A stretch of DNA of 64,000 nt from Bryum argenteum (taxonomy: Eukaryota > Streptophyta > Bryopsida > Bryales > Bryaceae), in contig CM073326.1 in the NCBI GenBank assembly GCA_037043015.1, positions 1,488,001 to 1,552,000 of the forward strand, in the 5' to 3' direction. Shown here one piece after another: positions 1-64,000 of this stretch; positions within the stretch are counted from its first letter, which is position 1; each line of letters begins with the position of its first letter. The position numbers and the translations under genes are program-made. The notes under the pieces are model-generated. The model was not told where the DNA came from, ran no database searches, and saw only the letters and a program-made list of their open reading frames with translations.

Positions 1-68
1 CTACACCATTTTTGGTGTTTTGTATCTAACATCACATCATAGCGACATCTTCGTGATCGGAGGTAACA

Positions 69-743
69 ATGACTACAATTGCGGAACGTAAAATAGTACT
101 TGGGGAGCGACGCAAGAAGAGAGGAAAAACAGAGAAGAGGAATCACTGTATTCTTCAAGATGCCACTCAACGCGCTTTTCCGGGGTGGGAGACCGAAGAG
201 GGTGTGTGGAGTCAGACAACAGTGAAGAATTACATCGCCTGGTGCCACATCAGCAAGTTGTTTCCACACTTTCGACATGAGACGCACTTGAAATCAAATG
301 CTGCAAATCTGCACTATTGTAAGCATGACGAATTCGTGCAACGATGTATTGAAGTGTGGAGGTTCCTTTATAAAGGCAAGAATGTCACCAAGAACGAGGT
401 TTCGTATCATATTGCTCAAATGGTGTATGCAGAGGTAATATTGGAGAAAGTGGTGGATTGGAGCTCAATGAAAAAATCGCCTCAATTCTTCCTTCCAACC
501 AAGCAAGATATTCCAAGAGCCCCATTGAGAGAAAACCCACGAGAAGGACTTACGGCAGCAAGGCATCGGAAAGATGGGGATGCTGATGATGTGTATGTTT
601 GGGTAAATCCTAATTCTGATGAAGAAGAGGTTAAGGAGAGGGAGCATCATACTCCTCTTGTAGAATGTTCTATTGGTGGCGTCGAACACTTTCATGTGGG
701 TGAAACAAGCGTGCAAGATTTGGATGTGATTGATGCACTGTGA
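69..743 (+). CDS. Uncharacterised protein, copy 1 of a duplicated family
   Basis: A 224-residue ORF starting at ATG 69. I do not recognise the family. It has a basic N-terminus (about residues 1-25, rich in R and K), then a conserved core at residues 30-150 with the blocks AFPGW, IAWCHI, LFPH.RHE, ANLHYC, HDEFVQRCIEVW and IAQMVYAEVIL, then NPREGLT and an acidic Ser/Glu-rich tail. The same blocks occur in the same order in the gene at 4645-6188, which shows selection on the protein and not a chance ORF. The conserved Cys and His residues could suggest metal binding, but I see no standard zinc-finger spacing. This copy has no intron where the paralogue has one. The ORF downstream (931-1671) may belong to the same transcription unit. 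No transmembrane segment or signal peptide is apparent. It could be a host gene family or cargo of a mobile element. Confidence 0.7.
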   Translation: MTTIAERKIVLGERRKKRGKTEKRNHCILQDATQRAFPGWETEEGVWSQTTVKNYIAWCHISKLFPHFRHETHLKSNAANLHYCKHDEFVQRCIEVWRFLYKGKNVTKNEVSYHIAQMVYAEVILEKVVDWSSMKKSPQFFLPTKQDIPRAPLRENPREGLTAARHRKDGDADDVYVWVNPNSDEEEVKEREHHTPLVECSIGGVEHFHVGETSVQDLDVIDAL

Positions 744-930
744 AGCACATCGAGGACCTACGAATGAGGAGGAGAAGCGGATGGCATTGAATACATGGAG
801 GTTGAAGCAATGTTTGGTGCTTGTACTTTGGGAACACCGAAGTTATAGTTCGGCCCGTTATGAGCGCCTCTCCTCAAACAAATGTTAGCGTAGAGGATGG
901 GACTCTAGAATATCCAATGGAAACGATTGA

Positions 931-1671
931 ACGACCCGAGAAAGAGAAGGAAATGAAGAAGTAGAGCTGGAGAAGGAAGTTCAAGTAGTCTTCAAAGCGA
1001 AACGCCCGAATGAAAACAATGATTCGTACATGAAGTTGTTGAACAAGGCTTTTGAGAATTATTCATATTTGTCTCATGCTTTGTCATACGAACGGGCAAA
1101 GTGTTTTGAACTCCAACATGACATAGAGGTAATCAAGGATGCAAAAAAGAAGATCCAAGAGGAGGCGACGAATGTTCTCCCAGCTCTGGTTGCATCAGAT
1201 CAGGTCGATTATGAGGAAGAGCTCATAAAGAAGACGAAACATTTCGAGGATGTGCATAAGAGATACAAGCGCGTCGACGAATGGTTTGTGGTCAATGATT
1301 GGGGTCGCGAGAAGGATTTTATGGTTGAAGGAGCCAAGGACCAAGGTCATTTTGAGAAGGAGCTAAAGGAACTCATTTTGGCATGCGATGCCTTGAGAGC
1401 TGAGATCGAAAGGGTGAACCTAGCATCAATAAGATTGAAGGGGAACAAGGAAAAGTTAGTCCTCAATGGAATAGATGGAAGTCATGGAACCGTGGATATT
1501 GCAGAAGAGGGTCAAAGTTCACAGCGCAATGAAACAATTGAGGAGTTGGTCAAAAAGCTACTTGTGCTCGCAGAAGAGGAGAGGTTCTTAAATGCAAGGA
1601 TCGAAGATCTATGTATTGCAAATAAGACAAAGGAGAAATGTCGGAGCTGGTACCATCTAAAAAAAATCTAA
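931..1671 (+). CDS. Coiled-coil ORF downstream of copy 1, possible 3' part of the same gene
   Basis: The frame is open from 931 with its first ATG at 1030 (213 residues from there). The protein is Lys/Glu-rich with long amphipathic stretches, consistent with coiled coils over roughly residues 15-110 and 150-200. The 188-bp gap after the stop at 743 contains short open stretches in other frames, for example an acidic run ending at a TAG near 963. This pattern could be a gene broken by frameshifts, or an intron I cannot place. I find no equivalent ORF after the paralogue ending at 6188. Function unknown. Confidence 0.45.
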   Translation, partial: TTREREGNEEVELEKEVQVVFKAKRPNENNDSYMKLLNKAFENYSYLSHALSYERAKCFELQHDIEVIKDAKKKIQEEATNVLPALVASDQVDYEEELIKKTKHFEDVHKRYKRVDEWFVVNDWGREKDFMVEGAKDQGHFEKELKELILACDALRAEIERVNLASIRLKGNKEKLVLNGIDGSHGTVDIAEEGQSSQRNETIEELVKKLLVLAEEERFLNARIEDLCIANKTKEKCRSWYHLKKI

Positions 1672-2339
1672 AGTACAATGGAAGAAGATTAGAGTAAGCG
1701 GAATCAAGTTTTAGAAAGACGTTGGTGTGTTGGTTATATCCATTTACTTTATTTTATTTGTGAACTGAAAGTTGGGAGATAAGTGCTAGGCTGGATGTTA
1801 TACAATGTATCTTTTTGATTATATGATATGTTTTTACTAGTAAGATACCCGTTGAACGATGTTATGTTTATTATTTGTATATATGCGCACGGTGTTATTT
1901 TAATCATCTTGTTTATTCTTTTTATTTGTTTATTTTTTATTTGAAATGCATGATTTGGAAATATCTAAAAGAAGGTTCTTAGAATGGTATGTAGGTTCGT
2001 AATTATTTAAGTTGGTAGGTTTGTATGTTGGTAGGTTGGTGGATACTTTGGACAGTGGTCTTTTAGAAAATTATGTCGTGTATACCATTCCATATGTATA
2101 TATAATGATATTGAATTTTGGAAAGCTTTGATTAGTATTAATCCACGATGAAGTAATGATAAATAATTTGTAAAAATTTGGAATCGTAACTAAGTTGTAA
2201 AAGTTACGTATAAATATATGGTGGGATTTAGTTGCAAGTATTTAGAGTCAATGAATATATTTACAAACCCCCCAAAACCTCGAAAGGCAATGATTCGTAC
2301 ATGATTTCAAATATGCAGAAAAAGATTTGTAGCAAAAGG
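1672..2339. other. AT-rich intergenic stretch
   Basis: No coding signal is seen. A 17-bp stretch at 2288-2304 (CAATGATTCGTACATGA) exactly repeats 1017-1033 at the start of the coiled-coil ORF. This may be a small duplication or chance. Confidence 0.5.
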
Positions 2340-2640
2340 GGGGGAAGCAGATATTCGCGCCCATCACGTAGACCGCCGGTCGCCCTGTCACCGTCGTTCG
2401 CTGGATCGGCGGTCGCCCTAGCGATCGACGATCGCCCATCGCTCTGACCCGCGGTCGCCCAAAGAGGAGTGCGCGGAGGCTCGCGGACACTATTCTCCTT
2501 GGTGCACCCCATCACGTAGACCGCCGGTCGCCCTGTCACAGTCGTTCGTTGGATCGGCGGTCGCCCTAGCGACCGACGATCGCCCATCAGCTGGATCGGC
2601 GGTCGCCCTAGCGACCGACGTCGTCCATCCATTTGTATTG
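2340..2640 (+). repeat. GC-rich array of the GGATCGGCGGTCGCC motif (array 1)
   Basis: An abrupt GC-rich island in AT-rich DNA. The core GGATCGGCGGTCGCCC occurs at 2403, 2551 and 2593, with many one- or two-base variants. A unit of about 148 bp is tandemly duplicated: 2361-2440 is nearly repeated at 2509-2588. Within a unit CGGTCGC-CCTA-GCGACCG is an inverted repeat with 7-bp arms. ORFs predicted through it are by-products of its composition. The same motif recurs near 4.2, 6.8 and 10.7 kb. Confidence 0.85.
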
Positions 2641-3438
2641 GCGGGCGCGGATTTGGAGGTTTTGAATGAAGTTAACACCAAGTATCCTATAGACCTACAC
2701 CATGCCAAGGTTGAATCAAATTAACACCAAGTATTTCCTTCCATGTAAATCCAAGTTCCATGTGGCTTCTTTCATGATTTAATATATTTAATACGGTTAG
2801 AGAAAATAATAAAACCACCTCCTCCCCCCTTTAGTATAACTTCCTCTATTACTTAGCATCCTACAAAGTCAAAGTAAATCATAACATGTAGATACGTTTC
2901 TTTTACGGGGAAAGTTTGTTCTTCCATAATTTTTATAAGGTCTTTTTAGTCAACACAAGTTTTAAAATCGTTATCTCTTTCCACAAATCTATTTTCCGTA
3001 TATCATTCAATATTCTACTCATTCAAATGACTTACAAGCAAATGATGACCTATAGGTGACATATCCCCACGATTTTCTAAATAACACCATCATTTCCATA
3101 GGGTCATCATTAGGTAGTGTAAGGGTTTAAATTATCCTCTTACCCCTTTATCTAATTTTTCTTATTTTTTGAAGTTTTGGTGTTTTAAGTGCTTCCAACC
3201 AAAATCCAACCTATAGATCCTTTACTCCAACGATTCTTTTTATAGCTCCATCATGTTCATAAGGTAGTTATTACATAGTCCAATTCTTTTTAAAATATTT
3301 TTCTCTCCATTTAACTATTTTTTATCTTTTATTTAAAGCTCTACTTACTTGAAAATTCTATATTAATTTGGGAAAAATAGTACAGTTTTCCTATAATATT
3401 TTTGATGGTTCCATCATTTTTATATGATCCATATTACC
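2641..3438. other. AT-rich stretch without genes
   Basis: No coding signal. A degenerate phrase around 3098-3115 (CATAGGGTCATCATTAGG) recurs with changes near 3875-3890, suggesting old repeat copies. Confidence 0.45.
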
Positions 3439-3440
3439 TA

Positions 3441-3657
3441 CACTAAATAGGTAGATTAGTGTTAGATACACTAATATACATAAATAGGCTATAAGTTTTT
3501 ACTATTAGTCAATATTTGTACCCTCTACAAAGGTGAAGATGGGGATCCTTACATAGTATTGGAATCGATACTCTTGGTAAAATTTTTATCCCAAAAGTAA
3601 AAACTTGTAGCATTTTCAAATCTTATAAAAATCTAACACTAATGTACCTATTTAGTG
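3441..3657. mobile_element. Candidate MITE with CACTAAATAGG termini and TA flanks
   Basis: 3439-3466 and 3632-3659 are inverted repeats matching at 27 of 28 positions, separated by 165 bp. Read with TA as target duplication (3439-3440 and 3658-3659), the element is 217 bp with termini starting CACTAAATAGG. A TA duplication fits Tc1/mariner-type MITEs; the CACTA start alone is not diagnostic. It has no coding capacity. Confidence 0.6.
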
Positions 3658-3923
3658 TAATCCAAATGTTCAAATTACATTCCCCACTTTGTTTTCGTAT
3701 GCATGTGCGCACAACGCCTACTTTCACATGACTATTTAATTTTTGGAAATTCGGGAAAAATACTTTCATTCCTGCTGTGCCCCTAAGATTTATATTATAT
3801 TTTTTACACAATATGAATCACCTGGGAAAGTTATCAACACCCCTTCTACTCCCTTTTTACTTATATATCATTTTCATAGGGTCATTATTAGGAAGTCCAA
3901 GTATTAAAATCACATTATTGCCC

Positions 3924-3926
<3 letters not shown>

Positions 3927-4016
<90 letters not shown>
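3927..4016. repeat. (AT)45 microsatellite
   Basis: Ninety bases of perfect AT dinucleotide repeat. Both strands give spurious Ile-Tyr ORFs here, which I leave out. The true length may differ because such tracts are error-prone in sequencing. Confidence 0.98.
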
Positions 4017-4019
<3 letters not shown>

Positions 4020-4149
4020 TTTTTTTAATTTTTTTTTGTTTTTAGTTTTGATGGTTCCAAATACTTGCCACCAAAAGTCATTATATACATTCGTTACTAC
4101 TTTGAAAATTCTGACACACACGCTGGGAGGAAGGTTAGTACTTAATCAC

Positions 4150-4375
4150 CAGGTGGACCGGCGGTCGCCCAGTGACCTCCGGTCGCCCACCAGCTGGATC
4201 GGCGGTCGCGCGATCCAGAGGTCGCGCCCCCACGCATACGTCGCGCCCTCCCACTTGGAGGTCGCGCCCTCTGACCATTGCTCGCACCAAGGTGGATCGG
4301 CGGTCGCCCTGGCGGCGACCGACGCCGCCTTTTTCATCGGCGGATCGGCGGTCGCCCTAGAACCAGGGTTACATA
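4150..4375 (+). repeat. GC-rich array of the GGATCGGCGGTCGCC motif (array 2)
   Basis: The same motif family as 2340-2640, with core matches at 4196, 4294 and 4342 plus the variants GGACCGGCGGTCGCCC near 4154 and several GGTCGCGCCC. The orientation matches array 1. It lies about 270 bp upstream of the two-exon paralogue at 4645, so it could be promoter-proximal to that gene or mark the end of a mobile element. Confidence 0.8.
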
Positions 4376-4644
4376 TACGCGCGCGGACACCGCCAGTCGC
4401 CATTTCTCACCGAGTCCACGTGTCGGGCCTTGCGCATTGTCCGTGTCGACCTCACGGTTGCCTTTGCTTGTTCGAGCGCTAGAGCGTGCGGTGATTGGCA
4501 CACACGTGCCACACGTGTGCATTTCACACATACATGCTGCCCGATTTTCGAGTTTTCTAAATTCTGTGTTAGTCCACGGAATAGATATAACTTTTTTTTG
4601 AGTTAGTTTAAAAACTTTCTTCCTTCGTTAGCATTTCGGTGACC

Positions 4645-6188
4645 ATGACGCCTAGCCAGGAGCGGAAGATAGCGAGAGACAAGGACCGCAAGAGGAAAGG
4701 AAAGAGGGTGAAAGCACACTAAGGTGGCTCACTTTCGGACAACCCATTGTACTAAAAAAGTACTAAAAGTCAACGGGGTTTGAGAGGCCAAAATTCTCTG
4801 GTACTTTGAGTACAAATTTTTTAGGGTTACATATAACCCAAAGAAAAATGGATGAAATTTAATGCTAGTTGCGGTAATGTACTAGAATTACGAAGGGCTT
4901 TTAATTCTAGAGGTGATCAACCATGCATCTTTCACCTATTTATGAGAAAAAGCAGCTATTTTGAAGTCCGCAAAGGTACAAACGGTACCAATTTGTACTT
5001 TCCTGAATAAATAAAAAGTGATAAAATTACAATAATTTTGACCAAAGTGGCTCTCTACCCACATGCTAAATGCATTCTTGAGAAGGGGTGAACAAAAAAG
5101 AACCAAGTTTGGATAATTTTTGAGTGAATTCTATCCAAAAGCAAATTCAGCACTTTGACCGTAAATATCTCCATGACCGATAGAATTCCACCAACATTAT
5201 TAATGTGCATTTGAAGGCTTTATACTTGTATTTACATAATTGATGTGTAAATTTGTACTATCCTCGCTCATAAAACATGAACTTTGTACTTTTATGTGTT
5301 TTTGGAAGACTGTGATGTACTCTGAAAAAGGTGTAAAAGTACAAATTTAGAAGTATTGCCTATATCGTTTGAAGTGAAGTACAATGGATTTATAATATTC
5401 ATAAGTAATGTCATTGTCGGCCCTAAAAAAACTAGTACTTTAGGATTGAGATCATTTCTAAATTGGGCCTTGAAGTTGGTTACTCCCTGAAAAAACACAT
5501 TGTGACGTACTAAGTGTTCCACCCTAGCATGCTTTCGCCCAAGATGCAAAGGAGATTTCACAAGATTCTCATAGATCCCACGCTACAGGCTTTTCCGGGG
5601 TGGGCGCAAGTAGAGGAACCGTGGACCCTGAAGACTTGCAAGTGGTACATTGCTTGGTGCCACATCGGCCATTTGTTTCCACACTATCGTCACGAGTTTC
5701 ATCGCCGCCTGAATTGCGCAAATTTGCACTATTGCCATCACGATGAATTTGTGCAACGATGCATTGAAGTGTGGAAGTTCCTCTACGCCGGTGTGCATGT
5801 GGTGAGCAACGAGGTTTCGTACAACATAGCACAAATGGTGTACGCGGAGGTAATTTTGCAGAGGGACGTGGATTGGAGGAAGTTTAAAAAATCCCCTCAA
5901 ACAATTAAGCCAACAGAACCCCACATTCCGCGAGCTCCTTACCCAGCGGCCAACCCACGAGAAGGGCTTACAACACCTAGGGGTTACAAAGGAGGAATCC
6001 CTGATGAGGACATAGTCTGGTCAGATTCCGAAGAAGAAGGGACTGAAAGCCGAGAAGTGGATGAAGGGGAGCCGAACCAAACGATGGAGGAAGGTCAGGC
6101 ACATTTTGATGAAGGGGGGCCAAGCCAAGTTTGTACAGAAGGGGGGCCAAGCCAAATTTACAATGAAGGGGGCCCAAGCGAAGAATGA
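4645..6188 (+). CDS. Uncharacterised protein, copy 2 (two exons)
   Basis: A paralogue of the gene at 69-743. Exon 2 carries the conserved blocks AFPGW, YIAWCHI, LFPHYRHE, ANLHYC, HDEFVQRCIEVW, IAQMVYAEVIL and NPREGLT. The N-terminus is recovered by a phase-0 GT-AG intron: exon 1 is 4645-4707 (starts MTPSQERKIARDKDRKRKGK), the intron begins GTGAAAG and ends CCCAAG, and exon 2 is 5544-6188. Joined, the basic N-terminus aligns residue for residue with copy 1, giving about 235 residues. An ORF-only reading would start at 5514 and miss exon 1. The C-terminus is acidic and ends with repeats of GGPSQ followed by a variable hexapeptide. The 836-bp intron is AT-rich with many GTACTTT-like words. It could instead be a transposon insertion, since its ends have weakly inverted GGTGG..CACTT similarity, but the splice model restores the alignment exactly. 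Confidence 0.72.
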
Positions 6189-6735
6189 CTGGTAGTTAGT
6201 TAATCACGTTTTTTTAGCAATTGTAGAAAAGTAGTGTACTCGATACCAAAGACTAAGTGCAATTGCCATTTTGTATGCAAAAACGTTGAATGTGAATATG
6301 AAGTTTTTGATTTTCTTCAATTTAAATATTCTTGGTGAATGAAATCTCACTATTGCATGTGGTATAAGCATAAAGGAAAAACCTTCAATGTCCGAGGTAC
6401 CATCATTGATACATGGCAATTTTTATCATTCTTAATTATTTAGGAAACGTGAATTGAGCAATATACATCCCTTTATTTTTTGGATTTGGAGCAAGAGAAG
6501 TTAAAACTCTAGTTTCTAATATGAGTCCTTATTGTTCTCTCTCTTGCCTTCGCATGTTCCCTTTATTATTATTAATTTTTTTTCTTTTCAAAAGAAAAGC
6601 ATTATTGCGAATCAAACATTTTTGAGCCACATGGTCTCCGGGATTCTAGTTATTAATAGCTGTACTACGTGGACGCTGGACCATGGAATTTGACTTGGAG
6701 AGTAAAGTGCTCTTCGTCCGAGCAATCTGTCATCG
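6189..6735. other. AT-rich gap between copy 2 and the hAT region
   Basis: No gene is seen. The word CTACGTGGACG at 6666-6676 partly matches the reverse complement of 10939-10947. It is a weak candidate for terminal inverted repeats of the hAT element that follows. Confidence 0.35.
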
Positions 6736-6737
6736 CT

Positions 6738-6850
6738 AAGGCGACCGGCGGTCCAACTGGGTAGGGCTAGGGCGACCGGCAGTCCAGCTAGCGGAATGAA
6801 GTCAACGCCAGGGCGACCGCCGATCTGGCTGTGGCGACCGCCGATCTGGC
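6738..6850 (-). repeat. GC-rich motif array 3, inverted, at the left of the hAT gene
   Basis: Four copies of GGCGACCGSCGATC/GTCC words (about 6740, 6771, 6812 and 6833), that is, the reverse complement of the motif in arrays 1 and 2. The last two form a direct repeat, GTGGCGACCGCCGATCTGGC-like, ending 8 bp before a TATA box. The position between a transposon end and its promoter resembles subterminal transposase-binding repeats known from hAT and CACTA elements. Confidence 0.7.
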
Positions 6851-6857
6851 TGTGGAG

Positions 6858-6865
6858 TATATAAG
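6858..6865 (+). promoter_or_regulatory. TATA box of the hAT transposase gene
   Basis: TATATAAG in a GC-rich setting, directly after motif array 3 and about 180 bp before the first plausible start codon of the transposase (7036). Confidence 0.55.
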
Positions 6866-7035
6866 GAGTCGTTCACGGGCTCGAAGTCACTTTCGTTTGC
6901 GCTTGGCCCGTTGTCTTGGGTCTCCCCATGAGAAGCCCCCTGCTCGGTCTATAGGTGCAAAGAGTAACTTGAGCCCTTGTAGTGCGTGTTGTCGTCACCG
7001 GTTTCATTGCAGCGGCGGAGGTGCGGTTCCAGAAC

Positions 7036-9219
7036 ATGGAGCATTCTTCCCAATCCAACGGGGTACCAGATAATAGAAGAGACACTCGCAAATGGGACGA
7101 GTGGCTACGAGTATCCACGGAACGGAACGACAAGCCAAATACTCGCGTGTGCTTATTCTGTGGGAAAAGCACAGTCTTTGTAAGGCAACGAGCATTTGCT
7201 CATTTCGGATATCCTCACAATTCCCCATTACCCCGGTGTACGAGGTTGCCCCGTGGAGTTCTCGAGCTATTCCGTGACTGCGGAGGGATAGTTCCAAATA
7301 ACAACATTTCTTATGCGGATGTTGTTCCAGACTCACGAGTGGATGCCGGCATACCATATGCGGCAAGGGAAACTACGGAGAACATAGATACCCCTCGCAT
7401 CAACTCTGTACAAGTGCCATCCCCTAACCTAAGGTCTAATCAGGTGCCATCCTCTAACAAGGGGAGTCATGGCAAAGAATGGACAAAGGATCTCTACACT
7501 CTCTAGTGGACGGCGACATGGGCAAAGGAGTATGGAGGATAGTTTTGATCTTGCCATTAGGCAAAATTTGGATGCAAAGTGGGCTTCATTTTTCTATGAG
7601 GCAAACATTGCATTCAATGTCATCACGACATCCAAAGATTCATAAGTGCCGTTCAAGAGACAAAGAAAGGTGGTATTGGTGGATATCAACCACCCTCGTA
7701 TCATGCTATTAGGACTACGATGCTCGAGGCGAAGAAGGCGGCTGTGCAAAGGTCGGTAGAGGATCGAACAAAACTTTCTATCGAGAAGTACGGAGGAACA
7801 ATATGCTCAGATGGGTGGTCCGATGTCACAAGCAGACCACTCATTAACATGATGCTTGTTTGCCCAGTGGGAGAGATGTTTTTGGGATCTGTGGATACTA
7901 CAGGGAAGAAAAAGGACATTGCTTATGTGGCAAATGAAATGGCGAAGTACATAGAGGAGGTTGGACCACAAAACATCGTGCAGATATGCACCGACAATGC
8001 AAGCTCCATGTTAGGTGATGTGAAGAAGTTGCAGATAGACTATCCTCACTTGTATGGACAAGGTTGTGCGGCACATATTCTAGACCTCCTTCTCGAAGAT
8101 TGGGAGAAAGAGGCGTGGGTTAAGCAATTGGTGGAGCAAGCCAAGAGAGTGTGCACATTTATTAAGGGGTCCCACGTCCCCCTTGCTCTATTCAGGAAGT
8201 ACTCGCCGAAGCTGTAGCTCAAGGTACCACCTCAGACTCGATTTGCAACAAACTACTTGATGATAGAGCGGTTGTTAAAGCTACAACAACCTCTGAACAA
8301 CATGGTGATCGATCTGGAGTGGCATGCGTTTGTCCAAACATTGTTCAACAGGCAAAACAGTCACCAGTTACAGACAAAGGCAAGGAATGTGCGGATTAGC
8401 ATTAGGAGCGATGAGTTCTGGGAGAATTGTACGAAGTTTGTCAAAGTAGTTGAACCAGTACTCCTAGCTCTTCGGGAGTTCGACGGGGAAGTACCAGCCA
8501 TGCCCAAGGCGTATGTGATCATGTCGGACCTTAAGGAACACGTGTTCTCTTTGCGTGAACCTCCATTCGAACTATCCCCGACATTGCTACAAAATACGAG
8601 GATGCATTTCAAAAACGATGGGAGATGATGCTGCTGAGACCTCCACTATGCAGTGACTTTGTTGAACCCTTATTTGACAAATATTGGAGCAATTCAAAAC
8701 AATGGAGAAGCAAGAAGAGCTTTAAACCGGGTCATAAGGAAGCTTAGCGCCCCAATGGGAGTGGTCTATGAGGAAGTGGTGCGGGAACTCATACAATATG
8801 AGGAGAGGACGGGTCCATTTAACACCAATTCAGAGGCCCCCGATCCACTCATTTGTGACTTGTTACCACATCAATGGTGGCATCAAGTCGGAGGAATGCT
8901 TTGCCAAAAATTGCGAAGAGGATTTTGGCACCGACATGTTTGACTTCATCATGTGAGAGGAATTGGAGCATGTACTCTTTCGTGCACAACAAAGTGAGGA
9001 ATCGGTTGTCAACTTCCAAAGCGAGAGGACCTTGTGTACATCTATGCGAACGCCAAACTCGAGCGCGAGAAACGTACGGATCGCGAGAACGTGGTACGAA
9101 AATTACTTAGAAGAAGAGGACTCGACGAAGAAGACTATGTACCCGACAATGAATGGGATGATGGTGTATTCATGGATAACTCGGAGGCGGATAGCGACAA
9201 TTATGTCAATACTTGATTT
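7036..9219 (+). pseudogene. hAT-superfamily transposase (DUF659 type), decayed
   Basis: The fragments read in order as one transposase. Residues after 7036 (MEHSSQSNG) include a BED-like N-terminal region with CLFCGK and a later H. An N-terminal DUF659 lead-in reads across 7620-7720 (QPPSYHAIRTTMLEAKK). The catalytic region at 7720-8217 has CSDGWSDVTSRPLIN, the CTDNAS block and GCAAHILDLLLED, all typical of DUF659 hAT proteins. Helical insertion-domain sequence follows at 8257-8900, and the C-terminal dimerisation block CERNWSMYSFVHNKVRNRL is at about 8950-9010. Breaks: frameshifts near 7500-7720, TAG at 8215, frameshifts near 8625, 8940 and 9030. The element is therefore inactive, although its GC-rich ends persist. 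It would have bound its own ends and cut and pasted DNA in the nucleus. Confidence 0.88.
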
Positions 9220-9261
9220 GAACACGACGACCTAGAGAATTGGAACGACAACGAAGGAGAC

Positions 9262-10197
9262 ATGACTATTCATGTCAAGGACCCGTTTGAGTTCGATGAC
9301 GACCAGGATGTTCCACAACCGCCTCGCCGGTTTGCGGTATTTGCCAACGACGAGAAGGAGAAGGAGTGGCAAATTTACAACTCAAGAGAGTACCGCCTAG
9401 CGAAACAAGACTTGGTAAACCGGATGGATGAAGAGAACATTGGTCCACTAAAAAAGCCCACACTCTAACAACGACGATAAACTTGAGAGTGTGAAGGGCA
9501 CGGTTACCACGACGGGGAGTTCAAATGGACCAAATTAAAGTGGAACCTAACGATGTATCCAATTCAGTTGCATGGAAGTGGGGTCACCTAGAGTTTCAAC
9601 CATTCGATCAAGGAATTCAACTCTTAACGGAGATGACTCCGATGTACCTCTACAACAATTGTTCCCAAGGGTTACCCAACCTAAAGGGGCCCATACAACT
9701 CGTATGGTATTGCCGAAGATGGAGGTCAAGATAGAACCAACAAGTCCAACATGCAACGGGGCATTGGCAGTGGCACGAGACGTCGGGCCATCTACACAAC
9801 CTCGCAATCGTATTACACGAGGCCAGAAGCGTTTGAGGAAGGCACACGATCGACGATGTCGGAAAGGAGCACGTGTACATGAAGAAGTCCATGCTGGGAT
9901 TGCTTCATCCAATAATCCGAAATTCCGAATACACGTATAATGCGCCATCTACCACAGAACGCAAACGGGATCACTAATGCTTCATGGCCCTTGAAGCGCC
10001 TCGTTACAGTGAACAAGAAAACAACCACGGACACGGAATTGCGCAATTTGGCGAGTGAGGTTGAGTGTGAAGTACGCAATGAGACAGAGGATGAAGACGA
10101 GGATGGCGACCAAAGCACCGATGACTCTCTAGGTGAAACCGATCCAAACGCAGATGAAGTGTCAAGCGACGATACGTATACATTGAAGGATACCTAA
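9262..10197 (+). pseudogene. ORF fragments downstream of the hAT transposase
   Basis: Three short ORFs follow in series: 9262-9468 (acidic, contains RRFAVFANDEKEKEWQIYNS), 9572-9940 (basic, Pro/Ser-rich) and 9940-10197 (a highly acidic tail with EDEDEDGDQSTDD and DPNADEVSSDD). They may be the degraded C-terminal extension of the transposase or a second element-encoded protein. I recognise no domain. The acidic tail resembles only in composition the tails of the proteins at 69-743 and 4645-6188. Confidence 0.4.
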
Positions 10198-10530
10198 AGA
10201 CGGGTTATTAGAATTTTGTTATTTTGGATTGGAAGCACGAAGTTCATTGTTAGTACTCGGTACAATACTACAATGTACTGCAAGTAGGGCAACTATTAGC
10301 TTACAATACTTTGGTATCCTAGTATGTTTCGGGAGTATAATACATATAGTTTGGTATATGTAATAGTTACATCATATATATGAATACTATGATTATAGAC
10401 ATGCGCAAATTTGTACTATGAAATGCACCATTGACCTCGTTTCCAATTAAAAATGAATTCATAAAAATGCTTTGAAGCTCATTTTGTACCAATATGGATA
10501 TATTTTTCTTGTTTCATATACAACCATAGT
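10198..10530. other. AT-rich stretch inside the hAT element
   Basis: No coding signal. It is rich in GTACT and TACAAT words, similar in texture to the intron at 4708-5543. Confidence 0.4.
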
Positions 10531-10534
10531 GCTG

Positions 10535-10905
10535 GTCACATGGGCGCTACCCCTGTGGCGACCGCCGATAGCCATAAGCGATCGACGATCGCCCAGGCGC
10601 GATCGGTCGCTAAGTACTAGACCCGCGGTCGCCTAATAGCGGTTGCTGTGGCGACACGATCGCTATAAGCGACCGACGATCGCCCTGGGCGTCGTCGGTC
10701 GCCAAGATCGACCCGGCGGTCGCCTACTAGCGATTGCTAGGGCGATCGCCGGTCTCCATATTGGACCGCCGGTCTCCATCTTCGACCGCCGGCCGCGCTT
10801 CGCATGGCGCCGAAGCGTCGGCGGTCGCGAGGGCGACCGACGTTCGCCCGGTGCGACCTTGATTGCCTAGCGAGGTCGCCACGCGCGGTCGCCCACCGTG
10901 GCGTG
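10535..10905 (+). repeat. GC-rich motif array 4 at the right of the hAT gene
   Basis: A dense array of GACCCGCGGTCGCC, GACCGACGATCGCCC and GACCCGGCGGTCGCC words, mostly in the orientation of arrays 1 and 2 and opposite to array 3. One inverted copy (GTGGCGACCGCCGATA, about 10556) is at its left edge. Together arrays 3 and 4 bracket the transposase gene as inverted subterminal repeats. Confidence 0.75.
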
Positions 10906-11034
10906 TTTTTGATTTTCCACGTCATTATCAACCCTACGCCACGTAGGAAAATAGCTTTTTACCTCAAGGTAAATCTCAGCAAGTTTTTTACTATGTAATT
11001 TTTGGTACCGTCGACATTTTCGTCGACTCGACGT

Positions 11035-13510
11035 CTAACAGACATGTCCAATACGACAATTCAGACAGACATTCCCAAAATTGTGTCTAATAAGACAACC
11101 CTGATTACAGGGGTCTATGTACCTGATGATGTTGCGAGAATCGAAGCCTACATATAATCCTTTTAGGCGATGGGCACTAATGGTGCGGATTTGGGGTTCA
11201 GGTGCCGGTACCCAGACCTGGGTCCCAAATACACGGAGATGACAGATATTGGGGGAACGGCCAGATACTAGTTCGAGTGATGTTTGGATATTAAGCAAAG
11301 TTGGTCTGAATCGGAGAAGGGTAGCAGCATGAAGAACAACATGACTCCACATAGAGGTAGGGAGGTTAGCATGGATCAAGAGCGGGCGGATGATCAACTA
11401 GATTTTCTTGATGTATGCTTCGGCTAATCTATTCTGAGAATGCTCGTAAAGAGCGGAATACGTAAGGTCAATTCTAGAGGCGGTACAATAGTCTTCGAAT
11501 GCATGGGATCAAAACTCTGGGGCATTATCTATTATAAGTGTCTTGATGGGCTTTTCCAGGAAGTGGTTGCGGAATCTTAAGAGCATTGTTAGGAGTCTAG
11601 GGAACGCCATGTTCCGGGTGCTAAGGAGAGATAGTTCCGCATGGCTCCCAGAGGCATCGACCAGAACAAGAAAATAGGCAAACTGACTTGAGATGGGGTT
11701 AATGGGTCCGCAAATATTGCCTTGGAGTCGTTCCAGTGGTTGAGGCTGGGCCGTAGGTAGCGTCCACCGTGATGGGTGCTTCGCGTACTTACCTTGTATA
11801 CAAGCGGTGCAGTCATCAAGCTTGGCTGCATCAACGTTGGCTGCATCAGTAGGGCTGAGAGTCTGGCTGGTGAGGACTGGTATCAGGCGACGCAGAAGGG
11901 TTGTGTCCGGGTGCCTCAGTTGACGTTGCCATATCTGGGCCTTGGGTAGTGCCATTGTATTATAGGAGTGCAACTCTGTAGTCAGAGAGATGTGTATCTC
12001 ATACAGTCCGGAAGGTCCAGCAGGAATCTTCGTGATGGTTTTAGTGCCCAATTGTAGTGCCATGTCTTCATCATCATTTCCCAAACTTGTGGAAATGTGG
12101 ATTCCATTGGAGCGCACATCCCGGTAGCTGATCAGGCTACGGGCGGCGTCTGGCGCATACATCGCCTTACTATAGACGAGGGAGAATCCCCCGGGCAATA
12201 CTATCGTTGCCGGGCTCTCCCGAAACTTGAAGTTCCGACTTCCGGCGATGGTGAGTATTTCACACTCTTGCCAGGGTCCGCACAAACATGATGAATAAAA
12301 GAATTTGGGTTTCCTAAGTATTGTATGAGTTGACCCGCTATCTAAAAGTGCTTTGTCTGATGGCAGTGAATGAGCAGGGGAAAGGACCATGAAATCTTCT
12401 GGATCTACTTCATTGAATGACGGTGCATCTAGAGAGTGCACTTCCCTCTTCCCTTCTTTCAGCTTTTGAAGCTCCTGGAAAATTTCCACCCAATAGCGTG
12501 CCAGCATTGGGTTTGGCATTCGCGTGCGTAGTGCCCTATACGACCACAGTTGTGAGAAGCTCCTCTAGACGACTCGGAAGAGGAAGATTGACTAGACTGA
12601 TCTGATGGTCGATCTTGACGATCATAAGGCTCACGACGGTCCTGGCGATAGTGTTGGTAACCGCGGCCATTGTCACGGCGGTCAGTCCGTTGGTCGTTAC
12701 GGCGGTTAGAATACTGGCTGTCGCGATGGTAGTAGTCGCGATTGCTGGAGTATCGGTTGTTCCGGCCTCGGCCACGTCCTCTGCCGCCGGGTGGGGGTCG
12801 TCGTGCCGCCTCGGTATTGTTGGCTTCTACAGCTTTTGTTGCTGGCGTGGTGGAGAAAACCGGAGCAGGTGCTGGCGGGGCTGGAGTAGCAGGGGTTGTG
12901 TTGACGGGTAAAGTGGTATGGATCTCCCGCGCTAGCCAAGATTCCGCATTCTTCTCAGTTGCTTCTCTGCCATCAACAAGTTGGACATGAGCTCAGAGTG
13001 AGCAGTAAACTGCATGTTGCGGTACTGCTCTGCAAGAATAGCTGTTGCAGGTGGAAATATAGACAAGGTTTTGTCGATGAGGTCAGCTTCGGTGATGCGT
13101 TCGCCACACAGTCGGAGTTGGGCATATAGACGGTGGAGGTCGGAGTTGAAGTCATGGATGGAAGGGAAGTTCAAAACACGAAGGTTCACCCATTCGCTCC
13201 GGACTTGAGGAAGCAGCAAATCTTGATGATTTTCGAATCGTGCTTGGATTTGAAACCACAAGCTCGCCACGTCCGAAATTTGCAGGTACTGTTGACGTAG
13301 TGAGGTCTCCATGGGACGGCATGAGATCATTAAAGCTTGTTGGCGCTTGGAGTTTAGCATCCCTTCCGCCATGGCTCGGTACAAGGCACCGTCAAGTTCT
13401 TCCGCGCTAAGGTAGGTGTGAACGTCGCTTGACTACTCCAGAAAATTGTTGCCGTCTACTGCGAGAGCGTAAAAAAGCATAGCTTGGATACGAGACTCAC
13501 GTGAGTCACA
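11035..13510 (-). pseudogene. Family-A Copia gag-protease-integrase
   Basis: Gag (about 13510-12930) begins with YALAVDGNNFLE, followed by an in-frame TAG where family members have a Trp codon. It continues as a UBN2-type gag with WVNLRVLNFPSI and LRLCGERITEADLIDKTL. A zinc-knuckle remnant near 12530-12570 reads NCGRIGHYAREC but has Ser where the first Cys should be. The 12519-11509 frame has the aspartic protease motif LLDSGSTHT, the GAG-pre-integrase segment (W.RQLRHPD, CTACIQGK) and the start of the integrase core (GNICGPI, IIDNAPEF). 11397-11035 is the integrase C-terminus. Several frameshifts and the gap 11398-11508 break the polyprotein. Confidence 0.85.
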
Positions 13511-14054
13511 TGTTGGCAAAAAATGCTGAGCACCTGCCACAAAAATGACAAAAGAGAGAAAAGAACAGAAAAGAAATGTCGCAAAAGCGGTTGGGGGGGG
13601 CAGTGCAGGGGCAGGAGCACAGCAACAGTGGGAGCACAGCAACAGCGCAGAGGTGGAGTAGGGGGGGTGGTGATGAGTCTTCCAGGGCTGGCACCAAGAG
13701 CAACGGTCGGTTGGGTGCTGTAAGGCTCCTGGCCTTCGGGAGGCGGCCTGTTGCAGGGCCGCTGCAGGTGCTGCAATAGTGGTAGGTGCTAGCAGGAGCG
13801 GCTCGGCTGCAAATGCTTGCACGTGCTCACAGGAGCGGTTGAGCTGTGGAGCTGCCGGTCGAGGAGCCAAAAGAAAAATAAAACAAGTGACCAGACTACA
13901 CTGATGTACCATCTAAAATGAGAAATAGCTTCAAACTCTAACTTAACTTAGAAACTATCCTTCTCTTAATAACTATTCTTCTCTCAGGTGTCACGTCTAG
14001 AAGAAAATAGAAAAATAGCTTCAAAACTAATGCGAGCAGATTGTGCTAATAACG

Positions 14055-14297
14055 TGTTGTGAGAGAGAAAGAAAAACACTTAAACCAAGGTACAAGCAAA
14101 GAAGTGACAAGAGCAAGGCTTTCTTCTAGTTTATATGTGTAAAAGGAAGGGTGGTTATCTCTAGTGAGAACTGATACACTAATCACATGCGACCACACCT
14201 TTATTATCCAAATAACTACAACTACCACTTTACTATCTGTATTTTACTAGGAGTTAACCCTAAGATCAGATAGTTCCTAGGTCGTATCACTACAACA
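14055..14297 (-). repeat. 5' LTR of the truncated family-A Copia element
   Basis: 243 bp starting TGTTGTAGTGATACG and ending CTCACAACA on the minus strand (TG...CA). It is followed by CGTTATTAGCACA, equivalent to CGTTATCAACACG after the 5' LTR at 19397. Confidence 0.7.
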
Positions 14298-14302
14298 CCT
14301 AG

Positions 14303-14690
14303 GTTGTATCACAACATGCTTCAACAAGTAAGCCCCTTCCTCCATCTCGATGGTGAGAAACTTGCTCCTCAAATTCAGTATATTGGACAAGCTTCTTGTC
14401 TCGTGTCTATTGCAAAGCACGCTCAATGCTTCCGCTGGACACTTATAACTCTTGATGTAGGCAAGTTGCGCTTTTGGGAAGTTGAGCCCAATGATAGACA
14501 TGGCTTTGCGCACAGTCCTTTGGAAGTCCTTCATTTCCTTGTGACTTGCGGTAGTTGGTAGAGCCTTCTCTGAGCCTTCAAGAGTCTTTGACAAGTCCAT
14601 GAAATAGAGTACCTAGTTAATTTTGAACATTCACAAGTTAATTCGATGCCATTGAACTTTCCGAACAACCTAACACTTTCATCCTCCAAA
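14303..14690 (-). pseudogene. Family-B Copia gag fragment
   Basis: The minus-strand reading gives VRKAMSIIGLNFPKAQLAYIKS and HETRSLSNILNLRSKF, clearly homologous to the gag proteins at 41540 and 56757. It ends abruptly at the family-A LTR (14297). The N-terminal part (14600-14690) is frameshifted. Confidence 0.8.
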
Positions 14691-14699
14691 GAAGTCATG

Positions 14700-15777
14700 A
14701 CAAAGCAGAAACAATGCCAGAGAAGGCTTTTTTAGAATGCATGCGGATCAGTCTTTCTACGTAAAGCAAACAAGAGAGTTGTTGTTGATTATAATCATCT
14801 ATGTGTATGATTACATTACAATCATCTATGTGTATGATTACATTACCTTGGCTAGTGATGATGCGGTTTTCAAGTAGTTGAAGGCCAACATTGAGAAGGG
14901 GTTTGTAATAAGTGATCTTTGGCCTTTGGAGTTTTGCCTTAGTGTTGCATTTCAAAAGAATCGTAGCGCACGCACCTTCACTATGAGCCAAGGCAATTAC
15001 ATTAAGGAGGTGCGCAAGCAGTTCAATATAGAGGAGTGCAAACCAATTGGCACTCTGCTTGATGTGAAGGGGTCGTGGTTAAAGCTTTAGGATGAGGAGT
15101 TCAAGGAGGTTGAAGAGGACATTCTATACAAGGCTGCGGTGAGGAGGTGATGTACGCAATAGTGACTACAAGGGTTGAGCTTGCATTTCTAGTGAGCATG
15201 GTGAGCCAATTCATGGAAAATTAGGACCTCAACATTGGATGACAGTAAAGCGCATTTTGAGGTACTTCAAAGGCACCATTGGTTTCAAATTGTGCGTAGG
15301 TCGTAACAACCTTGAGTTCAAAGGATATTGTAATGCGAATTGGGTGGGTGATGTGAATGAGCTCCAGTCCACTACGGGGTATGTGTTCTTTGTTGGAGAT
15401 GGTGTAATCTCGTAGAATTGCAAGAGACAACTTACGATAGCGGTATCTAATACGGAGGCAGAGTACATGCAACTAGCAATTGTTTGAAGCAGGCATTGTG
15501 GCTACGGCAACTACTGGACGATGTTGGGGCTTCTCCAAAAAGAGGCCACAAGTATTATGTGTGACAACCAAGGGTGCGTTGCGCTTGTACGAAACACATA
15601 GATATGCAAGATCACTCAATTCGTGGAGACATTAGAGGATGGAAAGGTGAGCTTGTAGTATTGCCTAATAGAGGACATGGTAGCTCATGTGTTGACCAAG
15701 GTGCTTGCTAAGGTGAAACGCGAAAAGCCTATAGAGGCTATGGAATTGCGAGGTGGTAACTACTCGCAAAGTGAGAG
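14700..15777 (+). pseudogene. Family-B Copia RT-RNase H fragment
   Basis: Degenerate plus-strand remnant. RT sequence appears at 14878-15090 (FEMSDLGPLEFC-like, CKPIGTLLDVKGSWLKL). RNase H traces run from about 15240 to 15660 (CDNQGCVAL, DMVAHVLTK), and GGNYSQSESVE lies just before the LTR. It has many stops and frameshifts. It is joined head-to-head with the minus-strand gag fragment at about 14695, so two broken copies are fused here. Confidence 0.8.
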
Positions 15778-16091
15778 TGTTGAAGATTATATTCCTTGTA
15801 GTTTATAAAACGCAGCTATTACTTGTTAGATCATATACATGTCAGTTATAGGGGCTTGTGCTTGGTCTTCTAAAGTGTGAGAAGAGTACTGGTCTCAAGA
15901 GCCTTGTGGAGTGGAGAGAGGGCTCGGCCTCTTGGTTATTCCATATTAATTGTAGCACTATGTGCCTATTTATGGATATATAAGCAAGAGCTTGGAATGA
16001 GTTTGTATTTCATTTAAGCAGTCATTGCTCTATAACTTGTAAGCTTTGATTGTTTTGTATTTATAATCTTTCTCTGTTGAGCTTTAATAGA
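15778..16091 (+). repeat. Family-B 3' LTR (old, diverged)
   Basis: 314 bp starting TGTTGAAGATTATATTCC and ending GAGCTTTAATA, preceded by the CGCAAAGTGAGAG purine-rich tract. It retains TGGATATATAAGCAAG, the TATA region shared by all family-B LTRs here, but is more diverged than the copies at 40-63 kb. Confidence 0.8.
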
Positions 16092-18260
16092 GGTTGGAAT
16101 GAGAACTTATCTCATTCCAAGCACGATTTGCTTGACACTTGTCTAAGCTTTCTTTGTCTTGTATTCGCTCTCTTCTTCTACTACGTTCTATTATCAGTTA
16201 CATTAATCCAACCATTAATCCAACCATTAGGGCTTCAAATGACTCTTAACGCACTACAATGGCTCTTATGAAGTCTTTCTAGCCGGGCTTGGACTCTTGA
16301 AGCTAGATTAAGCGCCTACAAATCCAAATGCATTATCTAGATTACAATAAGCCCTTCTAAGCTTCACATTCACCAGACCATCAAGATTTGTGAGCCATTA
16401 ATCTAAATGAGCACCAAGAACGTGTGGAGAAAACATAGACAACACTACAATGAACACTTCAATGTCCAAGAACTCCAATGCTCCTCTAAACACCTTCAGT
16501 GTGCATAAATGCATCCAAATGCTCACAATCAGTCTCTTAACCCCTAAAGATCCTTGAGGACCAAATCGGGTTTTTGCTATTTCGGGCAGCCTAAATGAAG
16601 GTGTTAGAATCAATATTTTTGCCTAAGATTTTTATTGGATGTACCCTATACTACAAGGTGTATGTGGGAAAAATTGCAAAGTCAAATTTCACTTTTGGAG
16701 TTTTTAAACGCAAATTTTTGTTTTCAGCTTTGGGGCGGGCAGAAAAAAAACTTTTTATATTTAACTTTTTTTTTAGATTTTTAAAAAATAATCTTTTCTT
16801 GACAGATTTCATACTTAGTTTTCCAAGTGACCCAAGTCAAAACTCTTACCAATTCTACAAGGGCACCCTTCAAAAAATTACAAGAACTAGATCCAAAATT
16901 TCTGTAATATTACAATTTTTTCTTTCGAAATTTGCTAAAATTTGGGATTTAGGAATTTTTTGAATTTCTTTTTTCTCAAAATTCACAAACTCATGAAGGC
17001 ACCTACTCACCATTCATTTTTCCCCTAAACCAAATACAACAAATGTGGTGCATGGTTTACTAAATCCTTGATTTATACCTTCTTCTAGTAAATAAATTGC
17101 ATGAAGGTTCAAAAAGCCAAATGGGTGTCTAAAATTTTGCATGGTAATGCTCAACTTAGTTATCTACATGGAAAAAAATATAAGCAAGATGTTTGAGATA
17201 TTAAGCATCATGTTATCCTTTGCACAAAGTAGACTATGTCTGCTGAAAAAAAGTTTGCATTGACTTTGAATGTTATGATCTTACAAATGGCAAAGATCCA
17301 ACGGTTGAAATTTTAAACCCTACCTTTGATGGTAGTTATCTTTAAGATCCTACGGTTAAAATATTCAAAGAATTGTGGAAAGAATTTTCATACTCCAAAG
17401 TTTACAAGGTGGTATGACATCACAGTTTTAGAGTTTGGAGCTCTCAAAACACCATGGTCGTTTAGGGGTTAATCTCTTAAGTAATTTGAGAGCTGTTAAT
17501 CCAAATAGACACTTACAACATGTTAAAAAGAGATGCAATACCACAATGGACACTTAGAAATGCCCAAAGTCTTTAAAGCTCCCCTAAACACCTCTAATGT
17601 ACTTGATTTGCCTCCAAATGCTCGTAAACAACTTCGAATGGCTCTTAGACACCTTGAAAGCTTCTAATCGCCTCAAACAAAGGATTTGGGAGTCTTTACT
17701 GCAAAACTGCACAAGCAATGTCCTAAGAAGACTCAAAACTAAACAATGGGCACTTTCAAGCACCCATAGCCTTCTAAAATCCTCCTAACACCTTCAAATT
17801 GCATGGTTTACTTTTTAAATGCTCCAAATTACCTCCAAACAACTCCAAATGGCTCCAAACGCACCTCTAAAGCTCTATCAAACTTCAAGAAGTCCAAAAC
17901 AGCCCTACAAGTGGATGCAACACCTTCTTGATCTCCCAAAGCCTTCAAATGTATCTAAACTCATGATCATTACAACTGTAGTAGGTCCACAACGTATTGA
18001 AACTCAATAGAGGAAGAGTAAGAATAGAAGACAAAGAATGCTTACATAAAAGTAGAGCTCACCGTGCTTGGGATGAGATGACTTTTCATTCCAACGTCTT
18101 GGTTTAATATTCAATGGAAGGCATTTAGAGCTACAACCAACATGAGATAATCTTTTAACACATTTGGACTCTTAGGAGCAACCCATATACCTCACAATAA
18201 TTTACTCTACGTGCTTTTATAACTACAAGCAACCTATTCGTCAACAAACATTGCAAATTA
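16092..18260 (-). mobile_element. Old family-B leader plus 5' LTR, interrupted
   Basis: On the minus strand: a diverged LTR (about 18250-18000), a degraded primer site near 17980 (GTAGTAGGTCCACAACGTATTG on the plus strand, damaged), then leader sequence of CCTCCAAATGGCTCC type (18000-17480 and 16536-16100). A separate TIR element (16537-17472) splits the leader. No ORF is meaningful here. Confidence 0.6.
16537..17472. mobile_element. Candidate DNA transposon with TTAACCCCTAAA termini
   Basis: TTAACCCCTAAA at 16537-16548 and its exact inverse TTTAGGGGTTAA at 17461-17472 bound a 936-bp AT-rich segment unlike the surrounding Copia leader. The inverted similarity extends weakly inwards (GA.CC..TG.GG). 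TCTC flanks both sides (16533-16536, 17473-17476), too short to assign a superfamily. The ORF inside (16595-16963) is low-complexity Phe/Lys/Ile sequence and probably not real. Confidence 0.5.
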
Positions 18261-18289
18261 AAACAACCTATTCATCAACAACTCCATCG

Positions 18290-18900
18290 TTGTCTTACAT
18301 AAAATGGCCTTCATCCCCTCTTCAACATCTTTGAGCTCCGCTTCGGAGACTCATCTCAAACTCTTTTTCAAGCTTGGCCTTCAACCACTCCTAAATAATC
18401 ATGTCAATCCTTTAATAACACGCCCTTGGTGATTGCTTAAGCCCATACAACGACTTTTTGAGCTTGCAAACAACATGGTGAGTGACCTTCTTCTCAGAGC
18501 CAAGGGAGTGATCCATGTAGGTGTCCTCCTCCTACTCACCATTCAAGTATGCCATCTTTACATCCAATTGCTGAATCTCCAAGTTCGTCGCTGCCCTAAT
18601 TGCCTGAATTGCTAATACGCAAGGAATGGTTGTAAATTTGGCCACGAGTGCAAAGGTCTTATGAAAATCAACACCTTCTACTTGGAAGAAGTCTTTTGCC
18701 ACCAACCGTGCCTTGTAGCACACCACGTTGCCATGTGCATCCCTCTTGGTTTCACAAGAAGTACCAAAAGTACACGAGTGAACATCTTACGTAGATTGTC
18801 TTTGAGGCCATTTCCAGTACTCCATAACTTTCAAGTTGCATGTGTATTTTGTGTAGTGCCCTATCAAGAGCTTTTGTTTAGTGCAACAAAATCACAGGAA
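18290..18900 (-). pseudogene. Family-B Copia RT fragment
   Basis: The minus strand reads KARLVAKDFFQVEGVDFHKT, LEIQQLDVKMAYLNGE and FVEE-like pieces, the fingers and first catalytic motif of Copia RT. The copy is truncated on both sides and lies upstream of the old LTR on the same strand. Confidence 0.8.
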
Positions 18901-18989
18901 TGCATAACATACTTCCAAGTTTAAAAGGCGACCACATTTCCAAAAATTATCCAAATTGCAATCTACAAAGTACATTGGAATGGCAATGA

Positions 18990-19172
18990 AGTTTATTGTA
19001 TTCAAGTGACATTAAGAGATTTCCAACATTAGATATATTTGAGTATAAATATAGTATGTCAAAAAGTACTCCCTACCACTTATTACTACTTTCTTTAGCT
19101 TTGATCATTGCCTTCATATGGCGAGGCATGCTTGCAAGGAGACTCTCATTCATCTCTAAAGGCACCTCTTTC
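18990..19172 (-). pseudogene. Tc1/mariner transposase, C-terminal part
   Basis: The minus strand after 19172 reads VPLEMNESLLASMPRHMKAMIKAKGG, which is the C-terminal SMPRR..AVI.AKGG block of Tc1-like transposases. It continues the transposase fragment that ends at 25670; the family-A Copia element sits exactly between them and its CTTTC duplication is inside the gene. Confidence 0.75.
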
Positions 19173-19397
19173 TGTTGAGAATTAATATTCTCACATACGC
19201 TCTCCTTTGTCTTCTAGCTAGATGAGTCACTAGTGTAAGATACCTCCACTACTTTAGACCTATGAGAGAGAAGTACTATTCATCTTCTCTCTCCTTGTAC
19301 CTCCATATACTCTTTCCCACAATCTAAGACTCTCTTTTGTGTCTATCTTCTTGGTGCTTACTTTGTATTCTCCTTGCTTTCAATTGCATCTTCAACA
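19173..19397 (+). repeat. 5' LTR of the family-A Copia element
   Basis: 225 bp, starts TGTTGAGAATTAATATTCTC (the first bases form a small inverted repeat) and ends CATCTTCAACA. CGTTATCAACACGCTC follows as the presumed primer-binding region. Confidence 0.95.
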
Positions 19398-19919
19398 CGT
19401 TATCAACACGCTCTTTCATAGTTCTTAGTTCTTAGTACTAATTTCTTGATACTCTATTTTAGCTATCTCTACTTCTCTTTGATTTTATTGTAGTTTTTTA
19501 GGAGTTTTGTTTTTAGAACAAAATCTTAGAACAAGTTCTTTCTTTTCTAATCTTCCCTTTTGACTTAAAACTTCCCTTCTCACACTCTAAACTTCCTTAC
19601 ATCTCTTTCTTAACTTCTATTGACAAAATTCACAACTTAGTTTTGTTGTTTTTCAAACTTCGTTTTTGGCCACTTCTTCTCGTTTTGTTCATATTTGGTT
19701 TCATTTTATTGTTCTTACTTGTTTTAGTTGTCATTTAGAAGCTTTCTCTTTACAAATCTTCCTCTACAAACCTCAATTTCCGCTCTAAGCTTCTTCTCCA
19801 AACCCTCATTCTATATTATCACACCTAATATCACTACTCCAAAACTCCCTGGACTCTTCTCCATCTCTCCCATTTCCATAATATAATAATACTTTCTCCT
19901 TTTTCCTTTATTCCTTTAC

Positions 19920-20345
19920 TTCCCACTTGCCGTTTTTTACCTTTACTATTTACTATTTTACTTTTTACATTAACTGTTTTACTTTTCACTTTTTACTTTT
20001 ACATTTACTTTTTACTGTTACTATTTTACTTTTATTGTATTACTTTTACTATTTACTTTTGCTGTTTTTTACTTTTACTGTATTACTTTTACTTTTTACT
20101 TTTACTGTTTTTTCTTTTACTTTTTACTTTTACTGTTTTTTACTTTTACTTTTTACTTTACTGTTTTTACTTTTACTTTTTACTTTACTGTTTTTACTTT
20201 TACTTTTTACTTTTACTGTTTTTACTTTTACTTTTTACTTTACTGTTTTTACTTTTACTTTTTACTTTTACTGTTTTTACTTTTACTTTTTACTTTTACT
20301 ATTTTTTACTTTTACTGTTTTTACTTTTTACCTTTTTTAATTTTT
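19920..20345 (+). repeat. T-rich TTTTTACTTTTACTG tract in the Copia leader
   Basis: About 420 bp of near-tandem ACTTTTACTGTTTTTACTTTT units, almost free of G, in the 1.2-kb leader between LTR and gag. It generates a spurious Phe/Thr/Leu ORF, which I leave out. It may be an expanded polypyrimidine element of the leader. Confidence 0.9.
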
Positions 20346-20593
20346 ACTTTATTGTAATTTTTTTACATTTACCGTTTCTACCGTTTTCTTTTAGCGATTC
20401 ATATTTTACTTTCTAAACTTCTTTACTTTCTTCTTAACTTTTACCATACATTTCTTTTAAGTCTCTAATTTGTACTTTGTACATTTACCTTCTCACTAAC
20501 TATCTAATATTTCTCTTTCCTCACTATACATAAAACTCGAACTAAGTTGATTATATTTTCCTCAATCTCTCACTGTATATTTTCAATAATATT

Positions 20594-23500
20594 ATGACTT
20601 CTTCTACTTCTTCCGTGGCTACATCTTCAGCCATGCCGGTGGATGTTATTAACCTTGACCCTCCGATGAGACTTCAACCTCTACAATTCCCACAGTTATC
20701 AGCCGATGGCAACAACTATTTATTATGGGCATGGAGTGCTAAAGCTCACATCTTCGCGGACCAGTTATCGGGTTCTATTGCTTTCGACCCGGGAATGGTT
20801 GTAAGTCCTACTCTCCAGCCTTCCTTTTCTTGGAAAACTTTACTTCTCCTCCGTCACCATCTAGTCTCATCTCTCCAGTATCAATATCTGGATATTGAAG
20901 ATCCTAATGAACTTTGGCAAAAGCTCAAATCTCGTTTTGATCACCAGAAAACTATTTTCATCCTCGAGCTCTCTCTGACTGGACTCATCTCCGAGTGTTG
21001 GATTTTCCAACACTTGTTGCTTTTAACAACGAGCTTTATAGGATAATTTCACAACTAAGGCTCTGTGGTCAAAACATAACTGAAGAGGAACTGATTGAGA
21101 AAACTCTCTCAACTTTTCTACCTGTTCATGCTGTACTGGCCCAACAGTACAGAAATATGAGATTTACTAACCATTCTGATCTCATGTCTCTTCTACTTCT
21201 TGCTGAGAAGCAAAATGAGCTTCTTTTGCGAAATGCAGAAGCTCGCCCCGTTGGTACCACTGTACCTGAGTCTCATGCTGTCCAGGTTCGTAGTGTTAAA
21301 CCTAAGAACCAAAAGTTTAAGAAATACCGTAGCAAACAGCATGGTCAGTCTAACGAGGGAAAACCGCAGACTCAACGAAAGAATACTTCTTCCGTTACCA
21401 CTAGTAGTGGTAAGCGTCCATCAGAGACGCGTTCTTGCCACAAATGTGGCAGAGTGGGTCATTTGGCTAATGTTTGCAGAACACCAGAGTATTTCGTAAA
21501 GATGTTCCAAGAGAACAAGCGATATAAATCTCAGAAACGAGAGGCCCACACCATAGATGCTTCCATGGATCCATTTCAAACCGACGAAATGGAAACGTAC
21601 GTTGCAGAAGACATCTTTCCTGGTGAGTCACACGATGCTCTCCTTGATTCTGCAACTACTCATACAATCCTGTGGGATAAAGCATTTTTTGACATAGATA
21701 ATCTGTCAACCTGGCAAACCAGAAATTTAATGACTATGGCTGGATTGAATGTATTTCGTTTCCAGGAGGGACCAGCAAAGGTGATTTTGCCTGAGGGCAC
21801 CACCATTACATGCATGCGTGCTATGTACTCTCCCTCTGCACCTCGGAGCCTGATCAGCTATCGAGATGTTCGCACCAACGGTTTGCACCCCTCGACTAGT
21901 ATTCTAGATAAGCGAGAGGCTTTGGTTTTTGTACAGAATAACAAAGTGGTAGAAACAGCCTTTGCTGCGGCAATTGGCTTGTACCGGATTCCAATCCAAC
22001 CACCTACTATATGTAGTTTTGCTTTGTCTTCTAAAGATAATAAAGTTGCACTTTGGCACGGAAGATTGGGTCATCCTGGCTCTACACTTTTACGTAAAAT
22101 TCTTTCATGCGTTGTAGGACATAACCTACAACCAGCAAGTATAAACTCGATGGGTTTGTGTGAGGATTGTGTACAAGGCAAATTAATTGCCAAGCCTTCA
22201 TTATACAAACTACCTAATGAATTACCACCTATGGTCTTCAGACTACATGGAGATATTTGCGGTCCAATTACTCCTATGAGTAGACCATTTCGATACTTTT
22301 TGGTTCTTGTTGATACATCGGGTCGGCAATCCCATGTTTTTTTATCATCATCAAGAAATTTGGCGTTCGCCAATTTACTTTCAATGCTTATACGTTTCAA
22401 GGCTCATTTTCGTGATTATCCAATTCGAACGCTACGTATGGATAATGCTCAAGAGTTTCGTTCGAAGGCATTTGAGGATTATTGCAGCGCAACAGGGATT
22501 GACCTCACTTATTCAGTCCCGTATGAACACGCTCAAAACGGTCTAGCTGAATCTTTTATTAAAAGGATTCAGTGGATTACACGACCACTACTTCTTCACG
22601 CTCATTTACCTTCGACAATGTGGGGACATGCTGTTTTACACGCTGCGACACTAATCCGTCTTCGACCTTCATCTATGGAAATTGCATCTTCACAAGAACT
22701 TCTTTCTGGACGAGTTCCAGATGTTTCTCACCTGCGAACATTTGGATGTCGTGTTTGGGTTCCTGTCTCTGAACCCTATCGACACAAAACTAATGCTCAT
22801 CGACAAGAAGGGATTTATGTTGGATTCGATTCTCCAAGTATCATTCGCTACATCAGTCCAACTACCGGTACGTTGCTACGAGCCCGTTTTGCTAACTGCC
22901 GGTTTGAAGAGGATAAATTTCCGTTTTTAACTTACGCGACATCTTCTCAAGAGTCTAAATCTCTTGTTTTCAAAGCCGCTGAAACATTTATATCAAATAC
23001 TGATCCAAGATCTTCTTTGGCTGAAAGTGAAGTTGCTAAAATTCTATATTTGCAAAAGATTGCTAATCAAACACCTGACGGTTTCAACAACGCATCGAGG
23101 ATTACTAAGAATTCACTCAATGAAGCTCAGAACCTTCCCTCTCGAGTTTCTATAGTGAATTCTCCAGCAACTATACATGCTCAGCCGACAATGAAGCGTA
23201 CTCGTGGTCCAGATAAGCAACCACGTAAAAGAAGGATAAGTTCTGATCAACTTACTTCTACTCCACCCGTAGCATCTCCAACAGAAAATCGAACTGTTTT
23301 TCTTCAAACTTCACAAATTGGAGAAATATCTTCAACTAATACAGAATTATCAATTTTGTATTGTAACACTGGTGAGATATTGAATAGGCCAGATTTTGAA
23401 TTCGATGATCATTTCTTGTGTATGATTGCTGAGAGCATCTCTTGTGAGAAAGATGATCCCGAACCAAGAACTATTGACGAAGCGATGCGTCGCTATGATT

Positions 23501-23676
23501 GGCCGAAATGGAAAGCTGCTATTGAGGAGGAGTATACATCTTTGAGAAAACGTCAAGTTTTTGGCCCTATTGTGAATAATCTCACAAACAAACCTCTTGG
23601 CTACAAACTTGTATTTGTGCGCAAACGTGATGACAAAGGTACGATCACTCGTTATAAAGTCCGTTTGGTTGCTTAA
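20594..23676 (+). pseudogene. Family-A Copia gag-protease-integrase-RT start
   Basis: Gag starts at ATG 20594 (MTSSTSSVATSSAMPVDVIN). A frameshift near 20960-20995 separates it from the long frame that ends at 23676 (893 residues from 20995). Visible in order: gag C-terminus (LRLCGQNITEEELIEKTLS), zinc knuckle CHKCGRVGHLANVC near 21436, protease LLDSATTHTI near 21640, GAG-pre-integrase (LWHGRLGHPG, CEDCVQGK), integrase core (GDICGPI, RMDNAQEF, HAQNGLAES), and RT fingers (WKAAIEEEYTSL, YKLVFVRKR). The frame ends at VRLVA followed by TAA and then TAG, each one C-to-T change from a Gln codon. The protease has Ala (DSA) where its relative at 12.3 kb has Gly. Confidence 0.9.
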
Positions 23677-23726
23677 GGTTTTTCTTAGAAGTTTGGAATT
23701 CATTATGATTCAACATTTGAATATAT

Positions 23727-24966
23727 ATGAAGGTTCCTCCCGGACTTGATCGCACGGGTTCTTCAGCACCTATTGCTGGTAAACATCGTGGAGTTAAATT
23801 GCAACGTGCTCTATATGGCCTTAAACAATCGGGCCGTATCTGGTACCAACGTTTGAGAGATTTTCTCATCAGTCATCATTTTAAGAATGACCAGTTACTC
23901 CCATGTTTATTTATCAAACGAGATAAACAAGAGTTTGTTATCATAGCAGTATATGTTGATGACTTGAATCTTGTTGAAACACCATCCGCATGCAATGTAG
24001 CTACTCAGCTTTTAACTCGAGAGTTTGAAATGAAATTACTTGGTCAAACCACTTTCTGTATTGGTTTACAAGTACTTCATTTGAAAGATGGTAGTGTTTT
24101 TCTTTCTCAATCGTCATATATCAATCGAATCTTAAAACGTTTCAACATGATTGATGCACATCCTTTATCTACGCCGATGGTTGGTCGTAGTACCAAAGGT
24201 GATGATCCTTATTGTCCTTGTGAAGAGGAGGAGGATATATTGGGCGAACAATATCCATACCTCGCAGCGGTTGGAGCTTTATTATATTTGGCTACATCAA
24301 CAAGGCCAGATATTTCTTTTGCAGTGAGTGTCCTAGCACGACATAGTGCCCGTCCTACTTTACGACATTGGAACGGCGTAAAGCATTTATTCCGATATTT
24401 GAAGGGAACTGAGCATTTGGGTCTACATTATACACTATCGGCTAATTCAACATTAGTTGGATATGCTGATGCTGGTTATAGATCCGATCCAGCAACCTCC
24501 AAATCTCAAACTGGGTATGTTTTCTTGAGACACGGTGCTGCTATCTCTTGGAAATCTGTAAAACAAACGATAACTACGACATCATCGAATCACTCTGAAG
24601 TTATTGCTTTACACGAGGCTTCCAGAGAATGCATATGGCTAAAATCCGTTGATAAGTTTATTTTAACAAATTCTGGATTACCATATGACAACGCTGCTAC
24701 AGTTTTATATGAGGATAATAGTGCTTGTGTTTCACAAATGCAAGCTGGTTTTATCAAGGGCGATCGAACCAAACATATTGATCCGAAGTATTTAGGTTCA
24801 CTCATGATTTGATAACAACTGGAGTACTTGAAATCAAGAAGATTATATCAGCAGACAATCTTGCAGATTTGTTCACGAAGGCGCTTCCGGTATCTGTTCA
24901 TCGTCGACTTGTTCATGGTATTGGCATGCGTCACTTAAATGTAATAGAACAAGAAGTTACCCTATA
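23727..24966 (+). pseudogene. Family-A Copia RT (partial) and RNase H
   Basis: Begins at MKVPPGLDRTG, which in Copia RT follows the first catalytic motif. That motif itself (an Asp-containing MDVVTAYL-like segment, by family knowledge) is absent: sequence jumps from the GIHYDSTF block at about 23690 to MKVPP within about 30 bp, implying a deletion of roughly 40 codons. The second motif YVDDLN is present, as are the thumb/connection region and RNase H (YADAGYRSDP, YEDNSACVSQM, RTKHIDPK). A frameshift near 24805 moves the last 50 residues (SADNLADLFTKALP) to another frame. Confidence 0.9.
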
Positions 24967-25442
24967 ACTTTTGATACTTTTCTCTGGATTTTTCCCAATG
25001 GGTTTTACCATGAGAAAAGTTGATGAAGTTAACTACACTCTTTTTCCTTCATTTGTGTTTTTCCCTTGATCATCATCAAGGTTTTTCGCAAATAAGGTTT
25101 TAATGAGGCAGCAAATAAAAGGTGGGTCGTGGTGAGAACCACGATTTCTGATTCCATGCATGGAGTCTGTTAGCCATCTTGGGGTACTTTGCATCTTGTC
25201 ACGGTTTAGGTAGGTGATTGGGCCGACTGGTTATTCCTGCCTCACTAGCATGCCAAGCCGCGAGTTTCTCCGACCAGTCGACAAGGCCAGCGCGAATCGA
25301 ACCTCGGACCAGTCGGTTAACCACCGATTTTTTATCCAGTCGACCAAGTCCACGACTTGGCGACTATCATCGGCATTTAGCCGTATTTGTATCAGTTCAC
25401 TGCGTTAGCTTATATTATAATACCTCGTCGAGCGAGGAGGAG
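24967..25442 (+). other. Long 3' untranslated region of the family-A element
   Basis: 476 bp between RNase H and the 3' LTR. It contains four related words in both orientations (CCGACTGGTT 25223, GACCAGTCGAC 25272, GACCAGTCGGTT 25307, CCAGTCGACC 25336), which could fold together. The purine-rich GCGAGGAGGAG directly before the LTR is the likely polypurine tract. Confidence 0.6.
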
Positions 25443-25669
25443 TGTTGAGAATTAATATTCTCACATACGCTCTCCTTTGTCTTCTAGCTAAATGAGTCAC
25501 TAGTGTAAGATACCTCCACTACTTTAGACCTATGAGAGAGAAGTACTATTCATCTTCTCTCTCCTTGTACCTCCATATACTCTTTCCCACAATCTAAGAC
25601 TCTCTCTTTTGTGTCTATCTTCTTGGTGCTTACTTTGTATTCTCCTTGCTTTCAATTGCATCTTCAACA
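25443..25669 (+). repeat. 3' LTR of the family-A Copia element
   Basis: 227 bp, nearly identical to 19173-19397, followed at once by the target duplicate CTTTC. Confidence 0.95.
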
Positions 25670-26340
25670 CTTTCCATGCTTTTTGGATGACACTTACTAA
25701 ATCTGCTTACTAAACCAGTAAATGCACTCCAAAGGTCCAAACTAGTAAATGCACTCCATACCATCACTGATGAGCACCCAAACTTAAAATACGTTGATGA
25801 ACAATCTGACAAAATCTTTCTGTAAGGCTTCTCTATACCTTGACTTGCTTGGAATTTGTACCAATTTTGAATGAAGATTCATCCATCTATATGACATTCT
25901 TCCAATTGAATGTTGTCCGATGTTGGTGTTGTTTGGCAAGCTCCAACCTCTTTGCGTTAGTGCTTTGCACTAAGAAATGGCTTGCGCCAACTCAATTGAA
26001 AAATGCCACACTCTTTATTACTCTCTATATCATACATATGGAAACTTTATTGGATAATTTTTTACATATAGTTGCAAGTAGTAAGCGTCACTTCTCAAAC
26101 ATGATGTAACCAAGTTCCTTCTTGTCACACGGGTTGAGCTTTTGAGGCCTACCCGTTGATTGTTTTCCTTGCAATATTCCACGAGTTTGAAAATACTCCA
26201 AAATAAAAAAAACAGTTGATTGCACCATGCCCAAAAGTTTTGCAATACGATGAGTAGAATTACCAGAAGAAGAAGAACACGATACCCGTGAGGGTTGAAG
26301 TGTCCGTTCGACCTACCCTTAATGATATGCCCACAGGATA
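25670..26340 (-). pseudogene. Tc1/mariner transposase, N-terminal and catalytic parts
   Basis: Read on the minus strand: a helix-turn-helix segment RIAKLLGMVQSTVFFILEYF followed by STGRPQKLNPCDKKEL (26250-26110), the GRP..KL..RD linker typical of Tc1-like transposases. Then WMDESSFKIG (about 25895-25870), a VWRKP-like block, and KFGCSSVMVWSAF (about 25790-25750), the region around the second catalytic Asp. The gene continues beyond the Copia insertion at 19172. Stops and frameshifts (for example TGA after FEK near 26100) show it is dead. I could not identify its terminal inverted repeats. Confidence 0.8.
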
Positions 26341-26379
26341 TAACAACACTGGTATAGGACAGTAGAATTACCACTTATA

Positions 26380-27726
26380 CGCATTGTAACAATTACACCT
26401 CATTCAATTCGAGTCTTCATGATTTTAACACTTAAATCACAAATCAAGTTTGATTCAGAAAACTACTATGGTAGACTTCTTTTAATTCAATAACATAAAA
26501 ACGTGTTCAAAGTATACCTGCATGTATTCAATAAAATAAAACCATCTGTATATATAAAAGAACAAGATCTAGTCCCAGGCGATCCTTTCCCAGTGATACC
26601 ACCGATAAGCCCGGTGATAGCTCATTATGTTAATTTTACATATCCGTTTGGTGAGAGGCGGAAAAGCAAGTGGAACTTCTTGAGCACTCACTAGAGAATT
26701 GTAAAAATGCAAAAGCTAGGATGTGCAGCATGGATACGCCCTGAGACTGACAATGTGACAATGTGAGGAGCCCAAAACTGAAAATCATAAAAGCCATAAT
26801 GGAAGTGCTATCACTACCAAATATCCTCACTCAAAAATTACCATCACTCAAAACAAGAATGCTTTGCATGCTTCAAGTAGAGTATACAGGTTTGAGGCAC
26901 AGAGTATAGACGTTTGAGACGCTTTTACGTTGAGAGAGTCGAGACGGTGTTCATACGTTAGCAAGAGAATTGGGAAGTTGATAGCACAGAAGTTGGAAAA
27001 TGGTTTCATTTGTCATAACTTTTCAAACCACTTGGTGTACACTCCAACTTTGAGAAAATACGTCTATACCATGTGCAGCAGAAATTGCCCAAGAGGAGAA
27101 AAAACTGCACCACTTATCCAGGTACCTGTAGCACCACTGCTGTGCCTATAAGCAAATAACCGTGCAGATGAATTATTTGTAAGGTCTTGCACATTACAGG
27201 TTTAGAAGTATCAAAGAACCCAATGTCGACGTTTCTGAGGATTGTGCTGAGGGTTACACAAGTAGTATGAAAAGTTTAGCTCCTTCAGTATGCAGTAGCA
27301 GGCATGAGAAGGATTTGATTTGAAAGACTGTCCTTCCTTGGAGTGACATTTTTGTTACTGAAAATTTGAGACTGTCCATCCTTGGTAGTCATTTTTGTCA
27401 CAGAAAATTTGAGAATGTCCATCCTCGGCAATCAAATTTTCACATTTTCACATTTTCACATTTTTGGCATTGAAACCTTGGCAGTCAAATTTTCACATTT
27501 TCACATTTTTGTCATTGAAAATGAAAACGTTCCTGTGCAGCTGTCCCTATTCTTAGTGGAAGAATATCAAAATGTAGAAAGTCATACATGCATTCAGAGT
27601 AAGAGAACCTTAGCGGCACGTCTGGGCCCATGATGTTTAATTCTGGTGTGTAGTTATAGCACTCTAATCGACTCCTACGAGGCCGTGGGTGTGCTCTCAT
27701 ATTAGGAGACGGGGACAATAGAAGCG
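26380..27726. other. AT-rich stretch with no recognised gene
   Basis: No domain or conserved ORF is visible. A short-period repeat of TTTTCACA words (27436-27515) and three copies of TGTCCATCCTTGG-like sequence (about 27330-27430) are present. Confidence 0.5.
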
Positions 27727-28556
27727 TCTCCAAAAAGTCCTACGTCACGACGCAACCGCCTTGTGCGAGAATGTCGTGCTCGAAGGCTGGATGTTCAACA
27801 AATGGCTGATAACGCAGGCCGAGGTCGACGCACGCTGCTATTGAATAACCAAGCGGTTCTTAGAGAGAATGCGCGCAGTGCTGCGCAAGGAGGCAATCGC
27901 ATATCGATCGCACGTCGACCGATTGCTACAGATACAACGCTCTGGCGCTCCGCCGTATTTTGGACCAGATGAATGTACGTTGCTCATCGTGTCGGGCACG
28001 GCATTGGATTGAGGAGTGCTCTACATGTATTGGATCGACCAGAGCAAATCCGGAATTTGCGATGTGTTGTGAACGTGGAAAGGTTGCAAACATCCCACCA
28101 TTGGCCGACCCACCTCAGCTGCTAAGAGGCCTTTTGCGAGATCACACGCCTAGTGCCAAAGCGTTCCGAATAAACATTCGTGCTTACAATAGTGCATTGT
28201 CCTTCACATCATTGGGTGCCAAAATTGACGATCAATTTGCCCAAGGTGGCGTCTACACGTTTCGCCTTCAAAAGACCCTATACCATCTAATGGGTTCCCT
28301 TTTGCCAGAGCCCGGTGGAGAGCCCAAGTTCTCCCAATTATATACTGTGGATACGAGCATGGCACTCGAAACTCGCATGGATATGTTCCAGAGTTTGGAT
28401 CGCCGCATCATGGGTGAACTTCAAGACATGTTGCAGTCAAGCAATCCGTACGTTGGATTCTATGATGAGGTGCGGCAACGTATCGACAATGAGCCTACTC
28501 CCGAGTTGGAGTTGTGTCTATTGTCCATAAGATCGCAAGATCAAAGAAGGTACAAT

Positions 28557-28895
28557 CAAGGTTGTCATACCGGACGGACACGCCGCCCGTCCGTCCGTCC
28601 GCCTTGTCCGTCCGATTGAGTTTTGGCTCGCCCGATAGGGTCAAACGACTGTTGACTTTTAGTTTAGGTAAAAAAACGACGACGCGGCAAGGGTTTAGGT
28701 GAAAACTAAGCCACTTGGCCGCCGCGTACGGGCCGCCTGGAACGCCACACACGCTTTTTACTGAAAATTTTGTTACCCACGAAAAGTTACACACCCCTAC
28801 AATCAAGGTGGACGGACACGCCCGTCCGTCCGGGACAATTCGTACGTCCGTTTTGTCCATCCGATTACCTCAACACGCCCGATATGACAACCTTG
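28557..28895. mobile_element. 339-bp hAT-type MITE inside the Helitron
   Basis: Terminal inverted repeats CAAGGTTGTCATAYCGG at both ends, with a perfect 8-bp target duplication GGTACAAT (28549-28556 and 28896-28903). Removing it and one duplicate rejoins the Helitron protein as QRRYNTPTANEIGAI, the expected RRYN.PT block. The interior has GTCCGTCCGTCCG runs in inverted positions near both ends, and no coding capacity. Confidence 0.93.
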
Positions 28896-29725
28896 GGTAC
28901 AATACACCAACGGCAAACGAGATTGGAGCAATTATGGTTGGTGATGGCTATAATGGTAGCATTTCGGACCGTGGCATCATAGTAAAGAAGACGGATGGTA
29001 CACTCTAGCTCGTGTCTGTATTGCATTCCGCATACACCCCGCTTCATTATGTGTTGCTTTTTCCCGATGGACGCCAAGGGTGGAACATGAGCATTCCATT
29101 GCGAGGTTTCGAATAAAACAACGAAGACCGTGCGTTCCATGACAACACTGAGAATGCGATGCGAGGACGTGCTGGCTCAAAGTCAATATCGCAAATGCAG
29201 TAGTACTACGCATATATGTTGCACCCGCGTGAGCGAGGCAAACATCTTTTTTTGGCGAGACGCCTGCTGCAACAATACTTGGTTGATGCATGGGCAGTCA
29301 CAGAGCAAAACCGTTTGCAATTTATCAAAGATCACCAGTCCGATCTACACTATGAGCTCTACTCTAGCATTATGAATGCGCTAAATGATGGAGATCACAA
29401 TGCGGAGCAGGTTGGAAAGAAGATCATCCTTCCGTCCACATTCTCTGGCGGTGATCGGCAAATGAGCTAGTTGTATCAGGACGTAATGGCCATTGTACGC
29501 AAGTTCGGACGACCAGACCTATTTATCACGTTTACATGCAACCCCAAATGGCCAGAGATCACTACGGAGCTTGAATTAGGCCAGAATGCACAAGATCGAC
29601 CTGATGTAGTTGCATTCAACATCAAGCTCAAAGAGCTGCTGGCCGATACCATTGATCAGAGGATTTTTAGCTATGTCTTGGCCAAAATTTGGGTGATTGA
29701 ATTCCAAAAGTGTGGCCTGCCACAC

Positions 29726-30362
29726 TGTCATGTGATTAAAGATTAGTGATTGATGATTTAATCTTCTGATGACATGTGGCAGAGGATAAGATGATAAGAG
29801 ACATTCAACTCCCACTTGAGGATGAATGGCTTAGAGTTAGACAGTTCCAAGTGGATAATATGTGCAATGGAGTTAGACAACTCCATATTTAGTGCACAGG
29901 AGTTAGACCACTCCAGATTGACCATGTGCACAAGAGTTAGACAGCTCTCGATGAGGTGCACTTGAGTTAGACCACTCCAAATTGAGACCATGTGCAGAAG
30001 AGTTAGACAGCTCTCAATGAGGTGCACTGGAGTTAGACCACTTCTAAGATAATAATAATCACTCATGAGGTAATAATAATCACTCATGAGGTAATATTAG
30101 ATGAGAAGAGTTAGATCACTCTAGTTGCTCTATTGATAAGAGCTATTTTTGAGATAGGACAGTAAAAGACTAGAGATCGACTTTTACTTCCTGAGGAAGG
30201 AACTTGGATATATAAGCTCGGGGGTGAGAAGATAGAGACTCATTCTCTGTTGTGAGTTCTTCTCTATGGTTGGGAGGTTGAGCTTAATAAAGTCCTTTTT
30301 TGTGGTATTTTGTTTTATCTTTGTTGTTGAGTTGGTGGCAAACCTATTAGAGGTATGTTACA
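29726..30362 (+). mobile_element. Solo LTR inserted in the Helitron HUH motif
   Basis: 637 bp, TGTCATGTG...TATGTTACA, with 5-bp duplication CACAC (29721-29725 and 30363-30367). Excising it restores GLPHAHILIIL. It has LTR features: a TATA region (GGATATATAAGCTCGG, about 30205), AATAAAG near 30283, a hairpin at its 5' end, and internal repeats of GAGTTAGACCACTCC. It is unrelated to LTR families A and B. Orientation is inferred from TATA and AATAAA. Confidence 0.88.
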
Positions 30363-31084
30363 CACACGCACATATCTTGATAATACTCGATGAGGCATCA
30401 AAACTGCAAACGGAGGAAGACATTGACTCGGTGGTCGTGGCCGAAATTCCAAAACCAAACCCATCGAGACGCCTATGAGAGGGTGACTCAAATCTTAGGT
30501 CATGGACCTTGTGGTGTTCAGAACCTCCGTGCACGGTGCACGGAAGATAGAAAACGCACGAAACGCTTTCCGAAGAAATTTGCGGCATTGACCACCTCCG
30601 ATAAGGACGGGTTACCATCTATAGACAACCTGATGATGGGCGCTACTTCATTGACGCCAAGGGAGGGCAAATTGACAATCGCTAGATTGTGCACATAACC
30701 TGTACCTTACATCAAAGTACAACGCTCACATCAATGTTGAGGTGAGTTTGTAGGCAATACATGCGGAAGTAAGTTTGTCATTGATCTGATCTGCGCTTTG
30801 TTTGGACATATTTGTTCTTTGGTCTCGGCCATCAAATATATTTTCAAGTATGTCTACAAGAGCCACGATCGTACAACTACCGTCGTACACGATGACGCCA
30901 ATGAAATTCAACTATATATTGATGCACGCTACGTATCGGCACCAAAAGCATGTTGGCGTCTCATGGGGTTAAAAATGCACGACCATTCGCCACCGGTCCC
31001 ACGTCTCCATGTGCATGTGCCTGATCAACAATATGTCACGTTCACGGCAGATGGAGACCTTGCACATGTTGTCAACGTAGACAA

Positions 31085-31192
31085 GGCTCGCAAAACTACT
31101 TTAACCGAGTGGTTTGAGGCGAATTAAATCCATGTTGAGGCTCGCAAAACTACTTTAACCGAGTGGTTTGAGGCCAATTAAATCCATGTTGA
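31085..31192 (+). repeat. 54-bp tandem duplication in the Helitron
   Basis: A 54-bp unit starting GGCTCGCAAAACTAC occurs at 31085 and 31139 and begins again at 31193. It repeats the TTLTEWFEAN segment plus a stop, so it arose in an already dead copy or killed it. Confidence 0.85.
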
Positions 31193-33229
31193 GGCTCGCA
31201 ACACGACGTACTTGGACTTCCCGTCCGGATTTGTTTAGACCGCATCGACACAAAGTTGGACATTGTGGAAACGCGGCATGTCCATTGAGAGACTGTATTT
31301 TGTGAGTCCGAAGGCCAGAAAATGATACTTCCTCCGAACGCTATTCACGGTAGTGAAGGGGTCGGCATCATTTGCAGACCTTCGGACATTTGAAGGTATT
31401 GAGCATGCAACGTTCAAGGCGGCCTGCGTTGCTCGCGGATTGTACAAGAATGTCAGCGGGTGGGAGCAAGAGCAGTGCTTGCGGGAGGCCGCGCTCATGC
31501 AAACCGGTACTCAATTGCGCTCTCTATTTGTGACTATCTTCACATGCGGATCCACGACGCCTAAGGGAATTGTTTAATGAAAATCTCTCATACGATTGCG
31601 CGCATCGACTTAGGTAGAATGGCCGCGCACAGGATCCATTGCTTGAACAGATCCAAAGCTTGGCTCTCAACTTGATTGCTCAGTTGTTGACCTTTAAAAA
31701 ACTCTTGCGGATTTGACCTACCTGGTCGCCCATTCGATATAGAGGAGCTGCAAGGAAATCAGTTCATTGCAGAGCAATTGGCCTTCAATGCAGAGGAGCT
31801 GATAGCCGAAGTTGAACGAGACATATCATCATTGAATGCAGAGGAGGTGGACATCTACCGGCAAATCATGACAACATGCGAGTTGTCCCGGCTAAGAGCA
31901 TTTTTTTTGTTGACGGCCCCGATGGTAGTGGAAAAACATATCTCGACAACCTTCTTCTCAAGTCTGTACATGGCCAGGGACACATCGCTTTGGCCATTGT
32001 GTCTTCGGGCATTGCAGCCTTGCTGCTGCGAGAGAGGCGCACCGCACACTCTCCATTCAATAATCCGATTGACCTGAGCCCCAAAAGTGTGTGTTCAATG
32101 AGCAAACAAGGTCCCTTGGAAGAAATGTTTCGACGCGTCAAGTTAATCCTATGGGACGAAGCGCCCATGATGCACAAATTTGCACTTGAGGCCATTGATC
32201 GCACTCGTCGAGACATTTGTGACCGGCCACACATTCCATTTGGTGGTATCACATTCATCATGTGTGGTGATTTCCGCCCAAGTGTTGCCAATAGTTCCGA
32301 AGGGTCTCCGTCCGGACATTGTTGTTGCATCGATTAAAGAATCCTACCTTTGGAGCCGCGTTACGGTATGCAGGCTACGTCGCATGCTTGCTGTAAACGG
32401 AGCTGAACGTGAAGTAGATGTCGGAAATCGTACATTTGCAGAGTGGCTTCTCGCCCTTGGCAAAGACAAACTACAAAAAGTTCAGAGTGATCGTGTTTGT
32501 TGTCCAAACTCAATGCTTGCTCCAAACCACACACTCATGGGGCTCATTAATGTCATCTAGGCCGGCATCGCGGACATTGCGGAAGATGCACGAGCATACT
32601 TTAGTTCCCGCGCCTACCTTGCTGCACGCAACAACAATGTTGCTGAGATTAATACAATTGTCCTTAACAAGGTGCTTAGGCAGGTTCAACACTATCGAAG
32701 CGCTGACAAGGTCGAAGATGAAGAAGGTGCAAATGTTATCCCAATAGAGTATTTGAACACACTTGAGGTGAATGGTTGGCCGCCACACGACCTGATCAAA
32801 ATTGGCGCACCAATTATGTTATAATGAAATCTTGATTCAGCAAATGGACTCCGCAATCGCACTGGACTTTTAGTTGGCCAATGTGCGGCGCGCATGATTG
32901 AGGCGGAGATTCTTACCCGTAACCATGCAGGGTACGTGGCGTTTATTCCACGTATTGCAATGATTATGGATAAAGTGGGTCTACCGTATGCAGTGCGACG
33001 GAAGCAATTTTCTATCCGCCTTGCATATGCATTGACAATCAACAAAGCCCAAGGGCAAACACTTCGGAAGGTTGGCATATGCTTAGTTTCAGACGTGTTT
33101 TCGCATGGTCAACTTTACGTTGCATTCTCGAGGGCCACGACACCATGCAATGTGAAAGTTCTTTTAGAAACATAGAGCGCTACGCACAAACTTATCCGGA
33201 ACGTTATGTACGAGGAAGCGTTGCTTTAA

Positions 33230-34577
33230 ATGAAGAATAGAACCTTAGTTCAACAACAACGCTGCACAATGCAACTCCTCACCGTATTCTTGACAAGGTA
33301 CATGATTGGTCTTAATACTATGCTCTTTATCCTTTGCAGAAAAATTAATTCGTAATTTGCATTGATCAAATCAACGTTGTACTTACTTCACTAATGAGCA
33401 CAAGATAACAAGCTAACAAGCAATGCTGAATATGTTTTGGTGTCGAATCGTTTTGCCCGCACAATGGAGTTGAAGAGATTGTAGAAATGTACAATGACAT
33501 GTGCCGCATCATACCATCTCTTGTTGAAGTCGACCCCAAGACATTACAAGTGAATAGTGACCATGTAGTCCGTCGGAACGACGTGTACCACACTAGTAAA
33601 ATCATACAAGTATGGACATGAAGTATGTCACATGTCAAATACCAGTTTGCATGCTCTCATCACATCTCCAGCAATTCAAATGGGCACCTTGTGTGCACCT
33701 TCTCATGCTCAATTCAGCCACTCATGCCACAAGGAAAACATCAGGTCATCATAGTTACCCATGAAACCAAAGATCGGGTATTCTTAACACATTACGGGAT
33801 ATGATTACTTGAGGTGTGAAATACTACATTTTCCTGGCTATAAGTTGATACAACTTTTCATGATCGGAGATGGGTACTGAGGCCTGCGGGCCGCTGCGGT
33901 CTGAGCTGCGGGGTGACGTGATCTGAGCTGCGGGGTGACGTGATCTGAGCTGCGGGGTGACGTGATCTGAGCTGCTGGGTGACGTGATCTGAGCTGCTGC
34001 ATCGAGATAGTCCCGCAGGACGAGTGGCGTGTGGGGAGATGGATCGAATATGCACTATTATCACACAAGACAGTCTAAGCAGAAATAACGTGATACACAG
34101 ACAACACCAATAGCATGTATGATGCACACAATGCCGAATCGTTGTGACAGAAGTAGTGAATTGGTTATATTCCGCCGCCAGGACGAATGGCGCAATTTTC
34201 TTCCCGGTCAGGGCTTCCTGCGCACGGCTTACAACTTTTTTTTAATCCCATATACACCCTGCTACTATGTCCCCCTTTACATTGATATGGACACATAATG
34301 GATGTGTCTACCTACATGCCATTTCTTCGAATCACCACCCTTGTCAAGGGAGTTGAGCCCTGAGATGCTACAACTAATCTTTCAAATGAAGAGATACAGA
34401 AGAAAAAAGAGGCATGATGCACAAGGCAATAACCGCCCTAGGATCTCCAAGTCGGCTTACAACCAAACAACAATTGGCCCAACTACACAAGTCTTCCAAG
34501 AGAACTCCGAAGATGTGACTCCTTACATGCAGAATAATAAAGCATTACAGCGTCTACTCTGCCACAGAGCGTGGTGC
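33230..34577. other. Intergenic stretch between the Helitron and the 3' end of Rab1
   Basis: No convincing gene. The plus-strand ORF at 34302-34700 overlaps the last Rab1 exon in antisense and is a shadow. The Rab1 3' UTR presumably lies in the last few hundred bases. Confidence 0.5.
33899..33995. repeat. 22-bp minisatellite
   Basis: About 4.5 copies of CTGAGCTGCGGGGTGACGTGAT; later copies carry CTGCTGGG instead of CTGCGGGG. Confidence 0.95.
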
Positions 34578-37500
34578 CTACGAGCAACAACCGCTTTTCT
34601 GTGGAATGGTTTGCCCCCGCAACTGAACATTGTTTGGTTTGCTGGTGCTGCTCAGAGCCGGTTGACTCGCCATCCTGCAAAAAAAACTAACCCGTGTTAG
34701 ATCAGCAGCGACTATCATACTGGATCGAATACAACTAGCTCATCGCATGCTTCTGTATCCGTCACATGAAAAGCACGGACCTCTTCCGAGACGACACTAC
34801 CGAAACCCGATGCAATTTGATGCTCTTTGGACCACGCTAATGAGCATTGACCAATGGGCACCCGGGATGCTTAAAGATATTGATGCACACTTGTGCTTAA
34901 AACAATGATGAAGAGCACAACTCCCATTGCACGCACCTGTTTTTGATCTCAGCAGCCATTGTCATGAAAGCCTGCTCCACATTCGTGGCATTCTTTGCAC
35001 TCGTTTCCAAAAAGGGAATTCCAATTTCGTCAGCGAAGGCCTGATTCACGAGTTCAACAGTTAGCTCACCTCAAGAGCCAACGTCATCAACGCCTGTTCC
35101 AACATACAACACGGTGGTGCCAATTTCTGTCGAAGAGTTCGGTAAAGGAGCCGGGTGCATCCCATACACGACGCACGGAACGGGCAATCACATACACCTC
35201 AAGAAAACAGTTCAGTTCGACCAAAAATATGCTTTTTCTCCAATACCTTTGCAGTCGCATAGTCGACCACCTTCTTCGATGCGAGATCCGACTTGTTACC
35301 AACGAGCAGCTTATTAACATTCTCACTAGCGTAACGATCGATTTCGTTCAGCCACTGCTTCACGTTATTGAAGCTTTCCTGATCCGTGACATCATACACA
35401 ACCTGCCCACAACATACCAACACAACGCACGTGTAATTTTTTAGTCATTTCTACTATGTCGACAGCATTTCGTTTTCCTCACTTCCGGAGCACTCCAAAG
35501 CAGCGTTTCCTGTCTTCTACTTCCTTGACCGAATTACCTATTGTTGCTGCCTACAAGACTTCCTCCACTGCGTTCCGTCCTCTCGATGAAAACTCAAATT
35601 GAAAGGACAACAGTGACACGATATGCCTGACAAATCGCACCATAAAAACTTACAATAATACCATGGGCACCACGGTAGTAACTGCTAGTGATTGTCCTGA
35701 ATCTTTCTTGACCGGCGGTGTCCCACTGCACCCACGCACACCAGAGAGTCAATAATCTGATTCCTCATGACCTTCCATTAGACGAAATGATGAGGAGAAA
35801 CAGTAGTGCCGTTGCAAAGGTGGTTCTCGGGTGTTCATGCATTTCTACTTGTTCATTTCAGCTGATTTTCCCGGTTGATGTTCAAGCACTTGGCGATTAT
35901 ACTGCTTCATCAACACTCGAAAACCCAAAGGAGCAATTCGGCTACTTGCAAAACAGTCATTCCTTGCATGCATGCGCGAAACTATGTGAAGAAACTCACA
36001 ATCTGCAGTTTGATGGTCTTCCCGTCCAACTCCACCGTCCGAATTTTCTGTCGGAACCACACAAACGCACTCCAAAACACGTGAGGAATTGCTCCGAAAA
36101 TTTCCAAACCGGAAAGTAGATTTCAGATATAAAAGACGAAGACGGAAACATAGTGGAAGTTTCGAAAGCAGACACGGCCAAGCAATCCAAATGGAACATT
36201 CACACGGGCACGTGATTCAGGCCAACATTTCCTGAGAGATTATACTACGCACGGATAGCTGATTGAAAACGACAAACTGACAGCCGCATCCACATATTCA
36301 GCTCAAAATAGCATGGTAGAAGCATTGCATATCAAGTTTCGAAAACAAAGAGCCTTCGCCACTCACGAAATCAACGCCAATCGTGCTGATGTAGCTCTCC
36401 AGATAGGAATCATCCTGCAAACAAATTGTCACCAAGTGAGATGTGAGATGACGGTCATGACTCGGAGCCGATAAGGTCCACAGAGAGGCATTGTATAGAC
36501 TTCTGCTGTGCTCCAAGAACTGTACAAATTCGAAAGGATTGCAAACATGACGGATGCCTCACAGACATCACTCTTTCACAAAGATTATCACTGAAGAGAA
36601 AGGGAACCAAGTATACATACCGCAAACCGCAACAGAAGGCAACTCTTTCCGACACCTGAATCCCCGATCAGCAAGAGCTTGAAAAGATAATCACTGCATA
36701 CCGAGAAGCTTCCCTTCAGTCCGAGCAGCTGGACAGAAACACGACTTGCAGACAGAAGATTCATCATATGCAGATTCGACACTAATAAACATCACCAGTT
36801 GTGCCTCCATGTGCACAACATCGACCAGATTTCGCTGTGTCGGCCGCGAGCCCAGTAAATTGCGGTTAGGATATCTTCTAGCCAGCAGTACTACGCGCAG
36901 ATATCTTCTGATGCGGAATGCCACAAGTGCTGTGCAGAAGAAAGAATTTAGCCATCTAAGATGCATGCTGACCGTCCAAAACAATATAGCATCAGGACAG
37001 CACGAAGAATCGGGGAACAAGCGTCAGATAAAATACTAAATGAGGACAAGGCTCCGAGCTGCGCATCACCGGATACCATCCCTGTGACATAGAGGTCGGA
37101 GATCTCTCTACACGATCCTCTACGTCCACCGACGAACACTACTCTGAAGAATTACTGAAAACATCGGCAGTGATTTCTGAGACCTTTCTTTCTGCCGATG
37201 TCTTCATTAACCTTCTTAGATCGTCGAAGATCGAGCTTACAATATCAGATCACGTCTCTGATGCATTGACAATCTGGATCAAGTGAGAGCCGGAACCCTA
37301 TCAGACATGACTCTGCTAGGAACAGTTAGAATATAATCGGATGGAAAACCAAGACTTTCCAAGGGACATATTTCCTCAGAATAAGCCGCCCGATGCCCTA
37401 TCCCACAAGCCCTAGGTCTGAGGCGTTCACGGTGTGGGTGGAACCTGACGAAGACTGCCGCCAGACTGCATATCAAGAAAACGATATTTCATGATAAGCA

Positions 37501-38090
37501 TCCTGGGCCCGTTTTCACAGCACATCATAGATCATTTCCTTGCTGAGGCAGATCTGGCACCCAGCCGTGTGACACACTAGAGAGTTAGACGGGAGCAACA
37601 TTTCTACCATGCCCACCTACAGCGATCTGCTAGGGTGAAGGAAAAGAGCGAAAACGGACAATCTCACCACCGTTAAGCGAGAAAGGGTCGGAACCTGCGG
37701 GTTCCGCAGAGAGCAGGGTTCCAAACATGCATGCATGTGGACAATGAAAAAGGAAAACGGACGGCGACGAGCAAAGAGGGAGCATCGTGAAAGCAGGGCA
37801 ACGAAAAAAGCACTCACTATTCGGGATTCATGGTCGGGTGCGGTGGGGGCGGGGGGCGGGGCGGAAGAAGAGGCAGACGGAAACGGGGCAGGGTTGCAGT
37901 AGCCGCAAGTAAGCGAGGAAGACCGAAGGAAAGGGGACAAAGAAAAGAGAGAGATCGCGGACACGTTCAGGCGACGGCGAGGCGGAAGGGACGGGATGGA
38001 CAGAGCGCAGCAAAAAACAAGAGCGAGTCGGGGCAAGGACAAAGCACGAGGGCAGAGGAATGAGAGAGGCACTCACTATTCGGGATTCAT
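34578..38090 (-). CDS. RABD: Rab1/RABD-type small GTPase (Ypt1 family), eight coding exons
   Basis: A GTPase that directs ER-to-Golgi vesicle traffic on the cytosolic membrane face. Minus-strand exons: 38090-38077 (or the alternative 37831-37818), 36693-36621, 36414-36367, 36047-36000, 35725-35654, 35402-35247, 35040-34937, 34674-34578. Every intron is GT-AG. The exons join in frame to 203 residues, the usual length for plant RABD2 proteins. Visible motifs: start [16 protein letters not shown]-loop GDSGVGKS, switch-I/effector [22 protein letters not shown] (guanine specificity), ETSAK, and C-terminus KSGCCS with the double-Cys geranylgeranylation signal. All are intact. Exon 1 encodes only MNPEY (14 nt). 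ORF-based annotation would miss most exons. The 5' region is strongly GC-rich, suggesting a constitutive promoter. It is the only clearly functional host gene in the window. Confidence 0.97.
37818..37831 (-). other. Second (proximal) copy of Rab1 coding exon 1
   Basis: The 14 nt encoding MNPEY plus the following donor GTGAGTGC occur twice, here and at 38077-38090, within an identical stretch of about 27 bp. Both can splice in phase to the acceptor at 36694/36693. Upstream sequences of the two copies share pieces such as AAGGACAAAGCAC, so the first-exon/promoter unit (about 259 bp) appears tandemly duplicated. Either copy would yield the same protein with different 5' UTRs. Confidence 0.85.
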
Positions 38091-38630
38091 GGTCGGTGCG
38101 AGGAGAGGGAGGGTGCGGGGTTGGAGAAGTAGAAAGCAAGCAAAGCAAGCAGGGGAAGAAGGAAGGCGGAGCGGCGGGAAAGGGGAGGAAGGAAAGAGAG
38201 CGGACGCGGTGGGAGGTGGCAAGGAGGGAGGGGAGGAGAGAGTAGGCCGAGGACAACGCGGAAGAAAAGACAGTAAGAGTGCGAGGAGTGCCAAGGACAA
38301 AGCACCAAGGCAGAAAAACAGGCACGCCTCGTCTCTAAGGGCGGGACAGTGAGGGACCTGCGCGTCACTGCCCGCCCCCGCGCCGGGCCCTCCTGCCCCG
38401 TCAGTCTCCCAAGTCTCGAAGTCGCCAAGGCCCCCAAGGCCCCAAGTTTCCCGCAGCTGAGGGGAGCTGGCCGCTCCAAGACCAGCCCAAGTCTACGCTT
38501 CAGAAACGCCGTTTTCTGTCGGCGTTCGCCTGCTCCAAGTCCCGCTCCCCGATCGCCTACCAGCCCGTTCGCTTCCTACGTGGCACCCGTGGAGGCGCAG
38601 CCAGGAGCAGGTTCTTGGGGCTTGCTTGCC
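37832..38630 (-). promoter_or_regulatory. GC-rich 5' region of Rab1
   Basis: Strongly purine-skewed GC-rich DNA (on the plus strand GGAGG/GAAGG runs to about 38340, then CpG-rich to 38630) containing the duplicated first-exon units. ORFs through it on both strands are composition artefacts. No clear TATA box is seen. Confidence 0.6.
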
Positions 38631-38633
38631 TAA

Positions 38634-39042
38634 GGGCATGCCCACCCATAGGGGCGCCCTGAACTAAATACTGGAACTGAATTCATTAAATCAATCACCA
38701 TGAATCGTGAAGGCGGAGGAGGAGCCCCACCCATGACCTCATGTTTGAGTTGCGCCTGCGCCACCAACGATCCAGCTGCGCCTCGCTCCACAAACATCGG
38801 CCAGCTTGACGGTAAAAACCAAGCCCCGTCTTTTCCTCCGGAGAAAATTGAGTTTTGTCGTATTGGTATTCAGGTTTGCCTACTTCCCTGCAAAAGGGCT
38901 CGCTTTTGCGGGTCACACTGAAAAAAAAAGGATGAATAGTAGTTCAGTTCAGGGGTTTTTCCGGTTGGTGGGGCATTTCCGCCCTGAACTGAACTACTAT
39001 TCATCGAGTATTCAATTCGGGGCATGATGGGTGGGAATGTTC
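38634..39042. mobile_element. Candidate PIF/Harbinger-type MITE next to the Rab1 promoter
   Basis: Ends GGGCATGCCCACCCAT and, inverted, GAACATTCCCACCCAT (13 of 16 match, with weaker similarity for another 20 bp), with TAA on both sides (38631-38633 and 39043-39045), the usual 3-bp duplication of this superfamily. Length 409 bp, no transposase. Near its right end 38931-38954 and 38982-39005 form a perfect 24-bp inverted repeat with a 27-base loop. Confidence 0.7.
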
Positions 39043-39530
39043 TAATAGGGTTCGCGGACTGCATGGCATACCAATCGATGAGCATATTCTTCTGTGGGCA
39101 GAATGTCTGGCCCCTTATACCTACGCCCCAATACTTTTGTGCGACAGTTCTGCACATGACTCTGTACATGTGAGGGACGTCAACGAGACTCGGAGCACAG
39201 TTCGGGATGATTTCGGGCTCAAGAAGCCCATAGCCTCTACTTACGCAATATGACGAGTCTTTTGTCCATCCTCCCGGCTACATGGAGGACAATAAAGAAT
39301 TCATCAAGATTGCAACCTCTATTTGTTTTTACTAATTGATTGAAAACTTCAAAAATTAAATTCCAACCAATAGAAAAACCTCTTTGATTCAATTAAACCG
39401 GTTTAAATCCATGGCAGGAGTTGAACCTGGTGCCCTTCACTAGTTGATGACCATGGATCCTTACAAGCTCTTACATATCTTGTTAACAGAATTAATGTGA
39501 GAGATTATATGGGTCACCCTTCTAACGCAT
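39043..39530. other. Unassigned intergenic sequence
   Basis: No recognisable gene. GGTTCAACTCC in the minus strand near 39420 looks like a Pol III B box and could belong to a second decayed SINE, but no A box at a good distance is convincing. Confidence 0.35.
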
Positions 39531-39536
39531 TACAAA

Positions 39537-39700
39537 CATTGGCTTGATGGTTAGGGCTCATGGCCCCCAAAGAGGAGGTCGTGGGTTCTATTCCCCATGT
39601 CGGCGTCGTGCTCACCACTATAATCCACCTGACTACTGTAGAGGGTCATTGGATCTTGTTGTATGGGTACCTTAAAGCCCTTTTAAGGGATACTATGTCA
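39537..39700 (+). mobile_element. tRNA-derived SINE-like sequence
   Basis: TTGGCTTGATGGTTAGGGC (A-box-like) followed about 33 bp later by GTGGGTTCTATTCCCC (B-box-like, GGGTTCTATTCCC) gives a Pol III internal promoter layout and a tRNA-like head. The tail boundary is not clear. It does not fold as a convincing functional tRNA. Confidence 0.45.
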
Positions 39701-39724
39701 AGTATCTCCAAAGCACTAATAACT

Positions 39725-40367
39725 AGTTAGAAACTAGCGTAGTTATAGTGTTCACCCTCGAGAGGGAAAGTAGTATTTTTCCAATTTCTCCTTGTCCGTT
39801 CGTAATGAGTGTTTCTAACACAAGGAGGTGCAGATTTGCATTGCTTGCTACCAAATCTTTTGTTTGGAGTAGTTTTCAGCTTTGGAGTGCTTATTGTGAG
39901 CAACTTAAATGCACTTGAACTATTGAAGGCTGAATCTAGCATTTGATGTGCATATGTGCATACAAACGGCTGATTTGCGCATTTGTGGTGCTAAAGTGGT
40001 CTTCTGAAACTCCTAAGCTTAGATTTGCGTAATTTGAAGGTCTAGAAGCTTTGTTGACATAAATTGAGTGGTGATCTAGTGAAAGAGCACAAGTGCTCAT
40101 TTGTGTGCATTAACGCCTGATTTGAGTACTTTGAGGTGCATTCTAACTTTTTGAGTGTTGGAGAGATTTAGATCTAACTTTTGGAGGTCAAATAGTTTGA
40201 GTGTGACCCGATTTGAGTCGGAGCAAGTAATTCTTGCTTGTTTGAGTGTTGGAGCAGAGAAATCTTGCTTATCTGAATGAATTGTTGATCTAGAATCTAC
40301 TTTGACATAGATTGAGGGTTGATCTAGTGTAGGGAGTGCACAAGTGCTCATTTGAAAGCATTGAGGG
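39725..40367 (+). mobile_element. Family-B leader fragment, host of the nested element at 40368
   Basis: Sequence of the CTGATTTG...TGCATTTGTGGTGC leader type, without LTR. It is interrupted at CATTGAGGG (40367) by the next element; its continuation (GAGTGCTTTGAGGTGCATAC...) resumes around 46005-46150. Confidence 0.7.
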
Positions 40368-40677
40368 TGTTGAAGATTAGATTGCTCGTAGTTATAAGAG
40401 CATCTAATAGTTATTAGAGTGTATTTATGTGAGGTATAGAGGCTAGGTCTTAGTCCTCTAGAGTGTGTGAAGAGGGCTGGTCCTAAGAGCCTTAGAGAGT
40501 GGAGAGAGGCCTTAGCCTCTCGGTTATCCCATATTGATTGTAGCACCATGTGCCTACCTATGGATATATAAGCAAGGGCTTGGAATGAGTATGCATCTCA
40601 TTCAAGCATTCATTGCTCTACTTGTTTGTAAGCTTTGATTGTTTGTATTCCTTCTCTCTCTCTATTGAGCTTCAATA
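40368..40677 (+). repeat. 5' LTR of B1
   Basis: Starts TGTTGAAGATTAGATTGC and ends GAGCTTCAATA, i.e. TG...TA, not TG...CA. A TATA region (TGGATATATAAGCAAGGG) lies at about 40560-40577. Confidence 0.93.
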
Positions 40678-40691
40678 GGTTATGGGCCCAC
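40678..40691 (+). other. Primer-binding site, half-tRNA type
   Basis: GGTTATGGGCCCAC is complementary to the anticodon arm of initiator tRNA-Met (GGGCCCATAACC), the arrangement known for Drosophila copia. The same site occurs at 55615, 59253 and 62754, and inverted at 54641-54652. Confidence 0.85.
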
Positions 40692-41539
40692 TACTCTTGT
40701 AGTGAGGTTGAGTTGGAATACATTTGGAGGCTTGGGGAGGTCTTGGAGGTGTTGCAAGCACATGTTGGGCTGATTTGCACTACTTGGAGGTCCTTGGAGC
40801 TTTGGTGGTGCACTTGGAGCCATTTGGAGGTGGTTGCAACCATTTGGAGGCGTTTTGTGGGGATTTGGAGTATTTGGAGGCAATTGGAGTGCTTTGAAGG
40901 TGTTTGGAGGTCTCTTGAAGGCATTGGAGGATTGTAAACTTCCTTTTGTCTTACTTTGAGTGTACAGTAACACAAGGAGGTGCTGATTTGCATTTTTGGC
41001 TACCAAATCCCTTGTTTGGAGTAGTTTTGAGCTTTGGAGTGCTAATTGTGAGTTACTTGAGTGCACTTGAAGTTTTGAGGGCTGATTCTAACACTTGGGG
41101 TGCATGTGTGCACACAAGGGGCTGATTTGTGCATTTGTGGTGCTAAAGTGGTGCTTTGAGACTCCTTAGCTTAGATTTGAGTGTTTTGAAGGTCTAGAAG
41201 CTTTGTTGACATTGATTGAGGGCTGATCTAGTGGAGAGCGTGCACAAGTGCTCATTTGTGTGCAATAGGGGCTGATTTGAGTGCTTTGAGGTGCATACTA
41301 ACATTTTGAGTGTTGGAGAGATCTAGATCTAGCATTTGGAGGTCAAATAGCTTGAGTGTGATGTGATCTGATTTGAGTGGGGAGCAAGTGGATCTTGCTT
41401 GTTTGAGTGTTGGAGAGGCTGATTGTGCATTGTTGTGTGCACAAGTGTGTTTTTTTGCACACTCCTAAGGGGCTGATTTGAGTGCTTAGGTGGTAGATTT
41501 GAGTTGTTGGTGTTGTAAGGGCAGCGTTTGTATCTAGCG
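40692..41539 (+). repeat. Family-B leader with GGAGGTGTTTGGAGC-like repeats
   Basis: An 850-bp untranslated leader. Its first 250 bp are degenerate repeats of a 12-18 bp unit (GGAGGTG, TTTGGAGCC, GCAACCATT); the remainder carries recurring CTGATTTGAGTGCTTTGAGG words. Repeat number differs among the family-B copies. Antisense ORFs of the KWLQTPPNGSK type are shadows of this repeat. Confidence 0.85.
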
Positions 41540-44500
41540 ATGGCCTCTTTTGAAGGTGAGAGTGTAAGGGTGCTTGAAAAGTTCAATGGCAACAACTTCC
41601 ACCTTTGGAAGTTTAAGATGAACTTGGCGCTCTGCAGGATGGACTTGTGGGAGATTGTTGAAGGCGCAGAGGAGGCACCACCATCTCATGCAAGTGAGAA
41701 GGACAAGAAGGAGTACCAAAGGCGGGTGCGCAAGGCTATGTCCATGATCGGGCTCAACTTGGTGGATGCGCAACTTGCGCACATCAAGAGTTGTAAGAGT
41801 CCGTGAAGCATGGAGCGCTTTTTGCAACATCCACGAAACAAAGAGCTTGTCCAACATTCTCTATTTGAGGCGCAAGTTCTTCACAATCAAGATGGAAGAA
41901 AGGGCTGACCTTTTGGAGCACATCAACAACATCAAGGCGCTTGCGGATCAGCTCGCATGCTTGGATGTGCCAATGAGAGAGGAAGACATTGTGATGACAT
42001 TGCTTGATAGCTTGCCTTCTTCATTTGAGCATTTAATCACGGCATTAGAGACGTTGCAACTTGCTGACCTTAAGATGGAGTTTGTGGTGGCTAGGTTGAT
42101 GCATGAAGTGTCCAAGAGGAAGGAGAAGGGTGCTCAAAGTGGTGAGGCGGCGTTGGTGGCCACCCAAAACAAAGGAGGATGCAAAATGGCCCAAGGGCGT
42201 GCTTCAATTGTGGCAAACCGGGCCATATTGCAAGGTATTGCTTTCAAACAACAAGAAGGAGAAGGAGAGTGCGAATGTTGCAAGCAACAACCACAATGAG
42301 GCGGATTATGCGTTTTAAGCGCAAGTGTTGTAAGCGATTACCACATTGAGGAAGAGCATGCTTTGCTTGTAATGACGGAGATGACAACAGCGATGGCCAA
42401 GTGGATCATGGATTCGGGAGCCACCAAGCACATGACATCGCATAGGGCAGCGTTTCAAACCTATGAAGTATTATCACCACCACGCAATGTGCATTTGGGA
42501 GATGATAGCATTGTGCATGCGTTGTTGGTTGGGAACCATTGTTGAAGAGGTGATGGTGATGGGAGTGAAGCACAAGATCAACATGAAGGAGGTCCTTCAC
42601 ATCCCCAAGTTCAAGAGGAACTTGATTTTGGTTGTTAGGCTTGCTTTGAATGGTTTAAAGGTGGAGTTTGATGATGATGCATGCATTGTAAGGGCAAGAG
42701 ATAGAAAAGTGGTTGCAAGATTGCCTAGAGAGGGAATTTGTATGAAATGCCCTTCTCCATGCATGATTTGGCAAATGTGGCACACCAAATGCCACAATCA
42801 GCCCCTTTGGAACTATGGCATCGACGCCTTGGGCATTTGAATGTGAAGAGTGTCAAGGCGCTTGAAAGCATGGTGAATGGCATGCAAATCAAGGATGGTG
42901 CATCAAATTCAGCGATTTGTGAAGGGTGCATTGAAGGCAAGCTTTCTAGGACTCCATTTCCAAATGAGGGAGGTCAGCGAGCAAGCAAGCCATTGGAGTT
43001 AGTGCATTCGGATGTTTGTGGTCCATTTAAGACCATTTCAATGGGTGGTAGCTTGTACTTTGTTACTTTTATTGATGATTTCTCTAGGAAGATGTGGGTG
43101 TATGTGTTGAAGTCCAAGGGAGAGGTGTTTGCCAAGTTTGTGGAGTTCAAGGCGCTTGTGGAGAAGCAATCGGAGCACAAGATCAAGGTGTTTCGATCGG
43201 ACAATGGAGAGAGTTTACTTCCAGGGCTTTGAACACTTCTTGCAAGAAAATGGCATTCAAAGGCAACTATCAACACCCTACACACCACAACAAAATGGAG
43301 TGGTGGAGAGAGCAAATCGCACGATTGTGGAGATGGCAAGGAGCATGCTACACCACCAAAACCTCAACAAGAACCTTTGGGCGGAAGCGGTGGTGGTTAC
43401 AGTGGTGTATACACGCAATAGGTGTCCAACAAGTGCACTTGTTGGAAAGACACCAAGAGGCATGGAGTGGTAAGAGGCCCTTTATGTCACACATGCGTGT
43501 GTTTGGTGTATTGCATATGCAAAGGTGCCGGATGAGAAGAGGACTAAACTTGATGCAAAGAGCACAAAGTGTTTGTTTTTAGCTATTGTGAAGGCACCAA
43601 GGCATATAGGTTGATGTGTTTGGAGACCAAGAAGATCCTCAAGTGTCGTGATGTGGTGTTTGCGGAGGAGGCCACTTGTGAGAGATGCAAATGTGGAGAT
43701 GCATCCAGTGGGAGTTTGAGCCACCAAGTGTGATTTTGGTGGATGCACCTCCAATTTCAGCGCGTTGTTGAAGAAGAGACAAGAGAGAGCAAGGGCTAGA
43801 AGAAATGGTGGAGGAGGAAGTGGTGGAAGAGACCACACCATCACATGAGGAGATTGGAGAGAGCGTGCAATGGGCACAAGGTACCCAACAAGAGAGAGGA
43901 GGCCGCTTGGAGAGTGGTGGTTGAATCACATTCTTCCACCACAAAGTGAGGTAGAACATGCAAATGTTGCTTGTTTTGATGATCCATTGAGTGTGGGTGA
44001 TGCTTTGCAAAGTGTGGATGCAATCAAGTGGGAGTTGGCCATGCAAGAGGAGTATGCATCTCTAATGGCCAATGGCACATGGGAATTGGCCCCATTGCCA
44101 AAGGATCGCAAAAGTGTTGGTTGTAAGTGGGTGTTTAGGGACAAGAGAGGATGCACAAGGCAATGTGGTGCGCTACAAGGCACGTTTGGTGGCAAGGGGT
44201 TTCTCTTAAGTGGAGGGTGTTGATTTTCATGAGACGTTTGCGCCCGTGCAAGTTTACCACCATACGATGCATGTTGGCGATTGGGGCAGCCATGGATTTG
44301 GAGATTCACCAAATGGATGTGAAGACGGCGTTCTTGAATGGTGAGTTGGAGGAGGACATCTACATGGACCAGCCCCTTGGTTTTGTGGAGGAGAGGGCAC
44401 TCAACACCTTGTTTGCAAGCTCAAGAAATCGTTGTATGGGCTAAAGCAATCTCCAAGGGCGTGGTACCAAAGGATTGACTTGTTTTTCATCAAAAGAAGG

Positions 44501-45555
44501 CTTCTCTAGAAGCCATGCGGATCACTCCTTGTATGTGAAGCAAACAAGGGAGTTCGTTGTTGATTGTGATCATCTATGTTGATGATTTGATTATCTTGGC
44601 TAGTAATGATGCGGTTTTGAGGTGGTTGAAGGCCAAGCTTGAGAAGGAGTTTGAAATGAGTGATTTTGGGCCTTTGGAGTTTTGCCTTGGTGTTGCGTTT
44701 GAGAGGAATCGCAGCAAACGCACCATCACCATGAGCCAAAGCAAGTACATTGAGGAGGTGCTAAAGCGGTTCAAGATGGAGGATTGCAAGCCCATTGGAA
44801 CTCCTCTTGATGTGAAGGGGTCGTTGTTGAAGCTTTCGGATGAGGAGTTCAAGGAGGTTGAAGAGGAGATGAAGGCCATCCCATACAAGGCAGCGGTGGG
44901 ATCGTTGATGTATGCAATGGTGGCCACAAGGGCTGACCTTGCATTTCCGGTAAGCATGGTGAGCCAATTCATGGCAAAGGCTGGTCCTCAACATTGGATG
45001 GCGGTAAAACGCATCTTGAGGTACTTGAAAGGCACCATTGACAAACAAATTGTGCCTTGGCGGTAAGGACATTGAGTTGAAGGATACTGCGATGCGGATT
45101 GGGCGGGTGATGTGAATGAGCGCCGGTCCACTACGGGGTATGTGTTCTTTGTAGGAGAAGGTGCAATCTCGTGGAATTGCAAGAGGCAACCCACGATAGC
45201 GGTGTCTACTACGGAGGCGGAGTACATGGCAACAAGTCATTGCTTGAAGGAGGCATTGTGGTTGCGGCAACTATTGGAGGATGTTGGGTTGGTGCAAAGT
45301 GGAGCAACGAGGATCATGTGCGACAACCAAGGGTGTATTGCACTTGCCAAGGACCCCAAGCACCACTCACGTACAAAGCACATTGATGTGCAACACCATT
45401 TCATTCGAGAGATGTTGGAGGATGGAGAGGTGAGCTTGTGTAGTATTGTCCAACGGAGGAGATGGTGGCTGATGTGTTGACCAAGGCGCTTGCTAAGGTG
45501 AGGCACGAGAAGCTAACAAAGGCGATGGGATTGCGAGGAAGTAACTACTCGCAAA
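41540..45555 (+). pseudogene. B1 gag-pol polyprotein, frameshifted
   Basis: Gag starts at MASFEGESVRVLEKFNG (41540); UBN2 gag runs to about 42130; zinc knuckle CFNCGKPGHIARYC at 42200-42241; protease MDSGATKHMT at 42409; GAG-pre-integrase HRRLGHLNV and CEGCIEGK (42815-42945); integrase core with HSDVCGPF, RSDNGE and TPQQNGVVERAN (43000-43310); RT with [12 protein letters not shown] (about 44312) and YVDDLIIL (about 44577); RNase H with [29 protein letters not shown] (45085-45380) and [17 protein letters not shown] before the LTR. All catalytic motifs are recognisable, but about ten small indels break the frame. Confidence 0.92.
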
Positions 45556-45562
45556 GTGGGAG

Positions 45563-45872
45563 TGTTGAAGATTAGATTGCTCGTAGTTATAGGAGCATCT
45601 AATAGTTATTAGAGTGTATTTATGTAAGGTATAGAGGCTAGGTCTTAGTCCTCTAGAGTGTGTGAAGAGGGCTGGTCCAAAGAGCCTTAGAGAGTGGAGA
45701 GAGGCCTTAGCCTCTCGGTTATCCCATATTGATTGTAGCACCATGTGCCTACCTATGGATATATAAGCAAGGGTTTGGAATGAGTATGCATCTCATTCAA
45801 GCATTCATTGCTCTACCTTGTGTGTAAGCTTTGATGTTTGTATTCTCTCTCACCCTCTATTGAGCTTCAATA
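45563..45872 (+). repeat. 3' LTR of B1
   Basis: 310 bp, colinear with 40368-40677, ends GAGCTTCAATA before CAAAGCTCC. Confidence 0.93.
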
Positions 45873-48800
45873 CAAAGCTCCAAGGACCTCCATCTTGCTT
45901 GTTTGAGTGATTTGTTGATTTAGAACCTTCTTGACCTCCATAGATTCCAAAAGTATTAACTCAACCTCACTACAACAAGTGTGGGCCCATAAGGCATTGA
46001 GATTCATTTGAGTGCTTTGAGGTGCATACAACACCTTGTGGGTGTGGGGAAGCCTAGATCTAGCATTTGAATGCTTGAAATGAGATTGAGTGCCTTCAAA
46101 TTTGAGTGGGAGGAAGTGGATCTTGCTTGTTTGCAGTGTTGAAGAGCCTTGTGCACATTTCACAAGTGTGTTTGGCACACATGGCGCTGATGCCCCTTTG
46201 TTTAGGTGGTAGACTTGGGTTGCCTCCTAAAGTCAACAAAGTGGGCTGCGTTTCTCTCCTAGCCATTGGCTTCTTTTGCCCCTTTGACACTCTAGAATAC
46301 TAAGTAAAAGTTCAACGGCATATAACTTCCACTCTTTGGAAAGTTTAAGATCTTATGGCGCTCTCTTCCATGGACTTCTGGGAGATTGTAAATGGCATGC
46401 AAATCACCAATAGGACATCAAATTCAGACAAGGACGTGAATGTGGTGAAGTAGGGTGAGGAGGCCACTTGTCAAGATGCGATTTGTTGATGCATCCAAGT
46501 GGGAGTTTCAAGAGCCACTATGGTGATTGGAAGCATGGTGGGTGCAACTCCAACATCCATGAGACAAGAGGCTTAAGTTTGGCCAACATCCCTAAAGGAG
46601 CGCAAGAGTTCGAAATAAAGGAAGATGGAGGATGTGGAGGTTGAACTTGAATGAGCACTTCAACAAGATTGAAGACTTGCGGATCAACTTGCGAGGCCCA
46701 TGTGTATCCAATAAGGAGAGGATATTGTTGGTGAGTGGTGGTGATAAACCATCTTCTTCCACCATCTATTGAGGTTGGCTTTAAATCTTATTTGTTTTTG
46801 ATGATCTTTGATGGAGGTTGTGGTGTCAAGGTTGTTGCATGAAGTGTGGGAGTTGACCAACAAAACAATGGCTCATGGGAAGTGGCTTTGTTGCGTTGGT
46901 GCAAGATAGTTAGAGGATGGGAGGATGCAAAATGGGCAAATGGAGGACGTGCTTGGGTGATATGTTGACCAAGGCGTTTACCAAGGTATTGAGGCACAAG
47001 GAGATGGGATTGCGAGGAGAAAACTGTTGCAAAGTGGAAACAAAGAGATTAGGTTGAGGAGTATGTTTATAAGCACCCCGTAGTTATTAGCAATGAGGAG
47101 ATGTTAAGTAATAGAGGCTAGGTCTTAAATGGTGATGGAGATGGTCAAGGCTTAGAGAGAGAGGAGTGATGGGACTTAGCCTCTTGGTTATCCCATATTG
47201 TTTGTAGCACCATTTCAAACATATGGGTACATATCAAGGGCACGAATGAGTATGTATCTCATGGGAGATCATAGTATTGTGCATGCGGTCGGAGTTGGCA
47301 CCATTGTTTGGAGGTGAAGGTGACCCTCTATTGAGCACAAAATCAACATAAAGGAGGTTCTTCACATCCCAAAGTTAAAGAGAAATTTGTTATCCATAGC
47401 AGTTTTGATTGCATTTGGAGCATCTTTGAGTTTGATGATAATACATGCATTGAGAGGCTGATTTGAGCTCTTGTGAGTGAATAGGAATTTAATTGGTGAG
47501 TTTGATGAGAGATCTAGATCTAGATTTAAATGCTGATTTCAATGTATGAGTGCATTGGTGAGTTGGAGACGGCTAGTTTGCCACAATCTTTTGAGTGAGC
47601 TACAGGTAGGCTTCTTGCATTTGTAATGAAGGATTTGAAGGTCCTTGAAAGGATGTTAAAGTGATTAGGGCAAATCGAGGAATAGTTCATCAAATTCTGA
47701 ATTCGTGAGCACTTGTGAGCTTTGGGGAGTGATTGTGAGTCAATTTGGATCCCTTGTCAAGATGCGGATGTGGAGATGCATCCAAGCTCCTTGAGGTGTA
47801 GATTGGACAATTATGAAGACATTGTGGTTAGTGGCTGAATTGAAGAACTTCTTGCCTAGGAAGCTCATGCTTAAGTTGAGCAAGATTAGGGTCTGATTTG
47901 GTAGTGAGTGTGGTGATAGACTTGGGAGATGTGGTGTTTTTGCGGTCCATGGAAGATTGAAGATGGGCTCCTTGTGAGGACCAAGGGGTATCGAATAAGG
48001 GAGAGGAGCGCCATTGCCTTTCCTTTAGGGATTGTGGGAGCTTGAGTTGACCAAACAAGACATCTAGACATCTAGTATGGCCAATGGTGGGAGCTACTTG
48101 GCTTTGTTGCCAAACGTGAAGGAGAGGAGATGATAGTAAGAGGATGGAGAGGAGAGTTCAACGGTGTCAAATAAAGATTAGGTTGGTGATATGTTTATAA
48201 GAGCAACTAGGTAGTTATTAGAGTATGATGGGATTAAGTAGGAGAAAACTAGGTCTTAGTCCTCTAGGGTATGTGAAGAGATTGGGTTCCTAAAAGTTTT
48301 AAGAGCAACTAAGAGAGGACTTATTAGTGTTATCCCATATTGTTTGTAGCACCATGAGCAACTAATGTTGAAGAATAGTGTTGGAATTAGATGTATCTCA
48401 TTCAAGCAATCATTGCTCATGGATTGTGGGGAGCTTTGATGTTGTATTTTTTCAACTCCTTTGAGCCTCAATAGGTTATGGGCTGCCAACTCTTGTAGTG
48501 AGGTTGAGTTTGAAACATTTGGAGGATGGAGAAGGAGGTGTTGCACACACTTATCGGGCTGATTTGACAGCTTGGGGCAGAGAGAGAGAATGTGGAGCCA
48601 TTTGGAGGTGTTTGCAAACCATTTGAATGAATGTTTTGAATGAGAGCCATTTGGAGGTGTTTCCAAACCATTTGGAGCTTTTATATCCATTTGGAGCCAT
48701 TTGGTGGTACAATCAATATGGGGTGTTTAACCGATTTGGTGCTAAGGCCTCTCTCCAGCCATTTGGAGGTGTTTGGACATGATTTGAGGAATTTCGAGGC

Positions 48801-49555
48801 AATTGGAGGATTTTGGAGGTGTTTGGAGGTCTCTTGAAGGCATTGGAGGATAAATACACTCTAATGTCTTATTAGAGTGCTCTTATACGAGAGGCTGAGC
48901 AATCTAATCTTCAACAATTAGTTGCTCTTATAAAGGGGCTGATTTGAGCAACCTGGTGCAGAGAGAGGTGTCTTGAGGCTCCTAAGTTGAGATTTGAGTG
49001 ATTTGAGGTTCATGAAGCTTATTTGACATTGATTGGGCTGATCTAGTCTAGGAGTCACACAAGTGCTCATTTGGAAGCATTATGGGTGTTCAAAATCTCT
49101 CCTCTTCTCGCCAACAAAGTTTATAAGATGCAACTAATAGTTACTAGAGTATCTTAGAGTTGTCTTGTTTGAGGCTAAGTCTTAGTCCTCTAGGGTGTGT
49201 GAAGAGGGCTGGTCCTAAAAACTTAGAGAGATCATCAAAAACAAATAACATTTTCGTTCAATCCCATATAGTTTGGAAGAACCATTTGTTTAACCATCAT
49301 GAACACAAGTGACCTCCTCTTCTTTAATGGATAGTATGTATCTCATTCAAGCATTCGCCCCTCTTCGATCCTCATGTGACTCAACCTCCACATTGTTTGT
49401 ATTCTTTTCACCCTCTATTGAGCTTCAATAGGTTATTCTCCAACTTGTAGTGAGGTTGAGTTAGAATACATTTGGAGGCTTGGAAATTGGAGTTGCATCC
49501 ATCCCAATCACCATAGTGGCTCCAAACTCCCACTTGGATGCATCTCTACATTCGC
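45873..49555. other. Interleaved mosaic of family-B fragments
   Basis: No gene survives. Phrases of 15-60 bp from different parts, and in places opposite strands, of family-B elements alternate. 46780-47060 switches between gag sequence (as near 57600) and the 3' end (as near 58790). 49230-49450 switches between a plus-strand LTR and the reverse complement of the region matching 60740-61000. 46005-46340 continues the leader interrupted at 40367. 49440-49555 belongs to the minus-strand gag-only element that resumes at 55036. Either a consensus-calling artefact over collapsed repeats or real scrambling. Confidence 0.75.
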
Positions 49556-49940
49556 TATTGAGATTCCATAGAGGAAGAGAGAGAATACAACACACTCAAA
49601 GCTTACAAACAAGTAGAGCAATGAATGCTTGAAATGAGATATTGCCTTCTAACAAAGGCCTTTACTTATACTTCCTTATTGGCACCTTCCTAGTGCCTTC
49701 TTGTACATTTTCCAAGTGCCTTTGGCCCACATGGTTCACATGTGTGCCCCTTTAGTCTTTGCCACCACCTACTTGCCTCCTATAGTCAACAAAGTGGGCT
49801 GGTCTTTCTCTCCCTCACTATTGCTCTTACGACCAGCCCCTTTTCACACTCTAGAATACTAAGTATAAGCTTCCATATATATATATACTCTAACAAGTAC
49901 TAATTGCTCTTATAAACTACGAGCAATCTATTCTTCAACA
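49556..49940 (-). repeat. 3' LTR of B2
   Basis: 385 bp; on the minus strand starts TGTTGAAGAATAGATTGC and ends GGAATCTCAATA. Contains a (TA)n run near 49880. Confidence 0.94.
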
Positions 49941-52900
49941 CTCCCACTTTGCGAGTAGTTACCACCTCGCAATCCCATCGCCTTTGAAAGCTTCTCGTGC
50001 CTCACCTTAGCAAGCGCCTTGGTCAACACATCAGCCACCATATCCTCTGTTGGACAATACCACAAGCTCACCTCTCCATCCTCCAACTTCTCTCGAATGA
50101 AATGGTGTTGCACATCAATGTGCTTCGTGCGAGAGTGGTGCTTCGGATCCTTTGCAAGAGCAATACACCCTTGGTTGTCACACATGATGCTCGTGGCTCC
50201 CCTCTGCACAAACCCAACATCCTCCAATAGTTGCCGCAGCCACAATGCCTCCTTTAAGCAATGGCTCGTTGCCATGTATTCCGCTTCCGTAGTAGACACC
50301 GCTATTGTGGGTTGCCTCTTGCAATTCCACGAGATTGCGCCATCTCCTACAAAGAACACATACACCTGGATCGTGGATCGGCGCTCATTTACATCACCCG
50401 CCCAATCCGCATCACAATACCCCTTCAACTCAAGGTCTTTACCTCTCCACTTGTAATCAATGGTGCCTTTCAACACCTCAAGATGCGTTTTACCGCCATC
50501 CAATGTTGAGGACCAGCCTTTGCCATGAATTGGCTCACCATGCCACCGGGAATGCAAGGTCAGCCCTTGTGGCCACCATTGCATACATCAATCCGCTGCC
50601 TTGTATGGAATGGCCTTCATCTCTTCTTCAACCTCCTTGAACTCCTCATCCGAAAGCTTCAACAATGACCCCTTTACATCAAGAGGGGTGCCAATGGGCT
50701 TGCATTCCTCCATGTTGAACCGCTTGAGCACCTCCTCGATGTACTTGCTTTGGCTCATGGTGATGGTGCGTGCGCTGCGATTGCGCTCAAATGCAACACC
50801 AAGGCAAAACTCCAAAGGCCCAAGATCACTCATCTCAAACTCCTTCTCAAGCTTGGCCTTCAACCACTGCAACACCGCATCATCACTAGCCAAGATAATC
50901 AAATCATCAACATAGATGATTACAATCAACAAGAACTCCCTTGTTTGCTTCACATACAAGGAGTGATCCGCATGGCTTCTAGAAAAGCCTTCTTTGATAA
51001 AAAACAAGTCAATCCTTTGGTACCACGCCCTTGGAGATTGCTTGAGCCCGTACAACGACTTCTTGAGCCTGCAAACAAGGTGTTGGGTGCCCTCCTCCAC
51101 AAAGCCAAGGGGCTGGTCCATGTAGATGTCCTCCTCCAACTCACCATTCAAGAACGCCGTCTTGACATCCATTTGGTGAATCTCCAAGTCCATGGCTGCC
51201 CCAATCGCCAACATGCATCGTATGGTGGTAAACTTGGCCACGGGTGCAAAGGTCTCATGGAAATCCACACCCTCCACTTGAGAGAAGCCCCTTGCCACCA
51301 AGCGTGCCTTGTAACGCACCACGTTGCCTTGTGCATCCCTCTTGGTCCTAAACACCCACTTACAACCAACACTTTTGCGGCCTTTTGGCAATGGGGCCAA
51401 CTCCCATGTGCCATTGGCCATTAGAGATGCATACTCCTCTTGCATGGCCAACTCCCACTTGTTTGCATCTACACTTTGCAAAGCATCACCCAAAGTTAAA
51501 GGATCATCAAAACAAGCCACATTTGCACGTTCTACCTCACTAGGTGGTGGGAGAATGTGGTTCATCCACCACTCGCCAAGCGGCCGCCTCTCCCTTGTGG
51601 GGTACCTTGAACCTTGTGTTCGTTGCCCCTCTCCAATCTCCTCATCTTGTGGTTGCCTCTCCTCCACAACCTCCTCCTCTTGTTTGTCTTGTTGCTCTTC
51701 TTCAACTTCTCGAGCAAGCGGCGCTGAAATTGGAGGTGCATCCACTACAATCACCGTAGGTGGCTCCAAACTCCCACTTGGATGCATCTCCACATTTGCA
51801 TCCGCACAAGTAGCGTCCTCCGCAAACACCACATCACGACACTTGAGGATCTTCTTAGTCTCCAAACACATCAACCTATATGCCTTGGTGCCTTCACAAT
51901 AACCAAGGAACAAACACCTTGTGCCCTTTGCATCAAGTTTAGTCCTTTTCTCATCCGGCACCTTTGCATAAGCAATACAACCAAATACACGCATGTGTGT
52001 GATAAGAGGCCTCTTACCACTCCATGCCTCTTCGGGTGTCTTACCAACAAGTGCACTAGTTGGGCACCTATTTCGTGTGTACACCGCTGTAACCACCGCT
52101 TCCGCCCAAAGGTTCTTGTTGAGGTTTTGGTGGTGTAGCATGCTCCTTGCCATCTCCACAATTGTGCGGTTTGCACGCTCCGCCTCTCCATTTTGTTGTG
52201 GTGTTTAGGGTGTTGATAGTTGCCTCTCAATGCCATATGCTTGAAAAAAGCGCTCAAATGCCTTGGAAGTAAACTCCCCTCCATTGTCGGATCGAAACGC
52301 CTTGATCTTGTGCTCCGATTGCTTCTCCACAAGCGCCTTGAACTCCACAAACTTGGCAAACACCTCTCCTTTGGACTTCAACACATACACCCACACCTTT
52401 CGAGAGAAGTCATCTATGAAAGTCACAAAATACAAGCAACCACCCATGGAAATGGTCTTGAATGGACCACACACATCCGAATGAATCAACTCCAATGGCT
52501 TGCTTGCACGCTGACCTCCCTCACTTGGAAATGGAGTCCTTGAAAGCTTGCCTTCAATGCAACCCTCACAAAGCGCTGAATTTGATGCACCATCCTTGAT
52601 TTGCATGCCATTCACCATGCTTTCAAGAGCCTTGACACTCTTGACATTCAAATGCCCAAGGCGTCTATGCCATAGCTCCAAAGGCGCTGATTGTGGCAAT
52701 GGAAGCGCCACATTTGCCATCTCATGCATGGAGAAGGGCATTTCATACAAACTCCCTACTCTAGGCAATCTAGCAATCACCTTCCTATTGGCTGCCCTCA
52801 CAAGGCATGCATCATCATCAAATTCTACCTTTAAACCGTTTAAAGCAAGTTTTACAACCGAAATCAAGTTCCTCTTGAACTTGGGGATATGGAGCACCTC

Positions 52901-53951
52901 CTTCATGTGGATCTTGTGCTTCACTCCCATCACCATCACCTCCTCAACAATTGTACCAACACCAACCGCATGCACAATGCTATCATCTCCCAAGTGCACA
53001 TTGCGTGGTGGTGAAATTACCTCATACGTTTGGAACGCTGCCCTATGCGGCGTCATGTGTTTGGTGGCTCGAATCCATGACCCACGTGGCCATGGTGTTG
53101 TCATCTCCATCGTTGATTGCCATAGCATGCTCCTCCTCTTTCTCCACCTTGCTTGCAACAAAGGCGCTTAGAAACGCATAGTCCTCTCCATTGTCTTTGT
53201 TGCTTGCTAGGTTTGCACTCTCCTTCTCCTTCTTCTTGTTTAAGAAGCAATGCCTTGCAATGTGGCCCGGTTTGCCACAATTGAAGCACAACCTTGGGCC
53301 ATTTTGCATCCTCGCTTTGTTTTGGGCCGCCACCAACGGTGCCTCACCACTTTGAGCGCCCTTCTCCTTCCGCTTGGACACTTCATGCATCAACCTTGAC
53401 ACCACAAACTCCATTGTAAGGTCAGCAAGGTTTAAGGTCTCTAAAGCGGTGATCAAACTCTCAAATGAAGGTGGCAAGCTATCCAATAACGTCATCACTA
53501 TATCGTCCTCCTTCATTGGCACTTCCAAGCAGGCGAGCTGATCCGCGAGTGCCTTGATGTTGTTGATGTGCTCCAACAAGTCAGCGCCTTCCTCCATCTT
53601 GATTGTGAAGAACTTGCGCCTCAAGAAGAGGATATTGGCCAAACTTCTTGTCTCATGAATGTTGCAAAGCACCCTCCATGCTTCCGCTGGTCCTTTGCAA
53701 CTCTTGATGTGAGCAAGTTGGGCATCCACCAAATTGAGCCCAATCATGGACATGGCCTTCCTCACCCTCCTTTGGTAGTCCTTCTTGTCCTTGTCACTTG
53801 CATCAGATGGTGGAGCCTCCTCCGTGCCTTCAACAATCTCCCACAAGTCCATGGAAGAGAGCGCCAAGTTCATCTTGAACTTCCACAAGTTGAAATTGGT
53901 GCCATTGAACTTCTCAAGCACCCTAACACTCTCACCCTCCAAAGTGGCCAT
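49941..53951 (-). pseudogene. B2 gag-pol polyprotein with few lesions
   Basis: The longest pol remnant here. Gag from MATLEGESVRVLEKFNG (53951) with zinc knuckle CFNCGKPGHIARHC near 53290-53248. A 2-bp loss at the protease motif (MDS..ATKHMT, about 53080) shifts frame. Pre-integrase and integrase run to about 52205, where a TAA replaces the Tyr codon of PYTPQQNG. 52159-50588 encodes the integrase C-terminus and RT with [12 protein letters not shown] and YVDDLIIL. A small deletion after KAA near 50587 shifts frame, then RNase H 50584-49928 with CDADWAGDV and [15 protein letters not shown]. Only about four lesions separate it from an intact polyprotein; I do not reconstruct it. Confidence 0.93.
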
Positions 53952-54652
53952 AGCCAAGCACACACGCTGCCCTTACGACACCAACAACTCAAGCGAGCTA
54001 CCAAGCACTTAAATCAGCTTCCTACTAGTGTGTAAACACACTTGTGCACAAAACAATGCACAAAAGTCCTTCTCTATACTCAAACAAGCAAGATCCACTT
54101 GCTCCCACTCAAATCAGATCATAAACAAGCTTCTACAACTCCAAATCACTCAAATGTAAGTAGAAGAGCCTCAATTGACCTCCTTAGCACCTCACTAGCT
54201 CAAATCAGCCCCTTGTGTGCAAACAAGCACTCCAAATGCTAGATCTAGCTCTTACAAATCAATAGGCGCACTAATAGATCACAAACCACCCTTCTAAGCT
54301 CACAATCACTTCAAACAAATGACTTGGGAGCCCTTAATGCAAATCAACACCTACAATGTGCAAGGACGACTCAATTCAACTACAATGGACACTTACAAGC
54401 ACCCAATGCCCTCAAAACACCTCCAAACACCTCCAAATTGCTCCTTTTGCCTCCAAATGCTCCAAATCAACTTCAATTGACTCCAAATGGTTGCAAACAC
54501 CTCCAAATGGCTCTAAGTGCACCTCCAAAGCTCCAAGGACCTCCAACATGTGCAAATCAGCCCTCCACGTGCTTGCAACACCTCCTTGACCTCCCCAAGC
54601 CTCCAAAAGTATTCAAACTCAACCTCACTACAAGAGTAGTGGGCCCATAACC
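53952..54652 (-). repeat. Leader and primer-binding site of B2
   Basis: Leader of the family-B type, with CCTCCAAATGGCTCC-like repeats (54405-54560 on the plus strand) next to the PBS. Shorter than the B1, B4 and B6 leaders. Confidence 0.85.
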
Positions 54653-55035
54653 TATTGAGATTCATTAGAGGAAGAGAGAGAATACAACACACTCAAAGCT
54701 TACAAACAAGTAGAGCAATGAATGCTTGAAATGAGATATTGCCTTCTAACAAAGGCCTTTACTTATACTTCCTTATTGGCACCTTCCTAGTGCCTTCTTG
54801 TACAATTTCCAAGTGCCTTTGGCCCACATGGTTCACATGTGTGCCCCTTTAGTCTTTCCCACCACCTACTTGCCTCCTATAGTCAACAAAGTGGGCTGGT
54901 CTTCTCTCCCCTTACTATTGCTCTTACGACCAGCCCCTTTTCACACTCTAGAATACTAAGTATAAGCTTCCATATATATATACTCTAACAAGTACTAATT
55001 GCTCTTATAAACTACGAGCAATCTATTCTTCAACA
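54653..55035 (-). repeat. 5' LTR of B2
   Basis: 383 bp, near-identical to 49556-49940; its outer end abuts the TTCGC duplicate. Confidence 0.94.
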
Positions 55036-55551
55036 TTCGCATCTCGACAAGTGGCCTCCTCCGCAATCACCACATCACGAGCCGCTGAATTTGATGTACT
55101 ATTCTTGATTTGCATGCCATTTACCATCCTTTCAAGGACCTTCAAATTCTTCACATTCAAATGCCTAAGGCGCCTATGGCGTAGCTCCAAAGGCGCTGAT
55201 TGTGGCATTTGGTGTGCCACATTGGCCATATCATACATGAAGAAGGGCATTTGATACAAACTCCCTTCTCTTGGCAATCTAGCAATTACATTCCTATTTG
55301 CAGCCCTCACAATGCATGCATTATCATCAAACTCCACTTTTAAGCCATTAAGAGCAAGCTTTGCTATGGATAACAAATTTCTCTTTAACTTTGGGATGTG
55401 GAGAACCTCCTTTATGTTGATTTTGTGCTTTACTCCCATCACCTTCACCTCCTCAACAATGGTGCCAACTCCGACCGCATGCACAATACTACCATCTCCC
55501 AAGTGCACATTTCGTGGTGGTGATATTACCTCATATGTTTGAAATGCTGCC
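55036..55551 (-). pseudogene. Gag-only family-B element B3, protease/pre-integrase fragment
   Basis: The minus strand reads VHLGDGSIVHAVGVGTIVEE, EVLHIPKLKRNLLSIAKLAL and HRRLRHLNVKNLKVLERM, then jumps from SNSA to RDVVIAEEATCRDANVE, skipping the integrase core. B2 interrupts it at 55035; the rest (PSGSLEPLW region) continues at 49555-49440. The other end breaks at 55551 against a plus-strand LTR fragment. Confidence 0.85.
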
Positions 55552-56756
55552 CTCTACATTGTGTGTGTAAGCTTGATGTTTGTATTCTCTCTCACCCTCT
55601 ATTGAGTCTCAATAGGTTATGGGCCCACTACCCTTGTAGTGAGGTTGAGTTTGAATACATCTGGAGGCTTGGAGAGGTCACGGAGGTGTTGCACACACTT
55701 AGAGGGCTGATTTGCACTCCTTGGAACATTGGAGGTGCATTCGGAGCCATTTGGAGGTGTTTGCAACCATTTGAATGTGTTGTGAGGTGATTTGGAGCCA
55801 TTTGGATGTGTTTGCAACCATTTGGAGCATTGGAGGTGCATTTGGAGCCATTTGGAGGTGTGTGCAACCTCTTGGAGGTGTTTGCAACCATTTGGTGCTT
55901 TGGAGGTGTACTTGGAGCCCTTTGGAGGTGTTTGGAGGTGATTTGGTGCTTTGGAGGTGTACTTGGAGCCCTTTGGAGGTGTCTGGAGGTGATTTAAGGC
56001 ATTAGAGGATTGTGAGCTTCCCTTGTCTTGGTTAGAGTGTTTCTAACACAAGAAGGGGCTGATTAGAGCATTTGTGGTGCATGTGTGCACACAAAGGGCT
56101 GATTTGTGCATGTGTCGTGCAAGAGAGGTGTCTTGAGGCTCCTAAGTTGAGATTTGAGTGATTTGAGGTTCATGAAGCTTATTTGACATTGATTGAGGGC
56201 TGATCTAGTGTAAGGAGTGCAGAAGTGCTCATTTGGAAGCATTGTGGGCTGATTTGAGTGCTTAGAGGTGCAAATTCACCTTGTGTGTGTAGTATACATC
56301 TAGATCTAGTATTCGGAGGTCAAATAGCTTGAGTTTGATTCAATTTAATGGAAGCAAGTGGATAATGCTTGTTTAGGTGTAGTAGCAAGTGGATCTTGCT
56401 TGTTTGAGTGATTTGTTGATTTAGAAGCTTCTTTGACATAGATTGAGGGCTGATCTAGTGTAGGGAGTGCACAAGTGCTCATTTGGAGGCATTGAGGGCT
56501 GATTTGAGTGCTTTGAGGTGCATATACACCTTGTGGGTGTGGGCGAAGCCTAGATCTAGCATTTGGACGTCAAAGAGCTTGAGTGTGATCAAATTTGAGT
56601 GGGAGCAAGTGGATCTTGCTTGTTTGAGTGTTGAAGGAGATTATTGTGCATTGATTTGTGCACAAGTGTGTTTGCACACTCCGAAGGCGCTGATTTGAGT
56701 GTTTAGGTGGTAGACTTGGGTTGTTGGTGTCGTAAGGGCAGCGTTTGTGTCTAGCC

Positions 56757-58526
56757 ATGGCTTCTTTTGAGGGTGAGAGTGTAAGGGTGCTTGAAAAGTT
56801 CAACGGCAACAACTTCCACCTTTGGAAATTTAAGATGAACCTGGCGCTCTCTTCCATGGACTTGTGGGAGATTGTTGAAGGCACGGAGGAGGCACCACCA
56901 TCTCATGCAAGTGACAAGGACAAGAAGGAGTACCAAAGGAGGGTGAGGAAGGCCATGTCTGTTAGAGATTAGGTCGTAGTTTAAAAGAGCAACGAATAGT
57001 TATTAGAGTAAGTAATAGAGGTTAGGTCTTAGTCCTCTAGAGTGTGTGAAGAGGGCTGGTCCTAAGAGCCTTAGAGAGTGGAGAGAGGCCTTAGCCTCTC
57101 GGTTATCCCATATTGATTGTAGCACCATGTGCCTACCTATGGATATATAAGCAAGGGCTTGGAATGAGTATGCATCTCATTCAAGCATTCATTGCTCTAC
57201 CATAAGGTGTAAGCTTTGATGTTTGTATTCTCTTTCACCCTGTATTGAGTTTCAATAATTTCCATGATTGGGCCCAATTTGGTGGATGCCCAACTTGCTC
57301 ACATCAAGCGATGCAAAGGCCCAGCGGAAGCATGGAGGGTGCTTTGCAACATCCATGAGACAAGAAGTTTGGCCAACATCCTCTTCTTGAGGCGCAAGTT
57401 CTTCACAATCAAGATGGAAGAAGGGGCTGACTTGTTGGAGCACATCAACAACATCAAGGCACTTGCGGATCAACTTGCTTGCTTGGATGTGCCCATGAAG
57501 GAGGAGAATATTGTTATGACCTTGCTTGATAGTCTCCCATCTTCATTTGAGCACTTGATAACGGCTTTAGAGACCTTGGCCCTTGCTGATCTTACGATGG
57601 AGTTTGTGGTGTCAAGGTTGATGCATGAAGTGTCCAAGCGGAAGGAGAGGGGTGCTCAAAGTGGTGAGGAAGCGTTGGTGGCGGCTCAAAACAAAGGGAG
57701 GATGCAAAATGGGCCAAGGACGTGCTTCAATTGTGGCAATCCCGGCCACATTGCAAGGTATTGCTTCCAAGACAAGAAGCAGAAGGAGAGAGCCAGTGTT
57801 GCAAGAAACAAAGACAATGAGGAGGAGTATGCCTTTATAAGCGCCGTTGTTGCAAGCAAAGAGGAGATGTTGGAAGAGCATGCCTTTGCAAATGGAGATG
57901 GAGATGACAACACCATGGCCAAGTGGATCATGGATTCGGGAGCCACCAAGCACATGTCACCTCATAGGGCAGCATTTCAAACATATGAGGTACTATCACC
58001 ACCACGAAATGTGCACTTGGGAGATGGTAGTATTGTGCATGCGGTCGGAGTTGGCACCATTGTTGAGGAGGTGAAGGTGATGGGAGCAAAGCACAAAATC
58101 AACATAAAGGAGGTTCTTCACATCCCAAAGTTAAAGAGAAATTTGTTATCCATAGCAAAGCTTGCTCTTAATGGCTTAAAAGTGGAGTTTGATGATAATA
58201 CATGCATTGTGAGGGCTGCAAATAGGAATGTAATTGCTAGATTGCCAAGAGAAGGGAGTTTGTATCAAATGCCCTTCTCTATGTATGATATGGCCAATGT
58301 GGCACACCAAATGCCACAATCAGCGCCTTTGGAGCTACGCCATAGGCGCCTTGGGCATTTGAATGTGAAGGATTTGAAGGTCCTTGAAAGGATGGTAAAC
58401 GGCATGCAAATCAGGAATAATTCATCAAATTCAGCGGTTCGTGATGAGGTGATTGCGGAGGAGGCCACTTGTCGAGATGCGGATGTGGAGATGCATCCAA
58501 GTGGGAGTTTGGAGCCACTATGGTGA
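56757..58526 (+). pseudogene. B4 gag-protease ORF, split by a solo LTR
   Basis: 56757-56959 encodes MASFEGESVRVLEKFNG to RRVRKAMS; after the LTR the frame resumes at 57264 (MIGPNLVDAQLAHIK) and stays open for 420 residues to 58526. It contains UBN2 gag, zinc knuckle CFNCGNPGHIARYC (57722), protease MDSGATKHMS (57930) and GAG-pre-integrase HRRLGHLNV (about 58345). It then jumps from NSSNSA to RDEVIAEEATCRDADVEM and ends SGSLEPLW. Relative to B1 about 730 bp of integrase core is gone, with CG shared at the junction. The long open frame is striking in an element lacking RT. Confidence 0.9.
56960..57257 (+). mobile_element. Solo family-B LTR in B4 gag
   Basis: 298 bp, TGTTAGAGATTAGG...TTTCAATA, flanked by ATGTC (56955-56959) and ATTTC (57258-57262), a 5-bp duplication with one change. 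Removing it rejoins gag codons for AMSMIG. It independently confirms the TG...TA ends of this LTR family. Confidence 0.9.
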
Positions 58527-58940
58527 TTGGGGTGGATGCAACTCCAATTTCAGCGTGCGTTGTACAAGAGGCTTAAGTTGGAGAAGAGCCTAAAGGAGTG
58601 CAAGAGCCGAAAGAGACAGAAGAGGAGGATGTGGAGATTAAATAACACGAGGAAGATTGAAGAGGGGCACCGTGCACAAGACCCATGGTATCGAATAAGA
58701 GAGAGGAGGTCACTTGAGTGCATGCAAGCAAGGGGGAGTTGACCAAACAAGAGAAGTAGACATCTAGTATGGCCAATGGCACATGGGAATTGGCTTTGTT
58801 GCCAAATGCGCGCAACATAGTTAGAGGATGGAGAGGAGAGCTTGAGGTATTACCAAATGGAGGACATAGTGGGTGATATGTTGACCAAGGCGTTTACCAA
58901 GGTGAGGCACAAGGAGATTCGGTTGCTCGTAGTTTATAAG
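58527..58940 (+). pseudogene. B4 3' remnant after the second deletion
   Basis: After the integrase C-terminal linker (RERRSLE, 58700) and MANGTWELA-like sequence (58768-58800), the sequence jumps to the end of RNase H (DGEESLRYYQMEDIVGDMLTK, 58830-58890). About 1.3 kb of RT and RNase H is missing relative to B1. It ends in the first bases of a 3' LTR. Confidence 0.8.
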
Positions 58941-60177
58941 TGTTGAAGATTAGATTGCTCGTAGTTATAAGAGCATCTAATAGTTATTAGAGTGTATTTA
59001 TGTGAGGTATAGAGGCTAGGTCTTAGTCCTCTAGAGTGTGTGAAGAGGGCTGGTCCTAAGAGCCTTAGAGAGTGGAGAGAGGCCTTAGCCTCTCGGTTAT
59101 CCCATATTGATTGTAGCACCATGTGCCTACCTATGGATATATAAGCAAGGGCTTGGAATGAGTATGCATCTCATTCAAGCATTTATTGCTCTACATTGTG
59201 TGTGTAAGCTTTGATGTTTGTATTCTCTCTCACCCTCTATTGAGTCTCAATAGGTTATGGGCCCACTACCCTTGTAGTGAGGTTGAGTTTGAATACATCT
59301 GGAGACTTGGAGAGGTCACGGAGGTGTTGCACACACATAGAGGGCTGATTTGGTGCTTTGGAGGTGTACTTGGAGCCCTTTGGAGGTGTCTGGAGGTGAT
59401 TTAAGGCATTAGAGGATTGTGAGCTTCCCTTGTCTTGGTTAGAGTGTTTCTAACACAAGAAGGGGCTGATTAGAGCATTTGTGGTGCATGTGTGCACACA
59501 AAGGGCTGATTTGTGCATGTGTCGTGCAAGAGAGGTGTCTTGAGGCTCCTAAGTTGAGATTTGAGTGATTTGAGGTTCATGAAGCTTATTTGACATTGAT
59601 TGAGGGCTGATCTAGTGTAAGGAGTGCAGAAGTGCTCATTTGGAAGCATTGTGGGCTGATTTGAGTGCTTAGAGGTGCAAATTCACCTTGTGTGTGTAGT
59701 ATACATCTAGATCTAGTATTTGGAGGTCAAATAGCTTGAGTTTGATCCAATTTGAGTGGGAGCAAGTGGATCTTGCTTGTTTGAGTGTAGGAGCAAGTGG
59801 ATCTTGCTTGTTAGAGTGATTTGTTAATTTAGAAGCTTCTTTGACATAGATTGAGGGTTGCTCTAGTGTAGGGAGTGCACAAGTACTCATTTGGAGGCAT
59901 TGAGGGCTGATTTGAGTGCTTTGAGGTGCATATACACCTTGTGGGTGTGGGGGAAGCCTAGATCTAGCATTTGGACGTCAAAGAGCTTGAGTGTGATCTG
60001 ATTTGAGTGGGAGGAAGTGGATCTTGCTTGTTTGAGTGTTGAAGGAGATTATTGTGCATTGATTTGTGCACAAGTGTGTTTGCACACTCCGAAGGCGCTG
60101 ATTTGAGTGTTTAGGTGGTAGACTTGGGTTGTTGGTGTCGTAAGGGCAGCGTTTGTGTCTAGCCATGGCTTCTTTTG
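58941..60177 (+). mobile_element. Family-B fragment B5 (5' LTR, leader, gag start)
   Basis: LTR 58941-59252 (312 bp), PBS at 59253, leader 59270-60164 with a very short GGAGGTG array, and gag ATG at 60165, followed after about 12 nt by a junction with inverted sequence. It was inserted into the 3' LTR of B4. Confidence 0.88.
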
Positions 60178-60451
60178 GCCCATCTTACACACACAATGTA
60201 GAGCAATGAATGCTTGAATGAGATGCATACTCATTCCAAGCCCTTGCTTATATATCCATAGGTAGGCACATGGTGCTACAATCAATATGGGATAACCGAG
60301 AGGGTAAGGCCTCTCTCCACTCTCTAAGGCTCTTAGGACCAGCCCTCTTCACACACTCTAGAGGACTAAGACCTAGCCTCTATACCTCACATAAATACAC
60401 TCTAATAACTATTAGATGCTCTTATAACTACGAGCAATCTAATCTTCAACA
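60178..60451 (-). repeat. Inverted family-B LTR, truncated
   Basis: The reverse complement of the LTR type at 58941, from TGTTGAAGATTAG (60451) to GTGTGTAAG (about 60183). The last 60 bp of the LTR are deleted and ATGGGCC of the PBS follows. It lies inside the 3' LTR of the minus-strand element that continues at 60452. Confidence 0.88.
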
Positions 60452-62440
60452 ATTATTTGCTCTTATAAACTACGAGCAACCTAATCTCTAACACTCCCAC
60501 TTTGCGAGTAGTTTTCATCTCGCAATCTCATCTTCTTGTGCCTCAGCTTGGTAAACACCTTGGTCAACATATCACCCACTATGTCCGCCATTTGGTTATA
60601 CCTCAAGCTCTCCTCTCCATCTTGCCAACAAAGCCAATTCCCATGTGCCATTGGGCATACTAGATGTCTACTAGTCTTGTTTGGTCAACTCCCACTTGCT
60701 TGCATGCACACTTTGCAAAGCATCGCCCAAACTCAAAGTATCATCAAAAACAAATAAGATTTGCACGTTCAACTTCAATAGATGGTGGAAGAATATGGTT
60801 TAACCACCACTCACCAAGTGACCTCCTCTCCTTTATTGGATACCATGGGGCTTGTTTACGTTGCTCCTCTTCGATCTTCCTCATGTGACTCAACCTCCAC
60901 ATCCTCCTCTTCTGTCTCTTTCGTCTCTTGCACTCCTTTAGGCTCTTCTCCAACTTAAGCCTCTTGTACAACGCACGCTGAAATTTGTAGTTGCATCCAT
61001 CCCAATCACCATAGTGGCTCCAAACTCCCACTTACATGCATCTCCACATTCGCATCTCGACAAGTGGCCTCCTCCGCAATCACCACATCACGAGCCGCTG
61101 AATTTGATGTCCTATTCTTGATTTGCATGCCATTTACCATCCTTTCAAGGACCTTCAAATTCTTCACATTCAAATGCCCAAGGCGCGTATGGCGTAGCTC
61201 CAAAGGCGCTGATTGTGGCATTTGGTGTGCCACATTGGCCATATCATACATAGAGAAGGGCATTTGATACAAACTCCCTTCTCTTGGCAATCTAGCAATT
61301 ACATTCCTATTTGCAGCCCTCACAATGCATGCATTATCATCAAACTCCACTTTTAAGCCATTAAGAGCAAGCTTTGCTATGGATAACAAATTTCTCTTTA
61401 ACTTTGGGATGTGGAGAACCTCCTTTATGTTGATTTTGTGCTTTGCTCCCATCACCTTCACCTCCTCAACAATGGTGCCAACTCCGACCGCATGCACAAT
61501 ACTACCATCTCCCAAGTGCACATTTCGTGGTGGTGATATTACCTCATATGTTTGAAATGCTGCCCTATGAGGTGACATGTGCTTGGTGGCTCCCGAATCC
61601 ATGATCCACTTGGCCATGGTGTTGTCATCTCCATCTCCACTTGCAAAGGCATGCTCCTCCAACATCTCCTCTTTGCTTGCAACAACGGCGCTTACAAAGG
61701 CATACTCCTCCTCATTGTCTTTGTTTCTTGCAACACTGGCTCTCTCCTTCTGCTTCTTGTCTTGGAAGCAATACCTTGCAATGTGGCCGGATTGCCACGG
61801 GTGAAGCACGTCCTTGGCCCATTTTGCATCCTCCGTTTTGGCCATTTTTGCATCCTCCCTTTGTTTTGAGCCCGCCACCAACGCTTTCTCACCACTTTGA
61901 GCACTCTCCTTCCTCTTGGACTTGAAAGACTTTCATGCATCAACCTTGACACCACAAACTCCATCGTAAGATCAGCAAGGGCCAAGGTCTCTAAAGGGAT
62001 TATCAAGTGCTCAAATGAAGATGGGAGACTATCAAGCAAGGTCATAACAATATCCTCCTCCTTCATGGGCACATCCAAGCAAGCAAGTTGAAGTTGAAGT
62101 GCAAACCCCTTGTCAATCAATGTTGTTGATGGCATCCAACAAGTCACCTCCCCTTCTTCCATCTTGGGATTGAAGAACTTGATCTTCATGTCAGGGAAGA
62201 AGAATATGATCATCCACCAATCTTGGCCAAACTTGGGTATCTTGGATGGATGGGCTGCCGTGGCCCTCCATGCTTCCGTGCTGGTCCTTTGTTGAACTCT
62301 TGATGATGTGTAACACCACCTCCTTGGGCATCCACCATCTTCATCCCACTTCTTCAATGTCATGGACATGGCCTTCCACACCCTACTTTGGTACTCCTTC
62401 TTGTCCTTGTCACTTGCATGAGATGGTGGTGCCTCCTCCG
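60452..62440 (-). mobile_element. Gag-only family-B element B7, inverted relative to B4
   Basis: Minus strand: 3' LTR start 60493-60452 (TGTTAGAGATTAGGTTGC), purine tract 60494-60511, RNase H tail, then RT-less middle, pre-integrase, protease (MDSGATKHMS, about 61600), degraded zinc knuckle (GHIARYC) and gag to 62440, where B6 interrupts. It carries the same two deletions as B4 (SNSA-RDVVIAEEATC, and the jump from NWLCW to the DIVGDMLTK tail). 62090-62400 has many extra bases and is garbled. Confidence 0.88.
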
Positions 62441-64000
62441 TGTTAGAGATTAGGTTGCTTGTAGTTTATAAGAGCACCTAATAGTTATTAGAGTATGTTA
62501 GAGTAAGTAATAGAGGCTAGGTCTTCGTCCTCTAGGGTGTGTGAAGAGGGCTGGTCCTAAAAGCCTTAGAGAGAGTGAAGAGAGGACTTAGCCTCTCGGT
62601 TATCCCATATTGTTTGTAGCACCATGTGCCTACCTATGGATACATAAGCAAGGGCTTGGAATGAGTATGTATCTCATTCAAGCATTCATTGCTCTACCTT
62701 GTGTGTAAGCTTTGATGTTTGTATTCTCTCTCACCCTCTATTGAGCTTCAATAGGTTATGGGCCCACTACTCTTGTAGTGAGGTTGAGTTTGAATACATT
62801 TGGAGGCTTGGAGAGGTCAAGGAGGTGTTGCACACACTTAGAGGGCTGATTTGCACTGCTTGGAGCATTGGAGGTGCATTTGGAGCCATTTGGAGGTGTT
62901 TGCAACCATTTGAATGTGTTTTGAGGTGATTTGGAGCCATTTGGAGGTGTTTGCAACCATTTGGGGCTTTGGAGGTGCATTTGGAGCCATTTGGAGGTGT
63001 GTGCAACCACTTGGAGGTGCTTGCAACCATTTGGAGCTTTGGAGGTGTACTTGGAGCCATTTGGAGGTGTTTGGAGGTGATCCGAGGCATTTGGAGGCAA
63101 TTGGAGCATTTTGGAGGTGTTTGGAGGTGATCTGAGGCATTTGGAGGCAATTGGAGCATTTTGGAGGTGCTTGGAGGTCTCTTGAAGGCATTGGAAGATT
63201 GTGAGCTTCCCTTGTTTTGGTTAGAGTGTTTCTAACACATGAAGGGGCTGATTTGAGCATTTGTGGTGCATGTGTGCACACAAGGGGCTGATTTGAGCAT
63301 TTGTGGTGCAAGAGAGGTGTCTTGAGGCTCCTAAGTTGATATTTGAGTGATTTGAGGTTCATGAAGCTTATTTGACATTGATTGAGGGCTGATCTAGTGT
63401 AGGGCGTACACAAGTGCTCATTTGGAAGCATTGTAGGCTGATTTGAGTGCTTAGAGGTGCACATTCACCTTGTGTGTGTAGTAGACATCTAGATCTAGTG
63501 TTTGGAGGTCAAATAGCTTGAGTTTGATCCAATTTGAGTGGGAGCAAGTGGATCTTGCTTGTTTGAGTGATTTGTTGATCTAGAAGCTTCTTTGACATAG
63601 ATTGAGGGCTGATCTAGTGTAGGGAGTGCACAAGTGCTCATTTGGAGGCATTGAGGGCTGATTTGAGTGCTTTGAGGTGCATATACACCTTGTGAGTGTG
63701 GAGGAAGCCTAGATCTAGGATTTGGACGTCAAAGAGCTTGAGTGTGATTTGATTTGAGTGGGAGCAAGTGGATCTTGCTTGTTTGAGTGTTGGAGGGGCT
63801 TATTGTGCATTGTTTTGTGCACAAGTGTGTTTGCACACTCCTAAGGGGCTGATTTGAGTGTTTAGGTGGTAGATTTGAGTGCTTGGTGTTAGGGCTGCGT
63901 TTGTGCTTTGCCATGGCTTCGTTGGAGGGTGAGAGTGTTAGGGTGCTTGAGAAGTTCAATGGCACCAACTTCAACCTGTGGAAGTTCAAGATGAACTTGG
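62441..64000 (+). mobile_element. Family-B element B6, cut by the window end
   Basis: 5' LTR 62441-62753 (313 bp), PBS GGTTATGGGCCC at 62754, leader 62770-63912 with a long GGAGGTG array (62860-63190), and gag from ATG 63913 (MASLEGESVRVLEKFNG) open to the window end. The upstream 5-mer CTCCG (62436-62440) is the predicted left target duplicate; the right one is outside. It is inserted in the gag of B7. Confidence 0.92.

Follow-up and report, generated by a model that had tools for sequence, protein, structure and literature searches.

A gag-protease Copia element multiplied in Bryum argenteum, and a capsid-less relative as its candidate enzyme source

A deleted Copia element that encodes Gag and a protease-like region has multiplied by retrotransposition in Bryum argenteum, recently and as separate events. 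It exists in about a hundred copies, largely in chromosomal clusters. This gag-PR-only form, called dpol, is represented by elements B3, B4 and B7 in the window, which is the 64,000-nucleotide stretch that was analysed (assembly GCA_037043015.1, contig CM073326.1, positions 1,488,001 to 1,552,000). A pol-bearing subfamily, called dgag, lacks the gag capsid. The preferred reading, to which we give a probability of roughly two in three, is that dpol is a long-lived, semi-autonomous Copia Gag donor that is moved in trans, with dgag as the probable main source of enzymes; the trans-complementation is what we infer from these elements.

The dpol LTR is approximately 311 bp long with the ends TGTT..AATA, and is followed by GGTTATGGGCCCAC and a leader of 0.6-1.1 kb. 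The leader varies in length among copies, an observation that was counted against the preferred reading. Once the 311-bp LTR had been mapped, the element limits given in an earlier note on this DNA were replaced by the following:

40368..45872, plus strand: B1, gag- and pol-bearing relative; LTRs 96.5% alike, frame broken
49231..49558 (approximate), minus strand: distal part of B3, beyond B2, carrying the common +99 stop
49555..55035, minus strand: B2, gag- and pol-bearing relative with a broken frame; LTRs of 384 bp, 97.7% alike; inserted into B3, where the target duplication is GCGAA
55031..55553, minus strand: proximal part of B3 (PR, junction, up to the B2 insertion)
55062-55094, minus strand: IN-core junction motif of B3, which is cut by the nested B2 60 nt after the motif start
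55552..59252, plus strand: B4, dpol (truncated 5' LTR, leader, gag start, solo LTR in gag, gag-PR, junction, stop at 58526, remnant, 3' LTR)
56961..57257, plus strand: solo LTR splitting the B4 gag; its flanks ATGTC/ATTTC are a 5-bp target duplication with one mismatch
57249..58526, plus strand: open gag-PR frame of B4, 425 codons, through the junction to the common ..SGSLEPLW stop
58425-58457, plus strand: IN-core junction motif of B4, break at about 58437-58439
58815..58819, plus strand: RT/RNase H deletion point of B4
58941..59252, plus strand: 3' LTR of B4, TGTTGAAG type, followed by another leader and the start of a gag as far as about 60177 (a nested or tandem copy)
60184..60451, minus strand: second LTR, truncated, nested in the B7 3' LTR
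60452..62440, minus strand: B7, dpol, frameshifted; partial 3' LTR at 60452-60492
about 60629-60633, minus strand: RT/RNase H deletion of B7
61075-61107, minus strand: IN-core junction motif of B7
62441..64000, plus strand: B8, another dpol (5' LTR, leader, gag start), inserted in the B7 gag with target duplication CTCCG

B7 ends at 62440 because B8 inserted into its gag; the junction of B8 lies outside the window, at C6:1553278. The first gag codons of B4 are found at 56758-56960, downstream of a 5' LTR truncated at 55552. The earlier note had credited B4 with a long open gag-protease frame, and 425 codons are indeed open, but they start only at the end of the solo LTR that splits gag. As the gag of B4 is split and the frame of B7 is shifted, these two are decayed members of the family. 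B1 and B2 had been proposed as helpers; both have broken frames, and the likelier enzyme source is dgag, which was absent from the earlier note and whose elements use the LTR type of B1.

All three copies share one IN-core junction, TCAAATTCAGCGG[C/T]TCGTGATG.., at the place where B1 and B2 carry approximately 0.73 kb of integrase core, as had been claimed from the window. Searching the 258.8-Mb genome with the 33-bp junction pattern (at most 3 mismatches) gave 107 matches, 54 on the plus and 53 on the minus strand, and a reversed-pattern control gave 0 matches genome-wide in the same search. The RT/RNase H deletion claimed for B4 and B7 is likewise common to both: in coordinates of the B2 RT, the sequence stops at 464 (B4) and 443 (B7) and resumes at 1751 and 1752, with an extra loss of approximately 0.1 kb in B4. 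Resumption at about 1750 was found in 44 of 58 dpol copies examined and the other 14 end before that point, so the loss is common to all copies whose RT sequence reaches the second break.

The earlier claim that the deleted form itself multiplied was borne out by the insertion sites. Exact 5-bp target duplications flank 8 of the 16 dpol copies with both LTR ends placed, and the LTR pairs of these eight differ by 0-2% (0/313, 6/311, 2/311, 0/311, 0/311, 1/311, 1/311 and 2/313). No target duplication was present in the other eight, whose LTR pairs are 0-9% apart, and B8 is a ninth dpol with a duplication. In addition, 33 of 41 placed 3' LTRs are followed by non-leader sequence, and 32 different flanks occur among those 33. 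The 100 junction matches listed are spread over 13 contigs, and thus the junction is not confined to local segmental duplicates.

The layout of dpol is LTR-leader-Gag-PR-stop-remnant-LTR. Pfam models matched to one dpol frame gave Retrotran_gag_2 (1.9e-43), zf-CCHC and Pol_BBD (1.7e-22), and gag_pre-integrs matched in part, below its cut-off; rve and RVT_2 were absent at E<=0.01. Assignment to Ty1/copia follows from Retrotran_gag_2 in dpol and B2 and from rve lying before RVT_2 in dgag, together with two LTRs, a PBS, a PPT and the 5-bp target duplication. TR-GAG elements are short LTR elements with a frame in which gag is retained and RT and IN are lacking. The likeness to these that the earlier note had drawn holds for the mode of life, since dpol keeps gag, lacks RT and IN and has multiplied as a family; it does not extend to the coding content, as the frame additionally holds a zinc knuckle, a protease-like region and pol-type matches (Pol_BBD and, in part, gag_pre-integrs).

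The dgag subfamily derives from one common deletion that removed the gag capsid, and its fusion point was found in 22 genome copies (control 0). PR-IN-RT-RH is retained behind an in-frame ATG and is stop-free across the whole query in three copies. One dgag frame matched Pol_BBD, rve, SH3_retrovirus and RVT_2 (5.6e-79), and Retrotran_gag_2 was absent from that frame. Target duplications of 5 bp flank four of the six copies with both LTRs placed. Four LTR pairs are identical, five of the six differ by 0-1.6%, and the sixth has two LTR types; by this measure, dgag is as young as dpol (0-2%). The PBS GGTTATGGGCCCACTACTCTTG is common to both in most copies inspected (one reads GGTCATGG..TTTTG), the PPT GCAAAGTGGGAG has no mismatch in 31 of the 41 dpol copies and in both of the 2 dgag copies, and both have LTRs ending in TGTT..AATA. 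In the PR segment, 12 dpol copies are 86-89% identical to dgag (two values are 80-81%) and 81-85% identical to B1 and B2. A tree of PR-HHCC (38 dpol, four dgag, B1, B2, one further full-type and one outgroup row) set the dpol rows apart from the rest and grouped the four dgag rows; the far outgroup joins inside dpol on a long branch with unsettled bootstrap. That dpol and dgag are sisters is hinted at by pairwise identity only.

Scoring of 150 of 1108 gag candidates and of 41 of 3872 pol candidates, a sample from which intact whole copies may have escaped, gave a single open gag-pol frame of whole length (1360 codons); it belongs to a sister subfamily and lies outside the clusters. Next to the C1 cluster, a family of 62% identity has a frame of 1366 codons free of stops. 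Either copy could be the helper. Among full-type copies in the clusters, the one whose pol frame stays free of stops longest (1234 codons) was rejected as a whole element, its capsid being split across two frames.

Under the preferred reading, dpol would have been founded by deletion of the IN core (approximately 0.73 kb) and of RT/RNase H (approximately 1.28 kb), plus the common early stop. The resulting element encodes Gag, the zinc knuckle and the protease-like region in approximately 487 codons and keeps the LTRs, PBS, leader and PPT. Its RNA would enter particles made of its own and its relatives' Gag, with reverse transcriptase and integrase presumably arriving in trans. Here, dgag is the likeliest main enzyme source, and full-length relatives may contribute. 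In this scheme, the surplus of Gag that is missing from one-frame Copia elements would come from dpol, and the enzymes from dgag.

A stricter version, which we entertain only tentatively, holds that the whole gag-pol form is extinct in the clusters and that two defective elements depend on each other, one for Gag and one for protease-integrase-RT, as an obligate bipartite LTR retrotransposon. Its probability was lowered slightly because the whole-frame searches scored only part of the candidates. If true, the Gag:Pol ratio would no longer be constrained by the single Copia frame, and the cluster, a putative centromere, would stay populated.

It is doubtful, though of some weight, that rare full-length relatives move dpol while its gag frame is passively inherited and refreshed by recombination, with dgag as an independent second parasite. 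The open 1360-codon frame outside the clusters and the partial scoring of candidates fit such a history; the 1234-codon cluster copy with its split capsid does not. Of 47 dpol copies linked to a junction, 32 keep a frame open over 490 codons or more, against 1 of 29 full-type copies with at least 1300 codons, although short frames are more easily kept than long ones. Capsid variants common to several dpol copies have an omega of 0.2-0.3 and private variants are near neutral (N28:S36 shared versus N79:S33 private), so the capsid appears to be under purifying selection and not to evolve neutrally. The contrast persists without sites polymorphic among six outgroup rows (OR 4.72, p 3e-5), and it is not seen in the dpol RT-linker remnant, the dead control (N20:S6). 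The capsid falls into two subgroups, and in one of them, with 13 copies, private variants do not differ from shared ones and are also below neutral (0.39). No significant constraint was found on the PR-to-stop part within dpol (N14:S7), which suits passive inheritance. The same is true of the capsid half of dpol, which is mosaic towards B2; some of the shared capsid variants may have been acquired by recombination from full-length relatives, whose gag is selected as well. The sample covers 38 of the 107 junction copies and leans to good ones because part of the loci were chosen by their match to B4. Rows dropped were 17 of 55 for gag, with less than 93% identity and mostly nested insertions that had misaligned, and 3 of 57 for the RT linker.

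Comparison with known systems places dpol and dgag best as a candidate Copia counterpart of wheat RLG_Cereba/RLG_Quinta. In Einkorn wheat, Quinta is a centromeric, Gag-encoding non-autonomous element that is proposed as a Gag donor, with PBS, PPT and LTR ends matching its partner's and gag recombined between lineages (PMC11302176). Matching PBS, PPT and LTR ends, and simultaneous activity as judged by LTR pairs, are found for dpol and dgag as well. Unlike these, Quinta and Cereba are Gypsy elements with a CR-domain integrase, the Quinta frame has a DUF beside GAG, and Cereba encodes all proteins (PMC11302176), whereas dgag, the young pol-bearing partner here, is without the gag capsid. In oat, RLG_Beth and RLG_Ava are a proposed non-autonomous/autonomous centromeric pair with similar LTRs, PBS and PPT, as in dpol and dgag; Ava differs in being a CRM element, and the Beth protein is of unknown function and not described as Gag in the text available (PMC13270711). 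Wheat RLG_Sabrina_SA, termed 'semi-autonomous', and RLG_WHAM have Gag and protease only, like dpol, but are Gypsy elements with nearly no likeness to their proposed autonomous partner (PMC9744471), whereas dpol is mostly 81-89% identical to its relatives in the PR segment.

The need of dgag resembles that of barley BARE2, a Copia element which, being unable to produce Gag, relies on the particles of another element for packaging (PMC3735527); for dgag, the one profiled frame has no capsid match and three copies keep pol free of stops. In BARE2 it is the start codon of gag that was lost, and both products are made by the partner, BARE1 (PMC3735527), whereas dgag has the capsid region deleted and the abundant Gag source, dpol, is pol-less. 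The tRLC5/RLC5 Copia family of Physcomitrium patens has full-length and truncated members in one cluster per chromosome, possibly the centromere, with expression of truncated members and insertion polymorphism reported (PMC7466625). By this description it resembles dpol as a Copia family with truncated members, which in dpol are largely clustered; the available text does not state which genes tRLC5 lost and does not mention a gag-less partner (PMC7466625). In the open-licence literature searched, no report came up of defective LTR retrotransposons that complement each other as a pair.

The Einkorn study closed by asking whether cooperating retrotransposon pairs shape plant centromeres outside the Triticeae (PMC11302176), and a second pair, of another build, has since come from oat (PMC13270711). 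Bryum offers a candidate case from Copia, in which the genome is much smaller, the copies of both halves can be counted and dated, and the partner is without Gag capsid. If trans-complementation were shown, this would be a retrotransposon split in two much as bipartite viruses are, one answer to the source of excess Gag for one-frame Copia elements and a hint at the role of 'truncated' clustered elements such as tRLC5.

Spread by segmental duplication, in the manner of a satellite, is very improbable as the main cause and accounts for a minority of copies. These are six junction copies in an array on C7 (spacing of approximately 1.195 kb, units 98-99% alike over the 2.6 kb read), two C2 copies with one common 3' flank, and 8 of 41 placed 3' LTRs that abut another leader directly. 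As the main cause it is excluded by the varied flanks of the other copies and by the eight exact target duplications among 16, which have a chance probability of approximately 1e-20. That the junction is a retrotransposed splice product, akin to the spliced Gag RNA known from the one-frame Copia element BARE1 (PMC3735527), is scarcely credible, as the removed IN-core segment has no GT start with AG end at any possible break placement and the RT/RNase H loss is a second, separate deletion.

The genomic distribution is largely clustered. Among the junction matches listed on C1-C10, 65 of 95 fall inside one 300-kb window per contig (1.2% of the length), six of these 65 being the one tandem array; the other 30 lie outside the main windows, with a second group on C6, C7 and C9. 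Similarly, 14 of 18 dgag matches on C1-C10 fall inside one 300-kb window per contig, chosen as dgag's own. The densest dpol and dgag windows differ on C6, C7, C8 and C9, and the two subfamilies lie mostly in the same clusters.

The integrase-core deletion that the earlier note described in B3, B4 and B7, which are copies in the window of a gag-protease-only Copia element (dpol) also deleted in RT/RNase H, was confirmed in sequence, as all three have the same junction. A 33-bp pattern across this junction, with up to 3 mismatches, has 107 matches genome-wide (100 places listed; control 0), six of which are in a single tandem array on contig C7. The same place with the integrase core present (undeleted) has 100 matches on its 5' side, 87 of these with 2 mismatches or fewer, and 165 on its 3' side (control 0 for each), and the two sides are ~731 bp apart in full copies. 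A removed stretch of GT..AG type was sought at every possible break position of the junction and none was found. For the RT/RNase H loss, 44 of 58 distinct junction copies resume RT at coordinates 1747–1792 of B2, a family-B relative that has gag and pol with broken frames and is nested in B3. The resumption point is within 1750–1752 in 41 of the 44, and the RT sequence ahead of the gap extends to 380–471 in 43 copies and to 117 in the other. The remaining 14 copies end before this point due to other insertions, further loss or the limit of the sequence examined. B4-like copies have an additional loss of ~0.1 kb. The frame across the junction stops at +99 in 52 of 55 copies with enough upstream sequence, preceded by SGSLEPLW in 51 and SGSLEPQW in one; two copies continue to +165, and in B3 the stop is at +69, at the B2 insertion.

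The proposal that the deleted form itself multiplied is borne out by its flanks. The 5' end region was inspected in 22 dpol copies and both LTR ends were placed in 16, half of which have an exact 5-bp target duplication (chance probability about 1e-20):

Target duplications of dpol: TAAAT, AGGAT, TTATC, ATCAC, ATTTT, CTTAC, ATTGG, CTCCT
LTR differences in 311–313, same order: 0, 6, 2, 0, 0, 1, 1, 2

The other eight have no target duplication and LTRs that are 0–9% apart. In the window, B8, a further dpol copy, has CTCCG on either side. Of 41 placed 3' LTRs of dpol, eight are directly joined to another leader and the remaining 33 have 32 distinct flanks. Within the window, the 3' LTR of B4 joins directly to a second leader and gag start (58940–60177), as a tandem or nested copy; tandem LTR elements are documented in plants, according to PMC11899658. 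The C7 array (C7:319473–325449) has six junction copies at ~1.195 kb spacing, where each unit covers the junction with the final ~350 nt ahead of it, plus the remnant and 3' LTR. Within the 2.6 kb read (C7:319300–321900), adjacent units are ~99% alike, and the array is a satellite forming from the deleted element.

Dpol has a mirror image, a gag-less candidate partner (dgag), initially sampled as four elements that carry pol and the start motif GCGGTTTGTGAAGGGT. All four lack the initial ~670 nt of gag-PR, and an ATG is joined in frame to the zinc-knuckle region, followed by PR-IN-RT-RH. One (L089) is a single frame of 1126 codons and the other three are broken or interrupted. In Pfam, one dgag frame has rve and RVT_2 without Retrotran_gag_2, and one dpol frame has Retrotran_gag_2 without rve and RVT_2. 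The dgag fusion has 22 matches genome-wide (control 0), with an undeleted integrase start downstream in 18 and a dpol junction in none, among the starts and junctions listed. When the 1125-residue dgag frame was used as a query (41 of 3872 candidates scored), three gag-less copies matched it end to end with no stop. Fourteen gag-less copies were inspected, four whole and ten by end pieces. Among the six with both LTRs placed, four have exact 5-bp target duplications (CAAGC, TACAA, TTTTG, AAAGG), and the two LTRs are identical in four. Both dpol and dgag have been mobile recently. Another of the six, C5:19126647, has no target duplication, and its dpol-type 5' LTR and gag-less-type 3' LTR differ at 28 of 307 positions, probably through ectopic recombination between dpol and dgag. 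As 4 of the 41 dpol 3' LTRs also match the LTR type of dgag and B1 (a second gag- and pol-bearing relative with broken frames) at 95% or more, either exchange or nesting has mixed the LTRs of the two kinds.

Dpol and dgag have the PBS, PPT and LTR ends in common. The element order is LTR, PBS, leader and then gag, and the LTR is ~311 bp (TGTT..AATA), followed directly on its 3' side by GGTTATGGGCCCAC:

59253–59266 (an example; one follows each LTR): PBS, GGTTATGGGCCCAC

This is presumably the complement of the anticodon arm of plant initiator tRNA-Met, i.e. half-tRNA priming, which is the mode used by Drosophila copia. Leaders are 1.09–1.13 kb in dpol (n=4), 0.84 kb in B1, 0.68 kb in B2 and 0.58 kb in dgag (n=2); those of dpol and dgag are 85–95% alike over the first ~200 nt and 85–87% over the last ~330 nt. 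A minisatellite of the GGAGGTGTTTGGAG type and of varying length occurs in leaders, e.g. at 55800–56020 and 62930–63170. A third, more distant Copia relative (46300–49100, between B1 and B2) is roughly 65–77% identical to family-B pieces.

In the proposed pairing, dpol would be a semi-autonomous donor of Gag and dgag a gag-less donor of enzymes. Their trans-complementation is suggested by known biology, because BARE1 particles package BARE2 RNA, as described in PMC3735527. Regarding whole gag-pol relatives as possible helpers, a sister subfamily has one copy, outside the clusters, with an open frame of 1360 codons. The dgag-frame search gave two relatives whose frames are stop-free over 1234 and 1256 codons, both on C1, one in the C1 cluster with its capsid divided over two frames and the other elsewhere. 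A 62%-identical family has stop-free frames of 1366 codons, adjoining the C1 cluster, and 1230 codons. Whole helpers are therefore scarce among the candidates scored, but may still exist.

Purifying selection on gag, which had been predicted, is upheld in part. Of 1108 candidates found with the B2 capsid (215 residues), 150 were scored: 47 are linked to a junction among the matches listed, 32 of which have a stop-free frame of at least 490 codons; 29 are linked to an undeleted integrase start, and a single one of these, outside the clusters, has a frame of at least 1300 codons; and 74 are linked to neither. Selection was assessed in the first 800 nt of gag in 38 of 55 aligned dpol copies. Capsid variants in at least three copies are constrained (N28:S36, omega 0.26, p 9e-8), whereas private variants are indistinguishable from neutral (N79:S33, omega about 0.79). 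When polarised by outgroup rows, the contrast is private N70:S23 (1.0) vs shared N20:S31 (0.21; Fisher p 3e-5). It is present in capsid subgroup 4 (13 copies; N33:S18 vs N5:S14) but absent in subgroup 6 (13 copies; N27:S23 vs N9:S10), where private variants are low too, and no significant constraint was found in the PR-to-stop part (N48:S18 and N14:S7). The dead RT-linker remnant (54 of 57 copies), a control region on which live elements too may place little constraint, has private N49:S11 and shared N20:S6 against an expected ratio of 2.74, and its shared variants differ from those of the capsid (p 0.005). Capsid dN/dS of 33 dpol copies vs full relatives is 0.15 (B2) and 0.10 (B1), values that include time on the relatives' side. 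The diversity of dpol gag is greater in the capsid half, parts of which are closest to B2. Pieces of the capsid have accordingly passed from one subfamily to another by recombination, an exchange that hints at common particles and makes the selection test weaker.

The genome is 258.8 Mb in 25 contigs, with the window at C6:1488001–1552000, and the ten contigs considered (C1–C10) are 16.8–44 Mb. The densest 300-kb windows, one per contig and chosen separately for each set, make up 1.2% of the C1–C10 length and hold 65 of 95 junction matches (including the six of the C7 array) and 57 of 90 undeleted matches, among the matches listed, as well as 14 of 18 gag-less matches. The windows of all three sets coincide on C1, C3, C5 and C10, those of dpol and the undeleted set also on C2, C4 and C9, and they disagree on C6, C7 and C8. 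Several are close to contig ends. By analogy with RLC5 clusters, as reported for P. patens and Sphagnum in PMC7466625 and PMC9946827, the clusters are putative centromeres. On contigs other than C1, most gag copies among the matches listed sit in clusters. On C1 (44.1 Mb), gag relatives, mostly 84–91% identical to the B2 capsid, are scattered over the whole length, which may mean that this contig is a sex chromosome or is element-rich for another reason. Exact (TTTAGGG)4 matches number 1221 in the whole genome (997 on the + strand and 224 on the – strand, overlapping matches counted), and the repeat places among the matches listed are all internal to C1, at a distance from its ends.
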